From Cohaesibacter sp. ES.047 (GTDB lineage: Bacteria; Pseudomonadota; Alphaproteobacteria; Rhizobiales; Cohaesibacteraceae): DNA of 64,000 bases. The stretch covers positions 124,001 to 188,000 of the forward strand of contig NZ_LT907844.1 of assembly GCF_900215505.1 (NCBI RefSeq), read 5' to 3'. The stretch's first letter is position 1, and each line of letters starts with the position of its first letter. The translations under genes and the position numbers were made by a program. Below the pieces are notes generated by a model. It was not told the DNA's origin. It saw only the letters and a program-made list of their open reading frames with translations, and ran no database searches. This document shows positions 1-64,000 of the stretch, one piece after another.

Positions 1-1148
1 AGCACGTAGCGGGCACTGCGGATGGCCGCGTAGCCCAGTGGGATGAGCATCAGGTTGGCGATGAAGAAGGTCAGGAAGATGCCATAGGTCAGATCCGCCT
101 GCTGGATGAAGACCATGGGGCCGGGCGTGATGCCCTTCATGAACAGAACGCCGATTGCGATTGCTGTTACCGAGTCGCCGGGAATACCGAACACCAGGGC
201 AGGCACCCAGACACCGCTCAGACCGGCATTGTTGGCAGCACCAGCAGCAACAAGCCCCTCTTCATGCCCCGTGCCGAACTTTTGCGGTTCGCGAGCAAAC
301 TTCTTGGACAGGGCGTAGGAGACCCAGGCGGCGATATCGGCCCCAGCGCCGGGGAGGATGCCGACGATGGTGCCGATAAGGCTTCCCCGGACCAGATGAC
401 TTTTGTTCCTTAACATCATCTTGCCCTGCCCGGCGAAAACGCTCGACCGCCCGGGGGCAATGGTTGATCGGTTCTGTTGGGGAGAGATCGCAAAGCGCAA
501 CAGCTCGGTCATGGCGAACATGCCGATCATCGCCGGAATGAAGCTGATCCCGGCCATGAGTTCGACATTGCCGAATGTGAAGCGCGGGTAGCCGCCGATC
601 ACATCAATGCCGATTGTCGAGATGAAGAGCCCCAGAAGCAATGCGATCATGCCCTTGGTGCGGGATCCGCGCGAGATGACAACCGAGCAGCTCAGGCCAA
701 GACAGGCAAGCCAGAAATACTCGACCGTTGAGAATTGAAAAGCGAACTCGGCCAGATAGGGCGCTCCGGTCGACAGGATAACCGCGCCCACAAGCCCGCC
801 AAAGACAGAGCTGACAAGCCCGATGCCGAGGGCTTTTTCAGCCTCACCGCGCTGGGTCATGTTAAAGGCTTCATCGACATAGGCCGCAGAGGCTGGCGTG
901 CCGGGAATGCGCAGCAGTGCGCCGGGTATGTCCCCTGCAAAGATCGCCATAGCAACGCTGGTTACGATCGCCGCAATCGCAGGCAAGGGATCCATAAAGA
1001 AGGTAATAGGCACCAGCAGCGCCGTGGCCATGGTTGCCGAAAGCCCGGGGACGGCGCCAACAAACAGGCCAAACATGGCCGATCCCAGAATGACCATCAG
1101 AACATAGGGCTCGGTGACTTGGCTGAAAGCTGAGAGAAGAACGTCCAT
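1..1148 (-). CDS. tctA: TctA-family tripartite tricarboxylate transporter large permease (partial)
   Basis: Large membrane subunit of a tripartite tricarboxylate transporter, a secondary carboxylate importer driven by an ion gradient. The reverse-strand reading frame opens with MDVLLSAFSQVTEPYVLM and stays open to the window edge, so the C-terminus is missing (about 380 of roughly 500 residues are present). It is strongly hydrophobic with many predicted helices and carries the glycine/proline-rich TctA signatures GLFVGAVPGLSATMA near the N-terminus and GILPGAGADIAAW around residue 260. It starts 4 bp after the stop of the TctB gene and follows tctC, giving the common C-B-A order. The substrate cannot be read from sequence; family members carry citrate, other carboxylates and aromatic acids. 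Confidence 0.93.
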   Translation of the reverse strand, partial: MDVLLSAFSQVTEPYVLMVILGSAMFGLFVGAVPGLSATMATALLVPITFFMDPLPAIAAIVTSVAMAIFAGDIPGALLRIPGTPASAAYVDEAFNMTQRGEAEKALGIGLVSSVFGGLVGAVILSTGAPYLAEFAFQFSTVEYFWLACLGLSCSVVISRGSRTKGMIALLLGLFISTIGIDVIGGYPRFTFGNVELMAGISFIPAMIGMFAMTELLRFAISPQQNRSTIAPGRSSVFAGQGKMMLRNKSHLVRGSLIGTIVGILPGAGADIAAWVSYALSKKFAREPQKFGTGHEEGLVAAGAANNAGLSGVWVPALVFGIPGDSVTAIAIGVLFMKGITPGPMVFIQQADLTYGIFLTFFIANLMLIPLGYAAIRSARYV

Positions 1149-1152
1149 GAGA

Positions 1153-1635
1153 TCACCAGGCAATCGGTTCGAGCAGGCCCCATGGCAGCGGCACTAGGAA
1201 CAGCTTGTTGAAGATGGTATGGATGGCGAACGCAGCGACGACGCTCACCGGAATGGCAACAATGATCCTGAGCTGAAAGACCAGAAAGAGCGCAATCAGC
1301 AGAATAGCGCTGAGGAGTGGAAACCCGATGTCGTTGACAAAGGGAATAAAACTGGCCGTACCAAGCAGAATGACCAGAGCTTGCAGGACGCGCCGTTGAT
1401 CTTTGATCCAGTTGCCGAATGACACAAGCCTTGCGCGGTCCGTACGACGTAAATCCGTAATGATGAGAGACAGGCCACCAAGAATAAAGCCGAAGGCGAT
1501 AATTCTCGGCATGAGATCCGAACCGACCGATTGCCCCGGAACGGAGGGAAATGAGCTGATCTCATACAGGATGGCCAATGAGAACAGGATGAGGAGTCCC
1601 CCCATCAAACGATCGCTTATTTTCATTTTTTGCAT
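1153..1635 (-). CDS. tctB: TctB-family tripartite tricarboxylate transporter small permease
   Basis: Small membrane subunit (160 aa) of the same importer. It has four hydrophobic stretches: residues about 10-30, 40-60, 85-105 and 110-140, the normal TctB topology. The segment MGGLLILFSLAILYEISSF near the N-terminus and the glycine-containing second helix are typical of the family, although TctB proteins are poorly conserved and the call rests partly on its place between tctC and tctA. A 229-bp spacer separates it from tctC, and that spacer holds a stem-loop that may set the relative expression of binding protein and permease. Confidence 0.85.
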   Translation of the reverse strand: MQKMKISDRLMGGLLILFSLAILYEISSFPSVPGQSVGSDLMPRIIAFGFILGGLSLIITDLRRTDRARLVSFGNWIKDQRRVLQALVILLGTASFIPFVNDIGFPLLSAILLIALFLVFQLRIIVAIPVSVVAAFAIHTIFNKLFLVPLPWGLLEPIAW

Positions 1636-1832
1636 CCGACTTCAGACAGGCCTTGTGCCTATGCTCACCGGTCACTATTGCCTTCATGGACAGGCAAAAG
1701 ACGACAAGGCCCAAGCAGGGCACCACAAAGCAACACAAGGCGGTTCAGGTCCAGATCAAAGCAAGGCGGGATTTTTGCACCTGCCATGTCCACCCCGGCG
1801 ATCCCGCGCCGAGGCGAAGTGGTTCAACCGCA

Positions 1833-1852
1833 AAGGGTCATGAGAGACCCTT
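1833..1852 (-). terminator. Stem-loop downstream of tctC (attenuator-like)
   Basis: A 7-bp perfect stem (AAGGGTC / GACCCTT) with a 6-nt loop lies 13 bp past the tctC stop codon. In the direction of transcription it is followed by only a short T run, so it is more likely a partial terminator or 3'-end stabiliser of the tctC message than a full stop, because tctB and tctA lie downstream on the same strand. Confidence 0.45.
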
Positions 1853-1864
1853 CTGCTGACACTA

Positions 1865-2842
1865 TTATTTTGCCAACCCGGCTGCTTTCATGACCTTGCC
1901 CAGATCGGCGTCAGCCTTGGCCATCCATTCGCCAAAGCCTGCGCCATCACGCCAGATCGTGCCAAAGCCGCGTTTTTTCATGAAGGCCTGGAATTCATCA
2001 GACTTGTAGGCTTTTTCAATGGACGCGGACAATTTGGAAGCGACATCATCGGACAGTCCCTTCGGAGCACCAACACCGCGCCAGGTTGCACTGGTCCAGT
2101 CCAGATCAGCCGCTTCCTTGAGGGTCGGCACATCGGGGTATTTGTCGAGACGCTCGTTAGCCATGACGGCGAGGGTTTTGACCTTGCCGGCATCGATGAG
2201 CGATGAGGCTTCGGACACGGAGCAGGTCACGACATCAACGCCGCCAGAGACCAGATCCTGCAGAGCAGGTGCGGACCCCTTGGTCGGAACCCAAGGCACA
2301 GTGCTCGGATCGGCGTCCGCAGCGACCAGCATGCCCGCAAGAGCCAGATGCCAGATGCCGCCCTGACCGGTACCGGACCCTTTCATCGAGCCCGGATCGG
2401 CCTTGGCGTCAGCGAGGAGGGTTTTCACATCATTATATTTGGAATCGGATGCAACATGGACCCCTGCCGAGTCGGCATTGAACAGAGCAAGTGGCGTGTA
2501 GCCGGTATAGTCGAGCTTGGTCAGACCAGCCCAGTGCATCATGGCGATTTCCACCGTGACAGTGCCAACGGTATAACCATCCGGTTTGGCCATAGAAATG
2601 GCGGAATGGCCGACCACACCACCCCCGCCGGTGCGGTTAACGACATTGACGGGCACGCCAAGATCTTTTTCAACGAGTCCGGCCAACATGCGGCTGGTTG
2701 CATCTGTGCCGCCACCGGCACCCCAAGGCACGATCCAGGTGATCGGACGCTCTGGATATTCGGCAAAAGCGGGCGTGGCCGCAGACATGGCGAAAGCAAC
2801 CGCAGCGACACTCAGGCCTGCGGACAACATTGTACGAAGCAT
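1865..2842 (-). CDS. tctC: TctC/Bug-family periplasmic solute-binding protein
   Basis: Periplasmic substrate-binding protein (325 aa) that delivers a carboxylate to the TctAB permease. The N-terminus is a Sec signal peptide with cleavage expected after ATPAFA, followed by the Bug-family opening YPERPITWIVPWGAGGGTD. The family's substrate loops are visible as VVNRTGGGGVVGH (about residues 64-76) and GSGTGQGGIWHLALAG (about 155-170). The length is normal for the family. A good ribosome-binding site (AGGGAGAG) precedes the ATG. It is transcribed divergently from the SDR gene across a 545-bp AT-rich region, so it may share regulation with the sugar-acid genes. Ligand unknown. Confidence 0.93.
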   Translation of the reverse strand: MLRTMLSAGLSVAAVAFAMSAATPAFAEYPERPITWIVPWGAGGGTDATSRMLAGLVEKDLGVPVNVVNRTGGGGVVGHSAISMAKPDGYTVGTVTVEIAMMHWAGLTKLDYTGYTPLALFNADSAGVHVASDSKYNDVKTLLADAKADPGSMKGSGTGQGGIWHLALAGMLVAADADPSTVPWVPTKGSAPALQDLVSGGVDVVTCSVSEASSLIDAGKVKTLAVMANERLDKYPDVPTLKEAADLDWTSATWRGVGAPKGLSDDVASKLSASIEKAYKSDEFQAFMKKRGFGTIWRDGAGFGEWMAKADADLGKVMKAAGLAK

Positions 2843-3387
2843 GGAACTCTCCCTAGTTTTTCATGCAGCCCGACATCGCGCATCAGGCCCCTCACACCGG
2901 CATCTGCCAGCGCTCTCCCTCGCAGATCCCCAACCCGATGATCACACTGAGACGTGCATCCGAGGCAACCTCAGAAGCCGGGAACCCAGCATTCATTGAA
3001 ACCGCTTTTTTCCTCAAAATCAACAAATAATGATTTCATTTTACTAATTAATTGACGCATATTTCCAATTGGCCACCTATTGGCGATGGCTTCCGAGCAC
3101 GACAGAAGCCCCACTGAAAAAGATACAATTTATATATCTTACAATATCTTATATCTTTCTTTCCGAAGTTTTTCTATCATTTCCGGGCAGGCATACTAAA
3201 GTCTTGGTGCCTTTGCCGCCCTCCACCGAGATGTCTCTTTTTGCGCAATTAGGAAATTTAAGGAAATTATATCTTACTAATTTTATCTTATTTTGCTACC
3301 CTTACCAACCAAAGATACCAAGAAACGATCTTGTCACCTCCTCCACACGGGACACACGACAGGATCAAACCACGCGGAGAGGCAGAG
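2843..3387. promoter_or_regulatory. Divergent AT-rich regulatory region with repeated ATATCTTA motifs
   Basis: This 545-bp stretch lies between divergently transcribed tctC and the SDR gene and holds no credible gene. Its right half is far richer in A+T than its surroundings. ATATCTTA or a one-base variant occurs at 3134, 3144, 3151, 3269 and 3283, and AGGAAATT is directly repeated at 3251 and 3261. A short palindrome CCAATTGG lies at 3065-3072. These are candidate operators for the GntR-type regulators encoded nearby, but no binding site can be assigned from sequence alone. Confidence 0.5.
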
Positions 3388-4149
3388 ATGCTAAACGATA
3401 TTGCAGGCATGAAGGTGCTTGTTTTTGGAGGAAGTTCTGGGATCGGCGCAGCAGCCGCCGAAGCCTTCGCGGCTGAGGGGGCTGACGTTGCAATTCATTA
3501 TGCCCGGGGTGAAGAACGCGCAAACACGGTGGCTCAGAAGGCCTCCTCCCACGGGGTCAAGGCCGTGACAATTGGTGCGGACCTTTTTGAGGAAGGCGCG
3601 GCGGCAGCTGCCGTCAAGGAGGCGGCAGAGGCACTTGGCGGCCTTGACGTGCTCATCAACAACGCCGGAGCCATGGTCGGTCGCGCGCGGCTTTCTGATG
3701 TGGAACGCAAACTCTACGACCAGATCATGGACCTCAATGTCTGGGCCGTGATTGAGGCCAGTCAGGCCGCCCTTCCCTACCTGAAGGCATCCGACAAGGC
3801 ATCGATCATCAATCTTGCGTCTATCGCTGGTCGCAACGGCGGCGGACCGGGCGCCGGACTCTATGCGTCGGCCAAAGCCTTCGTTGGCAACTACACCCGC
3901 AACCTCGCCAAGGATCTGGCCGAGTTCGGCATTCGTGCCAACGCAATTGCGCCGGGCTTCATCAAGACCGCCTTTCATGACGAGACGCCGCAGGCCGTGG
4001 TTGATAGCATCATCGCCTCGACCCCGCTCGGACGGGCCGGTGTCGCAGAAGACTGCACGGGATCGCTGCTGTTCCTTGCGTCTCCGCAGATGAGCAGCTT
4101 TATCACCGGGCAGACTATCGAAATCAACGGTGGGGCACTGATGCCCTGA
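3388..4149 (+). CDS. SDR-family NAD(P)-dependent oxidoreductase (possible sugar or sugar-acid dehydrogenase)
   Basis: Classical short-chain dehydrogenase of 253 aa. It has the Rossmann glycine motif as GGSSGIG (residues 11-17), the NNAG motif near residue 91, the catalytic serine in NLASIAG and the YASAK active-site Tyr-Lys pair around residue 157, and ends with the usual EINGG segment. The ATG at 3388 is chosen because GGAGAGGCAGAG sits just in front of it; an upstream in-frame start at 3331 lacks such a site. The first glycine motif begins GGSS instead of the usual TGxx, a tolerated variant. Because dgoK and dgoA follow, oxidation of a sugar or aldonate feeding 2-dehydro-3-deoxygalactonate is a reasonable guess, but SDR substrates cannot be read from sequence. 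Confidence 0.9.
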   Translation: MLNDIAGMKVLVFGGSSGIGAAAAEAFAAEGADVAIHYARGEERANTVAQKASSHGVKAVTIGADLFEEGAAAAAVKEAAEALGGLDVLINNAGAMVGRARLSDVERKLYDQIMDLNVWAVIEASQAALPYLKASDKASIINLASIAGRNGGGPGAGLYASAKAFVGNYTRNLAKDLAEFGIRANAIAPGFIKTAFHDETPQAVVDSIIASTPLGRAGVAEDCTGSLLFLASPQMSSFITGQTIEINGGALMP

Positions 4150-4180
4150 GCGCGGGTGTAATTGATTGGCAGGTGAAAGG

Positions 4181-4987
4181 ATGCTAGCGTTGAACGGTGA
4201 GTGGAAAGAGACTGCACTTCCTCCCGAAAACGGAAGAAGGTCGAGCGCGCTGCGCAACGACGACAGCGTTCTTTTGAGCCGAAACAACAATGGGATGAGC
4301 AAGTCGCGAAGTCTAGCCGATACCGTCTATCAGGAGCTGCTGAGCAGGATTGTTGCCGGCACCTATCCTGAGAATACCAAGCTGCCGACCGAAGCCGAGT
4401 TGGCAGAGGATCTGGGTGCATCGCGTCCGGTGGTCAGGGCTGCCATTGCCCGGCTCAGGGAGAGTGACCTGGTTGCCTCCCGGCGCGGATCAGGGAGCTT
4501 TGTTCTCAAGCGTCCAAACGAGGCGGCGGCTCATTTTGCTCCCATTGAATCCATTGCGGATATTCAACGCTATTTCGAATATCGGATCATGCTGGAAGGG
4601 GAGGCTGCCTATCTGGCAGCCGAACGGGCCAGCGATCGCGATATCGAGAAAATGACCGTTGAAGTCAAGCGCATGGATGAAGCACTCGAGACCAACGAAG
4701 ATGTGGTCGAAGGGGACTTTCGCTTTCACCTGGCAATCTGTGAGGCAACCGACAATTATTTCCTTGTCAGTTCCTTCCAATTCCTGGCGGATGCCATGCA
4801 TCAATCGATGAATCTGGCACACAATCTGACCTTGCGCGGCAAACGCTCAAGGCAGGCTGTCGTTCATCAAGAGCATCATCGCATCTTTCTTGCCATCCGC
4901 AACCGGGAACGGAATGCCGCGCGTGTCCACATGCAGATGCATCTGCGAAACGCACGGCACAGAATCTTTAAAGGCCCGTCTTCGTAA
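4181..4987 (+). CDS. GntR/FadR-family transcriptional regulator (FCD domain)
   Basis: DNA-binding regulator of 268 aa from the chosen ATG. A winged helix-turn-helix spans about residues 45-110 (SLADTVYQELLSRIVAGTYP, then LPTEAELAEDLGASRPVVR), followed by an all-helical FCD effector domain (about 120-260) containing metal-ligand-type residues in FRFHLAICEATDN and HQEHHRIFLAI. The ATG at 4181 has AGGTG upstream at good spacing; a TTG at 4166 and an ATG at 4295 are alternatives, and the last would give the short N-terminus more usual for the family. It lies 31 bp after the SDR gene and upstream of dgoK, so it probably responds to galactonate or a related sugar acid and controls this locus. Confidence 0.9.
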   Translation: MLALNGEWKETALPPENGRRSSALRNDDSVLLSRNNNGMSKSRSLADTVYQELLSRIVAGTYPENTKLPTEAELAEDLGASRPVVRAAIARLRESDLVASRRGSGSFVLKRPNEAAAHFAPIESIADIQRYFEYRIMLEGEAAYLAAERASDRDIEKMTVEVKRMDEALETNEDVVEGDFRFHLAICEATDNYFLVSSFQFLADAMHQSMNLAHNLTLRGKRSRQAVVHQEHHRIFLAIRNRERNAARVHMQMHLRNARHRIFKGPSS

Positions 4988-5039
4988 TCCAACGAAGGCG
5001 CGCTGTGGGCGCCTTGGCGCCATATTTTCAGGTATAGCC

Positions 5040-5996
5040 ATGAACAACAAAGTCACGTCCGACAAATCCAGCGCCACATGGGTTGGCATCGACTGGGGAA
5101 CCACCAACATCCGCGCCTATCTGCTTGATGCCTCGGCCCGGATCCTCGACAAGCACACACTTGCCCGGCACATCAAGGACTGCAACGACGACGGCTGGAC
5201 AACGGTCTACCAGACGCTCATCGAAGGCTGGAACGTCACCGACGAAACGCCCGTGATCATCTGCGGCATGGCAGGCAGCAAGTTCGGCTGGGTCGAGGCA
5301 CCCTATGCCTCCTGTCCTGCGGGGGTAAGCGATCTGGTCGCCAAGGCTGTACACCCGGATGACATCGAGAATATCATGATCCTGCCGGGACTATGCTGCA
5401 AGGATGATCGCGGCAACCATGATGTGATCCGGGGTGAAGAGACCCAGCTTCTGGGACTGTTCGAGCAATCCTCCCTGATCACGCGCCTGATCTGTGCCCC
5501 GGGCACCCACACCAAGTGGATCAGCGCGGACAATTACACCGTTCGGAACTTCCACACCACGATGACGGGGGAACTGTTCGGCCTTTTGACAGAGCACAGC
5601 ATTCTTGCCCAGAGCATCGCCAAAAGTTCGTCCAGCGCGGTTGGTGCCAAATTCGAAGATGGGGTTCGCATGGCAGCCGAGGGCGGCGGACTGCTGGCCG
5701 ATATCTTCAAGGTGCGGGCGAACAGCCTGTTCAACGAGCTGAACCCAGAAGATGCGGGCGACTTTCTCTCTGGCATTCTTGTCGGCACCGATGTCTTCCA
5801 AGAGGTCTCCAGTCTGGATCATGGTCTCGTGTCCGTGCCGCTCATCGGCCCCAAACCGCTGTCGGAGCGGTATGCCAGAGCGCTCAGCCACTTCGGCATT
5901 GAGGGCATCGTTCTGGATGCGGAAGAACTGACGATTGCGGGCCTTGCCAGTGTTGCCCGCCAGATGGGTATTGTGGAGACGTCTCATGTTGCATGA
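5040..5996 (+). CDS. dgoK: 2-dehydro-3-deoxygalactonokinase
   Basis: Cytosolic kinase (318 aa) that phosphorylates 2-dehydro-3-deoxy-D-galactonate at O6 in the De Ley-Doudoroff route. The N-terminal phosphate-binding motif WVGIDWGTTNIRAYLLD (about residues 14-30) is diagnostic of the DgoK group, with further family signatures ICGMAGSKFGWVEAPY (about 75-90), RGEETQLLG and CAPGTHTKWI in the middle, and MTGELFGLL near residue 180. The length matches the family. The chosen ATG fits the homologous N-terminus; longer in-frame versions run into the regulator gene. Its stop overlaps the start of dgoA by 11 nt, which implies translational coupling. Confidence 0.93.
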   Translation: MNNKVTSDKSSATWVGIDWGTTNIRAYLLDASARILDKHTLARHIKDCNDDGWTTVYQTLIEGWNVTDETPVIICGMAGSKFGWVEAPYASCPAGVSDLVAKAVHPDDIENIMILPGLCCKDDRGNHDVIRGEETQLLGLFEQSSLITRLICAPGTHTKWISADNYTVRNFHTTMTGELFGLLTEHSILAQSIAKSSSSAVGAKFEDGVRMAAEGGGLLADIFKVRANSLFNELNPEDAGDFLSGILVGTDVFQEVSSLDHGLVSVPLIGPKPLSERYARALSHFGIEGIVLDAEELTIAGLASVARQMGIVETSHVA

Positions 5997-6639
5997 CTCT
6001 AGTGATCGGCACTCTGATGATCGCCTCGGGGCGGCCCTTGCCAAGTGTCCGGTTGTGGCCATCCTGCGCGGGCTGGAACCGGAGCGCGCTATCGAGGTCG
6101 GCGAGGCCCTGTTCGATGCGGGCATCCGTATCATGGAGGTTCCGGCCAACTCGCCCGATCCCTTCGGCAGCATCGCTCAGATGGCGAAACACTTTGCCGA
6201 TCGGGCCGTGGTTGGGGCCGGCACGATCCTGACCATGGATCATGTCGCCAAGGTCAAGGCAGCAGGTGGACAGGTTGTCGTCAGCCCGAACATGAACGCG
6301 GACGTGATCCGCGCAACCAAGGCGATGGGCATGTACGCCCTGCCCGGTTGCTTCACCGCTACCGAGGCTTTTGCCGCTCTGGATGCGGGCGCCGATGGGC
6401 TGAAACTGTTTCCCGGTGAGGCGTTCACACCGGCCATGATCAAGGCGCTGCGCGCGGTGCTGCCTCCCCAGTCACGTGTGCTCGTGGTTGGCGGCATCGG
6501 AGCGGACAACATGAGCGCCTTCACCGAAGCGGGAGCCAATGGCTTTGGCATCGGTTCATGGCTGTTCAAACCCGGGCGTCCGACAGAAGAGATCGCCGAG
6601 CGCGCCCGGCAGGTTGTTGCTGCATGCCAGAATACTTAG
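5986..6639 (+). CDS. dgoA: 2-dehydro-3-deoxy-6-phosphogalactonate aldolase
   Basis: Class I aldolase of 217 aa that splits 2-dehydro-3-deoxy-6-phosphogalactonate into pyruvate and glyceraldehyde 3-phosphate. It has the KDPG/KDPGal aldolase barrel: VVAILRGLEPERAIEVGEAL at the N-terminus with the catalytic-region Glu/Arg, VGAGTILT (about residue 75), VVSPNMNADVI, the cleft motif LPGCFTATEAF, and the Schiff-base lysine in GLKLFPGE (about 142-149). KLFPGE rather than the FFPAE of Eda supports DgoA, as does fusion-like overlap with dgoK. The start at 5986 has GTGGAGA upstream and lies within the last codons of dgoK. No galactonate dehydratase gene is present in the window, so the preceding step must be encoded elsewhere. 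Confidence 0.92.
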   Translation: MLHDSSDRHSDDRLGAALAKCPVVAILRGLEPERAIEVGEALFDAGIRIMEVPANSPDPFGSIAQMAKHFADRAVVGAGTILTMDHVAKVKAAGGQVVVSPNMNADVIRATKAMGMYALPGCFTATEAFAALDAGADGLKLFPGEAFTPAMIKALRAVLPPQSRVLVVGGIGADNMSAFTEAGANGFGIGSWLFKPGRPTEEIAERARQVVAACQNT

Positions 6640-6691
6640 CCTCAATCCGGTCTGAAGGGCTGGATCCGATGGCTTTTGCACTAGTCTTTTG

Positions 6692-6722
6692 GAGGGGGGC
6701 ATTTTTGCCCCCCTCTTCTTTT
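6692..6722 (+). terminator. Rho-independent terminator after dgoA
   Basis: A perfect 9-bp G+C-rich stem (GAGGGGGGC / GCCCCCCTC) with loop ATTTTT is followed by TTCTTTT. It lies 52 bp beyond the dgoA stop codon and separates the catabolic genes from the ABC importer genes that follow. Confidence 0.9.
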
Positions 6723-7041
6723 GCCAGCGCAGAAATGCCTCGTACAGCAGGATGTAACCTGCTTGCGCGTGCAACAAGGCGCACCAGCGGACATCTTGAA
6801 GCCTTATGGATACTGTGTTTTCGGCCAGTTTCCCGTTATGATTGATAGGGTAACGAAGCGCGACAACTGTAAATTCCGACTTACCCATCAAAGCGCATCA
6901 CTGCCAAGTTGTTGCAACCAAAAGCCTTCGCACGAGGTGCCAGTGCTTTTTGCCATGAAAGCAGCAGCATCGTCCATTTACGATCCCCAATAAGTCATAC
7001 TTAATAAATATGGAGATGAAATGTTTCATAGGGAGGAAAAC
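6723..7041 (+). promoter_or_regulatory. Promoter region of the ytfQRT-yjfF importer
   Basis: This 319-bp gene-free stretch between the dgoA terminator and ytfQ must carry the importer promoter. The only symmetric element I could pick out is GTTG-TTG-CAAC at 6908-6918, a weak operator candidate. No confident -35/-10 pair was found. The ribosome-binding site AGGGAGGAAAAC in front of the ytfQ ATG at 7042 is strong and decides that start over an ATG at 7021. Confidence 0.4.
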
Positions 7042-7995
7042 ATGAAACTTAGCTCAATCCTGCTCGCCAGTGCTATTTTCTTTGCACCGGCAACGGTCTT
7101 TGCTGCCGACAAAACTGTCGGTTTCTCGCAGATCGGTTCAGAATCCGGCTGGCGCGCAGCCGAAACCACCGTCACCAAACAACAGGCTGAAGAACGCGGC
7201 GTGAACCTCAAGTTCGCCGACGCTCAGCAGAAACAGGAAAACCAGATCAAAGCGATCCGTGGTTTCATCGCTCAGGGCGTTGACGCGATCCTGCTCGCTC
7301 CTGTTGTGGCAACCGGTTGGGACTCTGTGCTTGAAGAAGCAAAAGACGCTGAAATCCCCGTCATCCTGCTTGACCGCACCGTTGACGCGCCGGAAGATCT
7401 TTACATGACGGCCGTCACCTCTGACCTTGTCCACGAAGGCGAAGTCGCTGGTAATTGGCTTCAGGACGAAGTCGATGGCAAAGACTGCAACATCGTAGAG
7501 CTTCAGGGCACGACCGGGTCTTCCCCTGCAATCGATCGCAAAAAAGGCTTCGAACAGGGCATCGCCGATGCTTCGAACCTTAAGATCATCCGCAGCCAGA
7601 CCGGTGACTTCACCCGCGCTCAGGGTAAAGTCGTTATGGAAAGCTTCCTGAAAGCTGAAGGCGCTGAAAATATCTGCGCACTTTATGCCCATAACGATGA
7701 CATGGCCGTTGGCGCCATTCAGGCAATCAAGGAAGCCGGTGCGAAACCTGGCGAAGACATCCTGGTTGTCTCCATTGACTCCGTGCCTGATATTCATCTG
7801 GCAATGGACGCAGGCGAAGCCAACGCAACCGTCGAATTGACCCCGAATATGGCTGGTCCGGCGTTTGATGTTCTGGAAGCATACTGGAAAGATGGCACCG
7901 TGCCTCCGAAATGGATCCAGACCGAATCCAAACTCTACACGCTGGAAGACGACAACAAAGCGATCTACGAAACCAAGAAAAGCCTTGGCTACTGA
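7042..7995 (+). CDS. ytfQ: YtfQ-type sugar ABC transporter substrate-binding protein
   Basis: Periplasmic sugar-binding protein of 317 aa. A Sec signal peptide of about 22 residues ends in TVFA-AD. The mature protein reads almost throughout like Escherichia coli YtfQ, the galactofuranose binding protein: KTVGFSQIGSESGWRAAET at the N-terminus, FADAQQKQENQIKAIRGFIA, LLAPVVATGWD, QTGDFTRAQGK and YAHNDDMAVGAIQAIKEAG. These include the aromatic and charged residues that line the sugar pocket of that family, so galactofuranose or another furanose sugar is the likely ligand. It is the first gene of the importer and is followed by a stem-loop, consistent with high expression of the binding protein. 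Confidence 0.93.
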   Translation: MKLSSILLASAIFFAPATVFAADKTVGFSQIGSESGWRAAETTVTKQQAEERGVNLKFADAQQKQENQIKAIRGFIAQGVDAILLAPVVATGWDSVLEEAKDAEIPVILLDRTVDAPEDLYMTAVTSDLVHEGEVAGNWLQDEVDGKDCNIVELQGTTGSSPAIDRKKGFEQGIADASNLKIIRSQTGDFTRAQGKVVMESFLKAEGAENICALYAHNDDMAVGAIQAIKEAGAKPGEDILVVSIDSVPDIHLAMDAGEANATVELTPNMAGPAFDVLEAYWKDGTVPPKWIQTESKLYTLEDDNKAIYETKKSLGY

Positions 7996-8010
7996 TCTCT
8001 GACGAAATGA

Positions 8011-8041
8011 TGTGGCGAGCGGTATGATGCTGCTCGCCACA
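8011..8041 (+). terminator. Stem-loop between ytfQ and ytfR (attenuator-like)
   Basis: A perfect 10-bp stem (TGTGGCGAGC / GCTCGCCACA) with an 11-nt loop begins 15 bp after the ytfQ stop. The following sequence GCCTCTTTC is only weakly T-rich, so it probably stabilises the ytfQ message or attenuates read-through into ytfR rather than ending transcription completely. Confidence 0.6.
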
Positions 8042-8088
8042 GCCTCTTTCGCTGTCACCCAATCGACGTCAGCTTCCAGGATCAGACA

Positions 8089-9597
8089 ATGACCATCGAG
8101 AATGGACCGGTGCTGCAGGCAACCGGTATATCCAAATTTTTCCCCGGTGCAATCGCACTGGATGACGTATCCCTGTCGCTTCATGCCGGAGAGGTCCATG
8201 CTCTTCTGGGCGAAAATGGCGCAGGCAAATCCACCCTGATCAAATGTCTGACCGGAGCTTACAAGCGAGATGCTGGCACAATTCTGCTGGATGGCGCGGA
8301 GATTAACCCCCGCGACCCGCAGAGCAGCCTCGCCTGCGGCATTGGCACTGTTTATCAGGAAGTCAACTTGCTGCCCAATCTGACGGTTGCCGAAAACCTC
8401 TTTCTGGGCTGGCAGCCCACGCGCTACGGCATGCTCGACAACCGCGAAATGCTAAGACGCAGCCGTGAAGTGCTTCATGAATTCGGCCTCGACATTGATC
8501 CATCCCTGCTTCTGTCGAGCTACTCCATTGCAATTCAGCAAGTGGTCGCGATCGCGCGCGCCGTGGAATTGGCAGGCAAGGTTCTCATCCTTGATGAACC
8601 AACGGCCAGCCTCGACCGCGAAGAGATCGAGCTTCTTTTCTCGGTGATCCGCAAATTGACCGATCGTGGTCTGGCGGTTGTCTTCATCACCCATTTTCTG
8701 GATCAGGTTTTCGAAATCTCGGATCGCGCCACGGTGTTGCGTAACGGCCGCATGGTCGGCACGCGTCTGCTAAGCGAAGTATCCCAGACCGAAATCATCA
8801 CCATGATGCTAGGCCGTCAGCTCGCGGCCGCCAAACAGGAGCGCGCCAAGGCTGAACATGGCCCTTCCCTTCTCAAGCTCGAAAATTATGGTCGTCGCGG
8901 CACCATCGAACCGTTCGATCTGGATCTTCACGAGGGTGAGGTTATCGGCCTTGCGGGGCTTCTGGGCTCGGGACGCAGCGAAACCGCCCATGTGATTTTC
9001 GGCGACATTGTCGCCGATCGCGGCAAGGCGAGCTTGCGCGGTAAGTCTATCAAACTTGATAACCCACGTTCGGCCATTCGTCATGGCATCGGACTTTGTC
9101 CGGAGGACAGGAAGACAGACGGGATCGTTGGCGACCTTTCGGTGCGCGAGAATATCATCCTGTCGCTACAAGCCCGACGCGGCTGGAGCAGACCGATCCC
9201 GCGTGCCAAGGCTGAACAAATCGCGGAAGACTATGTCAAACGCCTCGACATCCGTCTCGCAAGCCTTGATATGCCGATCCGGCTTCTGTCCGGCGGCAAT
9301 CAGCAAAAGGCCCTGCTTGCGCGGTGGCTGGCAACCGAGCCTGACATTCTGATCCTCGACGAGCCGACCCGCGGCATCGACGTCGGGGCCCATGCCGAAA
9401 TCATCGAACTGATCCAGTCATTGCAGGCCCACGGCATGGCATTGATTGTTGCCTCCTCCGAGCTGGAAGAATTGATGGCTTACTCGAGCCGGATTGTCGT
9501 CCTGCGCGACAGGCGTCAGGTCAGAGAACTCAAGGGCGATGAGATTTCCGTCGATTCCATCGTTAAATCCATTGCAGATGAGGAGGCCAGGCAATGA
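8089..9597 (+). CDS. ytfR: YtfR-type sugar ABC transporter ATP-binding protein (two ABC domains)
   Basis: Cytoplasmic ATPase of 502 aa powering the importer. The N-terminal ABC domain has Walker A GENGAGKST (about residues 42-50), a signature region reading SSYSIAIQQVVAIARA, and Walker B VLILDEPTASLD. The C-terminal domain (from about residue 265) has the degenerate first motif GLLGSGRSE, an intact LSGGNQQKALLARWL signature and ILILDEPTRGIDVGAH. This asymmetry is normal for the carbohydrate uptake transporter-2 (RbsA/MglA/YtfR) family, as is the length. It overlaps the next permease gene by 4 nt. Confidence 0.95.
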   Translation: MTIENGPVLQATGISKFFPGAIALDDVSLSLHAGEVHALLGENGAGKSTLIKCLTGAYKRDAGTILLDGAEINPRDPQSSLACGIGTVYQEVNLLPNLTVAENLFLGWQPTRYGMLDNREMLRRSREVLHEFGLDIDPSLLLSSYSIAIQQVVAIARAVELAGKVLILDEPTASLDREEIELLFSVIRKLTDRGLAVVFITHFLDQVFEISDRATVLRNGRMVGTRLLSEVSQTEIITMMLGRQLAAAKQERAKAEHGPSLLKLENYGRRGTIEPFDLDLHEGEVIGLAGLLGSGRSETAHVIFGDIVADRGKASLRGKSIKLDNPRSAIRHGIGLCPEDRKTDGIVGDLSVRENIILSLQARRGWSRPIPRAKAEQIAEDYVKRLDIRLASLDMPIRLLSGGNQQKALLARWLATEPDILILDEPTRGIDVGAHAEIIELIQSLQAHGMALIVASSELEELMAYSSRIVVLRDRRQVRELKGDEISVDSIVKSIADEEARQ

Positions 9598-10637
9598 TTT
9601 CTGACACCTTCCGCCGTATCGCACCTCAGCTTGTCATTCTGGCAACTGTCCTGCTGCTCAACTTTATTGTCTTTCCCGGCTTCTTCTCCATCGAATTCCA
9701 GAATGGCCGTCTGTTCGGCAACCTCATCGATGTGCTGAACCGCGGCGCTCCAACCGCTCTTCTGGCCATCGGCATGACGCTGATTATCGCAACAAAAGGC
9801 ATTGACCTGTCGGTTGGTGCCGTGATGGCCATTGCCGGCGCGGTTGCGGCAAGCGTGGTCTCCGATGGCAACCATTGGATTGTCGCCCTGATGGCCGCAC
9901 TGGCGGCAGGCCTTGCCTGCGGCCTCTGGAACGGGGTGCTGGTTTCGATTTTTCGCATTCAGCCAATCGTTGCGACCCTTGTTCTGATGGTCGCCGGACG
10001 CGGGGTTGCCCAGCTCATCACGGAGGGGCGGATCCTTACCTTTTTGGATCCCGGCCTGATTTTTCTCGGCGCGGGCACGATTTTTGGCCTTGCAACGCCG
10101 ATTGTCATCTGGATCTGCATTGGCGCACTCGTCACTCTGGTGGTTCGGCGCACGGCCCTTGGCATGCTGATTGAATCCATCGGTATCAACGAGAAATCCT
10201 CACGCCTTGCCGGTATCAACAGCCATGTGCTGCTTATCTCGGTTTATCTGGTGTCCGGGATTTGCGCCGCGCTGGCCGGGGTCGTGGTTGCCGCCGACAT
10301 CAAGGGGGCTGATGCCAACAACGCCGGGCTATGGATGGAGCTTGATGCCATCCTTGCCGTGGTTGTCGGGGGCACCTCTTTGCTTGGCGGTCGCTTCTCG
10401 ATCATCGCTTCGCTGCTGGGCGCCCTGATCATCCAGTCTGTCAATTCGGTCATCCTGCTGTCCGGCATGCCGCCCGAATTCAACCTGGTCATCAAGGCCC
10501 TGCTTATCATTTGCATTCTCTTCATCCAGTCTCCGTCCGTTCGTCATGCAATCTATCTGTTCCGGGCGAGCTCTGGACCGCAGAACGACGACGCGGTCGT
10601 TGGTGACAAGCGCGTCGCAAAGGAAAATCTGTCATGA
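9594..10637 (+). CDS. ytfT: YtfT-type sugar ABC transporter permease
   Basis: Inner-membrane permease (347 aa) of the carbohydrate uptake transporter-2 family. About eight to ten hydrophobic segments are seen, with the family signatures GAPTALLAIGMTLIIATKGIDLSVGAVMAIAG (split over about residues 50-82) and LDAILAVVVGGTSLLGGRFS near residue 250, the loop that contacts the ATPase. It starts inside the last codons of ytfR and overlaps yjfF by 4 nt, so the three genes are translationally coupled. Two distinct permeases, as here, form the heterodimeric channel of YtfQRT-YjfF systems. Confidence 0.94.
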   Translation: MISDTFRRIAPQLVILATVLLLNFIVFPGFFSIEFQNGRLFGNLIDVLNRGAPTALLAIGMTLIIATKGIDLSVGAVMAIAGAVAASVVSDGNHWIVALMAALAAGLACGLWNGVLVSIFRIQPIVATLVLMVAGRGVAQLITEGRILTFLDPGLIFLGAGTIFGLATPIVIWICIGALVTLVVRRTALGMLIESIGINEKSSRLAGINSHVLLISVYLVSGICAALAGVVVAADIKGADANNAGLWMELDAILAVVVGGTSLLGGRFSIIASLLGALIIQSVNSVILLSGMPPEFNLVIKALLIICILFIQSPSVRHAIYLFRASSGPQNDDAVVGDKRVAKENLS

Positions 10638-11620
10638 TCCACTCTCCCCGTTTCCCGCTCTACATGACGATTGCGACATTCTTCATCGCGTTTCTTCTTT
10701 GCATCTCGCAATATCCCAACATGCTGTCGACGCGTGTTATCGCCAACCTACTGACTGACAACGCCTTTCTTGGCATCACAGCGGTTGGAATGACCTTTGT
10801 CATCCTCTCGGGCGGGATCGACCTGTCCGTAGGATCGGTGATCGCTTTCACTGGAGTGTTCCTTGCGGTGATCCTCCGTGATACCTCCATACATCCCCTC
10901 GCTGCATTCGCGCTGGTGCTGGCGATCACCATTGCCTTCGGGGCTGCGATCGGTGCCATCGTGCATTATCTGGATATGCCCGCGTTCATTGTCACATTGG
11001 CCGGCATGTTCCTCATGCGAGGCTTGGCCTATGTGCTTTCAACGGACTCGGTGCCTGTTGCCCACGAATTCTACGATGTTCTGCAGAATATCTACTGGAA
11101 AGCGCCGGGCGGCGGTCGGTTCCGGTTTATTGGCGGCTTGATGCTGCTTGTCTTCATCGGCGCCATGATGGTTCTGCACCGGACACGGTTCGGCAAGAAT
11201 GTCTATGCCCTTGGCGGCGGCATCCAAGCGGCCCAGTTGATGGGGGTTCCCATTGCCCGCACGACAATCCTGATTTATGCCACTTCTGGTGGCTTGGCAG
11301 GTCTGGCTGGAATTGTATACTCCCTTTACACGTCTGCTGGCTATTCGCTCGCCACGGTAGGGGTTGAACTGGACGCCATCGCTGCGGTGGTGATCGGGGG
11401 CACCCTTCTGTCGGGAGGAACCGGATTTGTCGCCGGCACGTTCTTCGGGATTTTGATCATGGGCCTGATACAGACCTACATCGTGTTTGACGGAACATTG
11501 TCGAGTTGGTGGACCAAGATCGTCATCGGCATCCTGCTGTTCACGTTCATTATGCTGCAAAAGGGTCTGGGTTGGGCAACGACGGCACGAAAACGACAGG
11601 CAACAGAGTTCGCGACTTAA
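10634..11620 (+). CDS. yjfF: YjfF-type sugar ABC transporter permease
   Basis: Second inner-membrane permease (328 aa) of the same importer. It carries DNAFLGITAVGMTFVILSGG, a DLSVGSVIAFTG helix, and LDAIAAVVIGGTLLSGGTGF near residue 250 as the ATPase-coupling loop. The residues between helices resemble YjfF more than YtfT, and the order Q-R-T-F matches the enterobacterial operon. The stop codon is followed after 2 bp by the ATG of a GntR-family regulator, so the regulator is likely in the same transcript. Confidence 0.93.
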   Translation: MIHSPRFPLYMTIATFFIAFLLCISQYPNMLSTRVIANLLTDNAFLGITAVGMTFVILSGGIDLSVGSVIAFTGVFLAVILRDTSIHPLAAFALVLAITIAFGAAIGAIVHYLDMPAFIVTLAGMFLMRGLAYVLSTDSVPVAHEFYDVLQNIYWKAPGGGRFRFIGGLMLLVFIGAMMVLHRTRFGKNVYALGGGIQAAQLMGVPIARTTILIYATSGGLAGLAGIVYSLYTSAGYSLATVGVELDAIAAVVIGGTLLSGGTGFVAGTFFGILIMGLIQTYIVFDGTLSSWWTKIVIGILLFTFIMLQKGLGWATTARKRQATEFAT

Positions 11621-11622
11621 TC

Positions 11623-12348
11623 ATGAGCCTATCCACTGCCGGAGATTTGTCCCAGCAGGCCTTCAACAACACATCCAAGGTGGTCGAGCAACTCGGCATG
11701 GCCATCGTGTCGGGGGACTATGCGGAACGGACGATGATTCCGCTTGACCCCGATCTTGAAGAAATGTTTGGCGTCTCGCGGACAGTGGTTCGAGAAGCGA
11801 AGAAAACGCTCGTGGGCAAGGGCCTTGTCCAGTCAAAGGCCAAGGTTGGGACGCGGGTGCGCCCCAGCTCCGACTGGAACATGTTTGACGCAGACGTGCT
11901 GCGCTGGCATGCCGCCCTTCGCAAGCCCGGTCCTTTCCTTGAAGAATTGTTCGAGATCCGGTTGTTGCTCGAGCCTGCGGCGGCCGCATTGGTCGCCGCC
12001 CGCGCATCAAACGCCGATTATCTCAGGCTCAACAGCCATTGCGAATTCATGGCCACGGCCAGCGACTCCCTGACTTACGCTGCCGCCAACATCGAATTCC
12101 ACACATCGATCCTGCACATGTCAGGCAATCGCTTTCTTTCCTCGCTTGGCGACATGGTGCAGGCGGCGCTCTTCTCTGTCTATCGCAGAGGGATCGACCA
12201 GTCCGATGCGGATCTGCTGCCCAGCGAAAACAGGGAGGTGGTGGAAGACTATCGCGCGATTGTCGAAGCCGTTCGGACCGGCGATGCCCTGCGAGCCGAA
12301 CAGCTGATGGCCAAACTCATTCAACGCGCCCAGTCCGGCATATTCTAG
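11623..12348 (+). CDS. GntR/FadR-family transcriptional regulator (second in the locus)
   Basis: Regulator of 241 aa with an N-terminal winged helix-turn-helix (about residues 10-80; SKVVEQLGMAIVSGDYAERT, then LEEMFGVSRTVVREAKKTL) and a C-terminal helical FCD ligand domain (about 95-235). The residues AANIEFHTSILHMSGN contain the conserved His of the metal/ligand site. The helix-turn-helix resembles the DgoR/LgoR-like branch that controls sugar-acid genes. The ATG lies 2 bp after the yjfF stop; a longer in-frame reading would overlap yjfF by over 100 nt and is not needed. It probably controls the importer, perhaps together with the first GntR protein. Confidence 0.9.
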   Translation: MSLSTAGDLSQQAFNNTSKVVEQLGMAIVSGDYAERTMIPLDPDLEEMFGVSRTVVREAKKTLVGKGLVQSKAKVGTRVRPSSDWNMFDADVLRWHAALRKPGPFLEELFEIRLLLEPAAAALVAARASNADYLRLNSHCEFMATASDSLTYAAANIEFHTSILHMSGNRFLSSLGDMVQAALFSVYRRGIDQSDADLLPSENREVVEDYRAIVEAVRTGDALRAEQLMAKLIQRAQSGIF

Positions 12349-12370
12349 GCCACAGTTTCTAGGCTACAGT
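12343..12370 (+). repeat. 14-bp tandem duplication across the regulator stop codon
   Basis: TTCTAGGCCACAGT is followed immediately by TTCTAGGCTACAGT, a tandem duplication with one mismatch. The first copy contains the TAG stop of the GntR-family gene. It sits in the 36-bp gap between two convergent genes and looks like a replication-slippage product; no function is evident. Confidence 0.7.
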
Positions 12371-12384
12371 CTCTTGGGCCCTCA

Positions 12385-14331
12385 TCAACCGGTGATCCGG
12401 CCAACACGGCCAACCAGCACCGCCATCAGCCTTTGATAGAGCTCTGCGCCGAGCACGGCGTCCTCGATGCCGTAATCCACGCTGGGATTGTCGTTAATCT
12501 CGATGATGCTCGGACCCGATGCCGTCTCCTTGATATCGACGCCATAAAACCCGTTGCCAATCAATCGCGTGCCCTTGAGTGCAACATCGATCACAGCTCC
12601 GGGCACGGCGTCGATCGGCACGGTCTCGGAGTCGCCCGACTGCACCGACCCATCCTGTTCATATTCATAGATCTTCCAGTTGCCGTTCACCATGTAGTAT
12701 TTGCAGGCATAAAGCGGCTTGCCATCAAGCACACCGATCCGCCAGTCAAAATCGGTGGGCAAATATTCCTGGATCATCAACAGGTCCGTGTCACGGAACA
12801 GCCCCTTTGACAGATCCTTGAATTCCTTGGCTCCGGACACCTTGTGCACCCCGCGCGAAAAGCAGCCATCGGGGATCTTGACGATGCCGGGAAATTCTAG
12901 CATTTCCGCCAGTTCCCTGAGGCGCGGCTTGTCGTAGATGACGGTGCGCGGTGTCAGAATGCGGTTCGATTTCGAAAGTTCGGCAAGGTAGATCTTGTTG
13001 GTGCAGCATAGAATGGAATGGGGGTCATCGATGACCGGCATTCCCTCGCTGCGCGCCCGCTTGGCAAATCGGTAGGTATGATGGTTGAGGGCCGTTGTCT
13101 CACGGATGAACAGAGCGTCGAATTCAAGCAGTCGGCCATAGTCCCTCGCGCCAATCACCTCGGCACGCGCACCAACATGATCGGCCGCTTCGACGAAACT
13201 CTGCAAGGCCTTCGCGTCACTTGGGGGGCTCTCCTCCTCCGGGTTTGCCAGAATGGCCACAAGGGCGGATGGCTGTTTACGGACGGCGGGCCTAGGCAGA
13301 CTGCCCTTGAGAAATGCTTTCAGAGCAACGAGGAATTGCTGCATCGCCTCCTCACCAAGACGATGGATCGCAACAGCCTCGATATCGCGGACCCGTACCG
13401 CAGGGGCCTGCTGGATGTTGATACGCAGGATCGGGCATCGAAACAGGTCAAACGCCTCGCGGGCCATTGTGCGGAACCGCTTGTCCGTGGTTCTGCCAAA
13501 ATAGATCTCGATGGAGGCTGGACAGTCTTCGCCCTGACGCTGAGCCAGAAGATCCTGAAGGCGGAGCCGGGCGTTCTTGTGAATGCGTTTCCAGTTGATG
13601 TCGAGAAGGGCATCCGCTTCGGGCAGGGAGCGCTCCTTGCGCGCATCTGCAAGCAGGCTGCAATAATAGCCAAGCGACAAAGGCTCGTAGGAGCGCGAAA
13701 GATTGATGACACGTCGCCCCGGCACACCATATTCGAGCGCCAGATAATCGCGTACGGTCATGACACGACTGCCATCGGGCACGGCAGCCAGATCGGATAA
13801 CCGATCGACAAGAATGATCGGCAGACGGGTGCGGCTGGCAGGAACCGAACCACTGGGCATGTTGTCCAGCACCTGCACGAGGCGCACCCCATCCGCACCG
13901 TCCTCATAATAGGCCACCAACTCGGCTTCGCGTTCAAACCCATGCTTTTGATAAAGAGAGATGGCGCGTTCATTGTCCTTGCGCACTTCGAGGGACAGAC
14001 TGGAACAGCCATTCTCCCGTGCGATGGCCTCTGCCCCACCAATCAATTGGGCTCCGATGCCCCGCCCTCGCGCCTCTGGTTCGACGGCCAGCGAATAGAT
14101 GCGTGCGACGCTGGACCCAAGACGCAGCAGAACCGCCGCATAACCCAGCAGCTGGTCATGGTCATCAACCGCCACAAGAAGGCGCGAGCTGTCGGTTTTG
14201 ATGAACGACTTGAAGGAGCGCCTGCTGATCCTGTCGGTTTGAAAACACTTGGCTTCAAGTGCGAGAAGTTGGGTAACATCATCCGCCTGAGCGGTACGAA
14301 TAAGAATTGGCTGGAGAAGCTGAGCGGTCAT
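12385..14331 (-). CDS. GNAT acetyltransferase - RLAN - RimK-type ATP-grasp ligase fusion
   Basis: Three-part protein of 648 aa. Residues about 1-155 are a GNAT N-acetyltransferase with the acetyl-CoA loop ARGRGIGAQL and motif B YQKHGFERE. Residues about 160-330 match the RLAN region that precedes some RimK-like ligases (LVDRLSDLAAVPDG, INLSRSYEPLSLGYYCS). The C-terminal part (about 360-645) is an ATP-grasp domain with GIVKIPDGCFSRGVHKV, the LMIQEYLPTDFDWRIGVLDG strand and the metal-binding IEINDNPSVDYGIED end. ATP-grasp ligases of this type join a carboxylate to an amine, often adding amino acids to a peptide or small molecule. The start at 14331 is where similarity to GNAT proteins begins. 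Substrate unknown. It ends 36 bp from the convergent regulator gene. Confidence 0.9.
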   Translation of the reverse strand: MTAQLLQPILIRTAQADDVTQLLALEAKCFQTDRISRRSFKSFIKTDSSRLLVAVDDHDQLLGYAAVLLRLGSSVARIYSLAVEPEARGRGIGAQLIGGAEAIARENGCSSLSLEVRKDNERAISLYQKHGFEREAELVAYYEDGADGVRLVQVLDNMPSGSVPASRTRLPIILVDRLSDLAAVPDGSRVMTVRDYLALEYGVPGRRVINLSRSYEPLSLGYYCSLLADARKERSLPEADALLDINWKRIHKNARLRLQDLLAQRQGEDCPASIEIYFGRTTDKRFRTMAREAFDLFRCPILRINIQQAPAVRVRDIEAVAIHRLGEEAMQQFLVALKAFLKGSLPRPAVRKQPSALVAILANPEEESPPSDAKALQSFVEAADHVGARAEVIGARDYGRLLEFDALFIRETTALNHHTYRFAKRARSEGMPVIDDPHSILCCTNKIYLAELSKSNRILTPRTVIYDKPRLRELAEMLEFPGIVKIPDGCFSRGVHKVSGAKEFKDLSKGLFRDTDLLMIQEYLPTDFDWRIGVLDGKPLYACKYYMVNGNWKIYEYEQDGSVQSGDSETVPIDAVPGAVIDVALKGTRLIGNGFYGVDIKETASGPSIIEINDNPSVDYGIEDAVLGAELYQRLMAVLVGRVGRITG

Positions 14332-14616
14332 GATCGGCTGCCTGCTAAGAGTGGGTTCCAATCTCGTATCCGCTTGTTGCGGCAGGATGCCGAGCAATCT
14401 GGTGCTATACACCTCAACCGTGTTGGCGCAAACAAAAATCTTCGTCAGAGAATGGCAAAAAGCTGCGGCATTGCGACTTATACAAGGCAAAATTCCGCCT
14501 TGCGTTTTTTGGCATTGTCGCAAGCTGGCAAACGGCTTATTGGCCTCATCCGGAACAGATCGACACGCTCTATTCTGGCGCCTCGATAGCCTGTTCAGTT
14601 TCTTTGGAGAAAACCA

Positions 14617-14871
14617 ATGCGCAAGGCTTTGTTGCCACTTCTGGCGGCAGGGATGACCCTGCTTGCTTCCCATGCGTATGCCGATAGTTACACCGGTGTT
14701 TACAATGGATTCGACTATGAATCCTCAATGTTGATCCTGGACGAAGAAAAGTTGTTTCTGGTGCCTGAGGAAATTGATTTGCCGGATATGGAACCAGGAG
14801 ACGTCGTGACCGTTGAATACGAAGATCAAGACGATATCTTGCTCGTCAACTCGGTCACCTTGTCTCAATAA
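14617..14871 (+). CDS. Small secreted DUF1344-like protein
   Basis: Small protein of 84 aa with a clear Sec signal peptide (MRKALLPLLAAGMTLLASHAYA) and a short acidic mature domain of about 62 residues. The pattern of a hydrophobic strand, a loop and LPDMEPGDVVTVEYEDQDD resembles the DUF1344 family of periplasmic proteins common in Hyphomicrobiales. The ribosome-binding site TGGAGAA is well placed before the ATG, and a terminator follows the stop closely, so this is a genuine gene with probably its own promoter in the 285-bp divergent region upstream. Function unknown. Confidence 0.8.
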   Translation: MRKALLPLLAAGMTLLASHAYADSYTGVYNGFDYESSMLILDEEKLFLVPEEIDLPDMEPGDVVTVEYEDQDDILLVNSVTLSQ

Positions 14872-14880
14872 TCACTCTGT

Positions 14881-14915
14881 GCGACAGTGTCGCTTTGTTG
14901 GCACTGTCGCTTTTT
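14881..14915 (+). terminator. Rho-independent terminator after the small DUF1344-like gene
   Basis: A perfect 9-bp stem (GCGACAGTG / CACTGTCGC) is followed directly by TTTTT. It starts 9 bp after the stop codon and separates the small gene from the MFS transporter gene. Confidence 0.85.
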
Positions 14916-14952
14916 CAGATTTACGAACCACCTATTTTTTAAAAGTATTGCC

Positions 14953-16215
14953 ATGTCCCGCAGTCTGCTTTCGATCGCCTCCCTGCTTTTGGGATCCGCC
15001 TTTCTGTTTTTCGCCGGGGGTCTGACTGGCGTCCTGTTGCCAGTGCGCGGGGGGATGGAAGGCTTTTCCAGTTTTTCGCTCGGCCTGCTGGGAACGGGCT
15101 GGGCCATCGGTCATATTTCAGGCTGCCTGTTCGTTCCCAAGATCGTTGTGCGCACCGGACATATTCGCGCCTTCAGCGTCATGGCCGCGATTGCCTGCCT
15201 GTCGGTGATGGCATCGTCTCTGGCGATTTTTCCCTTAGCCTGGATCATTCTCAGGGCCATGGCCGGATTTGCCTTTGCTGGCGCTGCGATGATTGTCGAG
15301 AGCTGGCTGGTTGAACGCACCGAGACCGAAACCCGTGGCATGATCTTTGGCTCCTACGCAATGGTCAACCTGTTCGCTTCGACGATCGGCCAGATGGTCA
15401 TTGCGGTCGGGTCGGCAGAGAGCTTTCATCTCTTCACCCTTGCTGCCATCTTCTATGTGATTGCGCTTCTTCCCACCGCGCTGACCAAATCCCCGGCCCC
15501 GGCCCCCCTCGCGCAAGTCAAGCTTGACGTCAAGGGCCTGTGGCGAAACTCCCCCATCGCTGTTGTCGCCGTCATTCTGACGGGCGTATCGCAAGGCAGC
15601 TTCGGGACGCTCGCTGCTGTCTATGGCAAGGATATCGGATTGGATCTGACCAGTGTGGCGCTGTTTGTCAGCGCCTCGATTCTGGCCGGGGCTGTGGCGC
15701 AGATACCGGTGGGGTATCTGTCCGACCGAATGGACCGACGCCTTGTCGTCGTCGGCATTGCTCTGGTCGCCATCGGTGCGGACTTCTATTTCCTCCTGGA
15801 TGCGCCAGATGGACCGATGACCGCAGTTATTCACTCGGCCATTTTCGGGTCGGCCATCTTTGCCTTCTATCCGGTTCTTGTGGCCCACGCCAACGACCAT
15901 GCCAGTGGATCAGACGGGATGCAGATCAGTGGCGGGCTCCTGCTGCTGTTCGGCATTGGCTCGATGTTCGGGCCCTTTGCCGGTGGTATCCTGATGTCGA
16001 TGTTCGGCCCTGCGGGCCTGTTCTACTCAACCACTGTGCCGCACGTGATGATCCTTGCGTTCGCGATCTGGCGTATGACACAGCGCACGGCGGTGGAAGA
16101 AGACGACAAGACGGCCTTCGTTCCCATCGCTCCCATGCGGACGCGAACGCCGCAAACCATTGTTCTTGGCGATGATGAACTGACCGAGGAATACTCCGAA
16201 GACATTGCCATCTGA
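14953..16215 (+). CDS. YcaD-like MFS transporter
   Basis: Inner-membrane major facilitator of 420 aa with about 12 hydrophobic segments in two halves. The first half contains the GTGWAIGHISGC and MIVESWLVERTETETRG segments; ESW followed by an E/R-rich loop is characteristic of the YcaD-like subgroup. The cytoplasmic loop between halves is short (about residues 185-205), and GYLSDRMDRRLVVV near residue 260 is the loop 8-9 form of the MFS A-motif. A charged tail of about 50 residues (TAVEEDDKTAFVPIAP onward) ends the protein. Substrate unknown. The start at 14953 removes 22 residues that would overlap the upstream terminator. Confidence 0.9.
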   Translation: MSRSLLSIASLLLGSAFLFFAGGLTGVLLPVRGGMEGFSSFSLGLLGTGWAIGHISGCLFVPKIVVRTGHIRAFSVMAAIACLSVMASSLAIFPLAWIILRAMAGFAFAGAAMIVESWLVERTETETRGMIFGSYAMVNLFASTIGQMVIAVGSAESFHLFTLAAIFYVIALLPTALTKSPAPAPLAQVKLDVKGLWRNSPIAVVAVILTGVSQGSFGTLAAVYGKDIGLDLTSVALFVSASILAGAVAQIPVGYLSDRMDRRLVVVGIALVAIGADFYFLLDAPDGPMTAVIHSAIFGSAIFAFYPVLVAHANDHASGSDGMQISGGLLLLFGIGSMFGPFAGGILMSMFGPAGLFYSTTVPHVMILAFAIWRMTQRTAVEEDDKTAFVPIAPMRTRTPQTIVLGDDELTEEYSEDIAI

Positions 16216-16233
16216 TCCACATCGCCAACGAAA

Positions 16234-16266
16234 CAGGGACGCAACCGATTAACGATCACGTCCCTG
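16234..16266. terminator. Stem-loop between convergent MFS and mannitol dehydrogenase genes
   Basis: CAGGGACG pairs perfectly with CGTCCCTG around a 17-nt loop. It lies 18 bp after the MFS stop codon and about 50 bp beyond the end of the convergent mtlK. There is no T run on either side, so termination is likely but unproven. Confidence 0.4.
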
Positions 16267-16318
16267 CTGTCAGTCTTGCTCAAAGTCCAGAACCGCCGCG
16301 GGGAAACCGGCCTGTTCT

Positions 16319-17788
16319 TCAGGCAAGATAGGCATCAAGCGCCGCCTCGATGCCGTCTTCGTGGATCATGGACATCCAATTGCAAAAGGCTTTGTTGAAC
16401 CGAACATTATCGGCAAGATCGCCATAGAGCTGGCGCATCTCGAGCCATGCTGCCGGGTTGGTCCGGGTCTTTTCAGCCACAGGCAGAAGATCGTCCCACA
16501 GAGGATCGTTGGGGGCGATCGTGCTTCCGTCGGACCGCGTTCCGAGGCAATAGCGCGCCCAGAAAGCGGAAGCCAGCGCCAGCCCATCTATCGAGCCACC
16601 GGTAGCAAGCGCATCCTTGATTGATGGCAAGAGGAAGCCGGAATGGCGGGATGAGCCATCAAAGGCGACCCGGCGCGTGGTGTCGACAATCTCGGGGTTG
16701 GAGAAGCGTCGGTCGATCAGCGCCTGATAGTCGACCGGGTCAAACTCGGGCACCGCATGCACGTAGGGTACGATTTCCTCGGATTCCACCTTCTCGAAAA
16801 ACGCATGAATCTTGGGATGCGCCATGCAGCCCGATATGGTTTCGACACAGAGCAATTCACCAATGTCCGAAATGACCTGATGGCCGCCATTCAAGATGCG
16901 GATCTTCATGGTCTCATAATCATGCACCCGGTCGGACAAGGTCGCGCCTGCCTTTTCCCATTGTGGACGCCCGGCACAGAAATTGTCCTCGATCACCCAT
17001 TGGCGGAAGCGTTCATGGGTCACCGGCACCTGATCTTCGATGCCGAATTCAGCCGCAAAGGCCAGCTCGCGCGGACCGGATGCCGGAACGATGCAGTCGA
17101 CCATGGAATTGGGGAAGGTGCAGTTGCTGTCGATCCAGTCCGCCAGGTCCGGATCGGAGAGCCGCGCAAGAGAGACGAGCGTCTGATGCAGGATGTTGCC
17201 ATTGCCCTGAAGGTTGTCGCAGGACTGGCAGGTGAAGGCGCCAATGCCCCGATCCCGTCTGAGCTTGAGGGCTGCGACCATGGCCCCAAAGGCGGTGCGC
17301 GGACGATCCGGATTGGCCGCGTCATAGCGAATATCGGGATGGTTTTCATCAAACCCCTTGGTGGCGAGATCAATATAATAGCCGCCTTCGGTGACGGTCA
17401 GAGCGACGATGCGAATGGCCGGATCTGCCATCTGTTCGATCAACGGACCGTTGCCCTCCTCAATGGGGACATAGTCGATCATAGACCCGACGATTTCAGC
17501 GGATCGCGCTTCGGGATCGAGCTCTATCAGCGTGGTGAGATAATCCTGCGCTTTCATCTTTGCGCGCATTTTCTCGTCATAGGGACGAACGCCCGCACCG
17601 ATGATTGCCCAGTCGTGATCAAGGCCCTGCTCGAACAGGCGATTGAGATACCAGGATTGGTGTGCGCGATGAAAATTGCCCAGCCCTATATGGACGATCC
17701 CCGGTGTCAGTGTCGTTCGGTCATAGGTTGGCCTTGCAACAGTTTCCGGCACTTCGTTCAAGGTTGCGTTCGACAACAGAATTCCCAT
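16319..17788 (-). CDS. mtlK: Mannitol 2-dehydrogenase (polyol-specific long-chain dehydrogenase)
   Basis: NAD-dependent polyol dehydrogenase of 489 aa, the normal length for mannitol 2-dehydrogenase, oxidising mannitol to fructose (and often arabitol or sorbitol as well). The nucleotide-binding N-terminus reads IVHIGLGNFHRAHQSWYLNRL. The catalytic segment MKIRILNGGHQVISDIGELL (about residues 285-304) contains the Lys, Asn and His of the family active site, and VAFDGSSRHSGFLLPSI lies near residue 375. The ATG at 17788 (MGILLSN) is preferred to an upstream in-frame start. It is the last gene of the polyol locus, separated from the ATPase gene by a 263-bp palindrome-rich spacer. Fructuronate or tagaturonate reductases belong to the same family, but the polyol ABC importer supports mannitol. 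Confidence 0.9.
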   Translation of the reverse strand: MGILLSNATLNEVPETVARPTYDRTTLTPGIVHIGLGNFHRAHQSWYLNRLFEQGLDHDWAIIGAGVRPYDEKMRAKMKAQDYLTTLIELDPEARSAEIVGSMIDYVPIEEGNGPLIEQMADPAIRIVALTVTEGGYYIDLATKGFDENHPDIRYDAANPDRPRTAFGAMVAALKLRRDRGIGAFTCQSCDNLQGNGNILHQTLVSLARLSDPDLADWIDSNCTFPNSMVDCIVPASGPRELAFAAEFGIEDQVPVTHERFRQWVIEDNFCAGRPQWEKAGATLSDRVHDYETMKIRILNGGHQVISDIGELLCVETISGCMAHPKIHAFFEKVESEEIVPYVHAVPEFDPVDYQALIDRRFSNPEIVDTTRRVAFDGSSRHSGFLLPSIKDALATGGSIDGLALASAFWARYCLGTRSDGSTIAPNDPLWDDLLPVAEKTRTNPAAWLEMRQLYGDLADNVRFNKAFCNWMSMIHEDGIEAALDAYLA

Positions 17789-18051
17789 GACGGGCCTCGC
17801 TTTTGTTCTGCTCGCCCTGCCAGCAGGCAAGGATATGTGGGACCTTCAGGCACAACTTCACCAGCCCGGTCCGAGACATGTCTCGAGCCGATTGCTTCTT
17901 GCGACAGCTGTCGCCTGAGGATTTCATGACCGGGTCAGAGATCGCTTTGATCAGAGAACCCGATCGGGTCAAAGGTTTTGAACCCAGGCAAAGCCGGGTT
18001 CGGCATTCAGTTTGCGCCCGTCGCCAGTGTGGAGACGGACGCAATCAATCT
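17789..18051 (-). promoter_or_regulatory. Palindrome-rich spacer between smoK and mtlK
   Basis: This 263-bp non-coding spacer contains three perfect palindromes, CGAGACATGTCTCG (17872-17885), GCGACAGCTGTCGC (17901-17914) and ACCCGATCGGGT (17958-17969), plus a stem-loop GAACCC-A-GGC / GCC-GGGTTC (17980-18001). The first two have centres 29 bp apart. They could be operators of a separate mtlK promoter or mRNA-processing structures. The stem-loop is not followed by a T run in the direction of transcription. Confidence 0.5.
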
Positions 18052-19059
18052 TTATCCGTCGATCCGATCTCCGTTGGCATCGAACTTGTGCAGGTTCGCC
18101 ATCTGGGGAGAGAGATAGATCTTGTCGCCATGATGCAGAGACACTTCGCCCCCGGCCCTGATGGTCAGGGGTTCGGCAAATCCTTCCACGCTGACGTGGA
18201 AGAAGGTGTCCGAGCCCAGATGTTCGGAGACACCGACGGTTCCTTCCCAATCACCAGACGTCGTTGAGATATCTATGTGTTCGGGCCGGATTCCGATGGT
18301 ACCCGCGTTGTGTTTCGAGGCTTCGGGGCCGCTGATCAGGTTCATTTTCGGCGAGCCGATGAAGCCGGCAACGAAGGCGTTGCGCGGCGTGCGATAGAGT
18401 TCCAGCGGACTGCCAACCTGTTCGATGAAACCGGCCTGCAGAACCACGATTTTGTCGGCCATGGTCATGGCCTCGACCTGATCGTGGGTCACATAGACCA
18501 TGGTGGTGGCCAGACGTTTGTGAAGCTCGGAGATTTCCAGCCGCATGCCGACACGCAAGGCCGCATCCAGGTTGGACAGAGGCTCGTCGAAGAGGAAGGC
18601 GGACGGTTCGCGGACAATCGCCCGGCCGATGGCAACACGTTGGCGCTGCCCACCTGAAAGCTGGCCGGGTCTGCGGTCAAGATAGTCGGTGAGGTTCAGC
18701 ACCTTTGCGGCCTCATTGACCCGCCGATCCTGTTCGCTCTTTTCCAGCCCCGCCATCCGCAACGGAAAGGCGATGTTCTTGCGCACCGACATGTGCGGAT
18801 AAAGCGCATAGGACTGAAAGACCATCGCAAGTCCACGTTTGGCCGGAGGCACTTCGGTTGCGTCCGTGCCGTCAATGCGGATCTCTCCTCCCGAGACATC
18901 CTCAAGACCGGCAATGAGGCGCAGCAAGGTCGATTTGCCACAACCGGACGGGCCGACGAAAACCACAAACTCTCCGTCTTCAATGGTCAGATCCAGTGGC
19001 GGAATGACTTCAACATCGCCGAAGGACTTCCGCACCTTATCGAGTGTAATACGTCCCAT
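18052..19059 (-). CDS. smoK: Polyol ABC transporter ATP-binding protein (MalK/UgpC family)
   Basis: ATPase of 335 aa for the polyol importer. The ABC domain (about residues 1-235) has Walker [11 protein letters not shown]-loop [13 protein letters not shown], signature [14 protein letters not shown] and Walker [13 protein letters not shown], then the H-loop VYVTHD. A TOBE/OB regulatory region (about 240-335; [23 protein letters not shown]) is that of the MalK/UgpC/SmoK group. An in-frame GTG at 19068 is possible, but AGGTG is best spaced for the ATG at 19059. It follows the second permease gene by 9 bp. Confidence 0.92.
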
Positions 19060-19068
19060 TTGATACAC

Positions 19069-19905
19069 CTATTTCACTGCGCCGAAGGTCAGGCCCCGGA
19101 CAAGTTGTTTCTGTGAGAACCAGCCCATGATGAGAATGGGAGCGATGGCCATCGTGCTTGCTGCGCTCAATTTGGCGTAGAACAACCCTTCCGGCGACGA
19201 ATAGCTGGCAATGAAGGCCGTCAGCGGCGCTGCCTTGGCGGCGGTCAGGTTGAGGGTCCAGAATGCCTCGTTCCAGGCAAGAATGATGTTGAGCAACACC
19301 GTAGATGCAATGCCGGGCACCGCCATGGGCGTCAGCACATAGAGGATTTCCGAGCGCAAAGTTGCGCCATCCATCCGGGCAGCCTCAAGGATTTCGCCAG
19401 GGATTTCCTTGAAGTAGGTGTAAAGCATCCAGATGATGATCGGCAGGTTGATCAGCATCAGCACCACGACGAGACCGATGCGGGTGTCGAGCAGGCCGAA
19501 ATCCCGGAAGATGAGATAGATCGGGACCAGCACACCAACCGGCGGCAGCATCTTGGTGGAGAGCATCCACATCAGGACATCCTTGGTGCGCTTACCCGGC
19601 ACGAAGGCCATGGCCCAGGCTGCGGGAACCGCGATCAGAAGTCCCAGGAACGTCGATCCAACCGACAGGATGACCGAGTTCATGAAGTGCCTGAAGTAGT
19701 TCGAGCGCTCCTGAACGGTGACGTAATTCTCCAACGTCCAGTCGAAGTTCAGGAACAAAGGCGGATCGGCAATGGCCTGCGCTTCTGTCTTGAAGCTGGT
19801 CAGCACCGTCCAGAGGATCGGAAAGAAGATTGCAATGCCGATCAGCCATGCCACGACAGTGACCAGATATTTGCGAGATTTGTTGACTCTGCGTGACATG
19901 ATCAA
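19069..19905 (-). CDS. smoG: Polyol ABC transporter permease (MalG type)
   Basis: Inner-membrane permease of 278 aa with six predicted helices. The EAA loop that docks on the ATPase is seen as EILEAARMDGATLRSEILYV followed by LTPMAVPGI (about residues 165-200). The pattern N-terminal helix, TSFKTEAQAIADPPLF periplasmic loop and six helices is that of the MalG group. It overlaps the upstream permease gene by 4 nt, indicating translational coupling, and its order after the MalF-type partner matches smoEFGK. Two close ATG codons (MIM) make the exact start uncertain by two residues. Confidence 0.91.
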   Translation of the reverse strand: MIMSRRVNKSRKYLVTVVAWLIGIAIFFPILWTVLTSFKTEAQAIADPPLFLNFDWTLENYVTVQERSNYFRHFMNSVILSVGSTFLGLLIAVPAAWAMAFVPGKRTKDVLMWMLSTKMLPPVGVLVPIYLIFRDFGLLDTRIGLVVVLMLINLPIIIWMLYTYFKEIPGEILEAARMDGATLRSEILYVLTPMAVPGIASTVLLNIILAWNEAFWTLNLTAAKAAPLTAFIASYSSPEGLFYAKLSAASTMAIAPILIMGWFSQKQLVRGLTFGAVK

Positions 19906-20774
19906 GTCTCCAGATTCTTGCCGATCATCCGCATCAGAAAGATCGCAACGATGTTGGCAAGGATAATGGCAACCACACCCCCGGCAGACCCGCCACCAAC
20001 GTCAAACTGAAGCAGTGACTGGACGTAAATGAGATAGGTCAGGTTGGTCGAAGCGTTGCCCGGTCCACCATTGGTGGTCACGAGGATCTCGGCAAAGACC
20101 GACAGAAGGAAGATTGTCTGAATGAGAATGACCACCGTGATGGCACGCGACAGATGGGGCAGCATGATGTGCCAGAAGCGGGAGCCCCAGCTGGCCCCAT
20201 CCATTTCGGCGGCTTCGAGCTGTTCCTGATCAAGCGACTGCATGGCGGTCAGAAGGATCAGCGTCGCAAAAGGCAGCCATTGCCAACTGACAATGCCAAT
20301 GATCGAGGCAAGCGGCGCTTGCGAGAGAAAGTCGAACGGCTCGAAGCCCAGATAGGTGGCGAGATAGGCAAACAGCCCATTCACCGGGTTCATGAACATG
20401 TTCTTCCAGACAAGCGCGTTGACCGTCGGCATGACGAAGAACGGAGCAATGACCAGAATGCGAACAATGCCCTGACCGAAGAGGGGCTGATCGAGCAGCA
20501 GCGCAAGCCCTACTCCGCCCACGACGGTGACAATCAAAACGCCCAGCACCAAGGCCAAGGTGTTCCAGAGAGCCGCAAAGAAGGCGGGATCGGTGAGAAA
20601 GAATTTATAGTTTGTGAAGCCCGCCCATTCTTCCATTCCCGGCATCAAGAGATTGTAGCGCAAAAAGGAAAAATAGAGCGTCATCGACAAGGGTACGATC
20701 ATCCAGCCGAGCAGCAACAATACCGCGGGGGAAATCATAAGCCTCGCCGCCACTTTCGAATGCTTCGTGGCCAT
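19902..20774 (-). CDS. smoF: Polyol ABC transporter permease (MalF type)
   Basis: Inner-membrane permease of 290 aa with six main hydrophobic segments. The EAA loop is visible as LDQEQLEAAEMDGASWGSRF with HIMLPHLSRAI following (about residues 195-225). The N-terminal half contains the AGFTNYKFFLTDPAFF periplasmic region typical of sugar permeases of the MalF group. It lies 96 bp downstream of the binding-protein gene, beyond a stem-loop. It forms the heterodimeric channel with the MalG-type partner. Confidence 0.91.
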   Translation of the reverse strand: MATKHSKVAARLMISPAVLLLLGWMIVPLSMTLYFSFLRYNLLMPGMEEWAGFTNYKFFLTDPAFFAALWNTLALVLGVLIVTVVGGVGLALLLDQPLFGQGIVRILVIAPFFVMPTVNALVWKNMFMNPVNGLFAYLATYLGFEPFDFLSQAPLASIIGIVSWQWLPFATLILLTAMQSLDQEQLEAAEMDGASWGSRFWHIMLPHLSRAITVVILIQTIFLLSVFAEILVTTNGGPGNASTNLTYLIYVQSLLQFDVGGGSAGGVVAIILANIVAIFLMRMIGKNLET

Positions 20775-20822
20775 CGCTTTGTCCTGACAGGTTTGGGGTG
20801 CGTTCGTGAAAATCCGGAAAGC

Positions 20823-20851
20823 GGGCCAGTCACGCCTAATGAGACCGGCCC
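20823..20851 (-). terminator. Stem-loop between smoE and smoF (attenuator-like)
   Basis: GGGCCAGTC and GACCGGCCC pair over 9 bp with one mismatch around an 11-nt loop, about 20 bp after the smoE stop. No T run follows in the direction of transcription, which fits an mRNA-stabilising hairpin that favours the binding-protein message, as known for malE-malF. Confidence 0.5.
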
Positions 20852-20870
20852 ACCCCGGGAGGGCGCAGGA

Positions 20871-22184
20871 TTACTTGATGTAACCGGCTTTCATCATTTC
20901 ACGCTCGGTCAGGTTTTGTGCAGCTTCAAGGGCCTGATCAGCGCTGATTTGACCGGCAAGCGCTGCGGCGAGCTGCTGTCCGACAGCCGTGCCAAGACCC
21001 TGGAATTCAGGAATGGCCACGAACTGCACGCCGACATAAGGAACCGGATCGATGGTTGGTTCTTTCGGGTTGGCGCTGTTGATGCTGTCCAGCGTCATTT
21101 GCGCAAACGGAACCTTCTGATATTCCGGGTTCTCATAAAGAGACGTCCGGGTTCCAGGAGGCACGTTGGCCCAACCTTCCTTGGAAGCGACCAACTCGAG
21201 ATATTCCTTCGACGTTGCCCATTCGACGAACGCTTTGGCGGCTTCTTCCTTCTGAGTGCCGGCCGGGATACCAAGGTTCCATGCCCACAGCCAGTTGCCA
21301 CGCTTACCAAGACCATTGTCCGGTGCCAGCGCAAAACCGACCTTGTCGGCAACGGTGGAATCATCGGGGTTGGTCACGAAGGATGCAGCCACGGTTGCGT
21401 CGATCCACATGCCGCATTTGCCCTGCTGGAACAGTGCAAGGTTTTCGTTGAAGCCGTTGCCCGATGCGCCCGGAGGGCCAAAGTTGTTCATCAGGTCGAG
21501 ATAGAAGTTAAGCGTCGTCTTCCACTCTTTGGTGTCGAACTGAGGATTCCAGTCCATATCAAACCAACGCGCGCCGAACGAGTTGGACATGGCGGTCAGG
21601 AAGGCCATGTTCTCGCCCCAGCCGGCTTTGCCACGCAGGCAGACACCGAACACACCGGCATCCTTGTCGGTCATGGCTTCGGCGGCTTTCTTGATGAAGT
21701 CCCAAGTCGGGGCTTTTGGCATTTCCATGCCTGCCTTTTCCATCAGGTCGGTGCGGTACATAACCATGGAGCTTTCGCCATAGAACGGGGCAGCGTAAAG
21801 CTCGCCGTCGATGGTCAGGCCTTCGCGAATGGCGGGCAGAAGATCGTCGACATCATAGCTTTCAGGCAGGTCATTGAGGCTGACAAGCCAATCGCGGTCA
21901 CCCCAGATCGGAACCTCATAGGTACCGATGGTCATCACGTCGAACTGTCCACCCTTGGTGGCAATGTCCTGCGTGACACGCTGGCGAAGAACGTTCTCTT
22001 CGAGTGTAACCCACTCGACCTTGATGTCGGGATGTTTGGCGTAGAAGTCATCCATCAGACCCTGCATGCGGATCATGTCGCCGTTGTTCACGGTAGCGAT
22101 GGTGATGGTTTCTTCAGCAAACGCTGAAGTTGCAAGCACAGAGATAGCGCAGGCGCTCAAAAGAGCGCTGACAGTATGTTTCAT
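20871..22184 (-). CDS. smoE: Polyol ABC transporter substrate-binding protein (SmoE-like)
   Basis: Periplasmic binding protein of 437 aa, family 1 extracellular solute-binding. A Sec signal peptide (MKHTVSALLSACAISVLATS, cleavage after AFA) is followed by ETITIATVNNGDMIRMQGLM. VMTIGTYEVPIWGDRDWLVSL, YGESSMVMYRTDLMEKAG and GIPAGTQKEEAAKAFVEWAT are typical of the sorbitol/mannitol-binding branch. The start is fixed by a strong TGGGAGGAAATT site before the ATG; an upstream in-frame start would lie in the promoter. It heads the transport operon, under a promoter with inverted repeats. Mannitol or sorbitol is the likely ligand because mtlK is in the same locus. Confidence 0.92.
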   Translation of the reverse strand: MKHTVSALLSACAISVLATSAFAEETITIATVNNGDMIRMQGLMDDFYAKHPDIKVEWVTLEENVLRQRVTQDIATKGGQFDVMTIGTYEVPIWGDRDWLVSLNDLPESYDVDDLLPAIREGLTIDGELYAAPFYGESSMVMYRTDLMEKAGMEMPKAPTWDFIKKAAEAMTDKDAGVFGVCLRGKAGWGENMAFLTAMSNSFGARWFDMDWNPQFDTKEWKTTLNFYLDLMNNFGPPGASGNGFNENLALFQQGKCGMWIDATVAASFVTNPDDSTVADKVGFALAPDNGLGKRGNWLWAWNLGIPAGTQKEEAAKAFVEWATSKEYLELVASKEGWANVPPGTRTSLYENPEYQKVPFAQMTLDSINSANPKEPTIDPVPYVGVQFVAIPEFQGLGTAVGQQLAAALAGQISADQALEAAQNLTEREMMKAGYIK

Positions 22185-22312
22185 AATTTCCTCCCAAGAA
22201 TTGAGCATTTGCTCAACCAATGGGCAAATAATCACACTGAAGCATGGTTACTGTCAAGACAACATTTTGCGACAACACGCAAAAGTGGTGCTAAACTCAG
22301 ATTATCGTATTT
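22185..22312 (-). promoter_or_regulatory. smoE promoter with paired operator-like inverted repeats
   Basis: On the minus strand a consensus -35 TTGACA (22252-22257) is followed by 18 bp and GATTAT (22228-22233) as -10. Upstream of the -35 lies TTTTGCG/CGCAAAA with a 6-nt spacer (22265-22284). Overlapping and downstream of the -10 lie ATTTGC/GCAAAT with an 11-nt spacer (22207-22229) and TTGAGCA-TT-TGCTCAA (22201-22216). The shared half-site TTTGC/GCAAA on both sides of the promoter is a good candidate for the binding site of the SorC-family regulator encoded next door. Confidence 0.6.
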
Positions 22313-23275
22313 TTATCTGATAGTTAGAAGATGACGTGCCGTGTGTTCATCTGTGACCAAACTGCTAAGCAATTGCCCTGATAGTGCGCCTGTGAGGGCG
22401 TCCAACTTGTTGTCACCCCCTGCGATGCACAGCACCGGTGTGCCGTTGATCGGCAGCTTGGTGCCGACAATTCGCTCGTTATATTCGTGGTCGAGAAATT
22501 TCCCGTTCTGGTCGAAAACCCGTCCGCAGATTTCCCCCGCGGCCCCTGATCGGCGCAGATCCGTCAGTTCCTCATGGGTGACAAAACCGTCGAGATAGAG
22601 GGGGGCGGTTTCGGACATCTGACCCATTCCCACGATTGCCATATCGGCGCTTTCGGCAATGTTTCGCGTCAGCTTCACATAGGGCAGCGAATGATAGATT
22701 TCCCGTTCTTCGGTCGTCTTGGCTATCATCGGTGCGGCCATGGGATAGAATTTGGAGGCCGTCTTTTCCGCCAGACTGAAAATGGCTTCATAGAGCGTCG
22801 CAGAGGCGTCCGGTGCCACATTGCCGATCAGCGATACAAGCTTGTGGCGGGAGCCGTCGATCTGCTGCATGTGTTGGACCGTGGTGCGCAGGGTTCGTCC
22901 CGTGCCGATGGCAAAACAGCGCGCCTGTTCCGTCTCGAACAGAGCCTCAACAACCGGAGCTGCATAGCGGGTCAGCCCGTTGACCGCATCCGACGCACGC
23001 CCAACGCTTGGCGACACCCAGGTATGATCAAGGCCGAATTTCTGTTTCAGTGCACGCTCGAGTTCAAGGCAATCGGCAATCTTGTGATCGATCCGGACAT
23101 GGATGAGCCCCTCGGATGTGGCTCGCGCCACCAATCGCTGGGCGCGCTGTCGGGAGATGCCCAACTCTCGGGCGATCTGATCCTGCGTCAGGCCACCAAC
23201 AAACGACAGCCACGCTGCCCGTGCTGCAAGGTCTAGAGAGGATTGTTCACCATCCTGTTCGGCGCGTCCGACCAT
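22313..23275 (-). CDS. SorC/DeoR-family sugar-responsive transcriptional regulator
   Basis: Regulator of 320 aa. The helix-turn-helix is at about residues 30-52 (LTQDQIARELGISRQRAQRL), and the rest is the SorC sugar-phosphate-binding domain with the marks AIGTGRTLRTTVQHM, LIGNVAPDAS, ESADMAIVGMGQM, FVTHEELTDLRRSGAAGEICGRVFD and VLCIAGGDNKLDALTGALSG. This order is standard for SorC, CggR and DeoR-like sugar sensors. It lies 128 bp upstream of smoE on the same strand and downstream of the HAD gene. It probably senses a polyol or its phosphate and controls the promoter with paired inverted repeats in front of smoE. Confidence 0.92.
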   Translation of the reverse strand: MVGRAEQDGEQSSLDLAARAAWLSFVGGLTQDQIARELGISRQRAQRLVARATSEGLIHVRIDHKIADCLELERALKQKFGLDHTWVSPSVGRASDAVNGLTRYAAPVVEALFETEQARCFAIGTGRTLRTTVQHMQQIDGSRHKLVSLIGNVAPDASATLYEAIFSLAEKTASKFYPMAAPMIAKTTEEREIYHSLPYVKLTRNIAESADMAIVGMGQMSETAPLYLDGFVTHEELTDLRRSGAAGEICGRVFDQNGKFLDHEYNERIVGTKLPINGTPVLCIAGGDNKLDALTGALSGQLLSSLVTDEHTARHLLTIR

Positions 23276-23390
23276 GAGAAAGGTCCTTTTCCTAGCATGT
23301 GCGGCAGCTTGGCCACGCGCGAGACAATGTCAACCGGCTGCGCAGCCGTCCTGCTCCACTGAGCCATCATGTTTCTTTTTTGGCGCCCAT

Positions 23391-24080
23391 TCAACCCTTG
23401 GCAAGATGGGGCGCGGTTTCCCGGAAAAGCTCCGGAGCCATTTGAAAGAATTCGCGAAATCCCGCAAGACGTCGATGCGCATGCCCTCTGGATCCCGCGT
23501 TGCTTTCCCGTCCCTTGAGATGGCTGCCTCCGGTGAAGTGCCACACCTCCATCCCGGCTGCAAGCCCCGCCTCGATCCCGGCACGGGAATCCTCGATCAC
23601 CAGACATTCGGCCGGTTCAGCATCGTACTTTTTGGCTGCATGCAAAAACAGGTCCGGCGCCGGCTTGCCGCGGCTGACTTCCGAGGCTGTGGAAATTCGT
23701 CCCGCAAAAGAGTCTGTCATGCCCGTCAGGTAGAGCGATTTGCGCACCCGCTCCGGGCTTGAACTTGTCGCAAGACAATAGGGGACGGCAAGGCGATCGA
23801 CCACTTCCTTGATGCCGGGCATAACCTTGAGATCACGCTCAAAGGCTGAAAGCAGACGCCTGCGATAGTCGGCCTCGAAATTATCGGGCAGGGTTATGCC
23901 GAAATCCTTGCGAATCTGTTTGAGAACAATGGGATAGCTGCGCCCCAAAAAATGCCTGGCGACATAATCCAGATTGAGCTCAACATCATGCAGATGCAGC
24001 TCTTCGATGAGCATTCTGGCCGAAATGATCTCGCTATCGATCACGACGCCGTCGCAATCGAATATAATCAGCTTGCGCAT
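23391..24080 (-). CDS. HAD-family hydrolase (phosphoglucomutase/phosphatase-like)
   Basis: Hydrolase of 229 aa with all four HAD motifs: IFDCDGVVIDSE (residues 4-15, nucleophile Asp and acid Asp), TSSSPERV (about 112), GKPAPDLFLHAAKK (about 143) and VIEDSRAGIEAG (about 165). The helical cap between motifs I and II is that of subfamily IA. It lies 115 bp upstream of the SorC-family gene. Close relatives sit in polyol and sugar loci and act on sugar or polyol phosphates, so a role in clearing or converting a phosphorylated intermediate is likely. The start at 24080 places the motif at the usual N-terminal position. Confidence 0.88.
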   Translation of the reverse strand: MRKLIIFDCDGVVIDSEIISARMLIEELHLHDVELNLDYVARHFLGRSYPIVLKQIRKDFGITLPDNFEADYRRRLLSAFERDLKVMPGIKEVVDRLAVPYCLATSSSPERVRKSLYLTGMTDSFAGRISTASEVSRGKPAPDLFLHAAKKYDAEPAECLVIEDSRAGIEAGLAAGMEVWHFTGGSHLKGRESNAGSRGHAHRRLAGFREFFQMAPELFRETAPHLAKG

Positions 24081-24306
24081 ATCCGCACTTTCTTTCGTTT
24101 TTTGCCGCGTCCCGACAAGGACACGCTGACATACTGATGTGTTAGGATATTTCGCTGCGCTCAGCAATCGCACCGGTATGATTTCATGTGCGTTTCCTCG
24201 CGCGCATGTCACTGTCGAGGTGAATGTCTGCAAACGCGAAGCCTGCATTCCGGTCCCGTCGCTTGAGACGGCATAAGCGCTAATATGGCCAAAGAGTATC
24301 GATGTC

Positions 24307-24336
24307 AAAAGCCGAAGCATTGCCCCGGCTTTTTGT
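24307..24336. terminator. Rho-independent terminator downstream of the DUF1513 gene
   Basis: AAAAGCCG pairs with CGGCTTTT around an 11-nt loop, with T runs available in both orientations. It lies 24-50 bp beyond the end of the imelysin/DUF1513 operon and upstream of the HAD gene, so it most likely ends the iron operon. Confidence 0.7.
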
Positions 24337-24356
24337 TTGCAGTTTTGCAATTTTGA

Positions 24357-25433
24357 TCAGATCGTGACCAGATGGTTGTCCCAGTTGCAGGGGTGGGACT
24401 GCCGCCATGCTTCGCGTTTGACATCGGACTTGCTGACAATGCCCGTGCCGCTGGTCAGGTAGATCTCGTCGTGATACATCGCGACGCCGCAAACGTCGGC
24501 TTCCTTGATGGTGCTGACATGCTTGCCGGTGCTGGCGTCATAAATATACAGGACGCTGCCACGCGGAGAGGTCACCGCGACGAGCTGTTTCTTTGCCGAA
24601 TAGGCGACACTCCCCAGATATCCCTGAAGTCGGCCGTGCGCAGCAAGCCCGGTTTCCATGAGGCGGGGCTTGCCGCCGATGCTGTGCAACCCCAATAGCT
24701 CGGGGCTCTCATGGATATCCCCCTGCCACTGCATGGCAAAGGCGACAACGCCGTCCTCGCCGACGCTGAGGTGCCGGATCGAGTTCTTGTGCATGTCATG
24801 CGGCAGGGACATCTGGTCAACGATCTCGCCGTCCAGACTGACATAACTGAGGTTCGGTTCCATGGTGGAGATGTTGAGCTTGGCCCGGTCGCTGTCAGGG
24901 TGGGTCTCTATGCCGCCGTTGGCGATCACCAGATGGGTGCGATCCGGCATCAGTTTGATGTCATGCGGACCAAGGCCACCGGAGGAAAATTCGCCAATGC
25001 GCTCATAAGTGTCCCCGACCTTCCAGATGCCGATGACACCCTTGATAGACTCAAAGTCGTTTTCCGATGTGAAAAGATGGCGGCCATCAGCGGAAAAGGC
25101 GCCATGGCCATAGAAATGTCGGCCTTTGGGCGCTTCGAGAATCTGCCGTGTCTTGCCAGCGGCACAATCAATCACAAGGGCGAAATTGCCCGGCCGGCGG
25201 GCAAAGGCAACCGCTTGGGGGCGCTCAGGGTGGGCCGCGGCGGCATGGCCCCTACCGGGCAATGGGATATCGAAGCGCACCTGACCGTTACCGGCCAATC
25301 CCGACAGGGCATAGGAGCCGTCGGGCTTGCGCGCAGCAGCCAGAAAGGCGGGACTGCCAGCATCGGCCCATGTCACGCTCGGACAGAGGCCAAAGGCAAA
25401 CATGCCCGCGAGAAAAGAACGCCGATCCGTCAT
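24357..25433 (-). CDS. DUF1513 periplasmic beta-propeller-like protein
   Basis: Protein of 358 aa with a signal sequence containing the twin-arginine-like TDRRSFLAGMFAFGL start. The mature part is a run of short beta-strand repeats in propeller style: HAAAAHPERPQAVAFARRPG, YGHGAFSADGRHLFTSEND, GIGIWKV-type strands, GPHDIKLMPDRTHLVIANGG and SLPHDMHKNSIRHLSVGEDG. It belongs to DUF1513, whose members are nearly always next to imelysin and di-heme oxidase genes, as here. It starts 1 bp after the stop of the upstream imelysin gene. Its function in iron acquisition is not established. Confidence 0.88.
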   Translation of the reverse strand: MTDRRSFLAGMFAFGLCPSVTWADAGSPAFLAAARKPDGSYALSGLAGNGQVRFDIPLPGRGHAAAAHPERPQAVAFARRPGNFALVIDCAAGKTRQILEAPKGRHFYGHGAFSADGRHLFTSENDFESIKGVIGIWKVGDTYERIGEFSSGGLGPHDIKLMPDRTHLVIANGGIETHPDSDRAKLNISTMEPNLSYVSLDGEIVDQMSLPHDMHKNSIRHLSVGEDGVVAFAMQWQGDIHESPELLGLHSIGGKPRLMETGLAAHGRLQGYLGSVAYSAKKQLVAVTSPRGSVLYIYDASTGKHVSTIKEADVCGVAMYHDEIYLTSGTGIVSKSDVKREAWRQSHPCNWDNHLVTI

Positions 25434-25434
25434 G

Positions 25435-26445
25435 TCAGTCTCCGTCCGCTGAATTGAAGCCCGCCGTGATACCAAGCCTCGGCGCGAGATCCTCGGCGAG
25501 CTGAAGGCTGATCTGGCCGATGGCCGTCTGAAGCGCCTCGACGCGAATGCGTCCCTGCACGGTGCTGACACCCTCAAATGCCGGATCGTCAAGGTCGCGG
25601 GCCAGTTTGATGGCGCGCTCGAAGCGATGATCAATGGCGGTATTGCCATGGGACAACAGCGCAGCAAGCTCCCGATTGGCTTCAAGGGACAGGACGACAT
25701 GATGCAGTGACCGGCCAGAGCGTCTGGCTTCGGCGCGTCTGGGGCGGGGACGGTCAAACGTCCCCATGGGCCTGCCAAGACGCGACCGGGTCGTGAATTC
25801 AAGCCCACTTGTCAGCGCGGTGTAAAGCTGGCGAGCGGCCTCGGTCTTGCTTCGGTAGGTCTCGTTGTCAGCCAAGACCATCGTGTCGGCATAGCCGCCT
25901 TTCCAGTCTGCAAGGATCGCTTGTGTATTGGCAGCGATATCCTCGGTGATGACAGTGACGAGGTCGCAATAATGCGCACCCGGGTCCTCAGTAAACCGTT
26001 TGTCATACAGCAGGAATTCCAGCGCATAGAAGCCTCTGCCCGCAATCGATACGGTTTGGAATTTCTCCAGATCATGGATCACCGGATCATCACCGCTCAG
26101 AAGGCTCGACAGTGTCTTGGGGGTAAAGCCCTTGCTGTCAGGCCAGAAGGCCAGAGCATAGGCGCGATCATCCTGCTCTGCTGGACCGAACCGCAAGTGG
26201 CTGACCGAAATCCATGCATCGAAGGCCTCATTGTAGGCCGCCTTCAGGGCCTTCATGTCCGAACCACAGGTTCGGCTGGCGACCTTTTGGAGTGTCTCGG
26301 AGCGATCAGCCAGACGTTGATAGCCGGGCAGGATGTGAGCTTCGACGATCTTTTTGAGATCGGGTTTCAACTCCTGCGCAACGAGGCTCTGCGAGCCAAG
26401 GGGAGCTGCGATAAGGAGGACAAAAGCAAATAGCCGGTGTTTCAT
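25435..26445 (-). CDS. Imelysin-family protein (M75 type, shorter paralog)
   Basis: Periplasmic protein of 336 aa with a signal peptide (MKHRLFAFVLLIAAPLGSQS) and a helical imelysin domain. The core motif appears as GRGFYALEFLLYDKRF (about residues 130-145), where the His of the GxHxxE signature is replaced by Tyr. The YNEAFDAWISVSHLRFGP segment is also family-like. Imelysins are linked to iron uptake rather than proven peptidases. It lies 3 bp after the DUF1111 gene and 1 bp before DUF1513, so the three form one transcript. Confidence 0.88.
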   Translation of the reverse strand: MKHRLFAFVLLIAAPLGSQSLVAQELKPDLKKIVEAHILPGYQRLADRSETLQKVASRTCGSDMKALKAAYNEAFDAWISVSHLRFGPAEQDDRAYALAFWPDSKGFTPKTLSSLLSGDDPVIHDLEKFQTVSIAGRGFYALEFLLYDKRFTEDPGAHYCDLVTVITEDIAANTQAILADWKGGYADTMVLADNETYRSKTEAARQLYTALTSGLEFTTRSRLGRPMGTFDRPRPRRAEARRSGRSLHHVVLSLEANRELAALLSHGNTAIDHRFERAIKLARDLDDPAFEGVSTVQGRIRVEALQTAIGQISLQLAEDLAPRLGITAGFNSADGD

Positions 26446-26448
26446 GCC

Positions 26449-27981
26449 TTAAAGACTCTCCAGAAAGCGGATGAGGGCGGCGCGGTCCTCGGGATCGAGC
26501 GCGACGACGGACTGCTTGTGCGTCTCGGCCTCGCCGCCATGCCACAACACAGCTTCGAGCAAAGACCGGGCCCGCCCGTCATGCAGGAAATAGGTGTGAC
26601 CGGAAACCTGCTTCGTCATCCCGACGCCCCAGAGAGGTGCCGTGCGCCACTCGGTGCCGCTCGCCCGGGCTTCGGGTCGATTGTCGGCCAATCCCTCCCC
26701 CATATCATGCAACAGAAGGTCCGAATAGGGCCAGATCAGCTGAAAACTCTGGGCGGGCTGGTCCTTGAGACGGTGGGTTACATAATTTGGTTTGTGACAG
26801 GCAACGCAGCCAATATCGTAGAATAGTTCCTTGCCCTTGAGCACCTCAGGGTCGCCGACATCGCGCCGGGCCGGGACGGCAAGGTTGCGGCTGTAGAAGG
26901 CGACGAGGTCAAGACCCGTGTCATCGATCTCGAATTCCCGTTCATCCCCGTCGCCGTGGGGTGCCAGACGGCAGTCAGTTTGCGCCTCGGTGCATTCGCC
27001 CCAAGGGAAGGGGTTGAGGGAGTTGGAGATGCCTATGTCGCCAGCAAAGGCGCCTGCGGACTGGTGCTTGACTGTGGGAGCGCCTGCCTTCAGTCCGAAC
27101 CGGCCCAGCATGGGCTGGTCGAATTCGGTTGACCAGACGATGTTGGGACGTCCAGAAATACCGTCCCCGTCAGCATCGTCCGGATCTGCACCCGCCAGAA
27201 TGTCCTTGGCCGGAATCGCTTCGATGAGGCCAAGGCCGATCATCTGGGGGGCAACCCGCGGGCTGAGCATGGCGCCTGAGTGAAGCGGGCCATAGCCAAG
27301 ATCGGCGGCGGTGTAGGTGGGCTTGCGCAAGGAGGCTGTTTCGCCTCCATTCAACGCAACCTTGATCTCCTCATAATCGATCTTCAGGCGATATTCTGCC
27401 GGATGGCCCGGAATGCCGAAATCTTGCATCTGGGTGCCGTAGGTGGGATCGGGGAATGTCGCGTGATAGCCCGGTATCTCGTCTTGAAGCGGGTGGTGCT
27501 CGCCCGGGATCGAGATACGCAGGAACATGGAAACTGCGCTGTCCTCGGCGCTTTCCGGTGGGTGGCCGCGCCCGTCCTTGATGTGGCAGCGCTGACATGA
27601 CCGCGCGTTGTAGATCGGCCCGAGGCCGTCGGACGCCTTGGTGGAGGATGGAGAACTGACCCAGAGTTTCTTGAACAATCCGTTGCCGACCTTGAAGCGC
27701 AATTCGCCGTCATAGCCGATGTTGGCGGAGGATTGCGAAAAGGCATCCTTGTTGCGACGGGCGCGCACGGTTGCAGCGCCTGCGGACTTGGCCTCGAATT
27801 TCTGCGGCTTGTCGAACTCGGTCGGCAGTTCGGTTACCCGCTTGATGCGTGCAGCCTCCTCCTCGGTTCTGGGGACAATGTCAAGATGGACATCATCGAG
27901 ATGAAGATCGCCGATCTGCGGGTCCGCCAGAGCGCTGGACACAAGCAGGAAGAAAAAGGGCAGGGAAACAAGACGGGTCAT
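26449..27981 (-). CDS. Di-heme oxidoreductase (DUF1111 / thiol oxidoreductase-like)
   Basis: Periplasmic c-type cytochrome of 510 aa with a signal peptide ending at SSALA. Two CxxCH heme motifs are visible, CQRCH (about residue 130) and CVACH (about 425). IGLGLIEAIPAKDILA and GRFGLKAGAPTVKHQSAGAF are DUF1111 signatures, as is the calcium-type motif DPDDADGDGISG. The family resembles di-heme peroxidases and is found with imelysins. Redox chemistry on iron or a thiol is inferred from context only. A terminator-like hairpin lies upstream, between this gene and the first imelysin gene. Confidence 0.9.
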   Translation of the reverse strand: MTRLVSLPFFFLLVSSALADPQIGDLHLDDVHLDIVPRTEEEAARIKRVTELPTEFDKPQKFEAKSAGAATVRARRNKDAFSQSSANIGYDGELRFKVGNGLFKKLWVSSPSSTKASDGLGPIYNARSCQRCHIKDGRGHPPESAEDSAVSMFLRISIPGEHHPLQDEIPGYHATFPDPTYGTQMQDFGIPGHPAEYRLKIDYEEIKVALNGGETASLRKPTYTAADLGYGPLHSGAMLSPRVAPQMIGLGLIEAIPAKDILAGADPDDADGDGISGRPNIVWSTEFDQPMLGRFGLKAGAPTVKHQSAGAFAGDIGISNSLNPFPWGECTEAQTDCRLAPHGDGDEREFEIDDTGLDLVAFYSRNLAVPARRDVGDPEVLKGKELFYDIGCVACHKPNYVTHRLKDQPAQSFQLIWPYSDLLLHDMGEGLADNRPEARASGTEWRTAPLWGVGMTKQVSGHTYFLHDGRARSLLEAVLWHGGEAETHKQSVVALDPEDRAALIRFLESL

Positions 27982-28100
27982 GAGAATGGTCAGCTCACAT
28001 GGTGTGCTCTTCCGGCGCGGATTGGTAAGTCCGCTGGGAATGCACAACACCTTTAAACGCACGAAAGCCTTCGTGATCGGGCGATCAGGAAGACCGATGA

Positions 28101-28133
28101 AGAAGAAAGGGCACGGCAGTGATTGCCGTGCCC
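28101..28133 (-). terminator. Strong stem-loop between the two halves of the imelysin operon
   Basis: GGGCACGGCA and TGCCGTGCCC pair perfectly around a 5-nt loop. In the direction of transcription the hairpin is followed by TTTCTTCTTC. It starts 10 bp beyond the irpA stop, so it may terminate or attenuate transcription before the DUF1111 gene. Confidence 0.75.
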
Positions 28134-28142
28134 TGAAGTGGT

Positions 28143-29414
28143 TTATTCGAACACTGCGTTCGGATTGTCGAGGCTGTCGGAGCCTTCGAACTTGATGGTG
28201 TCGAGTTGAAGGGCTGCGGCAACCCGTTCGATGCTCTTGGTCTGATCGATCAGAGCGTTGACACCGCCCATGATCAGCGCTTCACCGCCCTCGTTACCAC
28301 GCTCGAGCATCTGGTCGTAGCTGAAGCCCGCTTCTGCGGAACTCTTGATGCGGCCAAGCTTCATCATGGTGGTGGAGAGCTTCTGTTTCATTTCGGCATC
28401 AAGGTCGCTGTCCGACGCTGCAACGAGATCGGACAGGGACGGGCCGGAAACGACCGAACCATCGATGCGCACATAGTCGCCAAGATAGGCGCTCTGGATG
28501 CCCAGACCATCATAGTAATGGCTGTTGTGGGTGTTATCAGAGAAGCAATCATGCTCTTCTTCTGGATCATTGAGCATCAGGCCAAGGCGCATGCGCTCAC
28601 CGGCCTGCTCGCCATAGGACAGAGAGCCCATGCCGGTGACAATGGCGATGATGCCTGCCGGTTCATTGTCCATAAGGGTCTTGCGCGCGTCGCCTTCCTC
28701 GCCCCACTGGGCAGCCATCCATTCAAGATCGGATACAAGAAGTTCGGTCGCGGCCTTGAGATAGGCGGCGCGGCGATCGCAATTGCCGCCGGTGCAGGCA
28801 TCACCCTTGGCATAGTCCGTCCAGGGACGCTCGCCGGCACCATGATCATGACCATGAAGATCCTGACCCCAGAGCAGAAATTCGATAGCGTGATAGCCGG
28901 TGGCGACGTTTGCCTCGATGCCATCGGCCTCGTGCAGGGTTTCTGCAAGCAAGGTTGGCGTGATTTCGGTCGCGTCGATTTCGGTGCCCGAAAGGGTGAA
29001 TTTCGGCGTCGCAATCACGTTGAGCGCGGCATATTCGTTCTCGTCGGTCGGACCACCATAGCCGGTATCGACATAATCGATCAGGCCTTCATCAAGCGGC
29101 CATGCGTTGACCTTGCCTTCCCAGTCGTCGACGATGGCGTTGCCAAAGCGATAGACCTCGGTCTGCTGGTAGGGAACCCGCGACATGAGCCACGCTTCCT
29201 TGGCTGCCTGCAGCGCCTGAGCCGACGGCGTCTCGATGAGCGCATTGATGCTGTCTTGCAGCGTCTTTGCGCTTGTCAGGCTGTCTTCGTATTTTGCTTC
29301 GGCAATATTCGCGTAAGTATCCAGAACAGCGGCCTTGCTGGTCTCGGCTTCAGCCAGACCAGTGCCACCGAGTAGCATTGTCAATGAAAATGCAGCAATA
29401 TAGCGTCCGTTCAT
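28143..29414 (-). CDS. irpA: Imelysin-family iron-regulated protein (IrpA type)
   Basis: Periplasmic or surface protein of 423 aa, opening with a signal peptide (MNGRYIAAFSLTMLLGGTGL, cleavage after AEA) and an imelysin domain. The signature GYHAIEFLLWGQDLHGHDHG (about residues 165-184) includes the GxHxxE-type metal motif. SLSYGEQAGERMRLGLML and DCFSDNTHNSHYYDGLGI are typical of the IrpA group. GAGGGGAAG lies before GTG-ATG, giving the chosen start. It is the first gene of the set and is preceded by two RirA-like boxes, which fits iron-repressed expression. Confidence 0.92.
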   Translation of the reverse strand: MNGRYIAAFSLTMLLGGTGLAEAETSKAAVLDTYANIAEAKYEDSLTSAKTLQDSINALIETPSAQALQAAKEAWLMSRVPYQQTEVYRFGNAIVDDWEGKVNAWPLDEGLIDYVDTGYGGPTDENEYAALNVIATPKFTLSGTEIDATEITPTLLAETLHEADGIEANVATGYHAIEFLLWGQDLHGHDHGAGERPWTDYAKGDACTGGNCDRRAAYLKAATELLVSDLEWMAAQWGEEGDARKTLMDNEPAGIIAIVTGMGSLSYGEQAGERMRLGLMLNDPEEEHDCFSDNTHNSHYYDGLGIQSAYLGDYVRIDGSVVSGPSLSDLVAASDSDLDAEMKQKLSTTMMKLGRIKSSAEAGFSYDQMLERGNEGGEALIMGGVNALIDQTKSIERVAAALQLDTIKFEGSDSLDNPNAVFE

Positions 29415-29554
29415 CACGTCGCGCTTCCCCTCTTTGATCGTTTTCATACCATGCCGGCGTGGTTCTTCTTGCCGCATGGCGGTAGGATCGATAAATTCTG
29501 TCGCACCGGGACAAAAGGCCCGATGGTGGCTGAGCCAAGCCACGCGTTAAAACC

Positions 29555-29596
29555 TGACTAAATAATTCATATTTGTAAAGTTGAAAATGAAACTCA
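29555..29596 (-). promoter_or_regulatory. Two TGA-N9-TCA iron-responsive (RirA-type) sites upstream of irpA
   Basis: TGA-CTAAATAAT-TCA (29555-29569) and TGA-AAATGAAAC-TCA (29582-29596) match the iron-responsive operator of RirA known from rhizobia and relatives. Their centres are 27 bp apart, 150-180 bp before the irpA start, in an A+T-rich tract suitable for a promoter. One match is expected by chance about every 4 kb, so two this close is notable. Confidence 0.6.
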
Positions 29597-29953
29597 GCTA
29601 TATCGCTGTTGAGAACTGATCGCAACAGAAGCTTTTCGTCGCGTGTCTTCACGCCAACTCTCTTGCCCTCAAGCGATTGTAATAAAACAAATAATACTTT
29701 TCCAATCGCCATCGATTTCTGATGTCCGGTCGAGATCCTCATCGCATTTGGCCGCCACTGGATGCTCGTTCGGAAACAAAGCGCCCTTTATCGGGGTGTC
29801 TTGTTGTGGTGCACCGTCGACCTCAACGTGCAATGCCCGACAAGCCTCGCCTTTTGTGATCTAGATTAAAGCCGGGTCATCCAAACTCTGCTACGGGTTT
29901 TCCCCAAAGACATAGTTCCATGCAACCGTCACGAACCTTTGGCCAGAACTCCA
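29597..29953. other. Gene-free stretch upstream of the LytTR regulator gene
   Basis: No credible gene or clear hairpin is seen here. The stretch must hold the promoter of the LytTR/LytS pair. The regulator gene's own ribosome-binding site is weak. A CRP-like half-site TGTGATCT occurs near 29860 but lacks its partner arm. Confidence 0.4.
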
Positions 29954-30736
29954 ATGACCATCAGATGTGTCATCGTTGATGATGAAGCGCCTGCGCGAGA
30001 TGAACTGCGCTATCTGCTCGGCAGTCACGACAGGATCGAAATCGTTGGCGAAGCCGCCACGGCCGCACAAGCGATCCAACTCTGTCTGGACTGTGAGCCG
30101 GATCTGGTTTTTCTCGATATTCAACTGCCCGGCGAGGACGGCTTTGAAGTCATCCGGGCCGTGACGCCACAGCTTGACGCCACACCTTTGTTCGTTTTCG
30201 TCACCGCCTACGACAGCTATGCGGTCAAGGCTTTCGAGGAGAGTGCTGTTGACTATATCCTCAAGCCGGTCGAGGAAAAGCGCCTTGCAACGACCCTTGA
30301 GCGCGCCTCAAGGCTTCTGGCGGACAAGGGAGCTCCGTTGCGCGAACAGATCGAAACCCTGCTCTCGCAGGTCACCCGCCCAACGAGCGCACAGAAACAC
30401 ACCAAGGTGTCCGTTGAAAAGAATGGCCGCATTCGCCTTCTTGATCCGGCAGATATCATCTACTGCAGTTATGAGGACCAAAAGATCGTTGCCCACACCT
30501 ATGACGAAGTGGTGCCGATCTACGGTATCGCGAGCATGGACAGGATGGAGGACCATCTGGATGGGGCCTCCTTTTTCCGTGCCCACCGGGCGACATTGGT
30601 CAATCTCGATGCCATCCGTGAGTTCAGTCCCTGGTTCAACGGCAAATACAGCCTGATCATGGCGGATCAGATGCGCAGCGAACTGACGGTCTCGCGCACG
30701 CGGGTGAAGGATTTCAAACACAGGCTCGGTCTTTGA
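29954..30736 (+). CDS. LytTR-family response regulator (BtsR/YehT-like)
   Basis: Response regulator of 260 aa. The receiver domain (about residues 1-120) starts TIRCVIVDDEAPARDELRYL, has the phospho-acceptor Asp in LVFLDIQLPGEDGF (about residue 55), and ends with the FVTAYDSYAVKAFEESAVDYILKP Thr-Tyr-Lys region (in two pieces). The C-terminal LytTR DNA-binding domain (about 155-258) contains KNGRIRLLDPADIIYCSYED, FRAHRATLVNLDAIREFSPW and the basic LTVSRTRVKDFKHRLGL end. It lies 109 bp ahead of its LytS-type kinase gene. In E. coli the BtsSR pair senses pyruvate and controls the transporter BtsT; the neighbouring cstA-like gene makes the same role plausible here. Confidence 0.92.
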   Translation: MTIRCVIVDDEAPARDELRYLLGSHDRIEIVGEAATAAQAIQLCLDCEPDLVFLDIQLPGEDGFEVIRAVTPQLDATPLFVFVTAYDSYAVKAFEESAVDYILKPVEEKRLATTLERASRLLADKGAPLREQIETLLSQVTRPTSAQKHTKVSVEKNGRIRLLDPADIIYCSYEDQKIVAHTYDEVVPIYGIASMDRMEDHLDGASFFRAHRATLVNLDAIREFSPWFNGKYSLIMADQMRSELTVSRTRVKDFKHRLGL

Positions 30737-30845
30737 CCCGCCTCTTGAGGTTGGTCGCAAGGCCTCTTGCCAGACCACCCGGTTGCGCGATCTTGTCGTT
30801 GCCAGTCATTTCTCTTGTCGGCCACTTTTCGGGAGCTTGATCCCC

Positions 30846-32564
30846 ATGTCCATTCTCGCCCTTGTCACCGTTCTGCTCAAACACGTGGGTGTGCTCATCG
30901 CCGGGGCTTTCGTGCTTTTGACCATCGCGCCGGTTCAAGAGTTGAGCTTCCGCCGGAGAGGAATGAAGAGCCTGTTCTTTGCCATGGTGTTCTTCGGAGC
31001 GCTCGGTATTCTGGGCACTTACAGCGGCAATGCGATTTTTGATTCAATCGCCAACCTCAGGGCGATGGCGGTCATTCCGGCGGGTCTGTTCGGCGGACCA
31101 CTCGTCGGCCTCGGTGCTGGACTGATCGCGGGTGGCCACAGGTTTCTGATCGATCCGTGGGGATTTTCTGCCCTTGCCTGTGCTCTGGCAACCTGTCTTG
31201 AAGGGCTTGGTGCAGGACTGGTGCGCACCCGCCTCAAGGAACGCAGCATGACCTGGCCGATCGCCCTGTTGCTGGCGTTGGTTGGCGAAACCATGCACAT
31301 GGGCATCGTGTTGTTGCTTTCGCGTCCCTTTGAGGATGCGGTGGATCTGGTCAATGTCATCATGGTGCCAATGCTGATCGGCAACAGCCTTGGGGCGGTT
31401 CTTTTCGTTCATGTCATCAACTGGGTGCAAGCCTTCCGTGAACGCAAGCTCTCGGACTATGCGCAGCGCATTTTCGATATCACCAACAAGACCGTTGCCT
31501 ATCTGCGAGCGGGATTGCATGAGGACAGCGCCCAAGCCATGGCCAGCATCATCCATGACCGCCTGCCGGTGGCGGCTGTCTCGGTGACCGATACCAAGCA
31601 GGTGCTCGCACACGTCGGGGAAGGCAGTGACCACCACACGCCCGGCCATCCGCTCGGCACAACCGCAACACAAAGGGTTCTGGAGACAGGCGAGCCGATC
31701 TTTCTGAGGGATCGGGAGCCGATCGGATGCAGCAACCCTCATTGCCCCTTCACGGCGGCGATCATCGTGCCTTTGAAGAAAAACGGCGTTGTCGCCGGCA
31801 CTCTGAAATTCTATGGCACGAGCGCCCATGAGCTCAATGCAGTGCTGTTCGAGATTGCCAAGGGATTGACAGACCTGTTCTCGATCCAGCTCGAGCTGGA
31901 GGACATCCAGATCAAGGATCGCCTGCTTGCCCATGCCGAAATCCGGCATTTACAGGCCCAGATCAACCCGCACTTCCTTTTCAACTCGCTCAACACCATC
32001 GCCTCCTTCTGCCGGACGGCGCCGGATCGGGCGCGGGAGTTGATCCTCGATCTGTCGCTCTATATGCGCAAGAATCTCGATTCAAGCCGCGGGTTCATCC
32101 GACTGGCGGACGAGCTCGAACAGATCAACTCCTATCTCGCCATCGAGAAGGCACGCTTTGGCGAACAGATCCGGGTCAAGCTCGACGTCGAGGCGGGGTG
32201 CGAGGACTGGCCCATTCCATCCCTGATCATTCAGCCCCTGATCGAAAACGCCGTCAAACACGGCATCCGGACCAAACCGGAAGGCGGCACGGTGGGCCTG
32301 ATCATCCGGCACATTGGCAATGAGCTGGGCATCACGGTCTATGATGACGGGGCGGGTATGCCGCAACAGATTCTGGCCGGCTTCAAGGCCCATCACAAAA
32401 TTGAATCCCAGTTCGAGGGCGTGGGTTTGCGCAACTCCAACAGACGGCTCGAACAGATCTATGGCCCGGAATATGGCATGCAGATCAGCAGCATCCCGGA
32501 CGGGGGAACGACGATCACCTTCACCATCCCGGTGCAGGAACAGCTGCTCGCAAAAGCCTCATAA
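30846..32564 (+). CDS. LytS-family sensor histidine kinase (BtsS/YehU-like)
   Basis: Membrane sensor kinase of 572 aa. The N-terminal 190 residues hold the six-helix 5TMR-LYT sensor (FAMVFFGALGILGTYSGNAI, PAGLFGGPLVGLGAGLIAGG). A GAF-like domain follows (about 215-350). The kinase core has the phosphorylated His in LQAQINPHFLFNSLNTIASF (about 370-390), the N box IENAVKHGI (about 465) and the G box DDGAGM. This layout is the LytS/BtsS group. The chosen start at 30846 begins directly in the first helix. Together with the preceding LytTR protein and following cstA-like gene it forms a sensing and uptake unit. Confidence 0.92.
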   Translation: MSILALVTVLLKHVGVLIAGAFVLLTIAPVQELSFRRRGMKSLFFAMVFFGALGILGTYSGNAIFDSIANLRAMAVIPAGLFGGPLVGLGAGLIAGGHRFLIDPWGFSALACALATCLEGLGAGLVRTRLKERSMTWPIALLLALVGETMHMGIVLLLSRPFEDAVDLVNVIMVPMLIGNSLGAVLFVHVINWVQAFRERKLSDYAQRIFDITNKTVAYLRAGLHEDSAQAMASIIHDRLPVAAVSVTDTKQVLAHVGEGSDHHTPGHPLGTTATQRVLETGEPIFLRDREPIGCSNPHCPFTAAIIVPLKKNGVVAGTLKFYGTSAHELNAVLFEIAKGLTDLFSIQLELEDIQIKDRLLAHAEIRHLQAQINPHFLFNSLNTIASFCRTAPDRARELILDLSLYMRKNLDSSRGFIRLADELEQINSYLAIEKARFGEQIRVKLDVEAGCEDWPIPSLIIQPLIENAVKHGIRTKPEGGTVGLIIRHIGNELGITVYDDGAGMPQQILAGFKAHHKIESQFEGVGLRNSNRRLEQIYGPEYGMQISSIPDGGTTITFTIPVQEQLLAKAS

Positions 32565-32584
32565 ATCAGAGCCTGAAACCTTTG

Positions 32585-32625
32585 TCTCGAAGGCCCTGGG
32601 AGCGTTGTTTCCGGGGCCTTCGAGA
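32585..32625 (+). terminator. Long stem-loop after the sensor kinase gene
   Basis: TCTCGAAGGCCC pairs perfectly with GGGCCTTCGAGA, and the stem can extend further inward with one G-U pair. It begins 21 bp after the stop codon. No T run follows (ATCAACC), so it may be a processing site or factor-assisted terminator before cstA. Confidence 0.55.
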
Positions 32626-32858
32626 ATCAACCTTAGGGGTTTGCTAACCTTGTCCCCAAGCCAGTGCATTCCGGCTCACGTAGATGCATTTCAAAGCTGC
32701 AAAATGACATGTCGCTACCATTTCATTGCTCAAATTAAATAGCCAAACTACCTTGATACCCATCGAAACCAGAGTATTTCTCCCGTTTTTCCAAAACGCG
32801 ATGATGGCTCTGGACAAAGTGTTCTTTGGGAGAACACACATCTCAAGGAGGAAACGGG

Positions 32859-34289
32859 ATGCTCTTTTTCTTTGCATGTGTCGGGGTGCTGATACTCGGC
32901 TATTATACCTATGGCATCTTTGTCGAAAAAATCTTCGGAACGCAGCCTGAAAGACAGACTCCCTGCTGGACCAAGGAAGACGGCGTTGACTATGTCAACA
33001 TGCCCACCTGGAAGGTCTTTTTCATTCAGTTGCTCGACATCGCTGGCCTTGGCCCCATCTTTGGCCCGATCCTTGGCGCCCTTTACGGCCCGCAGGCCAT
33101 GCTCTGGGTCGTTTTCGGCTCGATCTTTGCCGGTGGCGTTCACGACTATTTCTCAGGCATGCTGTCCGTCCGTTCTGGCGGCAAGTCGATCCCGGAAGTG
33201 GTCGGCGATGAAATGGGCATGACCGCACGTCAGGTGATGCGCGTCTTCTCGGTTATTCTGTTGCTGCTCGTTGGCGTGGTGTTCATCCTTGGCCCAGCCA
33301 AACTGCTCTCCAACATGACCGGCTTGAATGTCTCGCTCCTGATCGCCTGCATCTTCGCCTACTATTTCATCGCGACGATCCTGCCGATCGACAAGATCAT
33401 TGGTGGTCTCTATCCGATCTTCGGCATTCTGTTGCTCTTCATGACCTTCGGTGTTCTGGGTGGCCTGATCTTCAACGGCTATGAGCTGATGCCGAACCTT
33501 GACTTCACCACCAACGTGCATCCAAACGACATGCCGATCTGGCCCCTGTTGTTCATCACGCTGTCTTGTGGTGCCATTTCCGGCTTCCATTCCACACAGT
33601 CGCCTCTGATGGCACGCTGCATGCGCAACGAGAAAAACGGTCGTCCGATCTTCTACGGCGCCATGATCGTTGAAGGCATTATCGCGCTGATCTGGGTTGC
33701 TGCCGGTGTTTCCTTCTATGAAAACTCCGCAGCCATGCAAGCCGTGATCGCAGCCGGATCTCCTGCTGCCGTCGTCAACGAGGTCTGCAACTCCCTGCTC
33801 GGTCCGATTGGCGGGTTCCTGGCCATTCTCGGTGTGATTGTTCTGCCGATCACATCTGGCGATACTGCCTTCCGCTCGACCCGGCTCATTCTGGCTGAAA
33901 CCTTCAAAGTGGATCAGGCCAAAACCGCAAAACGCCTCATGATCGCCTTGCCGCTGTTCGCGATTGCCTTCCTGGTTTCGCAGGTGCCCTTCGCAGTGGT
34001 ATGGCGCTATTTCGGTTGGTCCAACCAGATGCTCTCCATGCTGGTTCTGTGGTCCGCGGCCATCTGGCTTGTCCGCAACTCCAAGCTCCACTGGATTGCA
34101 ACGGTGCCGGCTGTCTTCATGACGGCTGTTGATGCCTCGTTCATTCTGCAGGCCCAAATCGGCTTCGGTCTGCCGGCGAACATCTCCAACATCGCAGGGG
34201 TCGCAATCGCCATTGCCACGCTTGTCGCATTCCTGGTGTTCGTGCGGCCACCAAGCGCCGTTAGCGGAGATCCTACTCCGGCTGAATAG
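32859..34289 (+). CDS. cstA: CstA-family carbon starvation / pyruvate transporter (short form)
   Basis: Inner-membrane transporter of 476 aa with about 12 hydrophobic segments, clearly shorter than the roughly 700-residue E. coli CstA and BtsT. The conserved FGPILGALYGPQAMLWVVFG, DYFSGMLSVRSGGKSIPEVVG, CGAISGFHSTQSPLMARCM (about residues 240-258) and LPITSGDTAFRSTRLILAE segments are present; the missing part is the C-terminal region, as in other compact CstA proteins. A strong AAGGAGGAAACGGG site sets the start. It follows the LytTR/LytS genes and is likely induced by them. Pyruvate or peptide uptake is inferred from the family. Confidence 0.92.
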   Translation: MLFFFACVGVLILGYYTYGIFVEKIFGTQPERQTPCWTKEDGVDYVNMPTWKVFFIQLLDIAGLGPIFGPILGALYGPQAMLWVVFGSIFAGGVHDYFSGMLSVRSGGKSIPEVVGDEMGMTARQVMRVFSVILLLLVGVVFILGPAKLLSNMTGLNVSLLIACIFAYYFIATILPIDKIIGGLYPIFGILLLFMTFGVLGGLIFNGYELMPNLDFTTNVHPNDMPIWPLLFITLSCGAISGFHSTQSPLMARCMRNEKNGRPIFYGAMIVEGIIALIWVAAGVSFYENSAAMQAVIAAGSPAAVVNEVCNSLLGPIGGFLAILGVIVLPITSGDTAFRSTRLILAETFKVDQAKTAKRLMIALPLFAIAFLVSQVPFAVVWRYFGWSNQMLSMLVLWSAAIWLVRNSKLHWIATVPAVFMTAVDASFILQAQIGFGLPANISNIAGVAIAIATLVAFLVFVRPPSAVSGDPTPAE

Positions 34290-34321
34290 GTCAGCTGAAC
34301 ACATAGGTGGCGGAAACCATG

Positions 34322-34354
34322 CCGCGTCGGATCAAAGGTCCGGCGCGGTTTTTT
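34322..34354 (+). terminator. Rho-independent terminator after cstA
   Basis: CCGCGTCGGA and TCCGGCGCGG form a 10-bp stem with one T-G wobble, followed directly by TTTTTT. It lies 32 bp after the cstA stop. Confidence 0.92.
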
Positions 34355-34538
34355 CATCTGTCGAAAAACGCTGGCTTTGATCAAAAAAACTTGCGCAAGA
34401 GGCTTGCAGTCAGCTGTTGCTACTCCCACGATAGAGATTGAAAGAAAGCAATCGGTTACGATTATGCTTTAGAATTCCTATGGACTAAGGGGCGATTGTG
34501 CTATAGCGCATAGAGCTGAGACCAAATTCGGGAAGTTT

Positions 34539-36518
34539 ATGAGTATGCCATTTGGAACCAAGCACAATCAGGCGCACGTTGAGCTGCGGGCCGCGTTGGG
34601 CCTGAAACAGCACCGTTCCGCCGTTTTTGCGCCTGTTCTCTCCTCTCTTGTTGCCTTTTTGATGCTCGGCACGGCGATCGCTCCGGCACAGGCCTTGGAG
34701 CTTTTCGGATACGAGATCGGCCTTGACGGGATTTCCAAGGTCTCGGAAACCGAATCGGATGCGAGCGTTCCGGATCCGGTCACTTATGACGTGACTCTCA
34801 ATGTTCCAGACGAAGATATTCGCGAAACTCTTGAAGCCGCTTCCCTGCTGATTGAACAAAAAGACAAGCCCGCCTCCGGCACCGTCGGATTGCTCCTGCG
34901 CATGCGGAATGACAGGAAACGGTTGCTCGCTTCCCTGTATGAAGAGGGTCGGTATGGCGGAGTGGTCGATGTGACCGTGAATGGCCGCGCACCGGACGAA
35001 GTTGCCCTTGATGAGGATTTGTCGACGGCCGGCAAGCCGGCCGTGCGCATTAATGTGACCCCCGGCCCGGTCTTTACCTTTTCCCAGCCACAAGTGACCG
35101 ACGCAAGCGGTAATCAGCTGGATGTGTCCACGTTCGGTCTAGTTGAAGGAGACGTGGCCAAATCCGATCTGGTGCTGGATGCAGAGAATGCCCTTGTCGA
35201 CCGTTACCAGCGCGAGGGGTATCCCTTTGCGGCAATCTCCAATCGCGTTCTGGAAGCGGACCACCGGACCCAAAAACTCGACGTGCTGCTGGAAGTCGCC
35301 CCGGGCGAGCAGGCACGGCTTGGTTCGGTTTCGGTAAGCGGCGCGAAAGATGTCGACAGCGACTTCATCGCGCAGCAGGCCAACATCCCGCAAGGCGAAC
35401 TCTACTCGCCCGAAGAAACGCGAGCGGCGGCCAAGCGGCTGCGCAGTCTGGGCGTCTTCGAAAGCGTCATCGTCAAACCGGGCAAAGAGGTTCTGGCGGA
35501 CGGCACCGTGCCCATGATGATCGAAGTGAAGGAGCGCAAGCCGCGCACCATCGGCGCTGGTATTACCGTGGGCAACCTTGATGGTATCGGGCTCGAGGGC
35601 TTCTGGACACACCGCAATCTGTTTGGCAAAGCCGAGAAACTGCGCATCGAATCTTCGGTCTCACGCATTGGTCAGGACGATTTCAGCCAGATCGATTATC
35701 ACGGCGCTGTGCTCTTTTCCAAACCGGGCGTGTTTGGACCGACGACAACATTCGAGAGTGAGCTCGCAGCTGACTACATCAATCCCGATGCCTTTGAGAA
35801 ACGCTCGGTCAGCGCTGAGGTGGCATTGCGCAAGGACTTCAACGAGCAGCTATCGGGACGGGCTGGCCTGAAGGTCGAGTATTCGCGCCTGACTGACGAT
35901 ACGGGCACCGACAACCGGCTGCTTACGTCCATACCGCTTGAGATGTCCTACGATACGCGGGACAATCAGCTCGATCCGACAGAAGGCTTTCAGATCCTTT
36001 TGCAAGCCGAACCGACGGCCGGTTTCGAACAGTCGAATTATTTCCTCAAGACAAGCGCAACCGCCATGGCCTATCAGGCCCTTGATGATGCCAAGCGCTT
36101 CGTTCTGGCCGGAAAGGTCTCGGCGGGCACCATATTCGGGGCCTCCAAGAAGGATGTCCCCGCAGACCGTCGCTTCTTTACCGGCGGCGGCGGCTCCATA
36201 CGCGGCTATGCCTATCAAGCGGCTGGACCGCGCAACAGCAAGGGCGCGCCAGAAGGTGGGCGGTCGTTCGCAATCGCCTCCGCCGAGGCACGCGTTCGGG
36301 TGACCGATTCCATCGGGCTTGCCGCCTTTGTTGATACTGGAGGGGCCTTTGACGGGCTCACACCGGGCGATAAAGGCGACTGGTACACAGGCGTCGGAGC
36401 AGGCATCCGCTATTTGACGCCGATCGGTCCCTTGCGTCTCGACGTTGCCGTGCCGCTCAAGAAAATCCACGGAGAGCCACAATATGGTGTTTATTTGGGC
36501 TTAGGTCAGGCATTCTGA
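34539..36518 (+). CDS. tamA: TamA outer-membrane assembly protein (BamA/Omp85 family)
   Basis: Outer-membrane barrel protein of 659 aa that works with TamB in moving material to, or inserting proteins into, the outer membrane. After an N-terminal signal region (hydrophobic core LSSLVAFLMLGTAIAPAQA) come three POTRA-like domains (about residues 75-340; DVTLNVPDEDIRETLEA, FTFSQPQVTDASGN, ARLGSVSVSGAKDVDSDFI). The Omp85 barrel covers about 345-659, with ITVGNLDGIGLEGFWTHRNL, FFTGGGGSIRGYAYQAAGPR (the conserved RGY loop) and a terminal Phe (GLGQAF). It is immediately upstream of tamB, the standard pairing. Confidence 0.95.
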   Translation: MSMPFGTKHNQAHVELRAALGLKQHRSAVFAPVLSSLVAFLMLGTAIAPAQALELFGYEIGLDGISKVSETESDASVPDPVTYDVTLNVPDEDIRETLEAASLLIEQKDKPASGTVGLLLRMRNDRKRLLASLYEEGRYGGVVDVTVNGRAPDEVALDEDLSTAGKPAVRINVTPGPVFTFSQPQVTDASGNQLDVSTFGLVEGDVAKSDLVLDAENALVDRYQREGYPFAAISNRVLEADHRTQKLDVLLEVAPGEQARLGSVSVSGAKDVDSDFIAQQANIPQGELYSPEETRAAAKRLRSLGVFESVIVKPGKEVLADGTVPMMIEVKERKPRTIGAGITVGNLDGIGLEGFWTHRNLFGKAEKLRIESSVSRIGQDDFSQIDYHGAVLFSKPGVFGPTTTFESELAADYINPDAFEKRSVSAEVALRKDFNEQLSGRAGLKVEYSRLTDDTGTDNRLLTSIPLEMSYDTRDNQLDPTEGFQILLQAEPTAGFEQSNYFLKTSATAMAYQALDDAKRFVLAGKVSAGTIFGASKKDVPADRRFFTGGGGSIRGYAYQAAGPRNSKGAPEGGRSFAIASAEARVRVTDSIGLAAFVDTGGAFDGLTPGDKGDWYTGVGAGIRYLTPIGPLRLDVAVPLKKIHGEPQYGVYLGLGQAF

Positions 36519-36560
36519 TTTCGCCCCCGAACTTCCATGCTTTTCGACCGGTTTCTCTGA

Positions 36561-39500
36561 ATGCCCGACACCAAGACACCAAACACCACGACTCCAGGCC
36601 CCACCCCCAAAAGATCACTTCCCGGCAGGCTCGGCAAACGTCTGCTGCAAGCTCTTGTTGCCCTTGTCATCGTGATCCTCTTTGGCGTTCTGGTGGTCTT
36701 GTTTCTGCTGGGCACCTCACCGGGGCGCGGCCTGACGGTAGAGATCGTCAATTCGCTCGCCAGCAGTGACGAACAGACTGTGGAAATCGCCGGGCTCGAC
36801 AGTGCGCTCGGGTCGTTGCGCCTGTCATCCGTTCGTCTTTCAGATGCCGATGGCATCTGGTTGGAAGCAAAAGACTTCTCGGCGGACTATTCCCTTGCGT
36901 CTCTTCTGGCCATGCGCCTCGATGCGGATCACATCACCCTTGGCAGCCTTGAAGTCGTGCGCCCTCCCGTTGCTTCAACTGCGACGACAGACGAGACCTC
37001 AAGCTCTGGAGCTGATCCTCTGGCCTATCTGCGCGCCAAGATCGACCGACTGGCCGTTGGCGAGATCAAGCTCGGAGCGGCGCTGCTCGGCAAACCCGCC
37101 ACGCTCACACTTGACGGCAATGTCACCATTGAAGGACAGCCGCTTCAGTTAGCGGGCGCGATCGATATCCAGCACAAGGACAGCTCTAAGGGCTACATCA
37201 AGGGGAACTGGGATATTGCCCCTAGCCAGAACCGGCGGCAGATCGATCTCGATGTTGCCGAGCCGCGTGGTGGTCTCATTGCGCGCCTTCTCGATATGGA
37301 CAACCTGCCCGCCCTGCGCCTCACCCTTGCTGGCGACGGGTCCGCAGATGACTGGCGCTCCGACCTTGAAGTCTCACTTGACGGCACGCCGACGGTGACG
37401 GGCGAGATGATCATTCGGTCAAGCCAGCAGGTGCGCCGGGTTGAAGCCTCGCTCAATGGCAAGCTGGCCCCTTTCCTGCCGACAAGCGTCGTTCCGTTGG
37501 TGGCAGGCGATAGCAATCTCACCCTCGCACTTGAGCAGGATAACGCTGACCTCTACGCCCTCAAGCAGCTCCGTTTCACCTCCGGTCTTGCAAGCCTTGA
37601 TGCCGCAGGTACCGTTGATATTGGTGGGCGATCCGTTGATCTGACGAGCCGGTTCCAGCTTGGGCAGGAAGGCACGATGCTGACCATCGAAGACGACGCT
37701 GGCGGTCGCTATCAGCTCGGGTTTGTCGATGTGACCAGCCGCGTTGCGGGCCCTCTTGACGAAGCAGCGATTGCGCTTGAGGCAAGGCTCGAGCAACTTG
37801 TGCAAGGCTCAACCGAGCTTGGCAGGCTTCAGGTCAAGCTCAATTCTGAGGGTTTCAATCTGGAGGATGTGAGCGGGCCGCTCGATGCGACCGCCACCAT
37901 CGCCAGCCTAACCACGGGGACCGAAGCGCTCGACAAGGCGCTCGCAGGACCGGTCAACCTGTCCGTTCGCAGTCAGATTGACGGTAGCGTGATCACATTG
38001 GACGAGACCTCGCTGGCCACAGGCCTCCTGACAGCAGGCCTCACCGGTTCGGCCTCAGCCTCCACGCTCGATCTTGATGGCAGGATTGGTCTGTCAGGCC
38101 TTGAGCGCATTGATCCGCAGCTTGCGGGCTCGCTCGCAGGTGATTTCACCGTTTCGGGGTCGTCGACGTCACCCGAGCTCAACCTTGAGATCGCGGGTGA
38201 GGACGTCGCGGTGGCAAAAAAAGCCATCGAAGGGCTCAAGCTGACTCTTGACGCTGACGCTGTGCCCAATGCCGCGTTTTCCCTTGTTGCCAGCTATGAC
38301 GGCTCCCCCCTCAAGCTCGCGGCCAATCTTGTCAGCAACGAGGATGGCAGCCGGGACGTACGCGACATCATTCTCTCGGCGCCGGGCGGCACTGTCGAAG
38401 GGGCTGTTGCGATCTCGCCAGCGGGCCTTGCAACGGGTGACCTAGATGCCAAGATTGCTTCCTTGAAAAAACTGGGACCGCTTCTGCTTCAGCCCGATCT
38501 TGAAGGCTCGCTAGAGGCGGACATTGCGCTGCGCGCCGACGAAGACAGGCAGAATATCAATGTCACGGCGTCAGCGGCCACTTTGTCCATGCCATCCGTT
38601 TCGCTGTCGGATCTGGCTCTAGAAGCCCGCATCCGGGACGCCACCAATGCCATGGGCGTCGAGGCCACGGTGTCCCTTGCCAATCTGAATGCCGGCGGCG
38701 AGCGGGTGCGCAACCTGTCCGCCCGCATGGAAGGCGATACCGGCACCCTGCCCTTCTCGCTGGATGCCAACGTCTCCAATGCTCCGATGACCCTGAAGGG
38801 CGTTCTGCGCCAGAGCGCCTCGGAAACAACCATCGAGCTGTCGCGGTTTTCCGGAAAGTGGAAAGGGATCGCGCTGGCGCTTTCCAAGGCGACCAGTGTC
38901 AATCTGACGAATGGCGCAACGCTGAGCAGCCCCCTTGTGCTTAAGGTCGACAGTGGGACGGTCACTGTGTCGGGTGAGGCCGGAGACAAGCTTGATCTCA
39001 AGCTTGCGGCGCGCAATCTGCCGCTCTCGATCGCAGACAAGGTCGCCCCGACGACCGGTGAAGCCATTTCGGGAAGCCTCAACCTTGATGCGGATATCAG
39101 CGGCACGTCCGCCGCGCCGCGCGTCAAGTGGAACGGCAATGTCTCCAACCTGTCCGCGCGTTCCATGCGGGCAGCCGGTGTTCCGGCCATGGCGATTGAT
39201 ACCAACGGCAGCCTTGAGAACAATCAGGTCAGACTGAACAATGTGATCACCGGTGGCGGCTCGAAACTGACGCTCAAGGGCGGGGTTGCGCTGTCCGGCC
39301 CGCGGCTCGATCTCAGCGCCGACGGGACGATCCCCTTCTCGCTTGCGGCGCGGACGCTGGCTGATGCAGGCCTCAGGCTCAATGGCAATGCAGCGGTATC
39401 GGCACGGGTGACCGGCTCGGCAACCAATCCCAGCATTTCGGGATCCGTGACCACGCAAGGGGCGCGGCTGATCGAACTGTCCTCCGGGCTAGTGATCAAC

Positions 39501-40610
39501 AATCTCTCCGGAACCGTGCGTCTTTCCGAGCAGACTGCACGGCTTGAGAAGTTTTCTGGCACAATCGGCAAGGACGGATCATTGTCCATAGCAGGGACCG
39601 TGGGCATAGATCCAGCCCAGCAGCTGCCAGCTGATATCACTCTGACCATGAAGAATGTCAATTTCCGTCATGAGGATATCCTCAATACCCTGTTCGATGC
39701 CGATCTGAAGCTCAAAGGCAAGCTGGCAACCTCGTCAGTGCTGTCCGGGCGCATTGATCTGCGCTCGACGGAAATCATGATCCCCGAGACACTGCCGCAA
39801 TCAATCCCTGCGGTCTCGGTGCAACACAAGAATGCAGAAGGTGAGCTCGCCAAGCAGGTCAAGGATCTGCAGCCAAAACAATCGTCATCAGGATCCGGCG
39901 GCTCCACCATCGGGCTTGATTTGACCATTTCGTCGCCGCGCCGCATCTATGTTCGCGGTCGCGGAATAGACGCCGAGCTTGGTGGCACCATCAAGGTGCT
40001 TGGCACGACCTCCAACCCCAATCCGGTCGGGACGGTCTCCATGCAGCGCGGTCGCATGGACCTTTTAACCAAGCGGCTCGATTTCGACCGGGGCAGCCTC
40101 GGCTTTGCTGGTTCCCTTGATCCCAGCCTCGACTTTGCCGCGGTGGTGACCAACTCGGGAAGGACCTACACGATGGCCGTCGGCGGCTATGCGTCCGATC
40201 CGAACCTGTCGCTCACCTCTTCGCCTTCAATGCCGGAGGATGAGATCCTTGCCCAGTTGTTCTTCGACAGGCCGATTTCCGACCTTTCGCCCCTGCAGAT
40301 CGCCCAACTCGCCAACGCGGTGGCAACGATCAGCGGCGCCAATTCCGGCCCCGGTCTCATCGACCGATTGCGCAACCTTGCCGGGATCGACAACATCGAC
40401 ATCAAGTCGGACGAAAAAACCGGCGAAACTACGGTGGGCGTTGGGCGCTATCTCAATGACAAGACCTACGTCAATGTCGAGAAGGGCACCTCAAGCGACT
40501 CCGGCAAGGTGACCATAGATCTGGAACTCACAGGCCAAGTCAAAGCGCGGGGCGAGGCAGACACCTCGGGACGCTCCAAGGCAGGCATCTTTTTCGAGCA
40601 GGACTATTAG
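36561..40610 (+). CDS. tamB: TamB (inner-membrane anchored bridge protein, DUF490)
   Basis: Large protein of 1349 aa that spans the periplasm as a hydrophobic beta-groove and partners TamA in outer-membrane biogenesis or lipid transport. One membrane anchor lies at about residues 30-55 (LLQALVALVIVILFGVLVVL). The middle is a long series of beta-strand repeats rich in Leu, Asp, Ser and Thr, consistent with the AsmA/TamB taco fold. The C-terminal 350 residues hold the conserved TamB domain (GTVSMQRGRMDLLTKRLDFD, LTSSPSMPEDEILAQLFFDR) and end in GIFFEQDY. It starts 42 bp after tamA, so the two form an operon. A shared terminator follows. Confidence 0.95.
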   Translation: MPDTKTPNTTTPGPTPKRSLPGRLGKRLLQALVALVIVILFGVLVVLFLLGTSPGRGLTVEIVNSLASSDEQTVEIAGLDSALGSLRLSSVRLSDADGIWLEAKDFSADYSLASLLAMRLDADHITLGSLEVVRPPVASTATTDETSSSGADPLAYLRAKIDRLAVGEIKLGAALLGKPATLTLDGNVTIEGQPLQLAGAIDIQHKDSSKGYIKGNWDIAPSQNRRQIDLDVAEPRGGLIARLLDMDNLPALRLTLAGDGSADDWRSDLEVSLDGTPTVTGEMIIRSSQQVRRVEASLNGKLAPFLPTSVVPLVAGDSNLTLALEQDNADLYALKQLRFTSGLASLDAAGTVDIGGRSVDLTSRFQLGQEGTMLTIEDDAGGRYQLGFVDVTSRVAGPLDEAAIALEARLEQLVQGSTELGRLQVKLNSEGFNLEDVSGPLDATATIASLTTGTEALDKALAGPVNLSVRSQIDGSVITLDETSLATGLLTAGLTGSASASTLDLDGRIGLSGLERIDPQLAGSLAGDFTVSGSSTSPELNLEIAGEDVAVAKKAIEGLKLTLDADAVPNAAFSLVASYDGSPLKLAANLVSNEDGSRDVRDIILSAPGGTVEGAVAISPAGLATGDLDAKIASLKKLGPLLLQPDLEGSLEADIALRADEDRQNINVTASAATLSMPSVSLSDLALEARIRDATNAMGVEATVSLANLNAGGERVRNLSARMEGDTGTLPFSLDANVSNAPMTLKGVLRQSASETTIELSRFSGKWKGIALALSKATSVNLTNGATLSSPLVLKVDSGTVTVSGEAGDKLDLKLAARNLPLSIADKVAPTTGEAISGSLNLDADISGTSAAPRVKWNGNVSNLSARSMRAAGVPAMAIDTNGSLENNQVRLNNVITGGGSKLTLKGGVALSGPRLDLSADGTIPFSLAARTLADAGLRLNGNAAVSARVTGSATNPSISGSVTTQGARLIELSSGLVINNLSGTVRLSEQTARLEKFSGTIGKDGSLSIAGTVGIDPAQQLPADITLTMKNVNFRHEDILNTLFDADLKLKGKLATSSVLSGRIDLRSTEIMIPETLPQSIPAVSVQHKNAEGELAKQVKDLQPKQSSSGSGGSTIGLDLTISSPRRIYVRGRGIDAELGGTIKVLGTTSNPNPVGTVSMQRGRMDLLTKRLDFDRGSLGFAGSLDPSLDFAAVVTNSGRTYTMAVGGYASDPNLSLTSSPSMPEDEILAQLFFDRPISDLSPLQIAQLANAVATISGANSGPGLIDRLRNLAGIDNIDIKSDEKTGETTVGVGRYLNDKTYVNVEKGTSSDSGKVTIDLELTGQVKARGEADTSGRSKAGIFFEQDY

Positions 40611-40645
40611 GGTTTAGTCCCTTCACTGCCGCACTCAGCCAACAG

Positions 40646-40678
40646 AAAAGGCGCCACTCGGGAAGAGCGGCGCCTTTT
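40646..40678. terminator. Bidirectional terminator between tamB and the Nfn-like gene
   Basis: AAAAGGCGCC and GGCGCCTTTT pair perfectly around a 13-nt loop, with A and T runs at the two ends, so it can end both the tamB transcript and the convergent PFOR-Nfn transcript. Confidence 0.88.
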
Positions 40679-40701
40679 GTTTGTTCCGGTCATGCGGCCT
40701 G

Positions 40702-43461
40702 TCAGTTGAGACCGTGCTTGTGCATGGACTCGACTTCCTGCGTTTTGAAATGGCCGAAGCGGGGCAGGAACTTGTCCCATTCAACCGTGTGGGCGTTGAA
40801 TTCCGGCCCATCAATACAAGCATGAAGTCTGAGGCTTTTGCCCTCTTCGGTGATAACCGGCACCATGCAGGCACCGCACATGCCCGTCGCATCGACCATG
40901 ATGGAGTTGAGGCTGACGACCGTGTGGACGCCGTAAGGCTTGGTCAGATCGCTCACCGCCCGCATCATCATCGGAGGCCCGACGGAGACGACTTCGACCA
41001 CCTTGCGCCCTTTGTAGACATTGCCCGCCTTGAGCATGTCTTCGAGCGGTCCGGTGACAAAACCATGCAGCCCAAAGGTGCCATCGTTGGTGCAGTAGAT
41101 GATGTCCAGCTTGTCGCCATATTGGGCCTTCAACTTGCCCATGCGATCATCATCGCCCGTCCAGAACAGGTGCCCTGCGGAACGGAACCCGATGATCATG
41201 GTGACGTTGTTGCCCATGCGCAGATGCGCCTTGGCAATCGGGAAGATGGCAGGCAGGCCGACGCCGCCAGCGGTGAAGACCACTGTTTCGTCTTCGCCGT
41301 AGGCCTTGACGTCGCTTGGCTCGCCAAGCGGCCCGGCGATACCGGCAAAGCTGTCACCCTCGGCCATCTTGTTCATCATCTTGGTGGATGTGCCCATGCC
41401 CTGAATGACAAGATCGATGGTGCCCTGCTCTGCGTCCCAATCAGCTAAGGTCAGCGGGATCAGCTCGCCATCATCGGTTGCCAGAATGCGGACAAACTGC
41501 CCGGCCCGGGCCGAGTGAGCCACCGCTGGCGCCTTGACGGTCATCTCGACAATGCCATCTGCCTGATCGATATGTTTGACGATGGTATGCTGAGCCTGCC
41601 CCAGACCGGTGAAGTGGTCGGCGGTTTTAACCCGGTTCCGGATTTCCTCCATAGGCAGGTCGATGTCACCGACGATTTCGCGGGCGGCGGCCTGACCGTC
41701 GCCAGCAGCAAGGATGGCTGTGGAGCCACCACGGGCCGCATCACCACCGGTGTAGACATCGGCAATCGAGGTTGACTGGGTTTCTTCGCCGACCTCAATG
41801 GTGCCCCACTTGCTGAGCTTGAGCCCCGGCTCGGAGGCCGGGATGATCGGGTTGGACTTGTTGCCCAGCGCCATGATGACCAGATCGGCCGGTATGTTGA
41901 TGACTTCGCCAGTCGGCTGTGGCCTGCGGCGGCCCGATGCATCGGCTTCGCCCAACTCGTTCACATCGACAACTGCATGGGTGACGAAGTGGCTGTGCGG
42001 ATCACCAAGGAACTCTTTCGGGCCGCGAAGCTCTGCAAGCTTGATGCCTTCTTCCAGAGCGTGATGCAGTTCCTCGACGCGGCAAGGCATCTCGGACTGT
42101 GTCCGGCGATAGACGATGGTGACATTGCCGCCAAGACGCTTGGCCGTACGGGCGGCGTCCATCGCGGTGTTGCCGCCACCAACGACAAGGATATTCTTGT
42201 CTTTGACGTCCGGCAGCGGGGTCTCATATTTCGGATCCCGCCCGCGCATCAGGTTGACCCGCGTGAGGAACTCGTTGGCCGACATGACACCGAGCAATTC
42301 CTCGCCCGGAACATTCATGAAGGTGGGAAGCCCGGCACCGGAGCCGACAAAGATCTTCCAGAAGCCAGCGGCTTTCAGATCCTCAAGAGTTGCGGTCTTG
42401 CCAACGACGAAGTTCTTGACGAACCGTCCGCCAAGGGCGTCGATCTTGCCAACCACGTCATCGATCAGGCTGTTGGGCAGGCGGAATTCGGGAATCCCGT
42501 AGCGCAGCACACCGCCCAGTTCATGGAAGGCCTCGAAGACCGTGACCGGGAACCCTTCAGCCGCCAGAAGATAGGCGTTGATGAGACCGGACGGGCCGGA
42601 GCCAACCACCGCGATGGGTGGTTTTTCGGCCATTTCCCATGGGCTGACAAGGCCGCGATAGGCCGCCAGCGGATCATTGGCAACGAGCTTTTCATGTTCG
42701 GGCAGATACCATTCGATCTGACCGATCTCGATGGGCCGGTTGGTGTGTTTGCAGACACCCTGACACTGATGCTCTTGCGGGCAGACGCGACCGGTGACGT
42801 TCGGCAGCGGGTTGCAGCTTTCGATCAGTTCGAGTGCCTGACGGATCTTGCCATTGCCGATCAGATCGATCATCTCGGGGATGTGGATCTTGACCGGACA
42901 GCCGCCGACTTTTTCCTGCTTCTTGTGGCGTTCCATGAGCACGCCGAGTTCGCAGGGCTTGTCTTCGCACTGCTTGTCGCGCATCACTTCGAGCCAGACA
43001 AAAAGCTCCACCTCGCGCACGCTGTAGCCCAGCGCCTGATAGCCCAGATAGCCGGTGTTGACCAGCTCGAAGTCATGGTTGCGTTCTTCGGGCGGCCGCA
43101 CATAAGGAGGGATGAAATTGTCCGCAGGCCAGCCTTTCGACAGGCCCTTGAACATGGGATAGCGCTCGGACATATGCTCATCGAGCGCCCGAACGAACTT
43201 GCGCTTGAACTTGAGCGGCAGGCCCCAGAGGAAGCGCTGCAACACGGTCGACATATCGTCATCGCGCAGCAACAGGTTCCAGAGAACGCCAATGAAGCGT
43301 TCTCCGATCTTGTCTTGCTGGAACTCCCAGGCGATTGCCTGCGTGCCATCGGCAACAAAGAGGTTGCGCAGGGATCTGGGGTCGGCAGCCAGATGCTTTT
43401 TCAAGACATCAAGCTGCAGGCTGAACAGATCCTCTTGAGGGGATAAGGCTTCAACACTCAT
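40702..43461 (-). CDS. NfnSL-like fusion: GltD-type flavoprotein joined to a ferredoxin-NAD(P)+ reductase domain
   Basis: Flavoprotein of 919 aa in which both halves of the Nfn (ferredoxin:NADP+/NAD+) transhydrogenase are joined. Residues 1-185 are not recognised. About 189-260 carry the Cys-rich [4Fe-4S] region of GltD/NfnL (CPVKIHIPEMIDLIG, CNPLPNVTGRVCPQEHQCQG). The FAD site AVVGSGPSGLINAYLLAAEG is near 285 and the NAD(P) site LVVGGGNTAMDAARTAKRLG near 425. About 618-900 form the NfnS/PyrK-type reductase, with a [2Fe-2S] motif DATGMCGACMVP and HACIDGPEF (about 857-890). Its ATG overlaps the stop of the PFOR gene (ATGA), so it is translationally coupled. It probably passes PFOR electrons to NAD(P); electron bifurcation is inferred, not shown. 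Confidence 0.85.
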   Translation of the reverse strand: MSVEALSPQEDLFSLQLDVLKKHLAADPRSLRNLFVADGTQAIAWEFQQDKIGERFIGVLWNLLLRDDDMSTVLQRFLWGLPLKFKRKFVRALDEHMSERYPMFKGLSKGWPADNFIPPYVRPPEERNHDFELVNTGYLGYQALGYSVREVELFVWLEVMRDKQCEDKPCELGVLMERHKKQEKVGGCPVKIHIPEMIDLIGNGKIRQALELIESCNPLPNVTGRVCPQEHQCQGVCKHTNRPIEIGQIEWYLPEHEKLVANDPLAAYRGLVSPWEMAEKPPIAVVGSGPSGLINAYLLAAEGFPVTVFEAFHELGGVLRYGIPEFRLPNSLIDDVVGKIDALGGRFVKNFVVGKTATLEDLKAAGFWKIFVGSGAGLPTFMNVPGEELLGVMSANEFLTRVNLMRGRDPKYETPLPDVKDKNILVVGGGNTAMDAARTAKRLGGNVTIVYRRTQSEMPCRVEELHHALEEGIKLAELRGPKEFLGDPHSHFVTHAVVDVNELGEADASGRRRPQPTGEVINIPADLVIMALGNKSNPIIPASEPGLKLSKWGTIEVGEETQSTSIADVYTGGDAARGGSTAILAAGDGQAAAREIVGDIDLPMEEIRNRVKTADHFTGLGQAQHTIVKHIDQADGIVEMTVKAPAVAHSARAGQFVRILATDDGELIPLTLADWDAEQGTIDLVIQGMGTSTKMMNKMAEGDSFAGIAGPLGEPSDVKAYGEDETVVFTAGGVGLPAIFPIAKAHLRMGNNVTMIIGFRSAGHLFWTGDDDRMGKLKAQYGDKLDIIYCTNDGTFGLHGFVTGPLEDMLKAGNVYKGRKVVEVVSVGPPMMMRAVSDLTKPYGVHTVVSLNSIMVDATGMCGACMVPVITEEGKSLRLHACIDGPEFNAHTVEWDKFLPRFGHFKTQEVESMHKHGLN

Positions 43462-46400
43462 TTGACGATCTCCGCATCACAGGTTGCTGCGACCTTGGAA
43501 AGCCGGGCGCTCAGCTGCGGGGTCATCTCGACCTGATCCAGAGCACCGGGGATCGTGTGCGCGACCTGTTTGGCCGCCCCGTCGACGATGACCTTGGTCA
43601 ACTCGAACAGTTCGGGCACTTCCTGATAGCAGGTCTTGCAATCGGTGCAGAGGCTCACATCCTCATCATGGATATGCGGGATGGCCGAACCGTTGGCTTG
43701 AGGCGCAGCGGCAGCTGGTGCAGCAGCAGCAGTTGGAGCCATAGCCCCACCGAAGCCAACCGCAGCGGGCGCTCCGGATGCAGCCGCCAGCTCACTCATG
43801 CCGGTTGCGATGCTGTCCATGGTTGCTTCACGGTCGTTGATCGCTTCTTCATACTGCTGTTTCAAAGACGCGATCTCTGCCTTGTGCTCGGATGACACCT
43901 TGACCATGTCGAGGCCGGCCAGATGCTGGAGTGTCCGCCAGTTGTGGCGCCGTTCCTCGACCAGATGCACAACCATCTCACCGACTTGCAACCGAACCAG
44001 TTCGCGCTTGCCGTTGGTCTTGTAGACGAACGGCACCACGCGGCCCCGCTCGACTTTCGGCAGGTTGATATAGTCGTGGATCGGCACGCCTTCCACGCCG
44101 TCCGCCAATGGACGGAACTGCTTTTTGAAGCGGGTTTCATCATGAGCATAGTCGGCCGGGGTCAATGGAACATCCATCAACTTGAGCTGACCGTCTTCCA
44201 TATATTCGAGCGTCATGGTTGCCCAGTCGTGATCCATGGCAGGGTTGCCTTCGATCGAGAAGCGCTCGGCGAGGGTTTCACCGGCCTTGGGATCATGGAC
44301 AAAGAGCGGGCTGACACGGGCTTCCACCGCCAGTCTTGCGCGGCGGTTGGCAGCATCGTCGGCGATGCCATGCTCACCCTGACAGGGGGTGTAGACATCC
44401 AACAGGGCCGGCGAAGTCGAATGCTTCAGATAGGCCATCACATTCTTAAGGAAATGGCCGGGGAAAGCCGTAGCACTCTGCACCACCAGCACATTGGGGT
44501 GGAAGGAGGCGATGAGGCCCAGTTCCTTGCGGTCCTCCAGCTTGCCGGGGCTGGCCTTGCCGAAGCGGGCAAGGTCACTGTCTTGCCCCGAAAGGCTGGC
44601 CGTGGACGCCTGACCACCGGTGTTGGAATAGACACCGGAGTTCAGCACCATCACCTTGATCGGCGAGTTGCTGGCCAGAAGGCGGGACAGGGCACCAAAG
44701 CCGATATCGTAAGCGGCACCGTCACCGGAGATGTTCATCACCGTTGGCAGAAGATCACGCTCGTCTTTGGAGAAATCGTGCCATTCGAAGTTCTTCAGGA
44801 ACGCATCGTCCGTTGCCGGATCGTAGGCGTTCGCAAGCTCGAGCTTGGCAACGCGAAGCGCCCGGAAGTCGGCGGCGGCATTGGCCGTCATGCCTTCGAA
44901 CAGACCCTTGGCAACGGCGGGGCCATCCTGGAACAGGCTGTTGACCCACGGATCATTGTAGGGGTTGTAAGGGAAGGTAGAGGCATAAACCGAGCTACAG
45001 CCGGTGGCGTTGGCAACCATCAACGGCGATGGACCATTGCCTGTTGGACCGCCTTCCAAGAGGAACAGGCGTTTGTTGAGCGTTTTAAGGGTCGCAGCGA
45101 TGCGGTCCTCGCGCTCTTTGTCGCCCTTGACCTCGACGAGTTTGTCGCCAAGGCGCTGAACCAGCTGCTCCATCTCGCGGATGTGGGCTTTCTGACGGCG
45201 ATCATGGATCGCATGGGTTGCCGAGACAACCTGACGGATCGCGGTCACTTCGCCACAGCCGCGGCAGGCCCCATGACCACCGGTGGTGGCGTAATAGGTG
45301 CTGCGATCGAGCATCATGCGCTTGATTTCGCTGTCGGACTCAAAGGCCGGCTCGACGAAGCGGGCTGGCGTATTGGGTGTTTTCGACAGGAAGTTGAATT
45401 TCGCCTGAAGGTCCTGCAAGAGCGGAGCGTCCTGCTCGGCTTCCACCAGAGCGCCCGGACCGCAGATCTCGACGCATTCCAGACAGCCTGTGCATTTCCA
45501 AGGATCAATCGCGACCGTGAACAGACCGCCCTGACCGGAATGCTCTTTTTCCGGCGTATCAAAGAAAGGCCGCGTCTTGGCGACGGGCAGCACGGCAACA
45601 GCCTCGACGATGCGGGCAAGGTTTCCCTTGACGACGGCGCTTTCGACATAGAGCTCATCAACCGCGGCTTTGGTCAGCTCGGCAAAGCTGGCTTCGGCTC
45701 CCCCATTGAGCTTGGCACGGACGGCATCACCGACCGAACGGATATGCTCGCGGATGACCTCACGCTGGGCGTTCGGCATGTCGACATTCTTGGCCGCTGA
45801 CATCAGCAGCTCGTTGATATCAAAGACGCTCGGAGGAATGGCTGCATCCGGGCAAACCATGGAGCAGTCAAGACAGCCCGTACAGGCATCGGGGTTGAAG
45901 ACCGGAACCGCACGGCGGAACAGACCCTTGTCCTTGCCAGCGGCAGTGCCAGAGGGCATGAACATGCCCGAGCCCGGCAGCACCGGAGCCTCGCCGATGG
46001 ACCCATCGCGGTAAGATGCCGCCATGGAGTCTTCATAATAGTTGTGGTCGAACAGCGCGGATGGCGATGCATCCTCGGCAATGCGGCACATACTGGCAGA
46101 GATCTTCGGCGAGAAGACCGGCTCCTCATCTACCGTAGCGCTGATCGCTTCGAATTCAGGTGACGTATAGTCGACCAGAACCGTTGCTTTGAGGCCATCG
46201 CGGATGACCGCCATGTTGCCATCGACAACGGCGGCACCCTTGTTGCCGAACTTGTAGGCAATCTGGCTGCGGACCTTTTCAAGCAGCGCGTCTTCGGAAG
46301 CGCCCTTGGAGACGCGATCGACGTGACCACAGATCGAACCGATGAAGGCGATCCCCATCATGCGGGTTTCAAGCTCGGGGCTTGGGGCATGTTTCTTGGC

Positions 46401-48434
46401 GATCTTGAAGCCGTCAATCACCATGAAGCGGATCTTGCGCTGGATGATGGTCTGGCGCATGGCCGACGGCATTTCCTTCCAGACCTCAAGCGGCGACAGG
46501 TTGGACTGCAGGATGAACGTGCCACCCTCGATCAGGCCGCGCAGTGGGTTGGAATGGGCAAAGACCTTGTGGTCGGGCGAGACAACCACTTCCACATCTT
46601 CCAGGTCAGCGTTGGTGATTTTCACCGGTTCTGGCGACAGGGTGATGTAGTAGTTGGTCGGCGCGCCGGATTTTTCCGAGCCGTATTTCGGTGCGGCCTT
46701 GGAGTAGAGGTTGAGCACGTTGGCTAGGATATCGGTGAGCAGCTTGCCGGTTGCGATGGTGCCGTAACCGCCCACAGAGTGGAAGCGGATGCGGAGGGCC
46801 TCATCGGGCAGCATGCGCGGATTGGCTTTGGTTTCCAGCGCCATCAGCTCGGTTTCGGGATAGGCAGCGCGGAGTTTTTCCTGCAGCTCGGCCATGGCCG
46901 GGTGCGGATCCTTGGAGAAGAACTGGCTACCGAGATAAACGAACGGCGCGTTCTTGCCTTCCATATTCTCAAAGGCGGCAACCATGTGCCGTGGCTGCAG
47001 ATCGTGCGCACCAAGACCGAAAATCGCAGTGGTCAGTTTCGGCAGTTCCTTGAGAGCCGGAATACCTGCATAGCGCGGGGCGGAGGCATTTTCGACAGCC
47101 TTGAGAAGGGCCTCCTTGACAAGACCGGTAAGGGCCGTGACGTCGGAGCGTTCAAGGATGGTCGCGGCTTTCTTGCCTGCAAGGGCGGCAACCATTTCTG
47201 CTTCCGGGAAGGGCTGCAGCATCTTGACGGAGATGACGCCGACCTTCTTGCCTTGACGGCGCAGATAGGATGCAACGGCTTCGGCATCGTCGGTCACAGA
47301 GCCCAGACCGATCACGACGGTTTCGGCATCGTCGCATTCAAAGGTCTTGATGGGCGCATAATGGCGGCCGGTGAGTACGGAGTATTCGTCCATCGCTTCC
47401 TTTACGAAGCGGGGAACGTCGCGCACGAAGTGGGTGCGATGGTCAACCGAGCCTGCCTGATAGTCTGGCTGGTTCTGAACACCACCGGTCAGGCCGGGGT
47501 TGTTGACATCGACCTGAGCGGGAACACGCTGGCGGGTGCCTTTGGGGGTGGCATTGGTCCACTGGCGTTTCCACTGGGCATGCAGCTCGGCGGGCACGAG
47601 TTCTAGCGTCTGGGCAATCAGCTCGCCGTCGTTGTCGGCCTCGATGGCATCGGAATTGTCACCAAGGAAGGCGATCAACTTGGCGTAGACATCCTGTTCC
47701 ATGTCCGAGCTGTGGCGACCGAGGTAGCGCTTCAGGTGGAAAACGCGCCCCTTGGAGCCGAACAGCATTTCCTGCGCGACGGTCGGGCACGGAATGTTGT
47801 CAGTCGGATCACCAATAAAGTCCGCCAGAAGCTCATCTTCAGGCATCAGGACTTCGCTCATCATGTGGCTGGTGACAAACCCGTCCATGCAGTTGGCAAC
47901 CGGGATCATGGACATCGCGCTGGCGCGATAGGAAATCGCGGCAAGGTCAGCCGATTCCTGAGGGTTGGAGCCGAAGAGGATCGTGTAGCCCGATGGCAAC
48001 AGGGCGTAGACGTCATCATGACCGGCCATCACGTTCAGCGAATGGCGGGAGACGGAGCGTGCGGCCACCTGCATGACAAAACCGCCGACTTTCTTGCCGA
48101 CGGTTACATAATGCGATTCCAGACCATACAGAACGCCCTGAGAGGACGAGGCGTTGGAAATATACTGGCCGCCGGTCAATGCGGCGCCAAGAGCACCGGA
48201 CTGGGCTGAATGCTCGCCTTCGGGCTCGAAGAAGAAGGGATGACGGCCCCAGAGGTTCTGACCACCGGATGCCCGGAAGGATTCATAAAGCTCGGCGATT
48301 TCTGTCGAGGGGGTGATCGGATAGCCAATCACACCACCGCAAACCTGGCCCATGACCTGTGCGATTGCACCGTTGCCATGAATGACGGTTGGAACTCCGG
48401 GATATACCGGCGTGTTAGGAAGTTTGTCGTTCAT
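43458..48434 (-). CDS. nifJ: Pyruvate:ferredoxin (flavodoxin) oxidoreductase with C-terminal ferredoxin-like extension
   Basis: Cytosolic enzyme of 1658 aa, about 450 longer than typical NifJ, converting pyruvate and CoA to acetyl-CoA, CO2 and reduced ferredoxin. Domains in order: pyruvate-binding region (GYPITPSTEIAELYESF, about 35-51), domain II, the gamma domain (FHSVGGYGTIATGKLL, about 555), two 4Fe-4S motifs (CTGCLDCSMVCPDA about 852; CTGCLECVEICGPG about 982), and the thiamine diphosphate domain with GACRGCGE (about 1057) and GDGAAYDIGFGALSRLL (about 1236). After about 1480 come a helical region, an Ala/Pro linker and CTDCKTCYQEVPELFEL with a distant Cys near the end, like a single-cluster ferredoxin. 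AGGTGG precedes the chosen ATG. An FNR/FixK site lies upstream. Confidence 0.93.
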   Translation of the reverse strand: MNDKLPNTPVYPGVPTVIHGNGAIAQVMGQVCGGVIGYPITPSTEIAELYESFRASGGQNLWGRHPFFFEPEGEHSAQSGALGAALTGGQYISNASSSQGVLYGLESHYVTVGKKVGGFVMQVAARSVSRHSLNVMAGHDDVYALLPSGYTILFGSNPQESADLAAISYRASAMSMIPVANCMDGFVTSHMMSEVLMPEDELLADFIGDPTDNIPCPTVAQEMLFGSKGRVFHLKRYLGRHSSDMEQDVYAKLIAFLGDNSDAIEADNDGELIAQTLELVPAELHAQWKRQWTNATPKGTRQRVPAQVDVNNPGLTGGVQNQPDYQAGSVDHRTHFVRDVPRFVKEAMDEYSVLTGRHYAPIKTFECDDAETVVIGLGSVTDDAEAVASYLRRQGKKVGVISVKMLQPFPEAEMVAALAGKKAATILERSDVTALTGLVKEALLKAVENASAPRYAGIPALKELPKLTTAIFGLGAHDLQPRHMVAAFENMEGKNAPFVYLGSQFFSKDPHPAMAELQEKLRAAYPETELMALETKANPRMLPDEALRIRFHSVGGYGTIATGKLLTDILANVLNLYSKAAPKYGSEKSGAPTNYYITLSPEPVKITNADLEDVEVVVSPDHKVFAHSNPLRGLIEGGTFILQSNLSPLEVWKEMPSAMRQTIIQRKIRFMVIDGFKIAKKHAPSPELETRMMGIAFIGSICGHVDRVSKGASEDALLEKVRSQIAYKFGNKGAAVVDGNMAVIRDGLKATVLVDYTSPEFEAISATVDEEPVFSPKISASMCRIAEDASPSALFDHNYYEDSMAASYRDGSIGEAPVLPGSGMFMPSGTAAGKDKGLFRRAVPVFNPDACTGCLDCSMVCPDAAIPPSVFDINELLMSAAKNVDMPNAQREVIREHIRSVGDAVRAKLNGGAEASFAELTKAAVDELYVESAVVKGNLARIVEAVAVLPVAKTRPFFDTPEKEHSGQGGLFTVAIDPWKCTGCLECVEICGPGALVEAEQDAPLLQDLQAKFNFLSKTPNTPARFVEPAFESDSEIKRMMLDRSTYYATTGGHGACRGCGEVTAIRQVVSATHAIHDRRQKAHIREMEQLVQRLGDKLVEVKGDKEREDRIAATLKTLNKRLFLLEGGPTGNGPSPLMVANATGCSSVYASTFPYNPYNDPWVNSLFQDGPAVAKGLFEGMTANAAADFRALRVAKLELANAYDPATDDAFLKNFEWHDFSKDERDLLPTVMNISGDGAAYDIGFGALSRLLASNSPIKVMVLNSGVYSNTGGQASTASLSGQDSDLARFGKASPGKLEDRKELGLIASFHPNVLVVQSATAFPGHFLKNVMAYLKHSTSPALLDVYTPCQGEHGIADDAANRRARLAVEARVSPLFVHDPKAGETLAERFSIEGNPAMDHDWATMTLEYMEDGQLKLMDVPLTPADYAHDETRFKKQFRPLADGVEGVPIHDYINLPKVERGRVVPFVYKTNGKRELVRLQVGEMVVHLVEERRHNWRTLQHLAGLDMVKVSSEHKAEIASLKQQYEEAINDREATMDSIATGMSELAAASGAPAAVGFGGAMAPTAAAAPAAAAPQANGSAIPHIHDEDVSLCTDCKTCYQEVPELFELTKVIVDGAAKQVAHTIPGALDQVEMTPQLSARLSKVAATCDAEIVK

Positions 48435-48696
48435 ATTTTCCACCTAGTTTTAGCCGACCGGTGTTCTCCTCCGCCAGTCAACCCAAAAGAAAGAAAGACA
48501 TTATCGGGCGCATGTAGCTAAAGCCCGCCGGTCGTGGGAAGACCGGAAGGATGATTCAAGGTCATAAAGCTATGCTGAAAAGACTGTACCCTGGTCATTT
48601 CTACCACGGCCATATGCCTCGAGACGTCGAGTTCATGCACTTGGTCCTCCCAATATCTGGTCACCTATCCAATAGTCTACATGGGAGAAATATACG

Positions 48697-48710
48697 TTGA
48701 CCTGCATCAA
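48697..48710 (-). promoter_or_regulatory. FNR/FixK-type binding site upstream of nifJ
   Basis: TTGAC-CTGC-ATCAA matches the TTGAY-N4-RTCAA consensus of alphaproteobacterial FNR/FixK proteins. It is about 263 bp before the nifJ start. TAGACT, about 25 bp downstream on the minus strand, could serve as a -10 for a class II activated promoter. The position fits anaerobic induction of the PFOR-Nfn operon. Confidence 0.6.
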
Positions 48711-49105
48711 CGGGCTTCAGACCTGCCGCTAGGGAAGTTTACATTGGAATTCCAATGCTACTTTTGATTGCTTTTACCCTGTCGAGAGAAGGCGCAAGAA
48801 AAAGTGCTTATATTTTCGTGTTTTAATATGGTCCACTATGGGAAAATGCGGTTTCTGGAGATCTGCAATCAGGAGAAAAACTTACTCAAAACACCACCTT
48901 AGCTATGCGATTTAGACATCGGTGTCATGCATTTTTGCACCGCGTCGCAGTTGTGACTCGCACAGTCCGAACGCTCTGAGCGCCATCCTGACCAAGCCCC
49001 TTGGCTGCAAGATGAGACGATGTCAGCACCAACTCAGCCCCTTATGGGTTGCGGCCCTAGAAGCGGTGGATGGGCTCTGATGCTGGCCCGTCGAGGGAAG
49101 GGGCG
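48711..49105. other. Gene-free stretch between the FNR-type site and the transglutaminase gene
   Basis: About 395 bp with no credible gene. The left part, upstream of the FNR/FixK-type site, is A+T rich. No clear terminator for the transglutaminase gene cluster was found, although one is expected here. Confidence 0.4.
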
Positions 49106-50230
49106 CTAGTAGGTCCTGTCGCCCGTAACCGGTTGGGGAGGCGTTTCGGAGGCGTCCTTGTCTTCCGAGAGAGAAGCGCTTTCAGCCTGCTGAAGTTGGG
49201 TCGACTGTGCATTTACGGATTGATTTTGCTCCTGAACCTGCTGGTTCTGACGTGTCAGATCCGGTTGCTGCGACGCTGTCTGGCTCGTCTGGCTTTGGGA
49301 CTGCTCTGCCGGGGCGGGAGCGCCTTCGGGATCGACTGACGCGCCAATCTCGTTGCCATTGTCATCGATGGGCATCACGTCCACGGACACATCGACAAAA
49401 TGGTTGCCGCCGCCAAGGATGATGCCGGAAATGGGGCTGATATCCTCGAAATCGCGACCGATGGTCAAGGTGACATGCTCATCGGCAATGACCTTGTTGT
49501 TGGTCGGGTCAAAATCCACCCATCCTGCCTCGGGGCACCAGACGGATATCCATGCATGAGACGCATCCGCCCCTATGAGCCGGGGCTGCCCCTCGGGCGG
49601 ATAGGTGCGCAGGTAGCCCGACACATAGCGTGCGGGAAGGCCCATGGCACGCAGGCAGGCCAGTTGAAGATGCGCAAAGTCCTGACAGACACCGCCCATG
49701 ATCTCGAACACTCGCTCGACGGGCGTGGATGCATCGGTGACCACACCGTCATATTCGAAGTCGGTGTAGATGCGGCTTGTCAGCTCACTGACGGCATCAA
49801 GCAAGGGCCGTCCCGGCGTGAAGGACTGGGCGCCATATTCGGCGATCTCATGGTTGGGGGTGGTAAAGCCCGAATAGCATGAGAATTCCGCTTCCGAAGC
49901 ATGGGCCGGATCGCGCATCAGGTCACGCACGGTTTCCCAACTGGCGGAAGCATTCTCGACCGCTTCGGCATGATCACGCTCGACCCGGATCGTGGAAAAG
50001 GCATGGATCGACAGAACATTGTGATCCTCTTCGATGGTCAGATGCACCGTGGGATTGCCGAAATAGTCAAAGAAGTCCCGCTGGCTCGCAGGACGCGGGC
50101 TGATGACAAGCTCATGGCTCTCGACAAGCTGACCCTTGGTCTGGCGAGGAGCGAGATGAACCAGATGGTTGGACTGCGCCACGGCATTGGCGTAGCGATA
50201 GTCCGTTTTGTGCGTGATACGATAGCGCAT
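49106..50230 (-). CDS. Transglutaminase-like protein with Gln/Ser-rich tail
   Basis: Cytosolic transglutaminase-fold protein of 374 aa. An N-terminal bacterial transglutaminase domain (MRYRITHKTDYRYANAVAQS, then the immunoglobulin-like strand region) precedes the catalytic core with Cys in GGVCQDFAHLQLACLRAMGL (about residue 180), His in GADASHAWISVWCPEAGW (about 225) and Asp in VDFDPTNN (about 240). The last 75 residues are low-complexity, rich in Gln, Ser and Asn and acidic near the end. It has no signal peptide. It lies 25 bp downstream of the ATP-grasp/alpha-E fusion gene. Family members are found with circularly permuted ATP-grasp and alpha-E proteins and may act as peptidases or transferases on a peptide tag. 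Confidence 0.9.
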   Translation of the reverse strand: MRYRITHKTDYRYANAVAQSNHLVHLAPRQTKGQLVESHELVISPRPASQRDFFDYFGNPTVHLTIEEDHNVLSIHAFSTIRVERDHAEAVENASASWETVRDLMRDPAHASEAEFSCYSGFTTPNHEIAEYGAQSFTPGRPLLDAVSELTSRIYTDFEYDGVVTDASTPVERVFEIMGGVCQDFAHLQLACLRAMGLPARYVSGYLRTYPPEGQPRLIGADASHAWISVWCPEAGWVDFDPTNNKVIADEHVTLTIGRDFEDISPISGIILGGGNHFVDVSVDVMPIDDNGNEIGASVDPEGAPAPAEQSQSQTSQTASQQPDLTRQNQQVQEQNQSVNAQSTQLQQAESASLSEDKDASETPPQPVTGDRTY

Positions 50231-50255
50231 TGGTTTGGTCCGGCCTCTCGATGAC

Positions 50256-52919
50256 TCAGATACGATAGGGCTGTTCTTCGGTGTGCGTAAAATAGCGCCG
50301 GGTCAGGATTTCCGTGAGCAACGGCAATTGGTTCGTCTGGTCTCGCAACAGGCGTTCGAGTTCGGATTCCTCGGCGATCATCTGCTCGATGTCCTTGCCT
50401 TCATCCAGTTGCGGGATCTGCGCTAGCAAATGGCCCTCTGCAAGCTGCAATTGGGACAACAGACTGAGCACCAATCGGTTCTCTTCGCTGCGCTGGCCGA
50501 TTTCAGGCTCCTTGGGCAGCGAGTGGATGTGATCATGAAGGGCTGCAATCTGGAACACCATGGACCGCGGATTGGCCTCGTCGAGCAACAGAAGATCGAT
50601 CACTGCTGGCAGCGATGGCATGATGCGATAGCGCGAGCGATAGGTGATGAAGCTGTCCGCGACTTCAAGAATGAACATCATGCGGCGCGGTGCATCTGCG
50701 GCCATGCCGGATGAGAAGACCAGCCGGCTGAACAGGGAAGACAGATTTTCCGCCCGCTCGATGCGCCGTCCCATATCCAGGAACCGCCAACCATAGTTGC
50801 GAGTCATATTCTCCATGGCAACGCCCGAGAATGCGGCGAGGCTGATGAGCCCTCGATCGATCAGATCGACCACCTGCCCCGAATGTACGAATCCGGGCTG
50901 TTGATGCCAGCGCCGATCCGTGAAGAAGTCATTGAGGATGCGCCACGCGTCAGACGACATGCGATCGCGGGTCAGACCCGCAAGCCGATGCATGTGGAAC
51001 CGGGATTCTTGAAAGCCATGCACCCGCCCCTTGCCATAAAGGATGGTGCGGACCAGTCGCTCGATTTCGTTCATGCCACCGAAACCGGCGTCAAAGATCG
51101 GAGCTTTGGGGGCACGCAGGATCAAGCTGTTGAGGGCCGTCGTGATGGTGCGCTGATCTTCCTCCGGACCACTGTCCTCATTGAGGCGGCTCAAGGCCTG
51201 CCGGCACAGGCGGAATTGCCATTCTGCGCGCTCCACATTGCGGCCCAGCCAGAAAAGATTGTCCGCTATGCGGCTTTGCAACGAGCGTCCGGCGCGGGAA
51301 TAGGCAGATGGGGATTCCCGGCTTGCCCAGATGCTCTCGAACGGTGCGGGTGTCGCATCACTTTGCACCCAAACGTCGCGGGTGATGCCATCGGGCGAAT
51401 AGAGCCCCACGGCCTTCTGGGCACCAAGGGACATCGACAATCCACCGGGCATGACCTGATAGTTCTTGGAACGCCGGAAGGTATAAAAGCGCACGGCAAA
51501 GGATTGCGGCTTGAGGCTGTTTCCGTCCCAACTGGGCGTGGTTGAAAAGTCCATCTTCTTTTCTGCAATCATCTGATTGCCGAACAGCTCGATGCGCTGC
51601 ATGAGCTGTTCCCTGCCCGCTTCGTCAAGTTCGGCCCCGTCGACGGCGGGTCGCACTTCGCCCGGTCGCCCGGATCCTTCATGCGCGTTGGAAATCAGCA
51701 TCTCGTCGAGATTGTCAACCAGATGACTTTTGGAAGCGGGATCACCAAGCCACCAGCGCGGGGCTTCGTGCAGTTTGAGATCCTCGCTCAGCAGATACTG
51801 GCAGATGCGCGGCAAATAGGGCGCAATGCCGCGGTTCTCGACTATGGCCGTGCCAAGCTGGTTGACGATCTTGACACCCATGCCGCGCACGGCGCGCACC
51901 ATGGAGGTGGCACCGTCAAAGCCGGTGGGATCCAGCTCCAAAGGATCGGCTTTGGCACCTTCGATGGACCGGACGATCAGGTCGATGGGTTTCAGACCAG
52001 CAAGTGTTTTCAGGCAGACCTGATTGTTCTGACAAACCAGATCTCCGCCTTCGACAAGCAGATACCCCAGATAGCGGGCCAGATAGGCATGGGAGAAATA
52101 ATCGGGATGATCGGGGCCGGGCGACAGCACCGCGATATGCGGATCATCAACGCCGGACCGATTGATCAGCGTGGTCTGGAGCTGCTGGAAATAGGGCGCA
52201 AGGCGCAAGGCGCGGCTCTCGCGGAACATATTGCTTTCGCAATGGGTGAGCGAAATCCTGTTCGCAAGCGCAAATCCCACTCCGGCAGGGGTTTCGGCAT
52301 GGTTGTCCAGCACCCGCCATGTGCCATCGGGCCCCTTGGCAAGGTCGGAGGCAAAGAACTGCAACCCGTTGGACATATTCTTATGGCCCTGCATCGAGCG
52401 CAGGTAGGTCTTGTCGCTAAAGATCAGGGCTGCAGGAACGAGCCCTTCCCGGATCAGTTTCTGCGGGCCATACAGGTCGAGATTGATGGCGTTGAACAGG
52501 CGCGCTCTTTGAGCAAGCGCAGCTTTCAGCCATTGCCATTCTTCAGGTGAAATGATCAGCGGTGCCAGATCGATCGACCAGGGCTGTTTTGTCTCGTTGG
52601 GATCAGCAAAAAGATCATAGGCAATGCCGGTTTCCCGCACCACCTGATTGAGCTGCTCTGCATGGGATGTGCGTTCATCGGGCGACCAGTTGGAAAAAGA
52701 CTGAAACCAGTTTTGCCAATGAGGCCGAATCTGACCGTTGCTATCCATCATTTCATCATGGATACCGGCCTGCGGCTGATAAAGCAGGGTGGGCATGTTC
52801 AATTGCACCTGTCCGGAGCGATTGGTGCTGCCACCGTTCGAGCTCTGGTTCTCGGTAGGCTTTGACTGGTTTACTTGCATAACGGTTCCGCGGTCATGAG
52901 CCATCCCCCTCAAACTCAT
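50256..52919 (-). CDS. Circularly permuted ATP-grasp ligase fused to an alpha-E domain
   Basis: Cytosolic fusion of 887 aa. Residues about 80-550 are a circularly permuted ATP-grasp (type 2) domain, with NAINLDLYGPQKLIREGLVP, RISLTHCESNMFRESRALRL, SPGPDHPDYFSHAYLARYLG and VEGGDLVCQNNQV. Residues about 560-870 are an alpha-helical alpha-E domain (LFWLGRNVERAEWQFRLCRQ, FLDMGRRIERAENLSSLFSR), which elsewhere is a separate protein. The same two functions are encoded by separate genes farther upstream in this locus. Start codon choice is uncertain: ATG codons at 52919, 52904 and 52880 are all in frame without a decisive ribosome-binding site. A peptide-ligase function is predicted for the family but unproven. 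Confidence 0.9.
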   Translation of the reverse strand: MSLRGMAHDRGTVMQVNQSKPTENQSSNGGSTNRSGQVQLNMPTLLYQPQAGIHDEMMDSNGQIRPHWQNWFQSFSNWSPDERTSHAEQLNQVVRETGIAYDLFADPNETKQPWSIDLAPLIISPEEWQWLKAALAQRARLFNAINLDLYGPQKLIREGLVPAALIFSDKTYLRSMQGHKNMSNGLQFFASDLAKGPDGTWRVLDNHAETPAGVGFALANRISLTHCESNMFRESRALRLAPYFQQLQTTLINRSGVDDPHIAVLSPGPDHPDYFSHAYLARYLGYLLVEGGDLVCQNNQVCLKTLAGLKPIDLIVRSIEGAKADPLELDPTGFDGATSMVRAVRGMGVKIVNQLGTAIVENRGIAPYLPRICQYLLSEDLKLHEAPRWWLGDPASKSHLVDNLDEMLISNAHEGSGRPGEVRPAVDGAELDEAGREQLMQRIELFGNQMIAEKKMDFSTTPSWDGNSLKPQSFAVRFYTFRRSKNYQVMPGGLSMSLGAQKAVGLYSPDGITRDVWVQSDATPAPFESIWASRESPSAYSRAGRSLQSRIADNLFWLGRNVERAEWQFRLCRQALSRLNEDSGPEEDQRTITTALNSLILRAPKAPIFDAGFGGMNEIERLVRTILYGKGRVHGFQESRFHMHRLAGLTRDRMSSDAWRILNDFFTDRRWHQQPGFVHSGQVVDLIDRGLISLAAFSGVAMENMTRNYGWRFLDMGRRIERAENLSSLFSRLVFSSGMAADAPRRMMFILEVADSFITYRSRYRIMPSLPAVIDLLLLDEANPRSMVFQIAALHDHIHSLPKEPEIGQRSEENRLVLSLLSQLQLAEGHLLAQIPQLDEGKDIEQMIAEESELERLLRDQTNQLPLLTEILTRRYFTHTEEQPYRI

Positions 52920-53155
52920 TTTTATGATTATTGTTCTGTTGCCGGTTTTGCTGCGAGTGTTTTACCCCTCGTCCGTTTGCCGGGTCTCTGCTTTTAGCAC
53001 CCCTTGAATGAAAAAACAAAGACAGATAGCGAACTCTATTGCTCTATATTCTAATATCTATGGGTAAAGACAACTTTTACACGAGAAGAGGCGACTATTG
53101 TCGCCCCTTTTACTCTTATCAAAGCCGTCCAGAACTACCTAACATCTTGTCTTTG

Positions 53156-56100
53156 TTACCTAACAGAAGCAAGACGAAGATCCAGCGTGTAAGGAAATTC
53201 CGCATTGTCATCAAGTTTGACCGGATCAAAGAAGCCCGGCGTGTGCCCGATCGTCTCAAATCGTGACAGGCGGCGGCTTTCGGCCTCATAGGCATTGACG
53301 GGGAATGTTTCATAGCCCCGACCACCCGGATGCGCCACGTGATACCGGCAACCACCAAGGGAGCGCATGTTCCATTTGTCGAGCAGATCAAAGGTCAGCG
53401 GCGTATGAACGCCGATCATCGGATGAAGACAGGACGGCGGCTGCCAGGCGCGATAGCGCACACCGGCCACGGCTTCGTCCTGCCGTCCGGTCGGCCGCAG
53501 CGGTATGGCAACTTCGTTGACCGTCAGGATGTGGCGATCCGGATTGAGGCCATTGACCTTGACCTGAACACGTTCAAGTGAGCTGTCGACATATCTGGCG
53601 GTGCCGCCAACGGCTCCCTCCTCACCCAGCACGTTCCATGGCTCGAGGGCCTGACGCAGCTCAACCTGAACGCCGTCATAATTCACCTCACCATAGCGCG
53701 GGAAGCGGAATTCAAAATGTGAGGCAAACCAGTCTTCCTCAAGCTTGAGATCATGGTTGGCCAGATCCAGCAGCACATCCCGGAAATCCTCACGCACATA
53801 GTGGGGCAGCATGAAACGGTCGTGAAGCTGGGTGCCCCAGCGAACAAGCTTGTTACGGCACGGGCGTTCCCACAACCGCGCGATGATGGCCCTGAGCAAC
53901 AGTTGCTGGGCGAGCGACATGCGCTCATGCGGTGGCATCTCGAAGGAGCGGAACTCAACCAGCCCCAAACGCCCCGTCGGCCCATCAGGCGAGAAAAGCT
54001 TGTCGATGCAGATCTCGGCGCGATGGGTGTTGCCTGTCACGTCGATCAACAGGTTGCGGAACAGGCGATCCACCTGCCAGTTTGGAATATATCCCTCGCC
54101 GGGCAATGGCACCTGCTTGAGCGCAATCTCCAACTCGTAGAGCCCTTCGTGGCGGCCCTCATCGACGCGGGGCGCCTGCGAGGTCGGGCCAATGAAGGTG
54201 CCCGAGAAGAGATAGGAGAGGCTGGGGTGGTTCTGCCAATAGGTGATCAGGCTCGCCACCAGATCGGGCCGGCGCAAGAAGGGGCTATCGGACGGAGTAA
54301 CACCTCCCATCACGATATGGTTGCCCCCGCCGGTGCCGGTGTGGCGGCCATCGAGCATGAATTTCTCGGTGCCAAGGCGCGCCAGACGCGCTTCCTCGTA
54401 GAGAACCTGCGTGATCTTGGAGGCTTCCTTCCAACTGGATGCTGGCTGGATATTCACCTCGATCACGCCCGGATCCGGAGTGACCTTGATGACGTTGAGG
54501 CGCGGATCGGACGGCGGCTCGTAGCCCTCGATATGGACGGGCTGACCGACGGATTTGGCCGCATCCTCGATGGCCGCGACCATGGCGGCATAGTCTTCTG
54601 CATTGTTAAGCGGCGGCATGAAGATGCACAAATGCCCGTCACGCGGCTCCACCGTAAGGGCCGTGCGCACATGACCGGGCACCTCGTTGAGCGGAATGAA
54701 GGTGTTTTCCCGGGTCTCGTGCCGCTCGACTTCAGGTGCTTCAAGCAGCTTGGCCGGATCGGTTTTCTTGAGCTTTTCGCGGCTCTTGAAGGGTTGTCGG
54801 CGGTCACGCAGCAGAGCTTCACGCGCGGGCAGTGCCGCGTGGGCCGCATGGGGATCCATTGGCATCACATGCGGAAACTCGGTTTCGGGAATGTAGGTCA
54901 GGGAGCCGAGCGGCAGACGGAAGCCGACCGGAGAATCGCCGGGGATGATATAGAGTTTTTCGCGGCGGAATTTCCAAACTTCCGACATCCACGAGCGGCC
55001 ATAGACCTCGGAGTTCCACGCCTGAACCGGCAGCACGAAGCCGACGGGATCAGCCAGCCCCTGCTCGAAGACCTTGACGATGCGGGCCCGCTCGATGGGA
55101 TCGTCGATCTTGTTGTTCGCCGGATCGATACCAATTGGCAGCTTCTGCTCGACGAGAGCAAAATGGGCAGGATCCTCATAGGCGGGCAGGATGCATTTGG
55201 GATCGATCTTGAGATTTTCGACCAGCTTGTAGATGAATTTCTGAGCGACCTTGTGGTCGGCGGGATGTTTCGGGGTCTCCTGATCAATCAGTGCAGGATC
55301 TTCCCAAAGCGGTTCTTCATCGGCCCGCCAATAAAGCGCGAAGGCCCAACGCGGCAGCTGCTCGCCGGGGTACCATTTGCCCTGACCAAAATGCAAAAGG
55401 CCTCCCGGGGCAAAGCGATCACGCAAGCGGCGAATGAGATTTTCCGCATAATAACGCTTGCTCGGTCCGACGGCTGCTGTGTTCCATTCATCCCCTTCAT
55501 AGTCATCGATGGAGATAAAGGTCGGCTCGCCGCCCATGGTCAATCGGACATCGCCCTCGACAAGCCGCTCGTCGACCGCCTCGCCCATCGCGTTGATATC
55601 GGCCCATTGCTCGTCGGTGTATGGCTTGGTCACGCGCGGACGTTCGAAGATGCGCTTGACCTCCATTTCGAATTCGAACTCGACTTCGGCCTTCTCATGA
55701 GCACCGTTGATGGGAGCGGCGGACACCGGATGCGGCGTCGCGGCAAGCGGAATGTGGCTTTCGCCGGTCAGAAGACCGGAGGTCGGATCGAGACCGATCC
55801 AGCCCGCACCGGGAACATAGACCTCGGTCCAGGCATGCAGATCGGTGAAGTCATGATCGGTGCCTTCCGGGCCTTCCAGCGGCTTGACGTCAGGCTTGAG
55901 CTGAATGAGGTAGCCAGAGGTAAAGCGGGCCGCCAGCCCGAGACGGCGCAGCACGTTGACCAGCAACCAGGCACTGTCGCGGCAAGAGCCTGAGCCGTTT
56001 TCCAACGTTTCCTCTGGCTTCTGAACGCCCGGTTCCATGCGGATGAGATAATCGATCTTCTGCTCGACAATCTGGTTGGTCTGCACAAGCAGATCAATGG

Positions 56101-56536
56101 TCTTGAGATCCTTCTTGTCTTTCCAGAGCGGCTCGACCTCGGTCATCAATTGCTCGAACAGGGGCGTCGACGGCCCTTCCTCAAGATAAGGCGTCAGATC
56201 CTTTTTCTCTTCTGCCGAATAGGTGAAGGGGAAAAGCTCGGCGGCTTCCTCGATGAAGAAATCAAAGGGGTTGATCACGGCCATTTCCGTGACCAGATCG
56301 ACGGTCACCTCGAAGAAATCCACCTTCTCGGGGAACACGATGCGCGCCATGAAATTGCCGAAAGCATCCTGCTGCCAGTTGATCCAATGCTCTGCCGGTT
56401 CAACCTTGAGGGAGTAGGACAGAAGCTGGTTGCGGGTGTGAGGAGCCGGGCGCAGACGAATGATCTGGGCACCCATTCGGGTCGGCCGATCATAGCTGTA
56501 TTTCGTTCTATGCGTCAAAGCTGCATGAATGGACAT
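53156..56536 (-). CDS. Transglutaminase-DUF2126 fusion protein
   Basis: Cytosolic protein of 1126 aa. The N-terminal 290 residues form a bacterial transglutaminase with a beta-strand region (AALTHRTKYSYDRPTRMGAQ) and the catalytic Cys in NGSGSCRDSAWLLVNVLRRL (about 170), His in FTDLHAWTEVYVPGAGW (about 210) and Asp in GLDPTSGL. The remaining 800 residues are DUF2126, with RLTMGGEPTFISIDDYEGDE (about 325), FGQGKWYPGEQLPRWAFALY, LDGRHTGTGGGNHIVMGGVT (about 735) and RAEICIDKLFSPDGPTGRLG. This layout is conserved and nearly always adjoins alpha-E and ATP-grasp genes. DUF2126 has no proven reaction. Confidence 0.92.
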   Translation of the reverse strand: MSIHAALTHRTKYSYDRPTRMGAQIIRLRPAPHTRNQLLSYSLKVEPAEHWINWQQDAFGNFMARIVFPEKVDFFEVTVDLVTEMAVINPFDFFIEEAAELFPFTYSAEEKKDLTPYLEEGPSTPLFEQLMTEVEPLWKDKKDLKTIDLLVQTNQIVEQKIDYLIRMEPGVQKPEETLENGSGSCRDSAWLLVNVLRRLGLAARFTSGYLIQLKPDVKPLEGPEGTDHDFTDLHAWTEVYVPGAGWIGLDPTSGLLTGESHIPLAATPHPVSAAPINGAHEKAEVEFEFEMEVKRIFERPRVTKPYTDEQWADINAMGEAVDERLVEGDVRLTMGGEPTFISIDDYEGDEWNTAAVGPSKRYYAENLIRRLRDRFAPGGLLHFGQGKWYPGEQLPRWAFALYWRADEEPLWEDPALIDQETPKHPADHKVAQKFIYKLVENLKIDPKCILPAYEDPAHFALVEQKLPIGIDPANNKIDDPIERARIVKVFEQGLADPVGFVLPVQAWNSEVYGRSWMSEVWKFRREKLYIIPGDSPVGFRLPLGSLTYIPETEFPHVMPMDPHAAHAALPAREALLRDRRQPFKSREKLKKTDPAKLLEAPEVERHETRENTFIPLNEVPGHVRTALTVEPRDGHLCIFMPPLNNAEDYAAMVAAIEDAAKSVGQPVHIEGYEPPSDPRLNVIKVTPDPGVIEVNIQPASSWKEASKITQVLYEEARLARLGTEKFMLDGRHTGTGGGNHIVMGGVTPSDSPFLRRPDLVASLITYWQNHPSLSYLFSGTFIGPTSQAPRVDEGRHEGLYELEIALKQVPLPGEGYIPNWQVDRLFRNLLIDVTGNTHRAEICIDKLFSPDGPTGRLGLVEFRSFEMPPHERMSLAQQLLLRAIIARLWERPCRNKLVRWGTQLHDRFMLPHYVREDFRDVLLDLANHDLKLEEDWFASHFEFRFPRYGEVNYDGVQVELRQALEPWNVLGEEGAVGGTARYVDSSLERVQVKVNGLNPDRHILTVNEVAIPLRPTGRQDEAVAGVRYRAWQPPSCLHPMIGVHTPLTFDLLDKWNMRSLGGCRYHVAHPGGRGYETFPVNAYEAESRRLSRFETIGHTPGFFDPVKLDDNAEFPYTLDLRLASVR

Positions 56537-56732
56537 TATAATGAGCCTTTATTGATTTGCCCCGATATCGGAAGTCGTTTCACTCAAATACGTATGATCC
56601 GCAAAGGATCTGACCGTTTCCCCTTGTTCCCTGCTGGCGGGTTGGGGAAAACGCTCTGGTATTGCCTGTTTGCTATCTTTATCATCTTTGCCACTGGGTC
56701 ATCTTTGCCACTGGCGCGATCCACCGGATGCG

Positions 56733-57737
56733 CTAGGTCTGGCTTTGACTTTGCGTCTGCTCTGTTTTTGTAGACAGATCACCATGTCCAAAGAATGACT
56801 TGCCCAAACTGCCTGTCACAGCCATCAGACGGTTTTGCACCTTATCATTGAAGCCGTGGAACCGCAGATGCAGATGCGGATCCTGAGATGCGGCCTCAAG
56901 CTCGTACAAGAGCATTTCCACCTCCTCATAGCTCTGGGCCACATGGCGCAGATGAAAGCCGAGATAGAGGTCATTCAGAACCACCTGCATCTCTCCGATA
57001 CAATGGGCAAGCGAACGCGGGAACCCCTGATTGAACATCAGGAAGTCGGCGACCTTCTTGGGGTCGAGGCGCCCAGCATGGGTGCGCTGATAGGCATGGT
57101 AGGCCTCGAAGGAATGCAACAGAAGCTTCCAGAATTCAGCCTCCGACCCAAGGGCCATGCTGTTTCCGCCGGTTTGAGAGGCCACCTGCGCAATTTTGAC
57201 ATCCAGCAGTCGGCTTGTCTGATCGGCCCGTTCGATCCAGAGGCCAAGCTGATAGAAGCGCCACCCCGCGTCCCGATAATAGCTGCCCTCGGTCACGCCC
57301 ATGATGGCATCACACCGACGGGCGATGGCCTCACAGGTCCGCGACAGACGGGCGGCATCAAGATCCCGCTCTCCCAGATCGCGCATATCATTATAGATCA
57401 CGTTTACGTAGGACCACATCGACACCGAGATCAGCGGGCGCAACAGGCGTGCATTCTCGCGCGCTGCCCACAGACAGGACAGGATCGAGCCCGGGTTCTC
57501 CCGGTCGGTGATGTAAAAGTGCGCAATCTTCTGGGCGGTCACTGTGCCGTAACGCTCGGCATAGCGCTCGTGATCCACATAGAGATTGAGGATCGAGGAC
57601 CAGTTTTCCTGGTTGGACTGGTCCTGCCAGAAGCTGGCCTGCACATTCAGTATGCGGGCAAGACTCTTGGACCGCTCTATATAGCGGGCGAACCAGAACA
57701 GGGCTTCTGCGTATCGGCTGAGCAACATGGTAGACAT
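56733..57737 (-). CDS. Alpha-E domain protein
   Basis: All-helical cytosolic protein of 334 aa belonging to the alpha-E (DUF403) family. It starts MSTMLLSRYAEALFWFARYIERSKSLARIL, the conserved FW.ARYIERAE-type segment, and has LRPLISVSMWSYVNVIYNDM and RFYQLGLWIERADQTSRLLD (about residue 175) as further signatures. The start overlaps the stop of the ATP-grasp gene by one nucleotide, so the two are coupled. Its gene partner and context suggest it acts with the ATP-grasp ligase, in the way its homologue is fused to one a few genes downstream. About 195 bp separate it from the next gene. Confidence 0.92.
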   Translation of the reverse strand: MSTMLLSRYAEALFWFARYIERSKSLARILNVQASFWQDQSNQENWSSILNLYVDHERYAERYGTVTAQKIAHFYITDRENPGSILSCLWAARENARLLRPLISVSMWSYVNVIYNDMRDLGERDLDAARLSRTCEAIARRCDAIMGVTEGSYYRDAGWRFYQLGLWIERADQTSRLLDVKIAQVASQTGGNSMALGSEAEFWKLLLHSFEAYHAYQRTHAGRLDPKKVADFLMFNQGFPRSLAHCIGEMQVVLNDLYLGFHLRHVAQSYEEVEMLLYELEAASQDPHLHLRFHGFNDKVQNRLMAVTGSLGKSFFGHGDLSTKTEQTQSQSQT

Positions 57738-59218
57738 TAGAGATCTCCTTTTGCTGCTGTCGGCGTGATGCCGGAGCCCGTATCTTCGGCCAGCACCCAA
57801 GTGTCCTTGGTACCGCCGCCCTGAGACGAGTTGACGATGATGGAACCCTCCTTGAGTGCGACGCGGGTCAGCCCGCCGGGCAAGACCCATGTTCCCCTGC
57901 CCGTGACGGCAAAGGGGCGCAGATCGACGTGGCGCGGCACCAGTTGGTTCTCGCCAAGGGTTGGACAGACCGACAAAGAAATCATCGGCTGTGAGATGAA
58001 ATTCTCAGGCTTCTTGAGCAAGGCAGCCCGTGCTTCCTCGAGCTGTTCCTTGCTTGCCTTGGGGCCGATGGTGATGCCGTACCCGCCGGATTCCCCGACC
58101 GGCTTGACCACCAGATCAGCAAGGTTGTCCAGCGTGTATTGCAAGGCGTCGGGCTCGCGGCAGATGTTGGTTTCCACATTGCCAAGGATCGGCTCTTCGC
58201 CGAGAAAATACTTGATGATGCGCGGCATGTAAGCATAGACCGCCTTGTCATCGGCAACCCCTGTACCGATCGCATTGGCAATGGTGACGTTGCCAGCAAG
58301 CATCGACTTGATCAGACCGCTGACGCCAAGCACGGAATCAGGCCGGAAGCTCTCGGGGTCAAGGAATTCATCATCGATGCGCCGATAAATCACATCCACG
58401 CGCCGGGGGCCCGCAATCGTTTTCATGTAGATCTTGTCGTCATCGCAGAAAAGATCGCTGCCTTCCACGACGGGCACGCCCATTTCACGCGCCAGAAAGA
58501 TATGTTCGAAATAGGCTGAATTGAACATGCCCGGCGACATGACAACGACCTGCGGATCATCCTTGTCGCGGCACCCGTCCGGCGCGGTCTCGGCCAGTTT
58601 TTCGAACAGGTTGCGGCCATAGTCAGAGACCTTGCGCAGCTTGAGATCAGCCATCAGATCCGGGAAGGATCGCTCCATCAGATGGCGGTTCTCAACCACG
58701 TAGGACACACCGGAGGGCGAGCGCACATTGTCTTCAAGAACCAGAAAATCCCCATTGTCATCGCGAATGATGTCTGTTCCGGCGATGTGGGTATAGACGC
58801 CGGCGGCCGGCGTGAAGCCCATCATCTGCTTGCGGAAATTGGAATTTCCCAGCACCAGATCAGCCGGCACGATCCCGTCCTTGATGACGCGTTGGTCATT
58901 ATAGATATCATGCAGAAAGGCATTGATCGCAGCAACACGCTGGATGACACCCCGATCCAGAATGTCCCATTCGCCTGCCGTCAGGATGCGCGGAATAATG
59001 TCGAAGGGTAACACCCGGTCAATGACATCCTTGTCGCTATAGACTGTGAAAGTCACCCCCAGATTGAACAGTTCGAGATCGGCCTCCTTGGATCGCAAGG
59101 CGAGGTTTTCAACATCCGCACCATCGAAGCGTCGCCAGATTTCTTCAAGCTTGGGACTGCGTTCCGACATATTGCTGGACATTTCACAGAACAGCTTGCC
59201 CGGATCATATTGAGTCAC
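57737..59218 (-). CDS. Circularly permuted ATP-grasp type 2 protein
   Basis: Cytosolic ATP-grasp protein of 493 aa. Signatures include FDIIPRILTAGEWDILDRGV (about 80-99), INAFLHDIYNDQRVIKDGIV, AGTDIIRDDNGDFLVLEDNV with RSPSGVSYVVENR, MSPGMFNSAYFEHIFLAREM and NAIGTGVADDKAVYAYMPRI, then DLVVKPVGESGGYG, the glycine-rich ATP-binding region placed unusually late because the fold is permuted. A GTG at 59218 is chosen because GAAAGGTGAAC precedes it and no ATG is available before residue 13. It is the first gene of the five-gene minus-strand locus. A peptide-bond-forming ligase role is predicted from family knowledge. Confidence 0.9.
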   Translation of the reverse strand: MTQYDPGKLFCEMSSNMSERSPKLEEIWRRFDGADVENLALRSKEADLELFNLGVTFTVYSDKDVIDRVLPFDIIPRILTAGEWDILDRGVIQRVAAINAFLHDIYNDQRVIKDGIVPADLVLGNSNFRKQMMGFTPAAGVYTHIAGTDIIRDDNGDFLVLEDNVRSPSGVSYVVENRHLMERSFPDLMADLKLRKVSDYGRNLFEKLAETAPDGCRDKDDPQVVVMSPGMFNSAYFEHIFLAREMGVPVVEGSDLFCDDDKIYMKTIAGPRRVDVIYRRIDDEFLDPESFRPDSVLGVSGLIKSMLAGNVTIANAIGTGVADDKAVYAYMPRIIKYFLGEEPILGNVETNICREPDALQYTLDNLADLVVKPVGESGGYGITIGPKASKEQLEEARAALLKKPENFISQPMISLSVCPTLGENQLVPRHVDLRPFAVTGRGTWVLPGGLTRVALKEGSIIVNSSQGGGTKDTWVLAEDTGSGITPTAAKGDL

Positions 59219-60033
59219 GCGGTTCACCTTTCTTTCGGCATTCCAATCACCTGATGAATCAAGTGACATGCCGATACGCCATAGTTTTCTGCGATGGTTT
59301 CCCTCCCTCAAGAGCGATTCAATCGAGGTCGCATCCCCACTGCATTTGTTGCAACACCAGCCCACACGACGGATGCCTCGTTGCTGTTGCCGTCCAATTC
59401 ATGAGCAAGTTCTGGACCACACTTGTCAGTTGTCGAACAAACCTGCACCATTTCAGCATGTTATGGGCTTTCGAAGAGCGAATCCATTAGACATTCAACC
59501 TTTGGTGCCTATATTCCGACCAAAACCACTGGGTCTCAGCGCTCAAAAATGCGCCTTTGTGCCTATCAATTGCGCATACATGCCAATCTGCTGCGCGCTG
59601 ATACCAGACTAACTCAGCGGCCTTCCATTTCTCGTGCAAAAGACAGCCCTCATTCGAACCACAAGCCCGAAAAAAGGGCAAAAGACCTCCTGTTTCCAAC
59701 CTTTCCACGAACTTTTGGGGAGGAATCAAAAAAAAATTACTCTTACGCTTACGTAATATAGAGCACCCCTATCAAGCCGCAGTTTGCCTCGTTTTTTGCT
59801 TTCTCTTGGACCAATGAAGGACAAAACGCGCCACTTCCTAGCCTTTGGTCTATTCAACGGTTTGATCTTGATCGTTTATCTTGGTGGAGTAAGGCGGTAA
59901 TACTTTAGTCGTTGAGGATCTGGACGCCCGAAATCCGGGTATTTCCGGATACCCTGCGGGGAATACCCCGCCGTTCCTCGAAAGAAAAAATGCAGCGCCC
60001 AACCCGGGCGCGCTCTAGCAAAGCGGTTATATT
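59219..60033 (+). promoter_or_regulatory. Gene-free divergent region and mmdA leader with two hairpins
   Basis: This 815-bp region between the ATP-grasp gene and mmdA holds no credible gene. Near its right end are two tandem hairpins: ATCCGG/CCGGAT or the competing GGGTAT/ATACCC (59933-59954), then GCGGGG/CCCCGC (59956-59971). They lie 60-100 bp before mmdA, whose ATG has no clear Shine-Dalgarno site. An imperfect FNR-like sequence TTGAT-CTTG-ATCGT is at 59862-59875. The hairpins could control translation of mmdA. Confidence 0.4.
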
Positions 60034-61587
60034 ATGGCGATTTCCAAAACGCTCGCAGACGAGTTGGAGAAGCGGCGCGCCGTCGCACTGGAAGGCGGCG
60101 GCAAGAAGAAAGCTGAAGACAGGCACGCAAAAGGGCGGCTGACCGCCCGCGAACGACTGGACACGCTTTATTCCAAAGGCACTTTTCAAGAATTCGGTCT
60201 GCACGCTCAGCACAACACCCGTCATTTCGGCATGGCGGAAAAATCCATCCCGACAGACGGTGTGATCACTGGTACAGGCTTCATCAACGGCCGTCCCGTG
60301 GCTGCCTTTTCGCAGGACTTCGGCGTTGTCGGCGGTTCTCTTGGCGATATTCATGCCAAGAAGATCTGCAACGCCCTTGACCATGCGCAGAAAGCTGGTG
60401 TCCCGGTTGTTGGTTTCAATGACTCTGGAGGAGCTCGCATTCAGGAAGGCGTTGGCGCCCTGTCCGGCTATGGTCAGGTCTTCTATCGCAACGTCCTGCT
60501 CTCCGGTGTCGTGCCTCAGATTTCGGTGATTGCTGGCCCTTGTGCCGGTGGTGCAGCCTACAGCCCTGCCCTTACCGACTTCCTGATCATGACGCGCGAA
60601 AATGCGAGCATGTTCATCTGTGGTCCAGAAGTGATCCGTGCCGTGACCGGTCAGGTCACCACGATGGAAGAAATCGGTTCGGCTCAGGCGCATGCCTCCG
60701 TTTCCGGTAACATCCACTTCATCGCGGAAGACGACAAGCACGCCATCAGCATCGTGCACAAGCTGCTGTCGTTCCTGCCATCGAACAACATGCAGGATCC
60801 GCCGCATCATCTCGAGGCCGATCTCAAGATTGTTGACGATCCGTCCATCGATGATTTGGTTCCGGCCGATTCCAAAACACCGTTTGACTGTCGTGAAGTC
60901 ATCAAACGTCTGGCTGACGATGGCGACTTCCTGGAAATCATGCAGCATTTCGCAGCCAACATCGTTATCGGCTTTGGCCGCGTCGGTGGTGTGGTTGTCG
61001 GCTTCGTCTCCAACCAGCCAACGGTCAAGGCGGGTACGCTGGACATTGACGCAAGTGACAAGGCAGCGCGCTTTGTTCGCTTCTGTAACGTCTACAACAT
61101 CCCCATTGTCACGCTGGTTGACGTTCCGGGCTTCTTGCCTGGCGTGAACGAGGAACGCCGCGGTATCATTCGCCATGGTGCGAAGATGCTGTTTGCCTAT
61201 GCCTCTGCTACAGTACCGAAAATCACCGTGATCATGCGTAAAGCCTATGGCGGCGCCTATCTTGCCATGTGCAGTGAAGATATGGGTGCTGACCGGGTGA
61301 TCGCTTGGCCAACCGCCGAAATCGCCGTGATGGGTGCTGAAGGTGCTGTCAACATTCTTTATCGCAAAGAACTGGCAGCAGCAGAAGACAAGACAGCCAA
61401 GGCAAAAGAACTGGCCGATGAATACCGGACCCAGTTTGCCACGCCTTATCTTTCTGCCGGCATGCTGGCCATTCACGATATCATCCAGCCTCGCGAGACC
61501 AAGAGTGCAATCGCTCTGGCGCTTCGTGGCCTGATGTCCAAACGTGAAACCCGGCCACCGAAAAAGCACGGCAACATTCCGCTGTAA
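60034..61587 (+). CDS. mmdA: Methylmalonyl-CoA decarboxylase-type carboxyltransferase alpha subunit
   Basis: Cytosolic carboxyltransferase of 517 aa that moves the carboxyl group from an acyl-CoA to the biotin carrier protein. It has the acyl-CoA carboxylase beta fold: N-terminal RLTARERLDTLYSKGTFQEF (about 33-52), the first oxyanion-hole region GDIHAKKICNALDHAQ, FNDSGGARIQEGVGALSGYG (about 131-150), CAGGAAYSPALTDF and the C-terminal VDVPGFLPGVNEERRGIIRHGAKML and RKAYGGAYLAM segments. The length is normal. The genes that follow encode a membrane anchor, a biotin carrier and a sodium-pump subunit, so this is a Na+-coupled decarboxylase and not propionyl-CoA carboxylase, whose partner would be a biotin carboxylase. 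Confidence 0.9.
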   Translation: MAISKTLADELEKRRAVALEGGGKKKAEDRHAKGRLTARERLDTLYSKGTFQEFGLHAQHNTRHFGMAEKSIPTDGVITGTGFINGRPVAAFSQDFGVVGGSLGDIHAKKICNALDHAQKAGVPVVGFNDSGGARIQEGVGALSGYGQVFYRNVLLSGVVPQISVIAGPCAGGAAYSPALTDFLIMTRENASMFICGPEVIRAVTGQVTTMEEIGSAQAHASVSGNIHFIAEDDKHAISIVHKLLSFLPSNNMQDPPHHLEADLKIVDDPSIDDLVPADSKTPFDCREVIKRLADDGDFLEIMQHFAANIVIGFGRVGGVVVGFVSNQPTVKAGTLDIDASDKAARFVRFCNVYNIPIVTLVDVPGFLPGVNEERRGIIRHGAKMLFAYASATVPKITVIMRKAYGGAYLAMCSEDMGADRVIAWPTAEIAVMGAEGAVNILYRKELAAAEDKTAKAKELADEYRTQFATPYLSAGMLAIHDIIQPRETKSAIALALRGLMSKRETRPPKKHGNIPL

Positions 61588-61602
61588 GCAAAAGGAACCC
61601 AC

Positions 61603-61986
61603 ATGCTCGAGAATCTAGAACTCATCGTCATAGGTTTCGCAGTGGTGCTGCTGGCTCTTGCCTCTCTTTGGGCCTCTTGTTCGATTGTGGGTTTTTTCTT
61701 TACCCGCACTCCGAAGAAAGCCAAAGAAGAGCAATCGCCTCAGGTTCCAGCACGGGCGGCAGTCGCCTCCCGTGCCGGTGTCCCCCCTCACCATCTGGCC
61801 GCAATCGCTGCGGCTGTAGTCGATACGCTTGGCCCGGGGTACCGCGTGACCCGTGTGGCGGCTCCGGCTCACAAAGTCAGCGAATGGCCGATGGAAGGGC
61901 GCATTGCAGCCTTTACCGCTCACAAAACCCGTGCTGATTGGGGCCCCATGGCGCCTACTCTCGCCCGCGAGACCCAGAAATCCTGA
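61603..61986 (+). CDS. mmdD: OadG/MmdD-family membrane anchor subunit
   Basis: Small protein of 127 aa with one N-terminal membrane helix (LIVIGFAVVLLALASLWASC, about residues 5-24) followed by a soluble tail containing AAIAAAVVDTLGPGYRVTRV and ending near KTRADWGPMAPTLARETQKS. The helix-plus-tail layout and its place between the alpha and biotin subunits match OadG/MmdD, which tethers the carboxyltransferase to the pump. These subunits are poorly conserved, so the call rests partly on context. It starts 15 bp after mmdA. Confidence 0.82.
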   Translation: MLENLELIVIGFAVVLLALASLWASCSIVGFFFTRTPKKAKEEQSPQVPARAAVASRAGVPPHHLAAIAAAVVDTLGPGYRVTRVAAPAHKVSEWPMEGRIAAFTAHKTRADWGPMAPTLARETQKS

Positions 61987-61999
61987 GAGGACTTAAGTA

Positions 62000-62398
62000 A
62001 TGAAACGTTTGCGGATCACCGTACAAGGCATCACCTATGATGTGACCGTGGAAGACGAGGATCTCGCTTCCGAAGCCACTGCAGCTCCTGCTCCGGCCGC
62101 AGCTCCTGCACCTGCAGCTCCGGCGGCACCTGTTGCTGCTCCTGCAGCCGCAGCTCCTGCTGCTGCCCCTGCAGCCCCCGCCGGTGACGGCGCTGTCCCC
62201 AGCCCGCTGGCTGGCACGGTCATCAGCATTGATGTTTCCGTTGGCCAGAAAGTTGCCGCTGGTGATACCCTGCTGGTTCTGGAAGCGATGAAGATGAACA
62301 CCAACATCACCGCCCCGCAGGCTGGCACTGTTACAGCTGTCAACATCACCCCCGGCGCATCCGTGACCGAGGGCCAAGTCCTTGTCACACTTTCCTGA
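62000..62398 (+). CDS. mmdC: Biotin carrier (biotinyl domain) subunit
   Basis: Biotin carboxyl carrier protein of 132 aa. The N-terminal 30 residues (MKRLRITVQGITYDVTVEDE) are followed by an Ala/Pro-rich flexible linker (about 33-68) and a biotinyl domain (about 70-132) with the biotin-attachment site LEAMKMNTN, whose Lys is modified. The pattern PSPLAGTVISIDVSVGQKV...AGDTLLVLEAMKM is standard. It lies 13 bp after mmdD and 16 bp before the pump subunit. Confidence 0.95.
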   Translation: MKRLRITVQGITYDVTVEDEDLASEATAAPAPAAAPAPAAPAAPVAAPAAAAPAAAPAAPAGDGAVPSPLAGTVISIDVSVGQKVAAGDTLLVLEAMKMNTNITAPQAGTVTAVNITPGASVTEGQVLVTLS

Positions 62399-62414
62399 TT
62401 AGGGGGTTTCTTCA

Positions 62415-63563
62415 ATGGAAGGCACCACCACAGAGATATCCAAGATCGAACAGCTCTGGAATCTGACCGCCTTTAGCGACGTCACCTGGCAAATGATGGT
62501 GATGTGGGCGATCATTGCACTCCTGTTCTATCTGGCCGTCTACAAAAAATTCGAGCCCTTGCTGCTGATCCCGATTGCCTTCGGGGCACTGTTGGCCAAC
62601 CTTCCGACGGAAGGCATGATCAACGCTCCTCTCGGGGAGCATGGTGGCGGACTCTACTACTACATCTCCAAGGGTGTTGAGCTGGAGATCTTTCCTCCGC
62701 TCATCTTCATGGGCGTTGGTGCCCTGACGGACTTTGGTCCGCTCATCGCCAACCCGCGCACGCTTCTGCTTGGTGCAGCAGCGCAGTTCGGTGTCTTTGC
62801 GACCTTCCTTGGAGCCGTTGCAATTGGCTTTAGCCCGCAAGAAGCCGGTGCCATTGGCATCATCGGCGGTGCTGACGGCCCGACCTCGATCTTCCTGGCC
62901 AACAAGCTGGCTCCGCATCTTCTGGCTCCCATTGCCGTTGCTGCCTACAGCTACATGGCCTTGGTGCCGATGATCCAGCCTCCCATCATGCGCGCCCTGA
63001 CCACGGAAGCGGAACGTAAGATCCGCATGCAGTCCCTGCGTCAGGTCTCCCGCCTTGAGAAGCTGATCTTCGCTTGCATGGTGACCATTCTGGTTATCCT
63101 GCTGGTTCCGGCTGCAGCTGCCCTGATCGGCATGCTGATGCTTGGCAACTTCCTGCGCGAAAGCCTGGAAACCGAGCGTCTGTCAAAAGCTGCCCAGAAC
63201 GAGGTGGTCAACGTCATCACCATCTTCCTGGGGACTTCTGTCGGGATCACCATGACCGCTGAACGGTTCCTGAACTTCGACACGATGAAGATTCTGGCCC
63301 TCGGCATCGTGGCATTCAGCATCGCAACCTCTTGCGGTGTCCTGATGGCCAAAGCGATGAACCTGTTCTCCAAGAACAAGATCAACCCGCTGATCGGCTC
63401 GGCAGGCGTGTCTGCCGTCCCAATGGCAGCCCGCGTCTCTCAGGTCGAAGGCCAGCGTGCTGATCCCAGCAACTTCCTGCTCATGCATGCCATGGGCCCG
63501 AACGTTGCAGGCGTTATCGGAACCGCAGTTGTTGCCGGTTACATGATCGCCTGGTTTAGCTGA
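62415..63563 (+). CDS. mmdB: Sodium ion-translocating decarboxylase beta subunit
   Basis: Inner-membrane subunit of 382 aa that decarboxylates carboxybiotin and pumps Na+ outward. It has about 10 hydrophobic segments and the core motif [20 protein letters not shown] (about residues 154-173), with the essential Asp, followed by [40 protein letters not shown] near residue 325 is another conserved stretch of the OadB/GcdB/MmdB family. The first 15 residues precede the first helix. The chemical substrate of the complex (methylmalonyl-CoA, glutaconyl-CoA or oxaloacetate) is set by mmdA; the acyl-CoA type is favoured. Confidence 0.93.
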
Positions 63564-63569
63564 CATCCG

Positions 63570-63590
63570 AAAGCGGGGCCTCCCCGCTTT
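63570..63590 (+). terminator. Stem-loop after mmdB
   Basis: AAAGCGGGG and CCCCGCTTT pair perfectly around CCT, 6 bp after the mmdB stop, and are followed by CCCTTT. Likely part of the operon's 3' end. Confidence 0.7.
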
Positions 63591-63635
63591 CCCTTTCCGG
63601 TGCTCGTCTCGCTAACGGGTTTCGGACCCTATCAA

Positions 63636-63669
63636 GAGCCCGACACCATTGGTGCCGGGTTCTTTTTTT
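63636..63669 (+). terminator. Rho-independent terminator downstream of the mmd operon
   Basis: GAGCCCG-A-CACC pairs with GGTG-C-CGGGTTC around an ATT loop, with one internal mismatch and one wobble pair, and is followed by at least eight T residues. It is the stronger of two hairpins beyond mmdB. Confidence 0.88.
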
Positions 63670-63862
63670 TGCGCGGTTTCAACGCCTTGGCGCACCCATC
63701 CTTCAAGCAATCGTGATCGCTGCGACGCGTGAATACTGCTAGATTGGCCCGGTCGCGCTTGGTCGCATATTTGTCACACCTCGCAATTGCTAATCGGGGA
63801 GGCTGGGGATAACGCACAAGGACCTTCCGAAGATTTCTTCGCTGCGGCTATATCAGTGGGCA

Positions 63863-64000
63863 AATGGGGATTCGACGATGGCACGACCCAGCCCCTTTAA
63901 AGGAAGCCTTTCGCCCGGTTGCGGCAGGTCTTAACAGCACACACGCCATTTGGTCAGAGTATGAAATTGCAAGACACGCCTTTATTGACAGCCGACAGCA
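63863..64000 (+). CDS. Possible start of an unidentified gene (cut by the window edge)
   Basis: An open frame of 46 codons begins at an ATG (MGIRRWHDPAPLKEAF) and runs to the window edge without a stop. The frame is open for a further 70 bp upstream. The composition is plausible for a real protein, but there is no recognised motif and no strong ribosome-binding site, so it is recorded only as a candidate. Confidence 0.3.

Follow-up and report, generated by a model that had tools for sequence, protein, structure and literature searches.

Two large genes lie head to tail on the minus strand of the window, as we call the whole stretch of 64,000 nucleotides of Cohaesibacter sp. ES.047 that was analysed. 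One encodes a long pyruvate:ferredoxin oxidoreductase (PFOR), P0001, and the other a fused NfnL-NfnS flavoprotein of family NF009415, P0002 (Table 1). The ATGA overlap of the two genes that the original prediction reported is indeed present, and a 4-base overlap recurs in 15 loci, as judged from coordinates. A GTG at 48443, upstream of the P0001 ATG, would extend the protein to 1,661 aa.

The predicted FNR-type site 5' of the pair was confirmed as a palindrome fitting TTGAYN4RTCAA, a pattern for which mononucleotide shuffles give 0 to 0.008 expected matches per 700 bases. It forms a conservation island in 7/7 Cohaesibacter loci, within an upstream alignment that has just 15% invariant columns. 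The pattern was found in 0/8 Tropicimonas/Aliiruegeria loci and in one (L061) of the 14 other loci scanned, in several of which the start codon is approximate. Because of its presence in all Cohaesibacter loci versus its near-absence from the others scanned, we regard the box as a Cohaesibacter trait. An Rfam scan of 48300-49100 returned no RNA element at E<=1.

Table 1. Features of the PFOR-Nfn locus, in window coordinates
Feature	Position	Strand	Basis or remark
FNR-type palindrome TTGATGCAGGTCAA	48697..48710	(-)	276 bases upstream of P0001 ATG
P0001, long PFOR	43458..48434	(-)	1,658 aa from ATG
POR_N domain, residues 35-207	47814..48332	(-)	Pfam
PFOR_II domain, residues 370-449	47088..47327	(-)	Pfam
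POR (gamma-type) domain, residues 555-748	46191..46772	(-)	Pfam
First 4Fe-4S site, Cys 852/855/858/862	45849..45881	(-)	kept in 26/26 aligned
Second 4Fe-4S site, Cys 982/985/988/992	45459..45491	(-)	kept in 26/26 aligned
TPP-binding domain core, residues 1231-1286	44577..44744	(-)	Pfam
Ala/Pro/Gly-rich linker, about residues 1535-1584	43683..43832	(-)	alignment
Predicted single-cluster ferredoxin-like arm, 1585-1658, Cys 1597/1600/1603/1653	43461..43682	(-)	alignment
ATGA stop/start overlap, P0001/P0002	43458..43461	(-)	4 bases common, ...GTCAAATGAGTG...
P0002, fused NfnL-NfnS flavoprotein, family NF009415	40702..43461	(-)	919 aa
N-terminal ~182-residue region, no known family	42916..43461	(-)	Pfam, no match at E<=1
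Altered cluster motif RDx2Cx4C-x17-C(PV): D162, C165, C170, C188	42898..42978	(-)	alignment, motif scan
NfnL-like part, residues 185-596	41674..42909	(-)	GRVCPQExQCx3C intact
NfnS-like part, about residues 624-916	40714..41592	(-)	profile matches
NfnS [2Fe-2S] motif D857-ATGMC862GAC865...C882	40816..40893	(-)	three Cys in 22/22 P0002-type rows

Domain and cysteine content of the two proteins

P0001 carries the Pfam set POR_N, PFOR_II, POR, 4Fe-4S and TPP in the domain order of a canonical PFOR, and the twelve cysteines for the three PFOR 4Fe-4S clusters are present in all 26 aligned sequences, including Cys 1058/1061/1147/1352 around the TPP core (26/26), which we take to be the proximal cluster. 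T41, E74 and R126 align to T31, E64 and R114 of the 7plm/1b0p PFOR, presumably pyruvate-site residues. The original description of a NifJ-type PFOR holds for this domain set, but the protein exceeds the solved PFORs by about 430-490 residues, and NCBIfam PFOR model TIGR02176, although its top-scoring curated model, gives it 408 bits where the cut-off is 911; for both reasons it is no ordinary NifJ. The sub-cut-off score makes it PFOR-like rather than a TIGR02176 equivalog, and pyruvate is accordingly not certain as its substrate. Its PDB matches are fragmented into pieces.

The CxxCxxC...C of the C-terminal arm is kept in 25 of the 26 aligned PFORs, that is, in all 25 that have the arm, and the domain probably holds an iron-sulfur cluster. 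The window arm scores 19.6 against Pfam Fer4_13 (cut-off 24.5) and 19.4 against Fer4_15 (cut-off 22.4); all five Nfn-linked arms tested, the window's included, fall under both cut-offs, and all four tested from a sister branch of PFORs exceed the Fer4_13 cut-off of 24.5 bits (24.7-40.1). The alignment comprises 26 loci, 21 from the Nfn branch (one being the arm-less L061) and five from the sister branch; L034, L037, L039, the g326 genomes G408, G425, G491 and G505, and sister loci L089-L096 were left out.

P0002 scores 1670 bits against NF009415 (cut-off 1519). In the accessible text of Liang, Huang and Wang (2019, PMC6405883), Pattern C is described as a fused Nfn with NfnS at its C terminus, some 200 residues larger than the other fused kinds, and is reported from Alphaproteobacteria, Actinobacteria and Gammaproteobacteria. 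With its C-terminal NfnS part and about 200 extra residues, P0002 fits this description, and from length, NfnS position and NF009415 score we assign it to Pattern C (NF009415/PRK12779).

The first NfnL cluster motif of P0002 is altered, with Asp in place of one Cys (RDx2Cx4C-x14-19-CPV) in 27/27 distinct genomes. The NfnL motif given for bifurcating Nfn in the accessible part of PMC6405883, RCx2Cx4Cx3CPV, was absent from the P0002-type proteins of these 27 genomes. All six NfnL with at least 44% identity found in the search retain the Cys, and the Cys pattern was seen in 11 records, eight of them distinct (including one fused form, L007, and one cut, L041), in a scan that reports only sequences fitting either pattern, so that an NfnL with neither would stay unseen. 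Elsewhere P0002 is closer to type: GRVCPQExQCx3C is kept with a shorter tail, in which GQ[IL]EW or similar replaces the Gx2ER of x13Gx2ER, and the NfnS motif DGTGMCGxC...C appears as DATGMCGAC...C (G to A). Asp162, Cys165, Cys170 and Cys237 are the predicted ligands of the entry cluster. The underlying alignment holds 22 P0002-type proteins and the host's separate NfnL, without L039 (cut by a contig end), G408, G425, G491 and G505.

Genomic partners of arm-bearing PFORs

The original prediction named consistent adjacency among the results that would support it, and this is what we found: a P0002-type gene adjoins an arm-bearing P0001-type PFOR (match reaching residue 1657-1658) in 27/27 distinct genomes, made up of eight from the order sample, eight from genus g326 and 12 named loci, minus one (L030, counted as G306), with further duplicates between the named loci and other genomes possible. 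The presence lists of the two genes are identical, with eight genomes in a sample of 199 and nine in one of 398, and in these samples the arm-bearing Nfn-branch PFOR and a full-length P0002 never occur apart; these large searches scored two to four candidates per genome, so that misses, G367 included, are possible. For G367/L061, the single arm-less member, no P0002 was found within the 20 kb examined or among P0002 matches at E<=1e-80. This joint absence of arm and Nfn is an observation from one genome.

The pair also occurs in Tropicimonas, Aliiruegeria and genus g326 of the same phylum, and in two MAGs (L038, L039) whose Accumulibacter label comes from their records; the pairing describes the genomes found here, a set to which actinobacterial and gammaproteobacterial Pattern C Nfn do not belong. 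Distances of P0001 and P0002 correlate at r=0.98 (20 genomes in both alignments), as expected of any pair of linked genes. Within Cohaesibacter, the window P0002 groups otherwise than the window P0001 (support 40), in trees that are quick builds with several weakly supported branches. Among 43 plasmid records there was no P0001 copy above 60% identity; the matches include two long relatives (Gemmatirosa, Persicobacter), the others listed being 25-28% identical and mostly nifJ where annotated.

In the sister branch, whose PFORs also carry the arm, rnf genes adjoin in 13/13 full-length loci; the 13 do not include a partial PFOR (G001, L065) that is cut off by the edge of its contig and has an rnfB homologue as neighbour. 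RnfC (L064, L078) and RnfB (L064, L068) were named by NCBIfam, RnfD, RnfE and RnfA by our own reading of L064 and L078, and the remaining loci by homology to these. Thus, the arm accompanies a ferredoxin-oxidising partner in both branches, and, since sister PFORs carry it without Nfn, the arm by itself does not specify Nfn.

The host also has an nfnS-nfnL-korA-korB-orf742 locus, the protein of orf742 ending in an arm-like domain in 5/5 loci examined, which is a third instance of the arm. In a search of 18 genomes for orf742, 15 matched, four of them (G324, G352, G367, G399) by cross-hits only, the long PFOR included. The original prediction overlooked the C-terminal arm, the Asp in the NfnL motif and the Rnf-linked branch, which bear on the mechanism more than adjacency does.

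A proposed captive ferredoxin arm and its alternatives

We propose, with a probability of roughly 0.6, that P0001 and P0002 together form an anaerobic pyruvate:NAD(P)+ oxidoreductase whose captive ferredoxin arm hands electrons to Nfn. P0001 would use TPP and CoA to decarboxylate pyruvate, yielding acetyl-CoA and CO2, and two electrons would cross its three 4Fe-4S clusters to a fourth in the C-terminal arm, which, on its flexible linker, would deliver them to the altered entry cluster of P0002 (Asp162, Cys165, Cys170, Cys237). P0002 would then reduce NADP+, possibly by confurcation with NADH to give two NADPH per pyruvate. In Cohaesibacter, the operon may be induced by FNR when oxygen is lacking and so stand in for pyruvate dehydrogenase, an enzyme that the host genome encodes too (PDH E1 alpha is present). 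Cluster binding by the arm, the entry-cluster ligands, physical contact, electron route, substrate, coenzyme, confurcation and the anoxic role are all inferred from sequence. A PHA synthase is also present in the host genome, and a role of the pair in PHA synthesis is a possibility, although nothing connects the two.

A variant that we rate as possible, if on the unlikely side, keeps this route but makes the fused Nfn a non-bifurcating, simple ferredoxin:NAD(P)+ reductase: the altered first cluster motif in 27/27 genomes could disturb the low-potential branch, yet NfnS, its [2Fe-2S] motif and the remaining NfnL are kept, none of which a simple reductase would need. The two proteins might instead be independent, co-regulated enzymes, the PFOR reducing free soluble ferredoxin and the Nfn re-oxidising it, with the C-terminal domain serving stability or oxygen protection. 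The weak ferredoxin score of the arm and the classical Nfn adjoining a canonical nifJ on an Enterococcus faecalis plasmid fit such independence, which we nevertheless consider unlikely, given that arm-bearing Nfn-branch PFOR and full-length P0002 are never separate in either genome sample (199 and 398) and that the four arm cysteines are retained in 25/25 aligned arm-bearing members.

The low TIGR02176 score and the PDB matches in pieces would also suit another 2-oxoacid as substrate, the pair then being a 2-oxoacid:NAD(P)+ oxidoreductase akin to phenylglyoxylate:NAD+ oxidoreductase. We find this improbable, because the residues aligned to R114, T31 and E64 are kept, PFOR is the best curated model, and the host already owns a separate KorAB-type enzyme. 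Least probable is a pyruvate synthase running in reverse, in which NADPH would be bifurcated at NfnL and low-potential electrons would pass through the arm into PFOR to carboxylate acetyl-CoA; PFOR and Nfn are both reversible enzyme families and the sequence holds nothing that fixes direction, but a host that has PDH and an operon with an FNR-type box are more in keeping with a catabolic replacement used in anoxia.

Cells normally share ferredoxin as a freely diffusing carrier. If a PFOR kept its own ferredoxin and one dedicated acceptor, as we propose for P0001, very low-potential electrons would be channelled and not lost to oxygen or to competing acceptors, a possible advantage for facultative anaerobes, and the Nfn/Rnf alternation beside arm-bearing PFORs offers a direct experimental handle on such channelling. 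More tentatively, and with more doubt than confidence, we suggest a general design in which the captive ferredoxin arms of 2-oxoacid oxidoreductases are wired directly into an adjoining Nfn or ion-pumping Rnf, the Nfn branch being ferredoxin-independent, confurcating and Asp-ligated. If true, the Nfn branch would amount to a confurcating pyruvate dehydrogenase with no free ferredoxin and two NADPH per pyruvate, and the Rnf branch would couple the oxidation of pyruvate directly to an ion pump.

Relation to known systems

The original prediction knew of no described alphaproteobacterial system with this layout; the fused Nfn family was in fact published in 2019, whereas neither the Cys-to-Asp change nor the link to an arm-bearing PFOR was found in the accessible part of that Pattern C account (PMC6405883). 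Fused Nfn kinds are called uncharacterised there, and the pairing with P0001 points to a possible partner and function for Pattern C. PFOR beside Nfn is already known; the arm, the Asp switch, the Nfn/Rnf alternation and a PFOR within an rnf operon were not found in the literature searched, as far as the accessible text of sources including PMC6405883, PMC12174285, PMC3534657 and PMC6085437 goes, which covers few subscription journals and is no proof of absence.

Canonical PFOR/NifJ (1b0p/7plm, 6cin) has domain order, three-cluster cysteines, TPP domain and pyruvate-site residues in common with P0001, but measures 1,171-1,232 residues versus 1,658, P0001 adding the C-terminal linker and the extra Cys motif. 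On the E. faecalis plasmid NZ_CP142821, gltA/NfnS-like genes (116615-118784) and nifJ (118970-122215) are adjacent, as in our pair; unlike it, the nifJ match spans ~3.2 kb (query only to 1383) and the Nfn subunits are separate.

Phenylglyoxylate:NAD+ oxidoreductase PadEFGHI likewise oxidises a 2-oxoacid; it is built of separate small subunits, one of them dedicated to the pyridine nucleotide. It resembles P0001/P0002 in having its own pyridine-nucleotide part and differs in the small separate subunits and the substrate; P0001 is a weak match to the NCBIfam PadG model (115.6 bits, cut-off 700). PNO of Euglena and some protists is a single polypeptide with a C-terminal NADPH-P450-reductase-like part, and P0001 has no flavodoxin/FNR-type reductase Pfam domain at E<=0.001. 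The net reaction of PNO, from pyruvate to acetyl-CoA and reduced pyridine nucleotide with no free ferredoxin, would match that of the pair, which differs in being split over two proteins, one bearing an iron-sulfur arm and the other of Nfn type.

Conservation and context of the gene pair

The genes for the long NifJ-like PFOR (P0001) and the fused NfnL–NfnS flavoprotein (P0002) are encoded in a 5.11-Mb genome assembled as one contig, where their minus-strand coordinates were borne out and the ATGA overlap was seen. By coordinates, this 4-base overlap occurs in 15 loci, comprising that of the window, six other Cohaesibacter loci and eight from Tropicimonas/Aliiruegeria; in lineages beyond these, the two genes share a strand and remain neighbours, the gaps being short or the starts uncertain. 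The original prediction of consistent adjacency held in 27/27 distinct genomes, a set made up of the sample matches and 12 named loci, one of these counted as a duplicate. Just beyond the 3′ end of the pair lie two genes whose translations, on reading, suggest an outer-membrane assembly pair of the TamA/TamB type, and three genes upstream, named in the same way, look transglutaminase-like or related.

Coordinates of the features discussed
Feature	Position	Strand	Length
Two genes beyond the 3′ end of the pair	window 34539-40610	+	
P0002	window 40702-43461	-	919 aa
N-terminal region of P0002	window 42916-43461	-	~182 residues
P0001	window 43458-48434	-	1,658 aa
Three genes upstream of the pair	window 49106-56536	-	
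nfnS-nfnL-korA-korB-orf742	G000:C1:110335-118084 (= L076:6335-14084)		
Gemmatirosa korA/korB, rnfB and long PFOR	L077:3131-13055		

The two proteins also occur together. In the order sample (199 genomes), an arm-bearing PFOR of the Nfn branch (the PFORs paired with P0002) was found in eight genomes, and full-length P0002 in the identical eight; in the phylum sample (398 genomes), each was found in the identical nine, the window's genome included. Among the 190 genomes of the class sample, only the window's genome has a full-length PFOR of this branch or a full-length P0002, one further genome carrying a partial PFOR of the sister type. In the genus g326, P0002 is present in 8/8 genomes. The PFOR of genome G367 is 62% identical to P0001, with the match stopping at residue 1541, without the C-terminal arm; neither P0002 nor any convincing remnant turned up in the 20 kb examined around it, and G367 was absent from the genomes matched in the P0002 search. 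This arm-less, P0002-less genome is an informative exception, but a single one. Across 20 genomes, P0001 and P0002 protein distances correlate at 0.98, as expected of any genes inherited together. In the trees of both proteins, Roseobacteraceae copies adjoin those of Cohaesibacter, a grouping that, in protein trees viewed without a species tree, would fit joint transfer of the pair.

The predicted FNR/FixK-type site proved to be a perfect FNR-type palindrome in 7/7 Cohaesibacter loci, lying 276-308 bases before the PFOR start and standing out from a poorly conserved upstream region. It was not found in the scanned loci of other lineages, except for that of G367 (L061), and no known RNA element was found upstream of the PFOR gene. 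The window's genome also encodes pyruvate dehydrogenase E1 alpha and PHA synthase, both above curated cut-offs.

The putative ferredoxin arm and the altered NfnL motif

P0001 is PFOR-like in its Pfam domain set and in the twelve Cys expected of three PFOR clusters, kept in 26/26 aligned relatives; its score stays far below the curated PFOR cut-off (408 versus 911 bits). Its T41, E74 and R126 align with T31, E64 and R114 of the 7plm/1b0p PFOR, which are pyruvate-site residues. Whereas solved PFORs comprise 1,171-1,232 residues, P0001 is much longer, and ends in an Ala/Pro/Gly-rich linker followed by a domain of ~75 residues, whose four Cys (C1597, C1600, C1603 and C1653) are kept in 25/26 aligned proteins. 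The best matches of the Nfn-linked arms (5/5 tested, including that of the window) are Fer4_13 and Fer4_15, under the Pfam cut-offs, while 4/4 sister-branch arms tested exceed the Fer4_13 cut-off. Judging from the sequence, we read this domain as a probable built-in single-cluster ferredoxin.

P0002 has the expected NfnL-like and NfnS-like domains, in that order, and passes the NF009415 cut-off. Ahead of these domains is an N-terminal region for which Pfam gave nothing at E<=1 and which may serve to dock the PFOR. Liang et al. 2019 (PMC6405883) give RCx2Cx4Cx3CPV and GRVCPQExQCx3Cx13Gx2ER as NfnL motifs and DGTGMCGxC as the NfnS motif. P0002 retains the core of the second NfnL motif and, with G changed to A, the NfnS motif; the first NfnL motif reads RDx2Cx4C-x17-CPV, with Asp replacing the first Cys and a long last spacer. 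The Asp form occurs in 40 locus records, from 27 distinct genomes, and the Cys form in 11 records (8 distinct); among NfnL matches at least 44% identical in the class sample, P0002 itself excepted, all 6 genomes have the Cys form. The first motif and C237 presumably bind the outer cluster, the site of ferredoxin electron delivery (cf. dihydropyrimidine dehydrogenase and GltD). Because the motif altered here would, with C237, bind that cluster, the electron entry point of P0002 appears, by analogy, to have been retuned.

Related arm-bearing systems

The sister branch consists of PFORs that share ~35-38% identity with P0001; wherever the start can be placed clearly, their open frames span ~1,630-1,800 codons. 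They occur in one genome of the order sample, in 10/200 genomes from a different order within the phylum (two already in the 398-genome phylum sample) and on replicons of Gemmatirosa and Persicobacter. Each of the 13 full-length loci examined (L064, L068, L069, L077, L078 and L089-L096) has the C-terminal CxxCxxC...C arm and adjoining rnfB and rnfC homologues, the order being rnfB-PFOR-rnfC in 12/13 and, in Persicobacter, PFOR-rnfC with rnfB further downstream. Homologues of rnfD, rnfE and rnfA (names from reading) follow in 12/13; in L093, the contig ends after rnfC. Nfn and Rnf are both machines that oxidize reduced ferredoxin, and gene order links the arm-bearing PFOR of one branch to Nfn and that of the other to Rnf. 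In Gemmatirosa, rnfB and the long PFOR have korA and korB homologues upstream of them; a single Rnf may thus serve two 2-oxoacid oxidoreductases.

The window's genome also carries, some 47 kb away from the pair, a separate nfnS-nfnL-korA-korB-orf742 cluster, whose five-gene order is kept in 5/5 loci examined (L076 and L097-L100). For the product of orf742, Pfam gave nothing at E<=1e-5. This protein is similar to the C-terminal half of the long PFORs and terminates in an arm like theirs, but seems to have lost the TPP signature. Homologues (40-66% identity) were found in 10/17 other genomes, picked for having an Nfn or long-PFOR match; two of the ten are on a contig other than that of nfnL or are split between contigs. 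The orf742 product of the window's genome is the one described below. From its sequence, it appears to be an additional subunit that brings a ferredoxin arm to a 2-oxoacid oxidoreductase.

Proposed electron route and comparison with known systems

Most likely, pyruvate would be oxidized at the TPP site of P0001 and electrons would pass down the three PFOR clusters into the arm, which would then swing over to the NfnL entry cluster of P0002; the latter would make NAD(P)H, possibly with confurcation involving NADH. Direct sequence evidence covers the FNR-type box, the altered motif, the arm and the pairing of the genes; we infer the substrate, the coenzyme and confurcation along with this route.

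In the accessible literature searched, we saw neither a captive ferredoxin arm nor the Asp switch nor the Nfn/Rnf alternation described. P0002 itself fits the 'Pattern C' fused Nfn that Liang et al. 2019 (PMC6405883) term uncharacterised and report also from Actinobacteria and Gammaproteobacteria, so Pattern C Nfn is not new. Nor is a PFOR adjoining Nfn, since PFOR is named in the legend of a gene-arrangement figure in the same paper, and an Enterococcus plasmid likewise carries a PFOR beside Nfn.
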